From Chloroflexota bacterium (GTDB lineage Bacteria > Chloroflexota > UBA6077 > FW602-bin22 > JAMCYS01), in NCBI GenBank assembly GCA_023473795.1, contig JAMCYS010000008.1:1-34742 (forward strand): a DNA stretch of 34,742 bases, read 5' to 3'. The notes under the pieces are model-generated. The model did no database searches. It worked only from the letters and a program-made list of their open reading frames with translations, and was not told the origin of the DNA. The translations under genes were made by a program, and so were the position numbers. This document shows positions 1 through 34,742 of this stretch, piece by piece. Within the stretch, counting starts at the first letter, position 1; the number at the start of each line of letters is the position of its first letter.

Positions 1-27
1 GGCCCTCATTCTCATCGACCCTTACCG
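1..27. repeat. Left-edge inverted copy of 996-1022
   Basis: Bases 1-27 match the reverse complement of 996-1022 at 26 of 27 positions; only base 23 differs. Similarity stops at base 28. The internal copy sits just after the Walker A region of the VirD4-like gene. This is likely a chimeric contig end. Confidence 0.85.
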
Positions 28-2320
28 ACGACCTGTTCTGAGGCTGCACTAGTTCGAGGAGGTCACCCTCGTCTATCTCGGATCCCAACTCGCGACTCAG
101 GTAGGTTCCGTCTTCGGCGCTGGTGTGGAAGGCGAAAAGGCCGTCGAGATTGGCGAAAACCGCCGCCCGCAGTGCCCGGTGGCCGTCGCGATCGAGCGCG
201 TCCAATCTGGCCAGGCTCTGGGTGGCCAACACCAGGTTGGCACCATACTTGGCGAGCTCAGAAAGGACCGTCTCATAGTCGGCGCCAGGCATAGTATGGA
301 ACTCGTCGACGACCAGCGTGGCCCGTCGGCGCTCCTCCGTCGGCAGTGAGGACTGCTCGCCCATCAGGAGCCCGACGAGATTGACGATGGTGCCGCCGAT
401 GAGAGCTGCCGTGTCCTCGCCTACCTCGCCCTTGGCCGTGTTAACGAGCACAATGGCCCCGGCACTCAGCCAACGCGACGGCTCGATCGTCGACTTAGGC
501 TGGCCTACTACAGCCCGTGCCGCCCAGCTGCCGGCGAAGCGCTGGACCTTCGTCTGCACGGGGTTGATGATCTCCAGCTGCAGACGCCGGTCGAGAGTAT
601 CATAGTAGCCCGACCACCAAGCCTTGACCAGCGGGTCGCGCACCAGGGTAACCACGCGGCGCCGGAAGCCCGTGTCGGTGAGGAGCGCCGGTACCTCCAG
701 GACAGTGTGTTGGCGCGAGCGCCCCTCCGGGTCTGCGGCGCACATCGCCTCGTTCGCCTCGTACAGAGTGAGGAGGGCATAGCGGAAGGCGTCCTCCATG
801 CGAGGGCCCCAGAAGCGATCGAACTCCCGCCGGAAGATGAGCAGGGTGTTGGCGACGGCCTTGTCGCGCGCCCAGCCAAGGCCGGTGTCAAGCAGGTTCA
901 GGCCGAAGGGGCGTTCGCTATTGCCTACGTCGAGGTAGACCATGTTCTCCCGCCGGCCGGGTGGCACCAGCCCGAGGGCCGCACGGGCGAGGTCGCGGTG
1001 AGGGTCGATGAGAATGAGGGCCGGTCGCCCGAGGTCGATGTCCGCGCCCTCCATCACGTGTTGCACGATCCTCAGCAAGAGGGACGATTTTCCGCGCCGT
1101 GTCTTGGCCACGAGCAGGAGATGCCGACGCAGCAGGTCCTCGGGCAGGCAGACGGGAACCTCGCGCCCCTGATGGGTCGAGACGCCAATGTGACAACCCC
1201 GGGTCAGTGTGAACGGCTGGGGTAGGCGCAGACGCGGACCCGTGCGCTCCAGGAGCGGCACGTCGGCCAGCGCCAGCGGCAGGTGCCAGAGACCGGCCAG
1301 TTCGTGCATGTTGAGGATGGACGCCTGGCGGGCCGGCCCCAGCAGTGTGAGCGCTCGCAGGTCGCGCCCTCCGACGGCCAACGGGCGGGAGGCAAGGCTG
1401 TTGCCTGCGGCCAGGTCGTACTGATGGTAGGCCGCGGCAAGGCGCGATACCCTTGCCTCCAACTCCACCTCGGGGCGCTCCTGCGGCGCGAAGACCGTGA
1501 GGCGCAGCTCTACCAAGTAGGCCATTCGGCTGATCTTCTCGCGCACGAGCCGCGGGTCGTACACGGTGTGTCCGCCCAACCGCTGCCCCAGCCAGAGGAG
1601 GCCGGGCGCCACCAGTCCGACCCCGCACCCCAGCAGGGCCAGATTCAGCCACTGGGCAGACTGGTACCACTGGTAGATCTGGAGAATGCAGGCGCCCAGG
1701 ACGAGGAGACCCGCGAAGGCCGCCACGCCCATAGTTGAGCCGTCGCCGCTGCTGCCGACGGGTGTGGTGGTGTACGGACGCTCCACGAGGAGCTGCTCGT
1801 AGCCGCGGCACCAGTTGGGGGGCGCCGGGCGCAGGACGAGCTGGCTGAGCGCCCGCCATCCCGGTGGCAAGTTCGCCAGCGTGGCCAGGACTCCCAGGAC
1901 GGGGTCTGCCTGGGCTGAGGGATCACGGGCGATCTCCATATCACCGAAGGTGCGCAAGGGCAGGCACGGTGGTCGGCGCAGAACGAGCCGGCAGGCCATG
2001 GCCTTCTCGCCTGGGGCGGGGTACGCCGGGTCGAGGCCGGGCCAGCGCCCGAGGTCTAGCTGGCGGATCTCCGCCTGTGGGTAGCATGCCCCGATCTGCC
2101 GCGTCAGGAGGCCTTGCATCTCGGGGCTCCCTGTGCGCACCAGAAACCAGCTGGCGTCGCAGGTGGCCGCCATCTCGAGACTGAATGGCTCGGGGAGCGA
2201 GACGGCCGCCAGCAGATTCTCGGCCGCAGTCACGGCCGCCGTGTTGGTTCTCGGGGTCACGACTTCCAGCAGGGCCACATACTTTGTATCGGCCCGACTC
2301 CGCCCTAACCTAATCCGCAT
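1..2320 (-). CDS. VirD4/TraG-like conjugation ATPase, 3' end off window
   Basis: A P-loop ATPase of the VirD4/TraG/HerA-FtsK superfamily, the probable coupling or motor protein of this secretion system. The frame is open from the ATG at 2320 to the left edge, giving 773 visible residues. Two hydrophobic segments lie at roughly residues 190-250. They precede the cytoplasmic ATPase, which has a Walker A-like AKTRRGKSS (Lys411) and a Walker B VVDEFHTMPG (Asp672-Glu673), followed by NLVLATQSLARL, typical of the sensor strand in this family. The Walker A first position is Ala rather than Gly, as also seen in VirB4-type proteins. The start overlaps the stop of the upstream small gene by 11 bases, so it is the last visible gene of the operon. 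The final 27 bases of the window look like an inverted copy of part of this same gene, so the terminal residues may be artefactual. It could instead be a HerA-like translocase rather than a strict coupling protein. Confidence 0.82.
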   Translation of the reverse strand, partial: MRIRLGRSRADTKYVALLEVVTPRTNTAAVTAAENLLAAVSLPEPFSLEMAATCDASWFLVRTGSPEMQGLLTRQIGACYPQAEIRQLDLGRWPGLDPAYPAPGEKAMACRLVLRRPPCLPLRTFGDMEIARDPSAQADPVLGVLATLANLPPGWRALSQLVLRPAPPNWCRGYEQLLVERPYTTTPVGSSGDGSTMGVAAFAGLLVLGACILQIYQWYQSAQWLNLALLGCGVGLVAPGLLWLGQRLGGHTVYDPRLVREKISRMAYLVELRLTVFAPQERPEVELEARVSRLAAAYHQYDLAAGNSLASRPLAVGGRDLRALTLLGPARQASILNMHELAGLWHLPLALADVPLLERTGPRLRLPQPFTLTRGCHIGVSTHQGREVPVCLPEDLLRRHLLLVAKTRRGKSSLLLRIVQHVMEGADIDLGRPALILIDPHRDLARAALGLVPPGRRENMVYLDVGNSERPFGLNLLDTGLGWARDKAVANTLLIFRREFDRFWGPRMEDAFRYALLTLYEANEAMCAADPEGRSRQHTVLEVPALLTDTGFRRRVVTLVRDPLVKAWWSGYYDTLDRRLQLEIINPVQTKVQRFAGSWAARAVVGQPKSTIEPSRWLSAGAIVLVNTAKGEVGEDTAALIGGTIVNLVGLLMGEQSSLPTEERRRATLVVDEFHTMPGADYETVLSELAKYGANLVLATQSLARLDALDRDGHRALRAAVFANLDGLFAFHTSAEDGTYLSRELGSEIDEGDLLELVQPQNRSSVRVDENEG

Positions 2321-2600
2321 TGCGATCTGCCTCCACCTCGGCGCACCCGCCTTCATGGCCGCCACTCGGCGCCTTGTTCGCCTTTCCGGCGAGCAGCTGC
2401 GCAATGATGGCGTATTCCTCCAGCACTAGGCGGAAATCGGAGCCAGAGCAGCGCCGCCAGGGACGGTTAGTGAGGGCCTCCGTGAAGGCGATGATCTCCG
2501 CCGGTTGCCAGCCTAGCATCCCGCCGAGACGAAGCACGCCCTCACGTAAGCGCAGGCGTTCGTCCCTTGTGGCCGGCGCAGGGTTAGTCGTATTAGCCAC
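2310..2600 (-). CDS. Small hypothetical protein in conjugation operon
   Basis: A 96-residue soluble protein that I do not recognise. It is placed here because the frame is preceded by a GGAG-type ribosome site just before a GTG at 2600. It starts within the last codons of the primase gene and ends just inside the next ATPase gene, the same overlap pattern as the rest of the operon. The protein is predicted helical, with RLRLREGVLRLGG and a stretch around AEIIAFTEALTNRPW. It has no signal peptide or membrane segment and a polar, Gly/Glu-rich tail. The reading frame continues upstream through the primase gene in another frame, but that part has no composition typical of a protein. A DNA-binding or accessory role near the primase is possible but unsupported. 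Confidence 0.55.
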   Translation of the reverse strand: MANTTNPAPATRDERLRLREGVLRLGGMLGWQPAEIIAFTEALTNRPWRRCSGSDFRLVLEEYAIIAQLLAGKANKAPSGGHEGGCAEVEADRNAD

Positions 2601-3684
2601 CTTCTCCGCTCCCTTCTCCTGCTCCCCGGGCCTGGGCCAGCAGCCCAAAGAACTCGGCGGCCCCGCCGGGCCGCTGGCCCAGGTCATTAAGGTCGCACCC
2701 TTCCGGCAGCGGCACAGTCTGCCAGCGTTCGCCGAAAGCCAAGGCAAAGCGGGCGTCCGCCTCCCGCCCGGCCTTGTCTCCGTCGAAGAGCCCGTAAATG
2801 GTCTTCGCGTGGGCCAGAAACTGCAGGCGCCCGCTCGGCAGGTGCGTGCCGCAGGGGCTGAAGGCAGGGAGTCCCCAGCCCACGGCGGTGAGGTAATCGA
2901 AAATCCCCTCGCAGAGGAAGACCTCCTTCTGCCCAATAGTCCTATCTTGGCCCAGCATGGGGCGTCTGCCGCTGAGGGCCAGATACTTGGGTGCTTTGTC
3001 GTCGTCCGTCAGACGGCGGCCGATGAACCAGGCGGTATGGCCGCCTCTCACTTCCGGCACGACAATGCGCCCGGCCAACAACTCACGGGGTGCGCCCTCG
3101 CTCTTGGTGAGGTTGGACTTGGCTAGGAGGCCGAGCTCCTGGGCGATTTCCAGCCCACCCGTGCGTCGCAGGTACGCGGCGAGCGAGTGTCCGTCGGCAT
3201 AGCCCAGGCCGCAAGCCCGGACAACTCGGCCTGCGATTCTGCGCCCTCGCAAATACTCCAGTGCCTGCTGTTCATGCCAGAGGTTGCTCTGATACAGCGC
3301 GGCGGCCGTGTCCATGACGACCTGTTCGTCCAGCGACAGCCGCTCCCAATCTCGCTTCCGCTCAGTGGGGAAGTCGCTTCTACCGCCAACAGGTGTGGAC
3401 GATCTGGCCAGGCGGCTACACGCTTCGAGGAAGCCGACGCCTTCTTGGCGCATCACGAAGTCGATGGCGTCGCCGTGGGCCCCGCAGCCGAAACAATGGA
3501 AGTGCTGGTCTTGTTCGTCCACCAGGAGGCTTGGGTGCCGGTCCTCGTGGAACGGGCACAGGCCCTGCCACTTCCCGGGGCCGACCCGGCGCAGTCGCAC
3601 ACCACTCCCTTCCAACAGACAGACCAGGGGATTATTAAGCTTCAGGGCCGCCAGATCGAGACGCGCTCTTGATTCATCGACCAT
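2593..3684 (-). CDS. Short DnaG-type primase (CHC2 zinc finger plus Toprim)
   Basis: A DNA primase of the DnaG superfamily, which makes RNA primers and is often carried by conjugative elements to prime the transferred strand. The N-terminus has the CHC2 zinc-binding pattern: Cys43 and His46 (CPFHEDRHPS), then Cys64 and Cys67 (HCFGCGAHGD). Further on are a Toprim-like VFLCEGIFDYL with its acidic residue and FDGDKAGREA, the DxD metal site. At 363 residues it is shorter than chromosomal DnaG (about 600), with no obvious C-terminal helicase-interaction domain. I chose the ATG at 3684 because GGAGG sits 6 bases upstream. The alternative GTG at 3687 would be only 3 bases from it. It overlaps the VirB4 stop by 11 bases. 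Confidence 0.88.
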   Translation of the reverse strand: MVDESRARLDLAALKLNNPLVCLLEGSGVRLRRVGPGKWQGLCPFHEDRHPSLLVDEQDQHFHCFGCGAHGDAIDFVMRQEGVGFLEACSRLARSSTPVGGRSDFPTERKRDWERLSLDEQVVMDTAAALYQSNLWHEQQALEYLRGRRIAGRVVRACGLGYADGHSLAAYLRRTGGLEIAQELGLLAKSNLTKSEGAPRELLAGRIVVPEVRGGHTAWFIGRRLTDDDKAPKYLALSGRRPMLGQDRTIGQKEVFLCEGIFDYLTAVGWGLPAFSPCGTHLPSGRLQFLAHAKTIYGLFDGDKAGREADARFALAFGERWQTVPLPEGCDLNDLGQRPGGAAEFFGLLAQARGAGEGSGEGG

Positions 3685-5536
3685 CACTTACCTCCGAAGC
3701 CCAGCCTCTTGCCTGTCCCGGTGTGCGCCCGGCGGCTCTGGCGGCGAGATCCTGGGGGGCAGTCGTGGCCAGGCGGTGTTCTAGTGGGCTCGCCTCCACT
3801 TTCAGGACGACTCGGCTGCCCCTGGCGAAGAACAGGCCCTCGCCCTTGCTGGCGCCAAGCAAGAACTGGCGCTCCTCCGCCGTGAGGTTGAAGGCGGCTG
3901 TCACATCCTCTATGGTGGTGCTGTCCTGTTTCATGAGCAGCTTGAGGGCGGCGTTGACGAGGACCGTGCGGCCGTGCGCGGCGCCCAGGAAGTCGGCAAC
4001 GTCCTGAGTGATGGTGACCAAACCGAGGTAGTACTTGCGGGCCCGGCGGGCCATTCCCGCCAGGAAAGCAGCGCCCTCGGCGTGCTGCATCAACGTCCAA
4101 GCCTCGTCCACCACCAGCAGACGGGGGCGGTGAGAACGACGCACCTGGTTCCAGACGAAGCTGGCGATGAGATGTACACCAATCGGGCGCAACTCCGCTT
4201 CCAGCGACTGCACGTTGAAGACGACGAGGCGGCGCCCCAGGGCGACGTTGGTCTGACCGGCGAAGAGGCCACTGAGCGAGCCATCCACGTAGCGCCGCAG
4301 ACGCAGGGCTAGGCTGGCGGCGATCTCGCCCCTGCCAGCTGCCAGCACACGTTGCAGGTCGGCAAGCACCGGCGCGGGCCGACTATGGGTCGTCGGGTCC
4401 GGGGTTATACCGGCCTCCCGGTAGGTCTGCTGCAGCGCTTGATCGAGCGCGCCTCGCTCCTGAGTGCCAAGACCACGCCTCGGCTCGGCCAGCATCAGAT
4501 CAAGCAGGCCTATCAGAGCGGCCGTCTGTTCGCGCAGTGGATCGCGAGTCTCCACGTCAGCTGAATCGCCTGGCGGTAGGTCAAAGGGGTTGAGCCGTTG
4601 GCCGGACGAGCTGGCGAGGCGCACATATTGGCCGCCGACGGCCTCACAGAGGGCCCGGTACTCGTCCTCAGGATCGATCACCAGGAAGTCCACTCCCAGC
4701 AGCAGGTTGCGGAGGGCCATCACTTTGGTGAAGTAGCTCTTGCCGGCGCCCGACTTGGCGAAGACGACGAGATTGGCGTTCTCCAGCGAGGGGTCGAAGG
4801 GATCGAAGATTATGGGGGCGTGGCTGTGCTGGCCCACGCCGTAGAGTACGCCCCGCTCCATCGACAGGGTGCTCGACGAGAAGGGGAAGGTGGTGGCTAG
4901 GGAAGTGGTATCGAGGTTCCGGTAGACCTGCAGCTGGTCCTGCCCGAGGGGTAGACAGGAGCGCAGCCCTCCATCCTGTTCGAATATGGCCACCCGCGAG
5001 TGGGCGAGTATGCCTCCCAGCGTAGCCTCAACCCGCCGGGTGAGGTCATTGAGGGCGGCCAGCGAGCCTGCTCGCAGCAGCACGTACAGACTCACGGCGA
5101 ATACCTTCTCCTCCCCCCGCTGGAGCAAGTCGCGCAGCCGCTCGGCGTCCTCGTAGGCGACTTCACGCTCTGGGTCGGCGAGTCTGCCGCCGCGCGCGTC
5201 CAGTAGCCGGGAGGATTGCAGCTGCACCATTTTATGCGTCAGCGCACGCACGATGTCGTGCGAGGGCAAGGGATACATGTGCGCACTGATTTCGAGGGGG
5301 GCCTCGAAATCAATGAGTGGCTCCAGCCAGCCGGGACTGACGGAGCGGGGGTAGCCGGTCACCACTAGCGTACGCACGAACTGGTGGTCGAGGCGCAGGT
5401 GGTCGCGCGCGACCTCGACGGCCGCTGGCGCCACCAGGTCGGCGAGGGAGCGGGCGCCCTGGCTCAAGGGCCTCGGGCTTGTAGCAGCTTCACTCCGGGA
5501 AGAAGCGGCTCGACGCCGCAAAGGTAAGACAGGCAC
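3674..5536 (-). CDS. virB4: VirB4-family type IV secretion ATPase
   Basis: The VirB4/TraE-like ATPase that powers assembly and transport in type IV secretion systems, at the cytoplasmic membrane. The 620-residue protein has Walker A AKSGAGKSYF (Lys266) after NLVVF. LVIDPEDEY follows, then LLVVDEAWTLMQ as Walker B (Asp477-Glu478) and LVTITQDVADFL as the sensor motif. These are in the order and spacing of the VirB4 C-terminal domain. The first 220 residues correspond to the middle of the classical protein. The extreme N-terminal region appears to be encoded by the separate gene just upstream. The GTG start at 5536 is supported by GGAG about 9 bases upstream and overlaps the previous TAG stop by one base, suggesting translational coupling. 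Confidence 0.93.
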   Translation of the reverse strand: MPVLPLRRRAASSRSEAATSPRPLSQGARSLADLVAPAAVEVARDHLRLDHQFVRTLVVTGYPRSVSPGWLEPLIDFEAPLEISAHMYPLPSHDIVRALTHKMVQLQSSRLLDARGGRLADPEREVAYEDAERLRDLLQRGEEKVFAVSLYVLLRAGSLAALNDLTRRVEATLGGILAHSRVAIFEQDGGLRSCLPLGQDQLQVYRNLDTTSLATTFPFSSSTLSMERGVLYGVGQHSHAPIIFDPFDPSLENANLVVFAKSGAGKSYFTKVMALRNLLLGVDFLVIDPEDEYRALCEAVGGQYVRLASSSGQRLNPFDLPPGDSADVETRDPLREQTAALIGLLDLMLAEPRRGLGTQERGALDQALQQTYREAGITPDPTTHSRPAPVLADLQRVLAAGRGEIAASLALRLRRYVDGSLSGLFAGQTNVALGRRLVVFNVQSLEAELRPIGVHLIASFVWNQVRRSHRPRLLVVDEAWTLMQHAEGAAFLAGMARRARKYYLGLVTITQDVADFLGAAHGRTVLVNAALKLLMKQDSTTIEDVTAAFNLTAEERQFLLGASKGEGLFFARGSRVVLKVEASPLEHRLATTAPQDLAARAAGRTPGQARGWASEVSDGR

Positions 5537-6204
5537 TAGACGCTCCTTTCAGTCGCTCGCCCGGTTTGCATCACCGGCCCCGTGTACTGTTCTAGTTCTC
5601 TCTCCAGACGCTGCAGGCGTGCCAGTTCGGGGCACCAGCAGGCGAAGTAGAGGCGTGCGAGCTCAGCCCCCGCTAGTCGGCGAGCGCTGAGGCCACAGCG
5701 GCCCAGCTGACGAGCGACCTCCTCGCAACGGAAGGTCAACTGGCGTCGGGCATCGACCCCTCTGTCGACTGTATGGCATGTGGCAAAGGGCCATAGGCGC
5801 CGCCCATCAGGTGGGTTCTCGTCGGCCGGCACCACCACGAAGAAGCGCCGTTCCAGGAGGGTACGGTTGCGTGCCAGGCGCCTCAGGAAGCCCATGTGGT
5901 CACGTGCCAAGGCGATCACTTGATCGGACGATTGCGCCAACGCCTGCTGTTCCAGATGCGCCAGGTAGACCTCGAGGTTGAGTGGCAGCACCCGCACGAG
6001 AACCTGGGTGGGGAAGGTCAGCCCGTTGAGAAAAGCGGCGTAGCCGGCGATGACCGCCTCCTGCTCGTTCTCGCCCAGCAGGCCGAAGTTGAGCCCGCTC
6101 ACTTCCAGCACTGCACGGTGGCGCCCACCGGTCAGCTGCACGAGACCCTCATCGATCGCCTCCAGGTCGACGTGCTGCGCCTGCACAGATGGTCGTGGAC
6201 TCAT
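5536..6204 (-). CDS. TraC-like / VirB4 N-terminal-domain-like protein
   Basis: A 222-residue protein resembling the TraC-like or VirB4 N-terminal module found between prgI and virB4 in Gram-positive-type conjugation clusters. Visible features are VDLEAIDEGLVQL, then AVLEVSGLNFGLL, and ENEQEAVIAGYAAFLNGLTFPTQVLVRV. This is the typical pattern of a ferredoxin-like half with the FL-xxL-xFP-Q motif. The rest is helical and charged, with FVVVPADENPP. No Walker motif is present, so it is probably a structural partner of the ATPase. The ATG at 6204 overlaps the prgI-like stop (ATGA), and its own TAG overlaps the virB4 GTG. The frame stays open upstream to 6582, but that part overlaps the prgI-like gene and lacks protein character. 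Confidence 0.75.
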   Translation of the reverse strand: MSPRPSVQAQHVDLEAIDEGLVQLTGGRHRAVLEVSGLNFGLLGENEQEAVIAGYAAFLNGLTFPTQVLVRVLPLNLEVYLAHLEQQALAQSSDQVIALARDHMGFLRRLARNRTLLERRFFVVVPADENPPDGRRLWPFATCHTVDRGVDARRQLTFRCEEVARQLGRCGLSARRLAGAELARLYFACWCPELARLQRLERELEQYTGPVMQTGRATERSV

Positions 6205-6575
6205 TGGCTCTGCTCCTGCCAATCCAAACCAGGGCAAAGGTCGGCCCATCTGCCGCCCTCTGTCTCCAAGTCCTCCCACTGGCGGGGACGCCAAACCGCC
6301 TTTTTGGGCGTGGCCAGGTAGTGGGCCAAGACGATGCCCCATTCCTCCAGGCCGCGGCCGTGGGGACGGACCAAGGCCATAGAGACAGTGGCCAAGAGGC
6401 AGGAAACCACGGCGCCCAGGCGCAATCCCACCGACAGCTCCGGCCACTGCATCCAGAGCCCGTAGCTGCCGGCGATGCCAACGGCCAGGAACATCACCTG
6501 ACGCAGCGTCAGTCCGAAGATAGCCCTGTCCTCTACGTTGAGGTGAGTCGGAATCTCGTGACGCAAGCGAGCCAT
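6201..6575 (-). CDS. PrgI-family membrane protein (VirB3-like role)
   Basis: A 124-residue protein of the PrgI type, an inner-membrane component in Gram-positive-type secretion systems that takes the place of VirB3. The N-terminus HEIPTHLNVEDRAIFGLTLRQ matches the family signature (a short soluble stretch, then F-G-L-T-x-RQ). Two adjacent membrane segments follow, around VMFLAVGIAGSYGLWM and LRLGAVVSCLLATVSMALV. A short cytoplasmic tail contains YLATPKKAVWRP. The ATG at 6575 is chosen because CTAGGAGGTGC lies right before it. An upstream in-frame start would add only 7 residues. It sits between the pilin-like gene and the VirB4 N-terminal-like gene, the usual order. Confidence 0.8.
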   Translation of the reverse strand: MARLRHEIPTHLNVEDRAIFGLTLRQVMFLAVGIAGSYGLWMQWPELSVGLRLGAVVSCLLATVSMALVRPHGRGLEEWGIVLAHYLATPKKAVWRPRQWEDLETEGGRWADLCPGLDWQEQSQ

Positions 6576-6585
6576 ACTGCACCTC

Positions 6586-6819
6586 CTAGCCGCCAAGTGA
6601 GGACTGGATCATGCCGGCGATGATGCGAGCGGAGAGCACGATGACCAGGCCGGCGATGGCGTTGACCATCGCCGACTTGCCCCGTTCCATCTGGTGCGGG
6701 CTGCCGGCAGCGCTCATGTAGACGAAGGCACCCCACATCAGAAAGAAGGCGGCCACGGTTACCGCCGCGCCAAGGCCGATGTTGAGTAGGTTAGTGAACA
6801 GGGTGTTGATCGCTTCCAC
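6586..6819 (-). CDS. Small two-helix membrane protein, VirB2/TrbC pilin-like
   Basis: A 77-residue hydrophobic protein with two membrane segments, around NIGLGAAVTVAAFFLMWGAF and MVNAIAGLVIVLSARIIAGM. They are joined by a short polar loop containing SPHQMERGKSAM. This is the size, topology and loop character of pilin-like subunits (VirB2/TrbC or the Mbov_0395-type family). Such subunits would form the conjugative channel or pilus. The gene starts with GTG at 6819, with GAGGAG about 8 bases upstream, and ends 11 bases before the prgI-like start. Family assignment rests on topology and gene order rather than on a diagnostic motif. Confidence 0.72.
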   Translation of the reverse strand: MEAINTLFTNLLNIGLGAAVTVAAFFLMWGAFVYMSAAGSPHQMERGKSAMVNAIAGLVIVLSARIIAGMIQSSLGG

Positions 6820-6871
6820 AGTCTGAGCTCCTCTCTTGTACTGGGCAACGCACGAACAGGTTCTTAGACAT
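6791..6871 (-). CDS. Possible 26-residue leader peptide
   Basis: A very short frame starting with ATG at 6871, preceded by GGAGG at a 7-base spacing, the best ribosome site in this gap. It ends with TAA 29 bases inside the pilin-like gene, in a different frame. The predicted peptide is polar, with two cysteines, and resembles nothing I know. It could be a translated leader that couples or tunes translation of the weakly initiated GTG pilin gene, or it could be chance. Confidence 0.25.
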   Translation of the reverse strand: MSKNLFVRCPVQERSSDCGSDQHPVH

Positions 6872-6951
6872 TAGACCACCTCCACGCTAGAGAAGACTGG
6901 TGCTAAGGTGGGAGGCCTCTGGCCGCGGGCAGCATCACCGACACCACCCGC
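6820..6951 (-). other. 132-base gap between transglycosylase and pilin-like genes
   Basis: This is the only sizeable gap within the secretion operon. It contains the possible leader peptide and the pilin ribosome site. I see no T-run terminator and no convincing promoter pair, so transcription probably reads through. Confidence 0.4.
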
Positions 6952-7497
6952 TTACGGCCGCACGGCGCCCGGTCCGGCGTAGCCATAGCGGGCGGCGACT
7001 TGCAGCACCAAGTCCACGTACCACTGCGCGTGGTTGTAGGCGTACAGTGACTGCTGCAGGTCCTCCGGCCCACCCCAGTCGCAGAGGTAGCGCGCCATCG
7101 CCGGCAAGGCGTCGCGGTAGTCATAGGGATCGCCCCCATTGCCATAGGCTGCCCAGGTGTCGGGCAGGAACTGGCCATAGCCAATGGCACCTGCTGAGGA
7201 GGTGGCCATGTTGGCTCCGAAGTCGGACTCGACCTCGGCCACCGCTGCCAACACCTGCCAGGGCAGGCTGCACCTGGCGGCCGCGCTCTGCATCGCCGGC
7301 ATCTGCTCCGGCGGGATCTCCCCCGCTGGGTAGGCGGAGACGACGGGCGCGGGGCTGGGAGCTGCCTCAAAGACGACGGCGAGGCTGGCAATGACAAAGG
7401 CGAGCGCGAGCAACACCGCGAGTGCCAATCCCGCCGCTACCTTCACAGCATCCCGCCAGAGGCTCCCCAGAACTAGCGCGAGCAAGCGTCCCTGCAT
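6952..7497 (-). CDS. Membrane-anchored lytic transglycosylase (VirB1-like)
   Basis: A 181-residue peptidoglycan-cleaving enzyme with an SLT/lysozyme-like fold, which would open the wall locally for the secretion apparatus. An N-terminal membrane anchor (VAAGLALAVLLALAFVIASL) is followed by a short extracytoplasmic linker. The catalytic region has the glutamate in AEVESDFGANMATSSAGAIGYGQF, the ES...S-GAIGYGQF pattern of the family. It continues with DTWAAYGNGGDPYDYRDAL and the terminal LYAYNHAQWYVDLVL. The ATG at 7497 overlaps the TGA of the VirB6-like gene by one base. The frame remains open much further upstream, but there it runs out of frame with VirB6 and is arginine-rich noise. Confidence 0.87.
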   Translation of the reverse strand: MQGRLLALVLGSLWRDAVKVAAGLALAVLLALAFVIASLAVVFEAAPSPAPVVSAYPAGEIPPEQMPAMQSAAARCSLPWQVLAAVAEVESDFGANMATSSAGAIGYGQFLPDTWAAYGNGGDPYDYRDALPAMARYLCDWGGPEDLQQSLYAYNHAQWYVDLVLQVAARYGYAGPGAVRP

Positions 7498-8549
7498 CAG
7501 CTGCCTCCGGTCTGGCGTGGGGCTCTGGCGCCGCTCGCTTCCAGGGCACGGGCTCCCTGCCGATAGGCGTAGTAGCGGATGAAGCCCAGACCGTCCCCCA
7601 TGTAGCCTCTCATCAGACCGGGGATGCGCAGCGTCAGCGCCAGCACGGCGATGCCCAGGAACACGGCCAGAAGGGCGGCGTCGGGGGCCATCTTGGTCAA
7701 CTCCGTGAGCAGCGAGCCGCCGAGCTTGAGGACCACCACCTGCACGAACTGGCTGAACACGGCGCCGCAGAAAGTGCTCGACCACAGCCGGGCCCAGCCC
7801 TGGGTTTGCGGCAATACCCAGCACAGCAGGCCGAGAGGAGCCACGACGAGGAGCGCGTCGACTAGGGCCAGGCGCATCAGCATCTGCAAAAGCAGCAGAA
7901 GGCTCGTCACCAGGTAGATCAACGCCGCGATAATGTCGACCAGCACCTGAGTGGCCAGGTCGGCTCGCTCCCACGCCGGGAGGCTGGCCTGACCCACCGT
8001 GAGCGAGAGCGCGTTGTTGGCATCTATCGCCATCTGCCCGATCAGAAGGCTCGTGTTCACTAGTAAGGCCCCCAGCACCAGCCGTGGCAGCAGCTCCAGC
8101 GCCTCGTGGTAAGGGGAGCCGATCTGCTCGCGGAAGATGAGGTTGAAGCCTCCCCACGCCGTGACCAGCAGAAGGCCCACGTTGGCTATGGTTCTGATCA
8201 CTCCCCAAAGAGATTGCACCGTGGGGCTGGCGTAGGAGCCTGCCGGAGGCGTTTGGGTGATGAAGTTGAGCGAGCTGCCCATCACCGCGCCGATCACCCC
8301 GCGCAACGCCTCCGCGATGCCCCGCAGTAGGTTGGTGAGCACCTCGTTGAAGACTTCTGCTGCCCACTGCTTGGGGTCAGGCAGGGTGAACGGCAGGCCC
8401 TCTGGACCGCCTGCGGGCGGGTCGCCAGGCGGTTGGGGCGTCGCCGTCGGCACAGGCTCAGTGGGGACCTCCTGGGCAAGAGCGGGCGCCGCCAGTTGCA
8501 GGAGCAGGATGAGCGTGAGCAGTGCGGTCAGGGCGCAACGACCTCTCAT
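7497..8549 (-). CDS. VirB6/TrbL-like polytopic membrane protein
   Basis: A 350-residue membrane protein likely forming the inner-membrane channel of the secretion system. A signal peptide (ALTALLTLILLLQLAAPALAQ) is followed by a Pro-rich spacer. Then come at least six hydrophobic segments, including IANVGLLLVTAWGGFNLIF, LVLGALLVNTSLLIGQM, IIAALIYLVTSLLLLLQM and DALLVVAPLGLLCWVL. The W-x3-F-N-LIF...LL-R-LVLGALLVNTS arrangement and the A-P-LG-LCW-LP-T stretch are typical of TrbL/VirB6-type proteins in Gram-positive-type clusters. The start overlaps the upstream stop by 4 bases (ATGA). The C-terminal tail is basic and cytoplasmic. Confidence 0.82.
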   Translation of the reverse strand: MRGRCALTALLTLILLLQLAAPALAQEVPTEPVPTATPQPPGDPPAGGPEGLPFTLPDPKQWAAEVFNEVLTNLLRGIAEALRGVIGAVMGSSLNFITQTPPAGSYASPTVQSLWGVIRTIANVGLLLVTAWGGFNLIFREQIGSPYHEALELLPRLVLGALLVNTSLLIGQMAIDANNALSLTVGQASLPAWERADLATQVLVDIIAALIYLVTSLLLLLQMLMRLALVDALLVVAPLGLLCWVLPQTQGWARLWSSTFCGAVFSQFVQVVVLKLGGSLLTELTKMAPDAALLAVFLGIAVLALTLRIPGLMRGYMGDGLGFIRYYAYRQGARALEASGARAPRQTGGS

Positions 8550-10000
8550 CGGCTCTCCTCCTGGCCGAAGCGCAGCAGCCAGAATTCGCTGCGAGCGGAG
8601 CCAACGCCAGACGGATCGCGGTGAGCCACCAGCGCTTGGGCGTGCGCCATGTCCCAGCGAGCGGCGAAACTTCTCCCGACCCGCAGGTCTAGCTCAGCGC
8701 TATCCTCTGCTTGGCCCGACGGGGAGATGGACTTGAGAGCCAAACGACCGTCGCCCTTCCCTCTGGCCAAGACCAGGATGCTGCCGTTTTCGCGCCAGGC
8801 GGGAGACTGAGCATCGCCGGCGATTTGTTCACCGGGAGGGCCATCTTCATCCACTACGAAGAGCGCCAGACTGGACTTGGAGACAAAGGGCCAGATTCCC
8901 TGGCTACCGCCACCCTGTGCCAGCGCCGTGTAGGCGAACTTCCTTCCGTCCGGCGACCAGGCGAGTGGCGTGAAGGGAAACGGAGCGGCGTCGCCCCTGC
9001 CGACGTCGGCCAGGTAGTGAAGCCGGCCGTCCGCAAGGTCGATGAGGCAGAGCGATGTACCCTGCGCCGACCGAGCCAGGAAGGCGACCTGCTCCCCGGC
9101 GGCATCCCAACTGTAGCTGCCGGGCACTACTTCGCTGGGGATGGTAATCAGATCTCTGGCAATGCTGCGCTGTGCCTCTAGCCACAGCAAGCGCGAGCGG
9201 ACAACCCCGCCGGCCTGGCCCTGCCGACTCACCACCAGCAGGTGCCGGCCGTCAGGCGTCCAGGCCAAATCCGCCAGTTGCTCACCGCCAGCGTCTGCCG
9301 GGAGCACGTACACCTGCCGGCTAGACCGGCCGTCCGCCGTGGCGACCCACACCTCACTATGTCGGACGGAGGGCTCAGCCGCCCCAGACGCCGTCGTCCG
9401 GCCTTGGGCCAAGTAGGCGATCTGCGCCCCGTCAGGCGCCAGTGCCGCTGGGCCTTTACTGCTGGAGGGGCCTACGCGCCGGCCAGTGCCGTCTGGCTCG
9501 ACGACCCACGTCTGGATCTCCTCGCCGGGCGGCAAGCCTACCGTCAGGGCCACTTTGCCGTCGGCTAGGAAGTTGCCGTCGGCGATCGTGGCGCCGGGCA
9601 GCGGTGGCCTGATCAGTCGTAGCGTCGGCCGTCGCCGCCACAGGTTGTCCCGGACGCTGACCGTTTCGCCTGCCGCCAGATGCACCGTGTGCACGCTGTC
9701 CAGGTACCCGTCTCGGCGCAACCTGAGGCGGTGTTCGCCGGGCGCCAGAGCTACGACCGCCGGCGTACTGCCTCTGAGGCTGCCGTCCACCTCGACACTC
9801 GCCCCTGCCGGGGTCGTGTCGACCTCTAGTATGGCCGTCAGGGCCTCGCTCTCACTGGATACACGTCCCTGCCAGACGGTGGCGACGATGCCCAGCCCAA
9901 GGGCGGCAAGTGCAGTGGCCAACGCCAGCCACAAGGGCCGGGCCCGACCGAGCTTGGGGAATTCGGGCCACTCAATCTCGACCTCGAACGGGAAACGCAT
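8546..10000 (-). CDS. Membrane-anchored PEGA domain and beta-propeller protein
   Basis: The first gene of the leftward operon, 484 residues. A short cytoplasmic N-terminus precedes one membrane helix (LWLALATALAALGLGIVATVW). A PEGA domain follows at about residues 55-115 (VDTTPAGASVEVDGSLRG...PGEHRLRLRRDGYLDS). After that is a TolB/WD40-type propeller with repeated blades such as ALAPDGAQIAYLAQG, AWTPDGRHLLVVSRQG and AWSPDGRKFAYTAL. The topology places the propeller outside the membrane, where it could bind wall material, a partner cell or pilus components. The ATG at 10000 has GGAGGA 9 bases upstream. The role in secretion is inferred only from operon position. It is not a canonical VirB component. 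Confidence 0.8.
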   Translation of the reverse strand: MRFPFEVEIEWPEFPKLGRARPLWLALATALAALGLGIVATVWQGRVSSESEALTAILEVDTTPAGASVEVDGSLRGSTPAVVALAPGEHRLRLRRDGYLDSVHTVHLAAGETVSVRDNLWRRRPTLRLIRPPLPGATIADGNFLADGKVALTVGLPPGEEIQTWVVEPDGTGRRVGPSSSKGPAALAPDGAQIAYLAQGRTTASGAAEPSVRHSEVWVATADGRSSRQVYVLPADAGGEQLADLAWTPDGRHLLVVSRQGQAGGVVRSRLLWLEAQRSIARDLITIPSEVVPGSYSWDAAGEQVAFLARSAQGTSLCLIDLADGRLHYLADVGRGDAAPFPFTPLAWSPDGRKFAYTALAQGGGSQGIWPFVSKSSLALFVVDEDGPPGEQIAGDAQSPAWRENGSILVLARGKGDGRLALKSISPSGQAEDSAELDLRVGRSFAARWDMAHAQALVAHRDPSGVGSARSEFWLLRFGQEESR

Positions 10001-10081
10001 ACAGTCGATCCTCCAAGACCTTGCCGGATGTGCAATCCCCGGCCGTTTTCGTGGCCCAGTCTAGGGAGGTCTGCCTACAAG

Positions 10082-10093
10082 TCGGCTAGCCGA
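10082..10093. promoter_or_regulatory. 12-base palindrome, possible operator
   Basis: TCGGCTAGCCGA is a perfect palindrome in the divergent region. It lies closer to the leftward start than to the rightward promoter. A dimeric helix-turn-helix protein, such as the domain fused to the adjacent helicase, could bind it. Only one copy is seen, so this is speculative. Confidence 0.2.
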
Positions 10094-10256
10094 GGGCTAC
10101 AGGGGTACTACTTGAGGGCAACATTGCGAGGGGGCGCCGCGGTCTGTCCAGACGCAGCGCGGCTGGGGCAACACGCCGTCTCTTCCCAGCCAGCAGCATC
10201 GACAGGGCCGTCCTTCGCCTACACGGAAAGGGCGGTATCGCATTTGTTATAGTGGC

Positions 10257-10285
10257 TTGACAATGGACACACCGTGCCCTACCAT
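10257..10285 (+). promoter_or_regulatory. Sigma-70-type promoter for the defence locus
   Basis: A perfect -35 hexamer TTGACA (10257-10262) is separated by 17 bases from TACCAT (10280-10285), which matches the -10 consensus at four of six positions. It lies 48 bases upstream of the helicase ATG. It is the best promoter-like pair in the gap. Confidence 0.55.
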
Positions 10286-10332
10286 GCGGCTAGCGAACAA
10301 GCGCCTGAAGATAGCGGAGGACAAGTGGCCTG

Positions 10333-13300
10333 ATGTCTCCGGCGAGAACTGGCGTACCCCCCGATTTCTCACAGCGCATCAAAGACCTGCGCATCAAGCT
10401 CGGCCTGACCCAGGTGCAGTTGGCCGAGCAGATGGGCGTGTCCTTCGCCTCCGTGAACCGCTGGGAGAATGGCCAGTCCCGGCCGTCGGCCCTGGCCTGG
10501 CAACGGCTGGCCGCCGACGAGCGCGGGGCGCTGGCCAGTCCCGCAGTGCACCCTGCCGCAATCCGGGAGCCTGCCGCGCCCTACACCGTTGACGCAGACT
10601 CACCGCCAGCGATCGACTTCGGCGCCGATCCGACCGTGGTGCGCGTGGTGGTCGAGGGCGAGCGCCTGGCCTACGGCCACCTTGTCAACCCCACCTTCGC
10701 CACCGAGACCTCGCTCATCGACCCGCTACCCCACCAGCGCCTGGCCGTCTATGAGCGCATGCTCCCCCAGCCGCGGCTGCGCTTCCTCCTGGCCGACGAT
10801 GCCGGCGCCGGCAAGACGATCATGGCTGGCCTCTACATCCGTGAGATGCTCGCTCGTCGCCTCGTGCGCCGCATGCTCATCGTGCCGCCCGCCGGCTTGG
10901 TGGGCAACTGGGAGCGCGAGCTGCGCACGCTCTTCAACCTACGTTTTCGCATCGTCACCGGCGCAGATATGCGTCCCGATAACCCATTTGTCGGGGAAGA
11001 CAACGACCTGGTCATCGTCAGCGTGGATACGCTGGCCGGGGAACGGGCCTTCGGTAGGCTCAAAGAGGCGGCGGTCGCGCCCTACGACCTCGCCATCTTC
11101 GACGAGGCGCACAAGCTCTCGGCCGACCGCGAACCTGACTTCCGCGTGCGCAAAACTGACCGCTACCGCCTGGGCGAGGCCCTGGCCGGCTGCGGAGCTG
11201 GTGATCCGCGCTGGCAGCTGGGCTGGGCCTGCCAGCACCTGCTGCTGCTCACGGCCACGCCGCACATGGGCAAGGACTTCCCCTACTACAGCCTCTGGCG
11301 GCTGCTGGAGCCGGAAGTGCTCCCCACCTTCGACGCCTTCAACTCCTACCCCGCCGACGCCAGGCAGCGGCACTTCATCCGCCGCACGAAGGAGGAGATG
11401 GTCCGCTTCGACGGCAGCCCCCTCTACCCGGCGCGCCTTTCCGATACCCTGAGCTACGAGCTCAGCCAGGGCAACGTCAGCGAGCAGACGCTCTACGACG
11501 AGACCACCACCTACATCAACTACTACTACAACCGGGCGAAGCTGTTGAACCGCTCGGCGGCCTCGCCTTCTTCAAGCGTCTTCCAGCGGCGCCTAGCCTC
11601 GTCCACCTACGCGCTGCTCTGCTCGCTGGAACGCCGCCTGGCCAAGGTCGAGGGGCTGATCGCCGACATTCGCTCCGGCCGGCTCTCGGTGGACGGTCTA
11701 TTGGCGGAGCAGCGCCGTCTGGACGGCCGCGCCCGCGACCCCTGGGAGGAGAAGACGGCCGACGAGGAGCAGGCCGAGGACGGTCTTGAAGAAGGCGAGG
11801 CCGCCGAGGACGTGCTCGGACGCGGCGTGATCGCCACCTCGCTCGCCGACCTCGAGGTGGAACGTCAGACCGTGCAGGAACTGGTGCTACTGGCCCGGCG
11901 GGTCCGCGACCTGGGCGACGAGTCCAAGTTCGCCAAGCTGCGCGAGGTGCTGCGCGATCCCGCCTACCGCGACCAGAAGCTGATCGTCTTCACCGAGCAC
12001 AGGGACACCCTCCAGTTCCTCGTGCGCCGTCTGGAGAGCCTGGGCTTCACCGGCCAGGTGGCGCAGATCCACGGCGGCCTGGACTTCCGCGAGCGCGAGG
12101 AGCAGATCGAGATCTTCCGCCGACCCGCTGCCGAGGGCGGGGCCACCTACCTGGTGGCGACCGACGCCGCCGGCGAGGGCATCAACCTCCAGTTCTGCTG
12201 GCTGATGGTGAATTACGACATCCCCTGGAACCCCGCCCGCCTGGAGCAGCGCATGGGCCGCGTCCACCGCTACGGCCAGAAGCACGACCCGGTGATCATC
12301 CTCAACCTGGTGGCCGGCAAGACCCGCGAGGGGCGGGTGCTGAAGACGCTGCTGGACAAGCTGGAGCGCATCCGCAAGGAGATGCGCTCGGACAAGGTGT
12401 TCGACGTGGTCGGCCGCCTCTTCGAGGGCGTCTCCATCCGTGACTACCTGGCGCAGGCGCTCACCGACGAGGGGGCCGCCGAGGTCACGCGCAAGCTGGA
12501 GGGCACGCTGACCAGGGAGCAGGTGGAGGCCCTCGAGGCACGGGAACGGCGGCTCTACGGCGACGGTGGCGACGTGCGCTCTCGCCTGCCCCAGCTGGCC
12601 GCCGCGATGGAACGCGAGCCGTTGCTCCGCCTGCTGCCCGGCTACGTGCGGCGCTTCCTCGAGCAGGCGGCGCCGCTGGTGGGCATAGGCTTTGAAGGGG
12701 ACCTGGATGGCCACTTCGCGCTCAAGGCCCTGCGCACGGGCGCGCTGGACCCTCTCTGGTCGCTGCTGGAGGCATACCCCCCTGAGCGGCGCGAGCGCCT
12801 ATCCGTGCGCCGGCCAGCGAACGGGGACCCGGCGATTTTCCTCCATCCCGGCGAGCCGCTCTTCGATCGTTTTCGCGCCTGGGTCTGCGACCGCTTCGCC
12901 CGTGAGGCGCTGCGCGGCGCGGTCTTCGTCGATCCCCAGGCCGAGCGACCTTACCTCTTCCACCTGGCGCTGGTAACGGTCGTGCGCCAGGCCGACCCGG
13001 CTCTGCCTGCCCTGGCGCGGGGCGAAATGCTGGCCTACCGTCTGGTGGGCCTGCGGCAGGAGGAGGGCGGCCAAAGCGAGGCTTGCCCGGTAGAGTATCT
13101 GCTTCTGCTCAAGGGGGGAGAGGGCATGCCCGCCAGCACACGCGGCCTGGCAGCCGGCGCCGGTACCGCGCAGGAGGCCGCCCGCGATTACGCCCGGGCC
13201 ACCGTCGCCGAGGCGCTGGCCGACGAACGACGGCAGTCCCTGCTGGCGACTCTGCCCGAACGCCTCGACTTCCTCTCCCGCGGCTACGCCTACCAGGACG

Positions 13301-13941
13301 CCGAGCTGGCCGCCGCCCGCAGCCGGCTTACGGAGCGAGCCCGCGAGGGCGACATCCGCGCCAAGGGCGAGCTGGCACGGGTGAAGGAGCGGCAGCGGGC
13401 GCTGGCGTCACGGCGTGAGGAGGCACTGGCCACCGCCCGGCGGGAGCCCGAGCTGATCGCCCCTGGTGAGGTGACCTTCCTGGCCCACGCGCTCGTCGTG
13501 CCCTCGGCCGACCCCGAGGAGAAGCGCCGCTACGACGCGGAAGTTGAGGCCCAGGCGGTGAAGGCGGCCCGCGCTTACGAAGAGGCCAACGGCGCGCTGG
13601 TGGCGGACGTCTCTACCCCCGTGCTGGCCCTAGCAGCCGGGCTCTCCGATCATCCCGGTTTCGATCTGCTCTCCAAGCGACCAGACGGCGAGGAGCGCTT
13701 CGTCGAGGTGAAAGGCCGCGCCGGCGTGGGGGACGTGGAGCTGACTGAGAACGAGTGGATCAAGGCCTGCAACCTGGGCGGGCGCTACTGGCTCTACGTG
13801 GTCTACGACTGCGCTAGCCCGCGGCCGAGGTTGCTGAGGGTGCGGAACCCGTTCAGGAAGCTGGTAGTGAAGGTAGAGGGCGCTGTGGTGGTCACGACCG
13901 CCAGTATCGAACACGCATCAGAAACAAGTATCCAAGACTGA
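10333..13941 (+). CDS. SNF2-type helicase with N-terminal XRE HTH and C-terminal DUF3883
   Basis: A 1202-residue ATP-dependent DNA translocase, first gene of the defence-like locus. Residues 12-52 form an XRE-type helix-turn-helix (LRIKLGLTQVQLAEQMGVS...VNRWENGQSRPS). The SNF2/RapA-like motor has Walker A AGAGKT (Lys161), DEAH (Asp257-His260), LLLTATPH as motif III, and a C-terminal half with FTEHRDTL, TDAAGEGINLQ and RMGRVHRYGQ as motif VI. An insert around residues 440-500 is charged and probably coiled. The last 100 residues (DLLSKRPDGEERFVEVKGRAG...NEWIKACNLGGRYWLYVVYD) match DUF3883, a nuclease-like fold common on defence helicases. The ATG at 10333 follows GGAGGA at a longish 11-base spacing. 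Helicases of this kind scan DNA in methylation-linked defence systems. The fused repressor-like domain is unusual and might autoregulate the promoter just upstream. Confidence 0.92.
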   Translation: MSPARTGVPPDFSQRIKDLRIKLGLTQVQLAEQMGVSFASVNRWENGQSRPSALAWQRLAADERGALASPAVHPAAIREPAAPYTVDADSPPAIDFGADPTVVRVVVEGERLAYGHLVNPTFATETSLIDPLPHQRLAVYERMLPQPRLRFLLADDAGAGKTIMAGLYIREMLARRLVRRMLIVPPAGLVGNWERELRTLFNLRFRIVTGADMRPDNPFVGEDNDLVIVSVDTLAGERAFGRLKEAAVAPYDLAIFDEAHKLSADREPDFRVRKTDRYRLGEALAGCGAGDPRWQLGWACQHLLLLTATPHMGKDFPYYSLWRLLEPEVLPTFDAFNSYPADARQRHFIRRTKEEMVRFDGSPLYPARLSDTLSYELSQGNVSEQTLYDETTTYINYYYNRAKLLNRSAASPSSSVFQRRLASSTYALLCSLERRLAKVEGLIADIRSGRLSVDGLLAEQRRLDGRARDPWEEKTADEEQAEDGLEEGEAAEDVLGRGVIATSLADLEVERQTVQELVLLARRVRDLGDESKFAKLREVLRDPAYRDQKLIVFTEHRDTLQFLVRRLESLGFTGQVAQIHGGLDFREREEQIEIFRRPAAEGGATYLVATDAAGEGINLQFCWLMVNYDIPWNPARLEQRMGRVHRYGQKHDPVIILNLVAGKTREGRVLKTLLDKLERIRKEMRSDKVFDVVGRLFEGVSIRDYLAQALTDEGAAEVTRKLEGTLTREQVEALEARERRLYGDGGDVRSRLPQLAAAMEREPLLRLLPGYVRRFLEQAAPLVGIGFEGDLDGHFALKALRTGALDPLWSLLEAYPPERRERLSVRRPANGDPAIFLHPGEPLFDRFRAWVCDRFAREALRGAVFVDPQAERPYLFHLALVTVVRQADPALPALARGEMLAYRLVGLRQEEGGQSEACPVEYLLLLKGGEGMPASTRGLAAGAGTAQEAARDYARATVAEALADERRQSLLATLPERLDFLSRGYAYQDAELAAARSRLTERAREGDIRAKGELARVKERQRALASRREEALATARREPELIAPGEVTFLAHALVVPSADPEEKRRYDAEVEAQAVKAARAYEEANGALVADVSTPVLALAAGLSDHPGFDLLSKRPDGEERFVEVKGRAGVGDVELTENEWIKACNLGGRYWLYVVYDCASPRPRLLRVRNPFRKLVVKVEGAVVVTTASIEHASETSIQD

Positions 13942-13954
13942 AGGAGGTTGAGCC

Positions 13955-14674
13955 GTGGCGGTTGCACAAGAGAAACGGACGTATCCGTACATTCCCACGA
14001 AGAACTGGTGGGACTTAAGACGCCGGTTCATGAACCGGCCACCCAGCAAGATCGACGCAGAGTACTTGCAGGCTTTGCTGGGGGTTGAAAACGAGCGATC
14101 TGCCGGGAACATCATCGGGCCGCTGAAGACCGTGGGCCTTATCGATGACGATGGTAAGCCAACGGACATAGCGTTTGATTGGGCCTCGAACGAACACTAC
14201 AAAGACGCCTGCCAGAGGATTCTCGACAACGTATACGGCGTTGAGTTACAGGAGACCTTCCCGGAGCCAGAACTCGATAAGCAGGCAATTGCCAACTGGT
14301 TCAAACGTAGAACTCGCAAGGGAACAAGTGTAACTAACCGAATGGCGATGTTCTACATCCTCATTCGGCAAGGCGACCCAACCGTACAGGAGCAGGCACC
14401 AGTTGGACCTTCATCGAGGGCACCACGCACCAAGAGGGCGCAGCCGTCCCCAATTGCACTGAGTAGCGCCGCCCCTCAGCCGCCGGTCGAGTCGGTACTC
14501 ACTCCGACAACCGTGCACGAGGTCCGCAATGAGTCCATGCAATCCCAGCCTTTGCCAATGCCCGCAGTGCATATAGACCTGCAGATACATATTTCGGCGG
14601 AGGCAAGCGCCGAGCAGATCGATCGCGTTTTTGCGAGTATGGCCAAGCACCTATACGGCAGGAGTGCTGAGTGA
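13955..14674 (+). CDS. DUF5343 family protein
   Basis: A 239-residue protein of unknown activity, repeatedly seen beside TIGR02391 genes and defence genes. The N-terminal 120 residues carry the family pattern: YPYIPTKNWWDLRRRF, then EYLQALLGVENERSAGNIIGPLKTVGLIDDDGKPT and DACQRILDNVYG, which looks like a winged-helix or SAM-like fold. A Pro/Ser-rich linker (about 145-200) leads to a small C-terminal domain (HIDLQIHISAEASAEQIDRVFASMAKHLYG) that also recurs in this family. The GTG at 13955 follows AGGAGG by 7 bases, and the stop overlaps the next start (GTGA). Base composition drops relative to the helicase gene. A counted 60-base line at 14041 is 33/60 G+C, suggesting separate ancestry. Confidence 0.8.
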   Translation: MAVAQEKRTYPYIPTKNWWDLRRRFMNRPPSKIDAEYLQALLGVENERSAGNIIGPLKTVGLIDDDGKPTDIAFDWASNEHYKDACQRILDNVYGVELQETFPEPELDKQAIANWFKRRTRKGTSVTNRMAMFYILIRQGDPTVQEQAPVGPSSRAPRTKRAQPSPIALSSAAPQPPVESVLTPTTVHEVRNESMQSQPLPMPAVHIDLQIHISAEASAEQIDRVFASMAKHLYGRSAE

Positions 14675-15213
14675 GACTTGCTGAGGTGCGGTGGGCTGTT
14701 GAGGTAGCCACCGCCATTCAGGAGGCGGCAAACCGTGAAGGCCTCGGGCCTGCCACGAGTCCTCCTGTTGATCCATTGGCGAGGGCCGTGACTGATCCGG
14801 ATTTGCTAAGGGTTTCTAAGAAGCTCTACGCAGACGGGCATTGCGCCCAGGCCGTCGAGGAAGCATACAAATACCTCAACAACCTTGTGAAGAGCAGGTC
14901 TAAGCTTAGTGCGACTGAGATTGCCCAGATTAAAGATGGGTCGGCGCTGATGAAGAGGGTCTTCAGTGTTAGCAGCCCGGTCCTAATGCTGAACCGCTTG
15001 AAGACCGATTCGCAACGCAACCAGCAACTTGGTTACATGGAGATCCTGTCTGGCTGCATGACCGGAATTCGGAATCCACGAGCCCATGAGCATGGTTACC
15101 TCGATGAGCCCTCCATTGCCTTAGAGATATTGACCTGGGCGAATCATCTGGTGCGCGTGGTTAAGTCGGCGCACCGCACCCCAAAGCCGAGGAAGAAGGC
15201 TATCAATCAGTGA
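14671..15213 (+). CDS. TIGR02391 (Ymh) family protein, HEPN-like
   Basis: A 180-residue protein of the TIGR02391/Hypoth_Ymh family. The core has DPDLLRVSKKLYADGHCAQAVEEAYKYLNN, then GSALMKRVFS. Near the C-terminus comes GCMTGIRNPRAHEHGYLDEPSIALEILTWANHLVR, the family hallmark. Arg134 to His139 (RNPRAH) fits the R-x4-H pattern of HEPN ribonucleases, with the polar Asn directly after Arg. Its helical-bundle character also fits. A toxin-like RNase role in abortive defence is therefore plausible but is inference. The GTG start overlaps the DUF5343 stop, and its own TGA overlaps the methylase GTG, so these three genes are translationally linked. G+C is low (28/60 in the line at 14881). Confidence 0.83.
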   Translation: MRLAEVRWAVEVATAIQEAANREGLGPATSPPVDPLARAVTDPDLLRVSKKLYADGHCAQAVEEAYKYLNNLVKSRSKLSATEIAQIKDGSALMKRVFSVSSPVLMLNRLKTDSQRNQQLGYMEILSGCMTGIRNPRAHEHGYLDEPSIALEILTWANHLVRVVKSAHRTPKPRKKAINQ

Positions 15214-18200
15214 CGAACGAACGCCGCCTAATCGAAGTCGCCTTCCCCCTCAAGCAGGCGTCGCTGGACTCGGTGCACGAGAAGAACGTGCGCCACGGGC
15301 ATATTTCGACGCTCCACATCTGGCCGGCCCGACGGCCGCTCGCCGCCTGCCGCGCTGCCCTCATCGCCACCCTGCTGCCCGACCCCGGTGACCCTGCGCA
15401 GCGCAAGGAAATGCTGGAGCGTCTCGGCGGCACGGTCAAGGAAGTCCGCAAGAAGAAGAGACTGCCCAACGGCAAAGTCGAGGAGGTCGTGGCCGAGGAG
15501 ACGGTCGGCGGCATCCTCCACTGGGGTCGGGAGTCCGGCCCGGACCTCGACTGGTTTCGCGCCAAGATCAAGGAGGCCTACGGCGGCCGGGTGCCGCTGG
15601 TACTCGACCCCTTCGCCGGTGGCGGCGCTATCCCCCTGGAGGCGATGCGCCTCGGCTGCGAGGCCACGGCGGTGGACATCAATCCGGTCGCCTGGTTCAT
15701 TCTCAAGTGCACCCTGGAGTACCCCCAGAAGCTCGCCGGCCAGAAGCGGCCGCTGCCTGGCTTTGTGCTGCGCGACCGCGACTTCATGGAGTCCTTTTTC
15801 AAGGCTCAGGGCCTGAAGGGGCGGGGGCTGAAAGCCCGTCTGGAGGAACTGGGCCTGGGCGAGGGCCAGGAGCCCTCGCTGCCCGGCATGGAGCTGCCGA
15901 ATGTCTCGCTGGAGGGGGACCTCGCCTGGCACGTGCGCGCCTGGGGCTGGTGGGTGCTCCAGCGGGCGAAGGCCGACCTAGCACCATTCTACCCTGTCAT
16001 AGACGGCAAGCCGACCGTCGCCTACCTCTGGGCGCGCACGGTGACCTGCAAGAACTGCCGCGCCACCGTGCCGCTGCTCAAGACCCGCTGGCTCTGCAAA
16101 AAGGATAACAAGCGCGTGCTGCTGACTATGGAGGTAGTGAAACCTCACCCCCAACCCGGGCAGAATGGGGAACCTCACCCCCTGGCCCCCTCTCCACTAA
16201 GTGGAGAGGGGGTTGGGGGTGAGGTACATTCCCCCATACCAGGCTATGTCTACGAACTGTGTCGAAAAGCCCGCGTTAATCCCACGCCTGCCGAGCAACT
16301 TCTCTGGGAAGTCCTGCGAGACCGACGCCTTGAGGGCTGGAAGTTCCGGCGTCAGCACCCGCTCGGCCGCTACATTGCGGATTTCTACTGCCCGGACGCC
16401 CGTCTAGTCATCGAACTGGACGGCCCAATCCACGAGCGAGCAGACCAGAGCGCCTACGACCGGATTCGCGACGAGGAGTTGCAGGCGAGAGGGCTCGTCG
16501 TCGTTCGTTTGAAGAACCGCGAAGTAGAGGAATCGCTAGAGAGCGCCATAGGCACGATTTTGCAACAACTGCCCTCGACGGCGGGCCAAGCCACTGAAGA
16601 ACCTCACCCCCATCCCCCTCTCCACCGAGTGGAGAGGGGGCGAGGGGGTGAGGTGCCTCGCGTCGTCTTCGGCATTCAGGACGATGTACCAGTCGTCGGC
16701 AGCAACACCGCCCAACGCCGCGAGTACGACAAGCGGATAGGTGCAGGAACGATGTCGCGCTCGGGCGCCACCTGTCCTTGCTGCAGCACCATAGTCACGA
16801 TGGACGACTTGCGGTTCGAGGGTCAGGCCGGCCGGATCAACGCCGTTACGACTGCTGTTGCGGTTGATGGTATCAAGGGCAAGGAATACAGGCTACCCAC
16901 ATCTGAGGAACTGTGCGCAGCCGAAATTGATGATGGCGAATTGGAAAGACTCTTTAGTGGAGTGCCCTTCGGCATCCCTTCCGAACGTCTTGCTAGTAAG
17001 GAGGCGCTCGGATTCCGCGTTCCCCTCTACGGTATCGACACATGGAGAAAGATGTTCAATCAACGACAGCTGGCAGCCATTGGTACTATCGTACGACACA
17101 CACGCTGGGCTTGGCAGGAAGCGATCGGCAGCAGCGGCGATCGTATATGGGCGGAAGCCATTGGGTTCTACCTTGCAGCTAGTCTTGATCGTCTGATCTC
17201 ATTCTCCTGCGTGAACGTACGGTGGAAACTGGATGCAGAGGCGGTTGTGGACGCGTTCGCAAGGTTTGCCATGCCTATGCTGTGGGACTATGCGGAGGCC
17301 GTACCCATTGGTGAGTTCGCTGGGGCGTATCGGCTCTGTTACGAAAGGATAGCGCTAGCTTTGGACGTGGCTCTATGCAGCCAGTTCATCGAGGTGCCTC
17401 GTACCGAACGAGGGTCTGCGGTTTCTGCGTCCTTTCCTGCGCAGTTCGATGTTGTATTGACCGATCCGCCCTACTACGATGCTATACCATATTCTGACCT
17501 AATGGATTTCTTCTACGTTTGGCTCAGACGAGCGACCGCTGATCTTACCACCGAAATCGATGAGATATTCTCGGGCGCCTTAGGTCCGAAATGGAGTTGC
17601 GAACGTAATGATGGCGAGCTGATAGACGATCCAAGTAGGCACTCCGGTAATGTCGCGATTTCTAAGGCCGTCTACGAGGAGGGCATGGCGAAGGCGTTCA
17701 GAGTCTGCTATGACGGCCTGAGACCAGATGGACGGATGGTGGTGGTGTTCGCCAACAAGCAGCCGGACGCTTGGGAGACCCTCGTCTTAGCAATAGTCAG
17801 GGCTGGATTTGTAGTAGATGGCAGTTGGCCGATTCAGACTGAAATGGGCAATCGTACCCGTGCGCTCTCCTCGGCCGCCCTCTCTTCCTCAGTCTGGCTC
17901 GTATGCAAGAAGCGCCTGGCTACCGCCCGCCCCGGCTGGGACAACGCTGTGTTGGCAGAGATGCGGTCCAACATCGCCATACGCCTGCGCGAGTTCTGGG
18001 ACGCGGGCATCCGCGGGCCGGACTTCGTCTGGGCGGCCACAGGTCCGGCGCTGGAGGCCTACAGCAAGTACCCGGTGGTGAAAAAGGCCAACGAGCCGGG
18101 GCAGGTCCTGACCGTCTCAGAGTTTCTGCGCCAGGTGCGGCGTATAGTAGTCGATTTCGTCGTCGGCCGGGTGCTCTCCCACAACGGCGGCGAGACGGCC

Positions 18201-18806
18201 GGCGGGCTGGACGACGTCACTACCTACTACCTGCTCCACCGCAACGACTTCGGCCTGGCGGACGCCCCCAGCGGGGCCTGTATCCTCTACGCCGTCTCCT
18301 GCGGCCTCTCCGACACGGCCCTGGCCGGCCAGTACGACCTGCTGGTGCGCACCGGCGGCCGTGACGAGGACGAGGGAGAAGAGGTGGAGGCCGACGAAGC
18401 CGAGGGCGAGGTAGAGGAGGGCAGCGGCAGCAAGGTGCGGCTCAAGGCCTGGCACCAACGCCACCGCCTGGCCGGCAACGCGGAAGAGGGCCCGGCGAGA
18501 AGAGCCGCTCGCACGGCCGCGCTGATGGACCCCCTTTTCCCGGGGATGGAGGCGCCGGCACCCAAGTCGCGCCCCGTGCCCCTGATCGACCAGGTCCACC
18601 GGCTGATGCACCTCTGGCGGGCGGGCAACGTGGTCGACGTGGACGAGCACCTGGACGGCCATGGCCTGCGCCGCCACCAGCTCTTCCACCAGCTGCTCCA
18701 GGCGCTCATCGAGCTGGCCCCGGCCGGCAGCGAGGAGCGCTCGCTGCTGGAGAGCATCAGCAACCACGTGATGGGCCAGGCGCCCGTCGCCAGGAGGCTA
18801 CTCTAG
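15210..18806 (+). CDS. DUF1156 DNA methyltransferase with in-frame DUF559 insertion
   Basis: A 1198-residue amino-methyltransferase (COG1743 type), the likely self-marking enzyme of the locus. The N-terminus LIEVAFPLKQASLDSVHEKNVRHGHISTLHIWPARRPLAACRAAL is the DUF1156 signature. Motif I is LDPFAGGGAIPLEA with AVDINPVA (residues 132-155). Catalytic motif IV is DPPY at 752-755, indicating N6-adenine or N4-cytosine methylation. A zinc ribbon is split between Cys280/Cys283 and Cys522/Cys524-525. Between the halves, residues 312-481 are an inserted palindrome-DUF559-palindrome cassette that keeps the frame open. The C-terminal part holds an acidic linker (DEDEGEEVEADEAEGEVEEG) and a helical tail. 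Base composition shifts: about 16840-17870 is near 48% G+C in sampled lines, against 70% at 18241. The GTG start overlaps the previous stop, and the TAG overlaps the fic start. Confidence 0.93.
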   Translation: MTNERRLIEVAFPLKQASLDSVHEKNVRHGHISTLHIWPARRPLAACRAALIATLLPDPGDPAQRKEMLERLGGTVKEVRKKKRLPNGKVEEVVAEETVGGILHWGRESGPDLDWFRAKIKEAYGGRVPLVLDPFAGGGAIPLEAMRLGCEATAVDINPVAWFILKCTLEYPQKLAGQKRPLPGFVLRDRDFMESFFKAQGLKGRGLKARLEELGLGEGQEPSLPGMELPNVSLEGDLAWHVRAWGWWVLQRAKADLAPFYPVIDGKPTVAYLWARTVTCKNCRATVPLLKTRWLCKKDNKRVLLTMEVVKPHPQPGQNGEPHPLAPSPLSGEGVGGEVHSPIPGYVYELCRKARVNPTPAEQLLWEVLRDRRLEGWKFRRQHPLGRYIADFYCPDARLVIELDGPIHERADQSAYDRIRDEELQARGLVVVRLKNREVEESLESAIGTILQQLPSTAGQATEEPHPHPPLHRVERGRGGEVPRVVFGIQDDVPVVGSNTAQRREYDKRIGAGTMSRSGATCPCCSTIVTMDDLRFEGQAGRINAVTTAVAVDGIKGKEYRLPTSEELCAAEIDDGELERLFSGVPFGIPSERLASKEALGFRVPLYGIDTWRKMFNQRQLAAIGTIVRHTRWAWQEAIGSSGDRIWAEAIGFYLAASLDRLISFSCVNVRWKLDAEAVVDAFARFAMPMLWDYAEAVPIGEFAGAYRLCYERIALALDVALCSQFIEVPRTERGSAVSASFPAQFDVVLTDPPYYDAIPYSDLMDFFYVWLRRATADLTTEIDEIFSGALGPKWSCERNDGELIDDPSRHSGNVAISKAVYEEGMAKAFRVCYDGLRPDGRMVVVFANKQPDAWETLVLAIVRAGFVVDGSWPIQTEMGNRTRALSSAALSSSVWLVCKKRLATARPGWDNAVLAEMRSNIAIRLREFWDAGIRGPDFVWAATGPALEAYSKYPVVKKANEPGQVLTVSEFLRQVRRIVVDFVVGRVLSHNGGETAGGLDDVTTYYLLHRNDFGLADAPSGACILYAVSCGLSDTALAGQYDLLVRTGGRDEDEGEEVEADEAEGEVEEGSGSKVRLKAWHQRHRLAGNAEEGPARRAARTAALMDPLFPGMEAPAPKSRPVPLIDQVHRLMHLWRAGNVVDVDEHLDGHGLRRHQLFHQLLQALIELAPAGSEERSLLESISNHVMGQAPVARRLL
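16171..16225. repeat. Left 55-base palindrome bounding the DUF559 cassette
   Basis: The sequence begins AACCTCACCCCC and ends GGGGGTGAGGT. In the centre are CCCCCTCTCCAC and GTGGAGAGGGGG around a three-base TAA loop. It is an imperfect inverted repeat able to form a long hairpin and is translated in frame as PHPLAPSPLSGEGVGGEV. It is closely similar to the palindrome at 16600-16654. A related half-copy (AACCTCACCCCCAACCC) lies directly upstream at 16141. Confidence 0.93.
16600..16654. repeat. Right 55-base palindrome bounding the DUF559 cassette
   Basis: The same length and design as the left copy: AACCTCACCCCC at one end, GGGGGTGAGGT at the other, and arms CCCCCTCTCCAC and GTGGAGAGGGGG around a CGA loop. 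It is translated as PHPHPPLHRVERGRGGEV. The two copies differ mainly in the short segments between arms. Both preserve the reading frame. Confidence 0.93.
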
Positions 18807-19861
18807 TGTCTTCGTTCGTGCCGGGCTTTCTCGAGCGGCAGCCGATCACCCAGAACATCTTGCGCACGGTGCGCCTGCTGGGCGAATACAAGGGCAAGGA
18901 AACGCTCTTCAAGCAGCAGATACCGCAGGCGCTGGAGACCCTGCGCCAGGTGGCGGTTATCCAGAGCACGGAGTCGTCCAATCGCATCGAGGGTATCACC
19001 GCATCCCCCGATCGCCTGCGGGCACTGCTCGCCGACAAGACGACGCCGGGCAACCGCTCGGAACAGGAGATCCTCGGCTATCGCGACGTGCTCAGTAGCA
19101 TCCACACCAACTACCAGCACATGCCCTTGACCACGGGCATCGTCCGCCAACTGCACCGCGACCTGTACAAGTATATGGAGAGCGAGGGCGGGCGCTGGAA
19201 GCCGGTGGACAACGAAATCTCGGAGGTCCGGGCGGACGGCACGAAGGTCATCCGCTTCCGGCCCGTGCCGGCCTTCGCCACGGCCGAGCACATGGGGGCC
19301 CTGCACGAGCGCTGCCACGGGCTGTGGACGGCGGGCGAGGTGGAGAAGCTGGTCCTCATCCCGGCCTACGTGCTGGACTTCCTCTGCATCCATCCCTTCC
19401 TCGACGGCAATGGACGGATGGCGCGACTACTGAGTCTGCTCCTGCTCTACCAGGCGGGCTTCGAGGTGGGCCGCTACATCAGCCTGGAGAAGATCGTCGA
19501 GGAAACGAGGGAGAGCTACTACGACAGCCTCTACGCCTCCTCGCAGGGCTGGCACGAGAACGAGCATAGCCTTCTGCCCTGGACCGAGTACTTCCTGGGC
19601 GTACTGGTGGCCGCCTATCGGGAGTTCGAGTCGAGAGTCGGCCTCCTCGCCACAGCCCGTGGCGCCAAGACCGAGATGGTGCTGGAGGCCATCCGGCACC
19701 TGCCTCAAGACTTTCGTATGGTTGACGTGGAGCGACTATGCCCCAACGTGACTCGGGACTGGATCCGCCAGGTGTTCGCTGACCTGAAGAAGCAGGGTGT
19801 GCTGTGGTGCGAGGGCAAGGGACCGGCCGCCGTGTGGCACAAGCGCGGCAGCCTACTGTAG
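18806..19861 (+). CDS. Fic family protein (class II, N-terminal inhibitory helix)
   Basis: A 351-residue Fic enzyme, probably transferring AMP or another nucleotide from NTP to a protein hydroxyl. The catalytic loop HPFLDGNGRMAR is complete (His196 to Arg204). The N-terminal half contains S58-NRI-E62-G63, matching the (S/T)xxxE(G/N) inhibitory motif, so the enzyme should be self-restrained until triggered. The C-terminal 60 residues look like a winged helix (FRMVDVERLCPNVTRDWIRQVFADLKKQGVLWCEGKG), as in Fic/DUF4172-type proteins. GTG at 18806 overlaps the methylase TAG by one base, with AGGAGG upstream. Its place inside the methylase-ATPase operon suggests an effector or regulatory part in defence, but no target can be read from the sequence. 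Confidence 0.93.
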   Translation: MSSFVPGFLERQPITQNILRTVRLLGEYKGKETLFKQQIPQALETLRQVAVIQSTESSNRIEGITASPDRLRALLADKTTPGNRSEQEILGYRDVLSSIHTNYQHMPLTTGIVRQLHRDLYKYMESEGGRWKPVDNEISEVRADGTKVIRFRPVPAFATAEHMGALHERCHGLWTAGEVEKLVLIPAYVLDFLCIHPFLDGNGRMARLLSLLLLYQAGFEVGRYISLEKIVEETRESYYDSLYASSQGWHENEHSLLPWTEYFLGVLVAAYREFESRVGLLATARGAKTEMVLEAIRHLPQDFRMVDVERLCPNVTRDWIRQVFADLKKQGVLWCEGKGPAAVWHKRGSLL

Positions 19862-20014
19862 TTGCCTGACACGACGTTCATGGCAGGTTGCAGGGTGATG
19901 AAGAAGATGGTGAAGCAGATGACCACGACGGCGAGCACAGCGACAGCGATGGAGTAGTGGTAGTATACCACTACGTAGTAGTATTAGTAGTGGTAGTAAC
20001 TGCGGAGGTGGCCA
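19862..20014 (+). repeat. Low-complexity intergenic tract with inverted repeat
   Basis: This 153-base gap is the only real break in the defence operon. Its last half is built of GTA/GTAG units. Nine-base perfect arms GTAGTGGTA and TACCACTAC (19954-19974, loop GTA) form a hairpin. GTAGTGGTAGTA recurs at 19987-19998. The AT-rich centre could serve as a -10 region (TAGTAT). GGAGG at 20004-20008 is the ribosome site for the DUF499 gene. It could be an internal promoter or operator, or slippage-prone DNA. Confidence 0.55.
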
Positions 20015-23000
20015 ATGACGAGCAAACTGCCGTGGACCCCCTGGCGCGACGTAGTGCGGCTGCGCGAGGACCTGAAGTCGGGCGCGCTCACCCTGGCCGA
20101 GTTCGCCGCCGACCTCTACGAGGTGGTGATGGAGCGGGGGAGCAAGACCTACCGCGAGCCCGCCGAGTTCTTCGCCCTCACGTATCCCACCTACAACCTG
20201 CGCGAATTGGCCAAGGACGTGGTGCTGCGCCTGGCCGGCAAGAACGACAAGGCCGTGCGCCAGCTCGAACTCACCTACGGCGGCGGCAAAACACACACGC
20301 TCATCACTCTCTACCACCTCGTCAACGACCCCTCCCGCCTGCCCGAGCTGTCCGCGGTGCAAGAGTTCGTGCAGCACATCGGTATGGCGCCCCCTCCTAC
20401 CCGCGTTGCCGCCCTCTGCTTCGACAAGCTGGACGTCGAGAAGGGGATGGAGGTGCGCGCGCCCAGCGGGGAGAAGCGCTGGCTGAAGCAGCCGTGGAGC
20501 GTGCTCGCCTTTCAGCTGGCCGGCGCCGAGGGTCTGCGCCTTATCCACGCCGAGGGCCAGGACGCCGAGCGCGACAGCGCCCCCGCGGAGAACCTCCTCA
20601 TTAATATACTATCCCTCCCCGGTGCGGAAGGTCGCGCCACGCTCGTGCTCATCGACGAGGTGCTGCTCTACGCCCGCGAGAAGATCGGCCTCGACCCGGC
20701 CTGGCGGGGGCGCCTGGCCAGCTTCTTCCAGTACCTCACCCAGGCCGCGACCAAGGTGAACTGCTGCGCGATCGTCGCCTCGCTCCTCGCCTCGGACGTG
20801 CGGGCGGGCGATGCCCTGGGCAAGGAGATCACCCACGAATTGGCCGCCATCTTCCGCCGCGAGCGCGAGGAGGGCGTGCAGCCGGTGTTGAAAGAAGATG
20901 TCGCCGAGATCCTCCGTCGGCGTTTCTTCACGCCGGATTCGCTGCGCGACCGCGAGGCCTTCCGCCCCCACGTGGTGGCGGCGCTCAAGGGCATCGCCGA
21001 CCTCGACGAGCAGACGGCGAAAGAGGGCAAGTCCGCCGAGGAGCGGTTCCTCAAGAGCTACCCATTTCACCCCGATCTGACCGAGGTCTTCTACAGCAAG
21101 TGGACGAACTTGGAGGGCTTCCAGCGCACGCGCGGCGTGCTGCGCACCTTCGCCCTGGCCCTGCGCGCCGCCGCGCCCTGGGACGAGGCGCCCCTGGTTG
21201 GGGTGAACGTCTTTCTGGCTGAGCCCGCTGCGGAGGGCGTCTCTGAAGCCGCGCGGGAGCTGGCCAACATTGCCGGCAGCGAGGAGTACGAGGGCAAGAA
21301 GCAGGAGTGGACGGGCATCCTGGAGGGCGAGCTGACGAAGGCGCGGGCGATCGAACGCGATCTGCCCGGCCTGCGGCAGTGCGAGCTGGAGCAGGCGGTC
21401 TTCGCCACCTTCCTTCACTCCCAGCCCATCGGTCGCAAGGTCCTCACGCCCGAGCTGCTGGTGCTGCTGGGGCAAACGCGACCGGACAAGATCGACCTGG
21501 AGCAGGGTCTGCGCCGCTGGAGCGAGGAGTCGTGGTTCCTCGACGAGGGCGTGGTGTCCGACGCCGAGGCCGGCCCGGACGGGCAGAAGTTGCTGCCCAA
21601 GGCCTGGCGGCTGGGCTCGCGCCCCAACCTCAAGCAGATGCACCACGACGCCTGTAGCCGAGTGGCCGACCTGGTGGAGCCGCAGCTGCTCGAGGAGATC
21701 CGGACGCAGAAGAGCCTCACGGCGGGCGCCTCGGCCGCCGGAGCCAGGGTGCACAACCTGCCCGAGCGGCCGCGCGATATTGAGGACGACGCCGACTTCC
21801 ACTTCGCCATTCTGGGCCCGAAGGCGGCCTCCGACGCCGGCAAGCCGAGCGCCGAGGCCAAGCGCTTCCTGGATGAGACTACCGCCCCCGACCGGCCGCG
21901 CGTCTACCGCAATGCGGCAGTGCTGGCCGTGCCCTCGCCGGATGGGCTGGACGCCGCTCGCAACCGCGTGCGCGAGCACCTGGGCTGGGAGGAGGTCCGC
22001 ACCCAGCTGAAGGATCAGCCGCTCGATCCGTTACGCGAGCAGATGCTGGCCGCCAACGTGGACGGGGCGAAGAAGAAGCTGCCCGGCGCCATCCGCGACG
22101 CCTACAACGTCGTGGTGACGGTGGGCGAGGGCAACGAGGTTGCGGCCTTCAAGGTCGCGGCGGGGGATGAACCGCTGTTCACGCGCATCAAGAAGGAGGA
22201 GCGGGCGCGGATCAAGGAGACGGCGATCAGCGCCGAGGCCTTGCTGCCGGGTGGGCCGTACGATCTCTGGCGCGAGGGAGAGACGGCTCGGCGGGTGAAG
22301 GACCTGGTCACCGCCTTCGCCCAGTTCCCCCGCCTGCCGAAGATGCTGAAGTCCCAGGCCATCCTCGATACGCTTGTCAATGGCTGCCTGGAGGGCTCGT
22401 TCGTCTTGCGCCTCACCCGACCCGACCGCTCGTTCAGGACCTTCTGGCGGACGATGCCCGACGACGTTGCGCTCAAGGACTCCGGCCTAGAGGTCGTGCT
22501 GCCGGAGGCGGCCGAGCTGAGCGAAGTGCCCTCGACCTTGCTGGCCAAAGGCGCCCTGCCCGGCCTCTGGCAAGGCGATGCCATAACCGTGAAGAACGTA
22601 CTCGCCTACTTCGGCGGCGGCCACACGGTGTCCGTGCCCAAGGAGACCTACGAGGAGACTGTCATCATTCCCAAGGCCGAACGCGCGGTCGTCGAGGTGG
22701 CCATCGGCGAGGCCGTGAAGAATGGTGCCCTTTGGCTCACCAACGGTCCGGCCAGCGTCCTGTTCGAGCCCATCCCGGCGGGGCTGCTGACCGACACGGC
22801 CGTCTTGCAGACACCGCCGGCGCCGGTACCCACCACCGACCTGCTGCCCGAGGCCCTGCCGGAGGCCTGGGGCGGCGGCGTCACCACTGGCATTGCCCTC
22901 TCGGCTGCCCTTTCCGCCAAGGCCGGTAAGACTTTGCCCTGGACCACCGTGCGCCAGGCCGTCGACGGCGCCCTCCGCGCGCGCTTGCTAGAGCGCGCCG

Positions 23001-23323
23001 CCGACTCCGGCGCCTGGCCCTGCGACCTCGCAGGCGCCTCCGCGCTGAAGCTGCGAGTGCCGACCGTCCAGCCGCCGATCATCACCCCGCCGCCCGTAAC
23101 GACACCCAAGCCGGGCGTGCTGGTGGCCGAGGCCGAGCTGCAAACCGGCGAAATCCAGAACCTAGCCGAGGTGGTAGGCGACATCATCAAAGCCGCCGCC
23201 GGCTACGACCTCAAGTTCCGCCTCACCGTCGAGCTCGGCGGCAAGACGAAACCGCCGGCAGAGGTAGTGGAGAAGGTGAACACTCTTCTCAAGGAAGTCG
23301 CGCCGCAATTCAGAATCGGCTAG
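20015..23323 (+). CDS. DUF499 family ATPase
   Basis: A 1102-residue P-loop ATPase of the DUF499/COG1483 type, a large AAA-like protein related in architecture to the BrxC/PglY ATPases and typical of methylase-linked defence loci. The N-terminus PWTPWRDVVRLREDLKSGALTLAEFAADLYEVV is characteristic. Walker A is YGGGKTHTL (Lys92-Thr93). Walker B is LVLIDEVLLYAR (Asp214-Glu215), followed by NCCAIVASLLASD as a sensor-like strand. The middle includes YPFHPDLTEVFYSKW, a family signature, and GVLRTFALALR. A Pro-rich linker near residues 1010-1030 separates a small C-terminal domain with KFRLTVELGGKTKPPAEVVEKVNTLL. ATG at 20015 has GGAGG six bases upstream. It probably works with the helicase and methylase. 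Confidence 0.92.
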   Translation: MTSKLPWTPWRDVVRLREDLKSGALTLAEFAADLYEVVMERGSKTYREPAEFFALTYPTYNLRELAKDVVLRLAGKNDKAVRQLELTYGGGKTHTLITLYHLVNDPSRLPELSAVQEFVQHIGMAPPPTRVAALCFDKLDVEKGMEVRAPSGEKRWLKQPWSVLAFQLAGAEGLRLIHAEGQDAERDSAPAENLLINILSLPGAEGRATLVLIDEVLLYAREKIGLDPAWRGRLASFFQYLTQAATKVNCCAIVASLLASDVRAGDALGKEITHELAAIFRREREEGVQPVLKEDVAEILRRRFFTPDSLRDREAFRPHVVAALKGIADLDEQTAKEGKSAEERFLKSYPFHPDLTEVFYSKWTNLEGFQRTRGVLRTFALALRAAAPWDEAPLVGVNVFLAEPAAEGVSEAARELANIAGSEEYEGKKQEWTGILEGELTKARAIERDLPGLRQCELEQAVFATFLHSQPIGRKVLTPELLVLLGQTRPDKIDLEQGLRRWSEESWFLDEGVVSDAEAGPDGQKLLPKAWRLGSRPNLKQMHHDACSRVADLVEPQLLEEIRTQKSLTAGASAAGARVHNLPERPRDIEDDADFHFAILGPKAASDAGKPSAEAKRFLDETTAPDRPRVYRNAAVLAVPSPDGLDAARNRVREHLGWEEVRTQLKDQPLDPLREQMLAANVDGAKKKLPGAIRDAYNVVVTVGEGNEVAAFKVAAGDEPLFTRIKKEERARIKETAISAEALLPGGPYDLWREGETARRVKDLVTAFAQFPRLPKMLKSQAILDTLVNGCLEGSFVLRLTRPDRSFRTFWRTMPDDVALKDSGLEVVLPEAAELSEVPSTLLAKGALPGLWQGDAITVKNVLAYFGGGHTVSVPKETYEETVIIPKAERAVVEVAIGEAVKNGALWLTNGPASVLFEPIPAGLLTDTAVLQTPPAPVPTTDLLPEALPEAWGGGVTTGIALSAALSAKAGKTLPWTTVRQAVDGALRARLLERAADSGAWPCDLAGASALKLRVPTVQPPIITPPPVTTPKPGVLVAEAELQTGEIQNLAEVVGDIIKAAAGYDLKFRLTVELGGKTKPPAEVVEKVNTLLKEVAPQFRIG

Positions 23324-23351
23324 GCTGCGAGCTTGGCCGGAGGCTTGAGCA

Positions 23352-24386
23352 ATGCGCCACCCGCACACGGAATGGACCCGGCGGCGTCTGGAGGACTACG
23401 TCGGTACCACCGAAACGCTAACACTCGAGTTCAAGAGCTGTCGTGCGCTGCTCGGGGATGACAAGAAGGATAAGGATGCCAAGATGCAGGAGGCCGCCAA
23501 GGACCTAGCTGCTATGGCCAACGAGCAGGGCGGGGTGATCATCTACGGTATCGAGGAAACCAAGACCGGTACGGGCCGTCGTGCCCTACGAGTGGAGGAG
23601 GGTTTCCCGGCAGGCGGGGCAGTGTCCCGGGAGTGGTTCCTCCAGTTCGCACGCGATAGGGTTCATCCGCCACTGCACGGCCTTGAGGTGGTGGAGGTTC
23701 ATCTAGACGATCAGCATGAGCGGTTCGCTCTCGTAGTCATCGTACCTCAGGCCGTAGGCGGAGCTCGCCAGACCGATGATCTGCTTTTCTGGCGGCGGGA
23801 TGCTCAGGGGCTGCGCAAAATGACCGTGCAGGAAATCGAAGACATTCGGCTGAGAGGCAGCCGGCCCCAACTCGTTCTCTCCGCCTTTGTGCTTGAGGCG
23901 ACCAACTCCAACAACAAGCAACTCGACCTCAAGACGCAGTTCCGAGTTCACAACCCGTCATCGACTACTGCTTCCTTTGCGGTTGTCACGCTCGCCCTGA
24001 CGAGGAATACATCCGCTGCGTCCAAGGTGGTCAACGAGTGGCGCTGGCTCGAGGTGAGCGATGACTGGAAGGTAACCCGGTGTGTCCTGTCATCCGGCAG
24101 CTCGTCGTACTGGAGTCCAATTACGCCAGGATTCACCTTGGTCACCGAGGCCCTGACAATCAGCACTCCGTTCTACTCGGAGATTGATCCGGTCAGGCCA
24201 CGGGAGTTAGGACTTGCCAGGCTTGACCACGATGGAGGCTCCGACTTGTACACGTTGGTGTTGCGTTACCAAGCAGACCTCGCGAGCAAGATAAGACTCG
24301 AACCTAACCCCGAGGGGGCGCTTCCTGACCGACTGGGGGCCGCACCCGTGCCGCCTATCATATGCATCGGTCCACAACCTCACTGA
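23352..24386 (+). CDS. AlbA_2/Schlafen-type putative DNA- or nucleotide-binding protein
   Basis: A 344-residue protein, last gene of the defence locus. The N-terminal domain has LTLEFKSC, then KDLAAMANEQGGVIIYGIEETKTGTGRRA, the E-F-K...AMAN-x-GG-x-IIYGI signature of AlbA_2/Schlafen-like domains, sometimes annotated as ATP-binding. LFWRRDAQGLRKMTVQEIEDI near residue 155 completes the domain. The remaining 180 residues are a beta-rich region I do not recognise, with many Ser/Thr and LTRNTSAASKVVNEWRWLEVSDDWKV. GGAGG lies 7 bases before the ATG, 28 bases after the DUF499 stop, so cotranscription is likely. Schlafen-type domains can be nucleases in defence, but catalytic residues cannot be confirmed here. 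Confidence 0.82.
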   Translation: MRHPHTEWTRRRLEDYVGTTETLTLEFKSCRALLGDDKKDKDAKMQEAAKDLAAMANEQGGVIIYGIEETKTGTGRRALRVEEGFPAGGAVSREWFLQFARDRVHPPLHGLEVVEVHLDDQHERFALVVIVPQAVGGARQTDDLLFWRRDAQGLRKMTVQEIEDIRLRGSRPQLVLSAFVLEATNSNNKQLDLKTQFRVHNPSSTTASFAVVTLALTRNTSAASKVVNEWRWLEVSDDWKVTRCVLSSGSSSYWSPITPGFTLVTEALTISTPFYSEIDPVRPRELGLARLDHDGGSDLYTLVLRYQADLASKIRLEPNPEGALPDRLGAAPVPPIICIGPQPH

Positions 24387-24420
24387 TTCCGCCCTTACAC
24401 TGACAGTTCTGAGGAAGTCA

Positions 24421-27400
24421 CTAGTTGCCGCGCCGTGCTTCAAGGTCGGCTAGCACACGCTCGAATAGATCATTTGTCTCGCGCTCTGGTTCGCATTCAT
24501 CGAGATCGTCACCTGCGCTCCCATCGCTACCGAACGCTTCGCGTAGCGCCTTCCTCAGCCGCCTGTCCTCTTTCACTAGTGAGCTGCGGTCACCCAGTTC
24601 ATAGTAGCAGCGGTACAACTCACGCACCACATCCTCGAGCGTCGGCTCTATCTTGAGTATGCTCTTGTACAGCGGCACGGCCATGGTCGTCTGGCCCTCA
24701 TTTCTGTAGAGCCGCGCCAGCTCAGTCGTGATCCGCAAGTACTCCTCGCGGTAGTGCTCCTGGAGCGAGAGCCCGCCGTCCTCACGTTCGTGCACCCATT
24801 CATACAGTGGCTCGACCAGGAGGTCACCGGCATACAGGGCACGAGCCTCTTCGTAGGTAGCCTTCGCCTGCGCGGGCGACAGCTGTGCGGCGGACCGGCA
24901 GAGGCGCAGGAACCGCTGAGCATCCGATCCGATCATATCCGTGTTCAGACTGCAAGTGCCGTTGCGCTCGCAGCGGACCATATCCGAACTGAGTCCCGGC
25001 ACCTGTTCGGCCAGCAGTTGCCGCAGTCTGACGAGGGCCACGCTGAGCCGCTGCCCAGCGCGCTGGGGGTCGACTTCCGGCCAAAGGGCATTGAGTAGAC
25101 GCTCCTTGGAAGTACTACCGTCCGGCTGTGCCGCCAGGAAGGCCAGTATCTCCCACGGCTTGTACTGCGCCCCGCTTGATCCCTCTGGAGACAGCTCGCG
25201 GTCGCCGCTGAGGACTCGTAGCTTGCCGAAACAACGCACCACGACTCTTGTGGTGGCTGCGTCGGTACGGTCGCTCTGACTTGCGGCAGCTGGGGCTTCG
25301 GCAGTGGCCTGGCTCGTCTCCTCCAGGACCTCTGTTGTGGACTTTCCAACCACATCCAGGCCGACAGTCGCGCAGAGGGTCTTAGCGGCCACAGCGCCTA
25401 TGTCAAAAGGGGCGGTTGCGGTTGCCCCCGGGTTGCCAGCAGGGACCTCGTTGTGTAAGTCGGCTTGCTCCTCACGGGTGACCGGCGGGCAATCGGCGCC
25501 ACCCACCTCTGGCCCGCTCATACGAGCTGTACCAGACAGGGCGGTTGGCCGGATTGGATAGGCCTCGTGCATCTCCCTGAGCAACTGGTCTAGTTGTTCT
25601 ACAGAGATGCGGTACCCCCGCATGCGGACAGGTAGACGCCCATCCAGACGCACCAGCATTTCGCCTCCCCCACTGAGATCGGCAGCGGCGGGAGTGCCGA
25701 GAAGACGAATGCTCTGCTCCTCGTCGGCCGTACGCAAGACTACTCGGGTGGTGAAGTGAGCCAAGGTGGCGTCGTCGAGGGTCTCTGGGCGCTCGGTGAG
25801 GGCGATGACCCGCACACCGCAGCTCTTCCCGTAAGCTCCGATCTGATCGAGGAGCGCCATCTCGTCTTTGAGATCGGCGAGTTCCCCCAGCACCAGCACC
25901 AGGTCGGATTGGCCTCGGCCACGCTCCGCCGTGTCCATCCTCGGGCTTTCCGGCTGTTGCAGCCGGCGCGTCAACTCGGCCTGGATCTCTTCCATAGCCA
26001 TACGTAGGCCCGCTGCGTCCGTGGGGTCGATGATCTTCTTGCACTGGTGCGGTAGCTCCGATAGTTCAGGGGGCAACTTGTGGCGATCGGCGACCGTCCA
26101 GAGGCGCAGCTCGTCGGGGCGGAAGCGGGCGCCGAGGGCAGCGAGCAGACTAGTGAGGACGACGTTGCCCCCGCCTGGGCTGCCCGCGAGCAGTACGTGT
26201 TCGGTCTCGCCCCAGTGGACGTAGAAGGTCTCTTGGGCAGGCGTCACCCCCAGGGCTATGAGCGATGGCTCTGAGTTGTCGCGGCCAGAGGGCATCACAA
26301 GCATCCTCACTGCCTTCAGTCCAGTAACCTTCAGCACGGTGTCGTGGTCAGCCGTGATCTCGATGGAGACCTTGGCACCAATGCGAAAGCTGCCATCCGC
26401 AACCACGGCAAGAAGGCGCTCACGGTCCTCCGGCCCTAGACCAAGGCATAGGGATGCGGCATCGCGACGGCAGCGGGCCGAGATGATGACAGTCGCCGGG
26501 AGATCCACGTCTGCGAGCGCATGGAGAACATAACGCACAGCAGCCGTCTCTGTCTCGGAGTCCCCCGTATGGCGGCGATGGGCGAGGCCTCTGGCGAATT
26601 CCGCTTCCACGAAGCCGTCGCAAACGGGATTGTCGGCGGGTTCCCGGGCTGCCGCCGGCAACTCGCCCAGTTTGCGGCGCACGCGTCGCCGGGCGGCGAG
26701 CGCCGCGATCCCAGCGGCCGAGGCGATGCCGGCTGCCGCCACTACATGGGTGTTGTCTGTGTTCCTTTCGTCTTGCGCTTGGGCTGGTGGGGTTCCGATA
26801 GGTTGCTGTAGGGCCGGTTCCGGCGCCGTTTGCAGCTGCGCCGTGGGGCTTGCCGGCGGTTGCGATCGAGACGGGGTAGCTACTGGGGCTTCCATCGGCG
26901 CGGGAGGATCTGGCACTATAGCAGTGGTATGCGGCACCGAGACGGCGATCTCTTGATCCACATCGGGCGATGGCAACCTCAAGGTGAGCCCCGGCCAGAT
27001 GAGGTCGGGTTCGGTCAGGACGCGGCCATCCGACAGCTCAGCCTTCCCACGGTTGATGGTGAAGATCTCCGGCCAGCGCATCTCGTCGCCCAGAGTGAGG
27101 GCGGCAATGGCACGCAGGGTATCGCCCGGCTGAACGGTGTACTCCCTATGGAGGCCGCCCTCGGCGACCGATTCGTTAGGCCGAGGAATAGCCAGCACCC
27201 ATCCTGGCAGAATCACCCCTGCCTGGCTGAACTGTCGCCCACCTGGCATCTCTCTGCCGACGTTCGCTGCCACCAGCCGCGGGTATTCGTGGCCGCTGCC
27301 ATAGAAACGCTCGGCGATGGCCCAGAGACTATCGCCAGGGCGAACCGTGTAAGTGGCGGTCTGGGGTCGTGGCTCTGCAAGCTCGTGGGCGCCGCCTGGC

Positions 27401-27909
27401 GCGGATAGCGAAACGCCGAGAGTGCGGTGAGTTTCGACTACAGTCACGGGAGCGCTCGCCGTCAGGGCCGCAGCAGCGGCAGAAGGTGCTCCACGGCTGG
27501 TGACGTTGATGACGAGGATGGCGACAACGGCACCGTCGACCAAGCGCCGAACGAGAGGTAACGTGACGCTGTCGGAGATTACGCGCAAGGCCCTTGCCCA
27601 GGCTGCGCCGCTGGTGACAGACTCGGCAACAAGGGCCACCACGCGCAGAGCGAGCGAGCCGACGATCCAGAACCAGAGTCCCCAGGCGGCCATCGTCATC
27701 GTGTAGGCCACGGCTTCGCCGGGCAGGTAGCTGCCGCGGAGCATGAGGTCAATGGTGGGCCAGTCCGGGACCTCAGCCGGCAGACGAGGCGGCCCCGACA
27801 GGGTGTTAAGGACGGCTGCCCCAATCATCAGCCCTAGAATGAGCGCGACCAGTCCGAGCCATGGCCTCTTCTGAGCGATCTGCCGCTGGTATCTGACCGT
27901 CGCCTCCAC
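24421..27909 (-). CDS. Membrane LysM, FtsK/EccC-like and BTAD multidomain protein
   Basis: A 1162-residue chimeric protein. Two to three membrane helices occupy residues 17-140 (LGLVALILGLMIGAAVL and others). Two LysM domains follow at about 187-242 (YTVRPGDSLWAIAERFYG) and 256-313 (YTVQPGDTLRAIAALTLG), then another helix near AAAGIASAAGIAALAARRR. The centre resembles an FtsK/EccC-type domain but has AGSPGGGNVVL where the P-loop Lys-Ser/Thr should be. DLVLVLGELADLKDE follows as a Walker B-like strand, so it may not hydrolyse ATP. From about 890, CFGKLRVL...YKPWEILAFLAAQPDGSTSKERLLNALWPE is a SARP-type winged helix followed by a BTAD helical repeat. The GTG at 27909 is chosen because AAGGAGG is well placed upstream. 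It probably links wall or pilus state to regulation of the neighbouring Tad genes. Confidence 0.82.
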   Translation of the reverse strand: MEATVRYQRQIAQKRPWLGLVALILGLMIGAAVLNTLSGPPRLPAEVPDWPTIDLMLRGSYLPGEAVAYTMTMAAWGLWFWIVGSLALRVVALVAESVTSGAAWARALRVISDSVTLPLVRRLVDGAVVAILVINVTSRGAPSAAAAALTASAPVTVVETHRTLGVSLSAPGGAHELAEPRPQTATYTVRPGDSLWAIAERFYGSGHEYPRLVAANVGREMPGGRQFSQAGVILPGWVLAIPRPNESVAEGGLHREYTVQPGDTLRAIAALTLGDEMRWPEIFTINRGKAELSDGRVLTEPDLIWPGLTLRLPSPDVDQEIAVSVPHTTAIVPDPPAPMEAPVATPSRSQPPASPTAQLQTAPEPALQQPIGTPPAQAQDERNTDNTHVVAAAGIASAAGIAALAARRRVRRKLGELPAAAREPADNPVCDGFVEAEFARGLAHRRHTGDSETETAAVRYVLHALADVDLPATVIISARCRRDAASLCLGLGPEDRERLLAVVADGSFRIGAKVSIEITADHDTVLKVTGLKAVRMLVMPSGRDNSEPSLIALGVTPAQETFYVHWGETEHVLLAGSPGGGNVVLTSLLAALGARFRPDELRLWTVADRHKLPPELSELPHQCKKIIDPTDAAGLRMAMEEIQAELTRRLQQPESPRMDTAERGRGQSDLVLVLGELADLKDEMALLDQIGAYGKSCGVRVIALTERPETLDDATLAHFTTRVVLRTADEEQSIRLLGTPAAADLSGGGEMLVRLDGRLPVRMRGYRISVEQLDQLLREMHEAYPIRPTALSGTARMSGPEVGGADCPPVTREEQADLHNEVPAGNPGATATAPFDIGAVAAKTLCATVGLDVVGKSTTEVLEETSQATAEAPAAASQSDRTDAATTRVVVRCFGKLRVLSGDRELSPEGSSGAQYKPWEILAFLAAQPDGSTSKERLLNALWPEVDPQRAGQRLSVALVRLRQLLAEQVPGLSSDMVRCERNGTCSLNTDMIGSDAQRFLRLCRSAAQLSPAQAKATYEEARALYAGDLLVEPLYEWVHEREDGGLSLQEHYREEYLRITTELARLYRNEGQTTMAVPLYKSILKIEPTLEDVVRELYRCYYELGDRSSLVKEDRRLRKALREAFGSDGSAGDDLDECEPERETNDLFERVLADLEARRGN

Positions 27910-27929
27910 AGTGTTGCCTCCTTCGGTCG

Positions 27930-29048
27930 CTACGAACGGGTCAATACCGGCTGAACCTCCTGCACCCGGTAGCCGGCCTCGTAGACGCGCTGGACCGCCG
28001 GTAGCCCAACCCACGCGCCGCCGTTCACCCTGAACTCAGACGTGAACTCGAATGTCAGGCGGAGCGGGAAGCCACTCGGGTGCTGGAGAGAGGAGTGCTC
28101 GTAGGTGTGCTGGATGTCCGACTCGGCTGGGAACGGGCTACCCAGCGATCCTGTTACGAGGGTTGCCCCGTCACCGAATGACCACTCGTACTTGCTGGGG
28201 GAGACGCGCACTTCCACTGTGAACGAGGTCGGTTGGCGGCGGGGATCATCGGCCGGGACCACCGCCAGCGGCACCTCAGGCCCGATTTCAGGCGGTATGG
28301 ACACGGTTCGAGCTACGCCCAGAGGGCTACCATCGTATCCCTCTACCCAGAACCAGCCGGGGACGGCTACCAAGCCGAGGCCCGGGCTGGCGCGGAGCTT
28401 CACTTCCGGGAAGGGCACCTGCCCCAATGCGTTGAGTGCCACCTCACGTGGGTCGGTGCTGTTGGGATTGCCACCTGGCAAGGGCGGTGGGCTCGCTGGC
28501 GGCTGGTTGACTACTAGATTGACGTTGTTGGTGGTGTCTGGAACCCAGATCACCCCCTGGAACTGGTTGTTGATGTACAGAAGATACGGGCGCTCGTTGG
28601 GATGGGCCGCCATCTCCGCCAACCAACTATCACGAGTGGCCGTGCTGATGTTGGGCGGCATGGCATCGATCCGCTCGCCGTCGGCGGTAATCCGGTGGTA
28701 GCCAGCACGGTCGGTCCACTCGCGGGCCTGCGAAGCGGGAGGTGAGCTCTCTCCTCCCGAAGCGGGCGGCTGTTCGCCAGGAGTATACCTAACCCGCTGT
28801 GAGCCGGGTTCCCAGCTGCCTGGAACCGATCTCCGCAAGGAGATGATTACGTAGACGCCGTCTTGTCGGGTTTCGACTCTGTACTCGACTTGCACGCCAC
28901 TGGGAGGCTTGTTGCCGTCTGGCCAGAAGCTTCCGTCCGGCCCCTGCGCACTAGCCGTGGCAGTCACAAGCAGAAGCAAGACAGGGCACAAGATCATGGC
29001 CACTAGGACCGGCAGACTGTGCTGCGGCCTAGTCGTGTCGCATACCAT
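27930..29048 (-). CDS. Secreted PKD-like domain protein
   Basis: A 372-residue exported protein of unknown function. A signal peptide (LPVLVAMILCPVLLLLVTATASAQG) is followed by Pro/Ser-rich segments and beta-rich regions. The C-terminal third contains SPSKYEWSFGDGATLVTGSLG and DIQHTYEHSS, the W-x-FGDG...H-x-Y pattern of PKD-type immunoglobulin-like domains common in surface proteins. The ATG at 29048 has GGAGGG immediately upstream and overlaps the previous gene by 20 bases. Its place between pilus genes and the LysM protein suggests a surface role connected to the pilus, such as an adhesin or tip component. That is inference. Confidence 0.7.
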   Translation of the reverse strand: MVCDTTRPQHSLPVLVAMILCPVLLLLVTATASAQGPDGSFWPDGNKPPSGVQVEYRVETRQDGVYVIISLRRSVPGSWEPGSQRVRYTPGEQPPASGGESSPPASQAREWTDRAGYHRITADGERIDAMPPNISTATRDSWLAEMAAHPNERPYLLYINNQFQGVIWVPDTTNNVNLVVNQPPASPPPLPGGNPNSTDPREVALNALGQVPFPEVKLRASPGLGLVAVPGWFWVEGYDGSPLGVARTVSIPPEIGPEVPLAVVPADDPRRQPTSFTVEVRVSPSKYEWSFGDGATLVTGSLGSPFPAESDIQHTYEHSSLQHPSGFPLRLTFEFTSEFRVNGGAWVGLPAVQRVYEAGYRVQEVQPVLTRS

Positions 29049-29622
29049 CGATCACCCTCCAAGCGCCATCGATCTTCTTCAGTTCGTAAGAGACCTTCGC
29101 TATGCCACCGGGACCGGGTGTCTGAACGGCCTGTTTGCTCTGTGGATCAACGAGGTAGCTTCTGTTCAAGTACTCGTCATAGAGCCGGGCTTTGGCCTCA
29201 CCAACTTCCAGGAACGCGATCCGGTGCTCGACGACTATCCTTGCAGCTCTGCCCTGGGCTTTGAGATCGTCGATCTGCTGCCTGGTCCGTGCTAGCTCTG
29301 CCTCGGCCATCACCTCTGACAAGTGGCTGGTGTCCCGGTTCAGGAAGGCCTCGGCTCGCACCTCCCAATACCTTAGGTAGGCTGCTTCGATTTCGCGCTC
29401 CAGAGGGGAATTCGCGGTTTGCAGGTTTGATGGTTTAGTCGTTGCCAGCGCAGGGGCCGCGACAGGCGTTGCCTTGTCGCTGGCAGCCGCGCCTGTCGAA
29501 ACGGGTACGGTGTCGACCTTCGGCCTGAAGCTATCCCCCAGAACGAACGCCCCGACGATGATAGCGACAACCACCCCAAGCAGCGCAAGCCCGATCACCC
29601 AGAAGCGACGCCCCGATTGCAT
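29029..29622 (-). CDS. Membrane-anchored hypothetical protein with NTF2/IMS-like domain
   Basis: A 197-residue protein with one N-terminal membrane helix (FWVIGLALLGVVVAIIVGAFVLG). A low-complexity Ala/Thr/Pro linker leads to a C-terminal extracytoplasmic domain. The domain starts EREIEAAYLRYWEVRAEAFLNRDTSHLSEVM and ends VSYELKKIDGAWRVIDGM, the overall pattern of NTF2-like or ARC6-IMS-like alpha+beta domains. The ATG at 29622 follows AGGAGG at a good distance. Function is unknown. It is coupled to the secreted PKD-like gene. Confidence 0.6.
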   Translation of the reverse strand: MQSGRRFWVIGLALLGVVVAIIVGAFVLGDSFRPKVDTVPVSTGAAASDKATPVAAPALATTKPSNLQTANSPLEREIEAAYLRYWEVRAEAFLNRDTSHLSEVMAEAELARTRQQIDDLKAQGRAARIVVEHRIAFLEVGEAKARLYDEYLNRSYLVDPQSKQAVQTPGPGGIAKVSYELKKIDGAWRVIDGMRHD

Positions 29623-29685
29623 CCTGACCTCCTATCCAGTACTCGGCCTCTTTGTCATCGCCTCGACTCCCATCTCCTTAATCTC

Positions 29686-30153
29686 TCAGCGAATGCCCTG
29701 CTCGATGCCGTGGCGCACCTCTGCCGGCGCGGTGGCGCTGATCTGAACTGTCCGCAACCCCATGAGCCGCAAGAAACTGGTCGGCACCTCGCGTGCCACC
29801 TGCACTACCACGCGCCGCGGTTCGGCCGTAATGCTCGCCGAGAGATCCAGCCCCTGATCGCCAATGTAGGCGGCGGCAACGTCTCGGGCGCTCGCCGTAT
29901 CCAGTACCACTGTGGCTCCCGACGTCTCCCGGTACACCTGTTGGTCGATCTGCATAGCGCCCGCCCGGGCGGCGGCGTCAGCTACGTTCTGAAGGGCCCG
30001 CCGCGTGTTGAAGACCACGCCCCCGTCGATCGCCAAGCCGATAACCGACAGGAAGAGTGGCAGCATCACCACAACCCAGACGATGGCTTGGCCGCGTTGT
30101 CCCGCTGAGGCCCCCCCGAGGCGCATCCCCTGCCCGGCCGAGTCTCCGCTCAC
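29686..30153 (-). CDS. TadG/TadE-like pilus assembly protein
   Basis: A 155-residue minor pilin-like protein of the Flp/Tad system. GQRGQAIVWVVVMLPLFLSVIGLAIDGGVVF is the TadG-like N-terminal helix with the G-Q-A-V motif. RRALQNVADAAARAGAMQID follows, typical of TadG-type proteins that anchor the secretion machine. I chose the GTG at 30153 because GGGAGG lies just before it and it overlaps the upstream TAG by one base. A TTG 18 bases further upstream is possible. The C-terminal part ends with QISATAPAEV, the usual end of the periplasmic-type beta domain. Confidence 0.8.
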   Translation of the reverse strand: MSGDSAGQGMRLGGASAGQRGQAIVWVVVMLPLFLSVIGLAIDGGVVFNTRRALQNVADAAARAGAMQIDQQVYRETSGATVVLDTASARDVAAAYIGDQGLDLSASITAEPRRVVVQVAREVPTSFLRLMGLRTVQISATAPAEVRHGIEQGIR

Positions 30154-30605
30154 TACCCCCCTCCCGGCCAACGGCTGCGATAGGGATCGATCCGCTCGCT
30201 GTGTTCACTGTGGGCAACGAACCTAGCCCAGCCCATAAGCGGCAGATCGTCCAGCCGCACCATGTAGCGCACTGCGGCACGCACCTGTCCGCCGCGCCCG
30301 AAGGTGCCGGCGTCGACCGTGAGCGCGAGTGTGCCGTTGCTCAGGTTGAAGCCCGTGGCCACCTCCTGGCCCCGTGCGCTGCCACGTGCGAACGCCTGCT
30401 CGGCGTTGTTGGCGTGGGCCCCGGCCAGCGCCGCCTCGCGGGCCACGGCGGCTACCCCCAGCTGGGCCTGGGTGACACGGCCAACCCCCACCACGCCGAA
30501 GGCCAGCGATAGCAGCAGCGGCACCACGAGCGCCGTCTCGACCAGCGCCTGGCCGCGCTGGCGCATTTGCGGCTTTCTCTCCATGTTATGCATCGCGTCA
30601 ACCAT
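30153..30605 (-). CDS. TadE-like pilus protein
   Basis: A 150-residue protein with the TadE N-terminus RQRGQALVETALVVPLLLSLAFGVVGVGRV: a prepilin-like helix with Glu four residues after GQ. VAAVAREAALAGAHANNAEQAFARGSARG follows, a TadE pattern. The C-terminal domain is beta-rich. The start overlaps the previous TadE-like gene by 8 bases, so this is one operon. It acts as a pseudopilin or minor pilin. Confidence 0.82.
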   Translation of the reverse strand: MVDAMHNMERKPQMRQRGQALVETALVVPLLLSLAFGVVGVGRVTQAQLGVAAVAREAALAGAHANNAEQAFARGSARGQEVATGFNLSNGTLALTVDAGTFGRGGQVRAAVRYMVRLDDLPLMGWARFVAHSEHSERIDPYRSRWPGGG

Positions 30606-31008
30606 TCGGGCCCGCCCGGAAGCGCTCCTTACTCATCACCGACCGCGCCCACAGCGGAAGCCGGGCGTCTGCTACCCAGGGGATGATCGCCCGCAGCTCC
30701 CCGCGTGCCTCGATGGCCACGGCGTCGCCGCCGTCTGTCCCCTGCACCCTCACCTCCTCCGCCTTCGGGCCTAACGCCGCACGCAAGAGCGCCCGGGCGT
30801 GGTCCACCCCGTCGGTCAGCGTGCGGTCCTCTGCCGCCGCTACCCGCGCCCCGTCCTGCACGGCGCCGGCCACCACGTTCTGGGCGTGGCAGAAGACAGC
30901 GAACTGCACCAGAGCGATGGCCACGATGAGCAGCAGCGGGAAGGCGATGGCCACCTCGATCATTGCCTGGCCCCGCGCGCCGGCCCTTCGTGGGGAGCTG
31001 ACCATCAT
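30598..31008 (-). CDS. TadE-like pilus protein
   Basis: A 136-residue TadE-type minor pilin: ARGQAMIEVAIAFPLLLIVAIALVQFAVFCHAQNVVAGAVQDGARVAA. This is the canonical GQA-x-x-E membrane helix followed by the ARxAA segment. The first ATG (31008) overlaps the TAA of the Flp pilin gene, indicating coupling. The open frame extends far upstream to 31713, but that extension is Arg/Gly-rich and antisense-like. Three TadE/G-type genes in series is common in Flp systems. Confidence 0.84.
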   Translation of the reverse strand: MMVSSPRRAGARGQAMIEVAIAFPLLLIVAIALVQFAVFCHAQNVVAGAVQDGARVAAAEDRTLTDGVDHARALLRAALGPKAEEVRVQGTDGGDAVAIEARGELRAIIPWVADARLPLWARSVMSKERFRAGPNG

Positions 31009-31223
31009 TAGGCACCCAACCCGGCGATGGCGTTCAGGATGTTCTGGAAGACCTGGATAATGCCGCCGCCCAGGGCCTGTATGGCGGCCAGCGCGGCGAC
31101 GGCGATGAGGGCGGCGATCATGGCGTACTCCACCATCGACTGCCCCCGCTGGCCGAGTCCAGAGCGCCCGGCGTGCTTCACTAGCCAGTCTCTTGCCAAC
31201 AGAGTCATCACTTCTGGCCACAT
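31008..31223 (-). CDS. flp: Flp/Fap-type pilin
   Basis: A 71-residue major pilin precursor. It has a short basic leader, then GQRGQSMVEYAMIAALIAVAALAAIQALGGGI. The G...VEYA-hydrophobic pattern is the Flp prepilin signature. The prepilin peptidase would cut just before the hydrophobic stretch. Start at 31223, with GGGAGG upstream; an internal ATG at 31208 is possible. It lies between tadC and the TadE-like genes. No prepilin peptidase gene is in the window. Confidence 0.88.
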   Translation of the reverse strand: MWPEVMTLLARDWLVKHAGRSGLGQRGQSMVEYAMIAALIAVAALAAIQALGGGIIQVFQNILNAIAGLGA

Positions 31224-31268
31224 TGTTGAATCCCGACCTCCCGTTGAGTTCTCGCGGTACCTGCGGGC

Positions 31269-32237
31269 TCAGCCGCCGAGCCGCATGATGTCTACTGCCG
31301 CCGGCACCAGGAGCACGACGAAGAGCGCCGGCAGGATGAAGAGCGCCACCGGGATAACCATCCGCACGCTGGCCTTGCCGCCCTCCTCCAGGATACGCAG
31401 GCGCTTCTGCTCGCGGAGAGCCTCCGCCTGCGTCGAGAGGGCCTGCACGAGGGGGAGCCCCTGCTCGTGGGCTGCCGCCAGCTGCCCCGCCACTACCCCG
31501 ACCTCCGGCACCACGTTCCGCTCGGCCATATCGGCAAGAGCCTCCCCCAGGGAGCTCCGGCCGAGGGCCATCTCGCGCACGACCAGCTGCAGTTCCCCGG
31601 CGACGACGCCCCGACTCTCGCGCACCACGACCGCCAGGGCCTGCTCCAGCCCCAGACCCGCCGAGCAGGCGATGGTCAGCATGTCGAGAACGATCGGCAG
31701 CTCCATCAGACACCGCAGCCGCAGCACCGCTACCCGGCGCTCGACTTCCCAGTCCGGCATCAGGAAGCCGACGAGGAAGCCCAGACCCCAGACCCAGACG
31801 GGCCAGACGCCGAAGGGGTGGATGCCGAGCGCGTTCATCAGGGGGAAGACGCCCAGGCCGATGAGGCCCGAGACCACCTTCTCGCCGAAGAAATGCGCCG
31901 GCTCAACCCCCGGCCGCACGAGGGCCAGCCGCCGCGCCAACTCCTCCCCGCCGCCGAGGCCGAAGCGCCCGAGCCCCCTGCGGATGAGGCGGCCCAGGTC
32001 GTCGAGGACCGGGCGCAGCATCGCCTCCAGGAGGCGCGAGGCGAAGACCCGACGGACTTCCCGCCGTTCCACCTCGGCCCGAATGCGCTCGTCCACATCA
32101 AGGCGGCGCAACCGTTCGGCAAGCCCGGGCTTCGGCCGCCCGATGGGCTGGGCTATGAGCAGGAGGTAGGCGCCTAGGCCGAAGAGAAGCGGCCAGAAGA
32201 CGACGGCCCACGGCAGCGGCGTCATGTCTTCGATCAC
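31269..32237 (-). CDS. tadC: TadC-like pilus platform protein
   Basis: A 322-residue inner-membrane protein of the GspF/TadC family that forms the pilus assembly platform with TadB. It has an N-terminal helix (WAVVFWPLLFGLGAYLLLIAQP), a cytoplasmic region, then two central helices around GLIGLGVFPLMNAL and WVWGLGFLVGFLMPDWEVERR. The GspF domain follows with LRCLMELPIVLDMLTIACSAGLGLEQALAVVVRE and LGEALADMAERNVVPEVGVVAGQLAAAHEQGLPLVQAL. The last helices (RMVIPVALFILPALFVVLLVPAAVDIM) are typical. I prefer the GTG at 32237, which overlaps the tadB stop (GTGA). ATG 32225 is the alternative. Confidence 0.86.
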   Translation of the reverse strand: MIEDMTPLPWAVVFWPLLFGLGAYLLLIAQPIGRPKPGLAERLRRLDVDERIRAEVERREVRRVFASRLLEAMLRPVLDDLGRLIRRGLGRFGLGGGEELARRLALVRPGVEPAHFFGEKVVSGLIGLGVFPLMNALGIHPFGVWPVWVWGLGFLVGFLMPDWEVERRVAVLRLRCLMELPIVLDMLTIACSAGLGLEQALAVVVRESRGVVAGELQLVVREMALGRSSLGEALADMAERNVVPEVGVVAGQLAAAHEQGLPLVQALSTQAEALREQKRLRILEEGGKASVRMVIPVALFILPALFVVLLVPAAVDIMRLGG

Positions 32238-33087
32238 CGCAGCACCCGCGGCTCGTCCGGCAGACGGGTGATCCAGAGCATTCCCAGGTAGCCCAGCGCG
32301 ATGCTGCCGAGGCACCCCAGGAGCAGCAGCTGTCCCGACCACTCGTCGAAGAGGGCTAGGTACCCCGGGTTGAGATTGCGGATGACGACCAGCAGCACGA
32401 GCGGCACGGCGGCGACAACTCGCGCCGAGAGCACGTTGCGCGCCTGGAAGGCCCGCAGCTCCTCCTGCACCCGCAGCTGGGCTCGCGTAGCGTGGGCGAG
32501 ACGGTCGAGCACCTGGCTAACGTTGCGTCCGCCCAGGCGGTCGTTGAGGAGGAGGCTGGCGGCCACCACGTCGAACACCGGATCGGCCAGACGCTCGCGC
32601 ATCGCCCCCAATGCAGGCGCGAAGTCCAGCAGGCGCATCTCCCGAGCGAGGGTCGTGAACTCGGGACGCAGGTCTCGGGGCCGTTGCGGGCCAGCGCCAC
32701 CAGTCCCTCCTGCACGGAGAAGCCGGTGGCTATACTGTCGCGCAGCTGCGCCATCGCCTCCACCAGCGCTCGCTGGGTGGCGGCCCGCCGCCGGTCGTGG
32801 CGGCGCACGTAGTACAGAAACGGCGCGGCCAGGCCAAGGCCGCAGGCGAAGAGGCTCGCGATCCCCCAGGCAAGGAACGCCTGGGCCACGAGGCCGCTGA
32901 GAGCGCCGGTGCCCAGCGAGAAGAGGAGGAAGTCGCGCGGGGAGACCTCAGGCAGGCCCGCCCGGACGAGGAACTCCTCCACCCTGCGCAAGCGCCGCCG
33001 CTCCACGGGGGGCCGCGGGTTGGTCAGCCCCTCGTAGACGAGGTAAACCCCGATACCGAATCCGAGCGATAGCAGCAGCGGCACCAC
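32234..33087 (-). pseudogene. tadB: tadB-like pilus platform gene, frameshifted
   Basis: The TadB/GspF-family partner of TadC. It is split by a frameshift near 32672. The first frame encodes the N-terminal helices (VPLLLSLGFGIGVYLVYEGL, FLAWGIASLFACGLGLAAPFLYYV) and the start of the GspF domain (MAQLRDSIATGFSVQEGLVALARNGPE). The second frame resumes with LRPEFTTLAREM and continues through NDRLGGRNVSQVLDRLAHATRAQLRVQEELRAFQARNV to two further helices. Restoring the expected GPE-x-LRPEF needs one extra base. Everything else is intact, so a single-base error in the sequence is as likely as real decay. Start GTG 33087 with GGAGAGG upstream. Confidence 0.82.
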
Positions 33088-33203
33088 CCTCGTTACCTCT
33101 CCTTCTCTGCTCTCAGTCTAGGGATGCCCGGCTACACGACGGTTACATGATGGCTACATTGCGGCCACTTGGCCGTAGCATTCTTGAAACGGTCATCTCA
33201 CGC
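33088..33203. other. Gap between tadA and tadB
   Basis: 116 bases without a gene. A small inverted repeat CGGCCA/TGGCCG with a two-base loop lies near 33168-33181, but no T-run follows on either strand, so I do not call a terminator. It also holds the tadB ribosome site. Confidence 0.4.
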
Positions 33204-34612
33204 TCACTGTGGGCTCTCCAGCGACGTGGGAGGCGCGTAGGCGACGCCCCTGGCGGCAATCTTCGCCAGACAACGCGGATGTATGCCCGTCCAGGCTAGG
33301 CCCTCGCCGCCTTGCTCCAGGGCCCACAGCTCGTTGCCGGTGACGACGTTTCCCTCCAAACCCGTAACCTCGAAGATGCTCGCCAGACGCCGCCGGCCCG
33401 TCCGGGGCTCGAAGTGCAGCTGGAGCACAAGCTCCACCGTGCGTGCCACCATCTTCGTTAGCGCCTCTCCCGCGAGACGCTCCTCCGCCATCATGGCGAG
33501 CGTCACCAGCCGGTCCAGGGCGTCGCGGGGCGAGTTGCCGTGGATGGTGGTGAGCGAGCCTTCGTGGCCGGTGTTCATCGCCAGGAGCATGTCCAGCGCC
33601 TCTGCGCCCCTCACCTCGCCCACGACGATGCGGGTGGGGCGCATGCGCAGGGCGTTGCGAACCAGGTCGCGGATGCGGATCTCCCCCGCCCCCTCGACGT
33701 TGGAGGCGCGCGCCTGCAGGGCCACGCAGTCGGGTAGGTGGCGGTCCAGCTGCAGCTCGGCCACCTCCTCCACGGTGATCACCCGCTCCTCCAGGGAGGA
33801 GATGGCGGCACCCAGAGCATTGAGGAAGGTGGTCTTGCCACTGCCTGTGGGTCCGCTCACCAGGATGTTGACGCCGGCCTGCACGGCCGCCTCAAGGAAG
33901 CGTGCTGCACCCTCCGTGAGGGAGCCCAGGTCGACGAGGTGTTCGAGGGAGTGGGCGCGCAGGATGAACTTGCGGATGGTGAGGGCGCACCAGCGGGTGG
34001 TGGCCGGCGGGATGGCGGCGTTGAGGCGCGAGCCGTCTGGGAGGCGCGCGTCAACCATCGGCGAGGACTCGTCGAGCCGCCTGCCCAGGGGCCCTATGAG
34101 GCGCTTCACCAGGCCCCGCAGCTCCTCGTCGTCTTCGAAGTAGAGGTCGCGGACCAGGCGCTTGCGCCCACCATCGATGACGAACACCCGCCCCGGGCCG
34201 TTGCAGATGATCTCCTCTACCTCGGGGTCCTCCAGCAGCGGCTGCAGGGGTCCGAGTCCCAGGAGGGAGGCGAAGAGCCGTTGCAGATGATCTCCTCCAC
34301 TCCCGAGGCCTCCATCAGTGGCTGGAGGATGCCCAGACGAAGCAGGGCGTCGAAGAGGCGCCGCTCGACCCCCTCGGGCTCAACGAGCAGGGGTGAGTTG
34401 GTCGTCGCCGCCCTGCGCTGGTAGGCGGCCACGCGCTCGCCGATGAGGGCGCGTATGCGCTCCTCGTCCCCGGGGCCGGGCGAGAGCTGTTGGCGCTCGC
34501 CCAGTAGGCGGCTCACCTCGGCTCTGATCTCCTCGCGCAGGGCCCGTTCCCCGGCGCGGTCGGCATGGGCCGTGCCGTTCGGACTAACGTACGCCTGTCG
34601 CCTGTCTGCCAC
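33204..34612 (-). pseudogene. tadA: tadA/cpaF-type pilus ATPase, frameshifted by an 80-bp imperfect duplication
   Basis: The hexameric assembly ATPase of the Flp pilus. The downstream frame (to 33204) is complete for the motor: VSGPTGSGKTTFLNAL (Walker A), RVITVEEVAELQL (Asp-box-like), IVVGEVRGAEALDMLLAMNTGHEGSLTTIHGNSPRDAL (Walker B and His box). The upstream frame (GTG 34612) gives the N-terminal domain up to LLRLGILQPLMEASGVEEIICNG, then goes out of frame. The next 80 bases encode nearly the same segment again (SLLGLGPLQPLLEDPEVEEIICNG), followed by PGRVFVIDGG in the correct continuation. So the break comes from an imperfect 80-base duplication, not a multiple of three. This may be decay, paralogue recombination or misassembly. 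Confidence 0.85.
34198..34297. repeat. Direct repeat pair in tadA (20-base cores 80 bases apart)
   Basis: CCGTTGCAGATGATCTCCTC occurs at 34198-34217 and exactly again at 34278-34297. The flanking sequence is a diverged copy of the same coding segment (LQPL-x-E-x-x-VEEIICNG), so the repeat marks an imperfect tandem duplication within tadA. The 80-base period causes the frameshift. Confidence 0.9.
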
Positions 34613-34716
34613 CTGGCACCCCCTTTCTGCCGTTGCCGTGTGGTTGACTCGGTGCGAACGCCCGCCCGAGCAGCGGCAGGCGTCCGAGCACGCCCATCCC
34701 GCCGCGCGCCTTTTCG
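34584..34716 (-). CDS. Possible 3' end of a gene upstream of tadA
   Basis: A minus-strand frame open to the right edge region and ending with TAG at 34584-34586, overlapping the tadA start by 29 bases. The visible residues (RGGMGVLGRLPLLGRAFAPSQPHGNG) could be the C-terminal tail of a cpaE/tadZ-type protein, the usual neighbour. Too little is present to identify it. A stop codon at 34734-34736 in this frame lies inside the terminal 26 bases, which appear to be a chimeric inverted copy, so I do not count it against the frame. Confidence 0.3.
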
Positions 34717-34742
34717 GGCCGCTTCTCTTCGGCCTAGGCGCC
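34717..34742. repeat. Right-edge inverted copy of 32169-32194
   Basis: The last 26 bases equal the reverse complement of 32169-32194 (within tadC) without mismatch. The match ends at 34716. Together with the left-edge copy this suggests that both ends are chimeric. Confidence 0.88.

What the first reader, a model, noticed from the sequence alone, without database searches (positions are those of the whole stretch)
24421..27909. LysM wall-binding, degenerate FtsK-like and BTAD regulator fused in one membrane protein
The protein joins two LysM domains, a domain with AGSPGGGNVVL in place of a true P-loop and a LGELADLKDE strand, and a SARP-type winged helix with BTAD. A transcription-factor domain tethered to the membrane together with wall-binding modules suggests direct sensing of wall or pilus status. 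The missing Lys/Thr implies a non-hydrolysing scaffold.
Basis: partly seen in the sequence, partly recalled or inferred. Interest (0 to 1): 0.52.

Follow-up and report, generated by a model that had tools for sequence, protein, structure and literature searches.

The report
Wall-anchored regulator-like protein of Tad pili
A large membrane protein joins a cell-wall grip outside, a dead secretion-motor domain inside and a gene-switch domain at its tail, and its relatives nearly always sit in the gene cluster for one kind of adhesive pilus, so the pilus base and a gene regulator may be the same molecule.

Summary
The gene is on the minus strand, 24421-27909, with a GTG start and AAGGAGG upstream. 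It encodes three N-terminal membrane helices, two LysM domains, a fourth helix followed by RRRVRRK, an FtsK/EccC-fold domain without a P-loop lysine, a disordered linker, and an OmpR-type winged helix plus BTAD. AlphaFold models and PDB matches support both cytoplasmic folds: EssC Z 24.9, FtsK Z 24.5, AfsR Z 18.5. The family is widespread in Chloroflexota and Actinomycetota. It lies downstream of tadA-B-C-flp-TadE/G on the same strand in 36 of 41 distinct copies with enough flank. None of 51 distinct family ORFs has a Walker A motif in the EccC-like domain. The arginine matching AfsR R94 (a DNA-phosphate contact) is present in 43 of 43 winged helices; base-reading R92 is kept in 16 of 17 Chloroflexota copies but only 11 of 26 actinobacterial ones. 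Best reading: a peptidoglycan-anchored pseudo-EccC component of a Tad-pilus subtype that also acts as a membrane-tethered SARP-type regulator. DNA binding, sensing and regulation are inferred; a pure scaffold remains a serious rival. Prior print found here only tabulates 'LysM, BTAD' for the Cutibacterium acnes copy.

The parts
24421..27909 (-). coding sequence of the LysM / pseudo-EccC / winged helix-BTAD membrane protein; GTG start at 27909
27808..27864 (-). transmembrane helix 1 (residues 51-69 of the 1197-aa frame)
   Evidence: hydropathy scan
27625..27681 (-). transmembrane helix 2 (residues 112-130)
   Evidence: hydropathy scan
27508..27564 (-). transmembrane helix 3 (residues 151-169), weaker
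   Evidence: hydropathy scan
27184..27351 (-). LysM domain 1 (about residues 222-277)
   Evidence: Pfam PF01476, NCBIfam NF008399; borders from alignment
26971..27141 (-). LysM domain 2 (about residues 292-348)
   Evidence: Pfam second stretch; borders from alignment
26692..26748 (-). transmembrane helix 4 (residues 423-441) followed by RRRVRRK, placing the rest in the cytoplasm
   Evidence: positive-inside rule (established knowledge)
25558..26628 (-). pseudo-ATPase domain of FtsK/EccC fold (residues 463-819)
   Evidence: profile vs PDB; AlphaFold model; fold searches
26155..26187 (-). degenerate P-loop AGSPGGGNVVL (residues 610-620), no Lys
25870..25902 (-). Walker B-like strand LVLVLGELADL (residues 705-715), D lost, E kept
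25255..25536 (-). disordered linker (residues 827-920)
   Evidence: pLDDT below 50
24925..25248 (-). OmpR-type winged helix (residues 923-1030); recognition helix about 983-1004 with R996 and R998
24517..24924 (-). BTAD domain (residues 1031-1166)
   Evidence: Pfam PF03704; fold
27930..29048 (-). conserved upstream neighbour with a weak PKD match, present in most Chloroflexota copies of the locus
29029..29622 (-). conserved upstream neighbour, 197 aa, one N-terminal hydrophobic stretch
30153..30605 (-). TadE-like minor pilin 2
   Evidence: Pfam PF07811 2.1e-09
30598..31713 (-). open frame whose C-terminal part is a TadE-like minor pilin; the true start lies inside this frame
   Evidence: Pfam PF07811 1e-09 at residues 248-290
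31008..31223 (-). Flp-like pilin, 71 aa, with GQSMVEYAM
   Evidence: the G/xxxxEY motif is named in PMC4322843
31269..32342 (-). tadC (T2SSF)
32237..33087 (-). tadB, frame broken around 32659-32680
33204..34187 (-). tadA ATPase (T2SSE; TIGR03819 1e-75)

Best explanation
It is a dedicated component of one subtype of the Tad (Flp) pilus machine that doubles as a membrane-tethered SARP-type regulator. Shown by sequence and models: LysM domains, four predicted membrane helices, an FtsK/EccC-fold domain without Walker A Lys or Walker B Asp just after the last helix, and a flexible linker to a winged helix-BTAD unit folded like AfsR/EmbR. Also shown: an almost fixed place after the tad structural genes. 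Inferred: LysM grips peptidoglycan around the pilus base; the pseudo-ATPase is a non-hydrolysing docking or switch module, like the degenerate DUF domain of EccC, that reports the state of the pilus machine or wall; the winged helix-BTAD unit binds a promoter, most simply the tad operon's own, and engages RNA polymerase as AfsR does.
For: Folds: model of residues 440-1197, mean pLDDT 82.9, matches FtsK, EccC/EssC, EmbR and AfsR. A Nocardioides copy at about 13% identity gives the same two folds, EccC5 DUF Z 14.8 and AfsR Z 12.9. Synteny: 36 of 41 distinct copies with 2.5 kb or more upstream have same-strand tad genes there, none on the opposite strand; the annotated TadG-like gene and this gene overlap by 4 bp in the Cutibacterium and Brachybacterium plasmids. 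Subtype link: in 201 Chloroflexota genomes, 8 carry a TadA at least 69% identical to the window's and all 8 carry this protein; 124 carry some TadA and 9 carry this protein. DNA-binding signs: R94 equivalent 43 of 43; W74 33 of 43; R92 16 of 17 in Chloroflexota; recognition helix net charge mean +3.6, minimum +1, while the rest of the C-terminal part averages -0.74 per 15 residues. AfsR contacts from PMC10936776 (passages). Precedent for a dead ATPase next to the membrane: EccC5 DUF, PMC11154593 (passages).
Against: No DNA site or target gene is known. The direct-repeat scan was negative. Eight of the 12 AfsR contact residues differ in the window protein. In actinobacteria R92 is kept in only 11 of 26 and the W74 segment is missing in 7 of 26. 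Pfam sees no BTAD in six of nine actinobacterial proteins scanned (L021, L022, L119, L120, L053, L059 lack it; L121, L082, L048 have it). Three Propionibacteriaceae copies (L061, L063, L056) have no tad genes in the flank seen. A regulator fixed to wall and membrane can reach DNA only if the promoter comes to it.
Confidence: 0.48

Rival explanations
1. Pure scaffold: the protein anchors the Tad base to peptidoglycan and holds the motor. The pseudo-ATPase and the TPR-like BTAD are protein-docking modules, and the winged helix no longer acts on promoters.
For: Fixed place among structural genes. Dead ATPase domains in EccC are proposed structural or regulatory parts (PMC11154593, passages). A LysM-fused PilO is discussed as an envelope anchor for the archaellum in Chloroflexota (PMC13319060, passages). 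The winged helix is divergent in many actinobacteria.
Against: One phosphate-contact arginine is kept in 43 of 43 and the recognition helix is always positive in an otherwise acidic part. A pure scaffold has no clear need for a whole SARP unit.
Confidence: 0.35
2. DNA tether: the winged helix holds plasmid or incoming DNA at the wall-anchored pilus base, serving DNA uptake, transfer or plasmid positioning instead of transcription.
For: 228 of 72,556 plasmid records match a family member from Brachybacterium. Tad genes are required for natural transformation in Micrococcus luteus (PMC4322843, passages). The middle domain has the fold of DNA translocases.
Against: The family also occurs in many genome contigs not known to be plasmids. 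The fold of the C-terminal unit is that of a transcription activator. No ATP-driven DNA translocation is expected without the Walker Lys.
Confidence: 0.1
3. Chance fusion or assembly artefact in one metagenome-derived contig.
For: The tadB frame in this contig is broken, so small errors may exist.
Against: Full-length, collinear relatives in many independent genomes and plasmids.
Confidence: 0.01

Closest known systems
PAGK_2369 of Cutibacterium acnes plasmid pIMPLE-HL096PA1 (Table 2 of PMC3666418), now annotated LysM peptidoglycan-binding domain-containing protein
   Same: Same place after tadA, two T2SSF-type genes, a short pilin-like gene and TadE/TadG; the paper's table lists Pfam LysM and BTAD
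   Different: The paper calls it TadB and gives no function; Pfam here finds LysM and a weak HTH but no BTAD in it
AfsR / EmbR (SARP-type regulators)
   Same: Winged helix plus BTAD, Z 18.5 and 17.6; part of the DNA-contact residues
   Different: AfsR adds a nucleotide-binding NOD and TPR domain, EmbR an FHA domain; neither has LysM, membrane helices or an FtsK-fold domain (recalled)
EccC / EssC of type VII secretion, especially the degenerate EccC5 DUF domain
   Same: FtsK-fold domain without working Walker motifs close to the membrane
   Different: EccC has further, in part active, ATPase domains and drives protein secretion; here there is one dead domain and a regulator tail
ToxR / CadC membrane-tethered OmpR-type regulators (recalled)
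   Same: One-component regulator with an OmpR-type winged helix fixed to the membrane
   Different: They carry the winged helix at the N-terminus, no BTAD, LysM or FtsK-fold domain
PilO-LysM of Litorilinea aerophila (PMC13319060)
   Same: A LysM-bearing part of a filament system in Chloroflexota
   Different: PilO homologue; no regulator domain is described for it

Membership tests
SARP/BTAD regulators | OmpR-type winged helix followed by BTAD | tested here: met
   Pfam BTAD above cut-off, Trans_reg_C below cut-off; fold match to AfsR Z 18.5, 240 residues, 3.7 A
SARP/BTAD regulators | DNA-contact residues of AfsR kept | tested here: inconclusive
   Window keeps W74, P79, R92, R94 equivalents; 8 of 12 differ
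SARP/BTAD regulators | binds promoter direct repeats and activates transcription | not testable with these tools
   11-bp repeat scan near five operons gave no excess; no binding data
FtsK/EccC ATPases | FtsK/EccC fold | tested here: met
FtsK/EccC ATPases | Walker A GxxxxGK[ST] and Walker B hhhhDE | tested here: not met
   0 of 51 distinct family ORFs have Walker A in this domain (region aligned in 31); Walker B Asp lost in the window
LysM proteins | LysM domains above Pfam cut-off | tested here: met
   41.2 bits against 20.9, two stretches
LysM proteins | binds peptidoglycan | not testable with these tools
   no experiment
Tad pilus machinery | encoded with the tad genes | tested here: met
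   36 of 41 distinct copies; window included
Tad pilus machinery | required for pilus assembly or regulation | not testable with these tools
   no mutant found in the papers listed
Membrane-tethered one-component regulators | DNA-binding domain on the cytoplasmic side of a membrane anchor | tested here: inconclusive
   helix 4 followed by RRRVRRK and then the winged helix; hydropathy prediction only, DNA binding not shown

The most novel reading that the evidence does not exclude
In this Tad subtype the wall-anchored pilus base and its transcription activator are one polypeptide: a dead EccC-like domain reads the state of the assembling pilus and lets a membrane-fixed SARP unit draw the tad promoter and RNA polymerase to the envelope, so that pilus genes are switched on where and when the machine sits in the wall.
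Probability: 0.33. Interest if true: 0.78.

Novelty: new variant of a known kind. Interest (0 to 1): 0.55.

Why it matters
More than two hundred actinobacterial plasmid records and several Chloroflexota lineages carry this protein, mostly under the name 'LysM peptidoglycan-binding domain-containing protein'. If the reading is right, it gives monoderm Tad pili a wall anchor, explains how a pilus could control its own genes, and shows that a T7SS-type pseudo-ATPase fold has been used outside secretion. It is directly testable in Streptomyces laboratory strains.

Tried and rejected
Plus-strand reading of 24421-27909 has many stops. Chance or assembly fusion: rejected by full-length relatives. Is the GxxxxGKS at residue 885 a displaced P-loop? 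Rejected: it lies in the disordered linker. Do non-family FtsK relatives also lack Lys? No: L017 and L019 keep GATGSGKS. SARP-like direct repeats at 11-bp spacing upstream of five actinobacterial tad operons: 2 windows at spacing 11 against 0 to 21 at other spacings, no signal; the window's own tad promoter is beyond the contig end. Link with eCIS loci, where LysM and BTAD are listed among shell domains: no fusion is described in the passages seen (PMC8213781). T7SSg is described in Acetivibrio and Paenibacillus, and T7SSg and T7SSh loci lie next to Tad genes (PMC11217815, passages); whether the pseudo-EccC here descends from such a system was not tested. Papers searched for a described function; none found, but the library holds only open-licence papers.

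Row losses: 7 duplicate ORFs dropped before the synteny count, and the family set is defined by profile score above 100 bits in loci gathered by similarity; L078 dropped from the winged-helix count because its frame ends before that domain (it had been counted). L009 was not in that set. The 5 of 41 copies without tad genes: two ORFs of one split copy in L038, and L061, L063, L056. In one search and the lists are a second look at Foldseek's own hits, so folds not listed are not excluded.

Full report
What is there. The gene lies on the minus strand, 24421-27909, with GTG start and AAGGAGG eight bases before it. Residue numbers below are those of the longer 1197-aa frame that begins at 28014; subtract 35 for the likely true start. 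Hydropathy gives helices at 51-69, 112-130, 151-169 and 423-441, the last followed by RRRVRRK. By the positive-inside rule this puts the LysM pair (222-348) outside and everything after 441 inside. The same pattern appears in most of the 19 members scanned in that call, although one or more helices fall below the cut-off in some (for instance L026 shows one).

The middle domain. A profile of 11 Chloroflexota members finds EccC5 (1.9e-25), other EccC/EssC chains and FtsK (4.7e-14) among solved structures. The AlphaFold model of residues 440-1197 (mean pLDDT 82.9, pTM 0.60) matches EssC domains 2-3 (Z 24.9, 2.4 A, 252 residues) and FtsK (Z 24.5, 2.8 A, 261 residues). The P-loop stretch of close relatives reads like GLPGGGxxVVLTSL; the window has one residue fewer, GSPGGGNVVLTSL. 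None of 51 distinct family ORFs has GxxxxGK[ST] in this domain; the stretch could be aligned in 31 of them. FtsK relatives outside the family in L017 and L019 keep it. The Walker B Asp is G in the window while the Glu stays. Actinobacterial copies lose the glycines too, much as the EccC5 DUF domain does, which showed no nucleotide binding in solution (PMC11154593, passages). That DUF domain heads the list for a Nocardioides copy (Z 14.8, 3.5 A, 193 residues), tied with FtsK (Z 14.1).

The tail. Residues 923-1197 fold as winged helix plus BTAD and match AfsR in its transcription complex (Z 18.5, 3.7 A, 240 residues) and EmbR (17.6). The Nocardioides copy matches AfsR at Z 12.9, although Pfam sees no BTAD in it; that Z is in the range where helical domains can match by arrangement alone, so for that copy the sequence motif and position carry equal weight. 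PMC10936776 (passages) lists the AfsR DNA contacts. Aligned to them, the window keeps W74, P79, R92 and R94, has K952 at Q48, and differs at the rest. Over 43 winged helices: R94 43 of 43, W74 33 of 43, R92 16 of 17 Chloroflexota and 11 of 26 actinobacteria, K or R at Q48 16 of 17 Chloroflexota. The recognition helix carries net charge +1 or more in all 43, mean +3.6, against -0.74 per 15 residues elsewhere in the C-terminal part. R94 may be kept for structure, so this supports DNA binding without proving it.

Where it occurs. In 61 genomes of kin, long matches occur in 12, up to three full-length copies in one genome. Among plasmids, 228 of 72,556 records match a Brachybacterium member, 55 over at least 80% of its length: Streptomyces 146, Rhodococcus 29 and others. 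Of 54 distinct family ORFs in the loci held, 41 have at least 2.5 kb upstream and 36 of these have tad genes there on the same strand; 25 of 29 with at least 8 kb have tadA. In annotated plasmids the order is SAF-domain protein, a further protein, CpaF/TadA, two T2SSF-type proteins, a short pilin-like protein, TadE, TadE/G, then this gene. The set was gathered by similarity, so these are not random samples. Among 201 Chloroflexota genomes, the window's TadA has relatives at 69% identity or more in 8 genomes, and the listed rows show nothing between that and 54%; all 8 have the fusion. The fusion is in 9 of 201 (E up to 1e-30), some TadA in 124. The ninth, G025, has its copy cut by a contig end. 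The window's own genome has two more TadA-like genes at 48-50% identity and no second fusion. So within this phylum the protein marks one Tad subtype.

How it may work. The order of parts suggests that the LysM pair fixes the base in peptidoglycan, the dead EccC-like domain at the membrane docks to the pilus machine or another protein, and the tethered SARP unit acts on DNA. The best-supported reading is a Tad component with a regulatory tail; a pure scaffold is not far behind. DNA tethering is possible, given the plasmid setting and the need for tad genes in Micrococcus transformation (PMC4322843, passages). Every functional step (wall binding, docking, sensing, promoter binding, activation) is inferred.

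What is known. Table 2 of PMC3666418 (passages) lists the Cutibacterium acnes copy with Pfam LysM and BTAD and calls it TadB. In plasmid-positive Cutibacterium acnes a TadE2 protein from such a locus was detected and appendages were seen, which the authors could not firmly identify as Flp pili (PMC5696575, passages). No description of function or of the pseudo-EccC domain came up. The kinds (membrane-tethered OmpR-type regulator; Tad component) are known; the combination is a new variant.

Noticed in passing
window 10333-24386, + strand: A defence island between a conjugation block and the tad operon: HmaA helicase (1.3e-153), HmaB methylase (4.8e-105), HmaC/DUF499 ATPase (3.6e-78), with Fic (SoFic model 1.2e-36), a small protein matching PD-Lambda-3_B and Aga_HEPN models, and a Schlafen AlbA_2 protein.
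   Followed up: partly
window 15210-18806, about residues 350-454: A DUF559 endonuclease domain (3.8e-30) sits in frame inside the HmaB-like methylase, flanked by proline/glycine-rich strings such as PHPLAPSPLSGEGVGGE that look like a mobile repeat (the likeness is recalled).
   Followed up: no
window 32237-33087, - strand: tadB is split between two frames near 32659-32680 relative to intact relatives of about 286 aa; assembly error or a real break.
   Followed up: partly
window 2593-10000, - strand: Conjugation-type genes: TraG/VirB4-like ATPase, TrbL-like protein, lytic transglycosylase, DnaG-like primase, PEGA/WD40-like protein.
   Followed up: no
L061, L063, L056: Propionibacteriaceae copies of the family without tad genes in the flank seen; the winged helix there is shortened.
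   Followed up: partly
L038 8484-11731: A family copy split into two overlapping ORFs of 533 and 555 aa, with a homologue of the window's PKD-like neighbour upstream.
   Followed up: no
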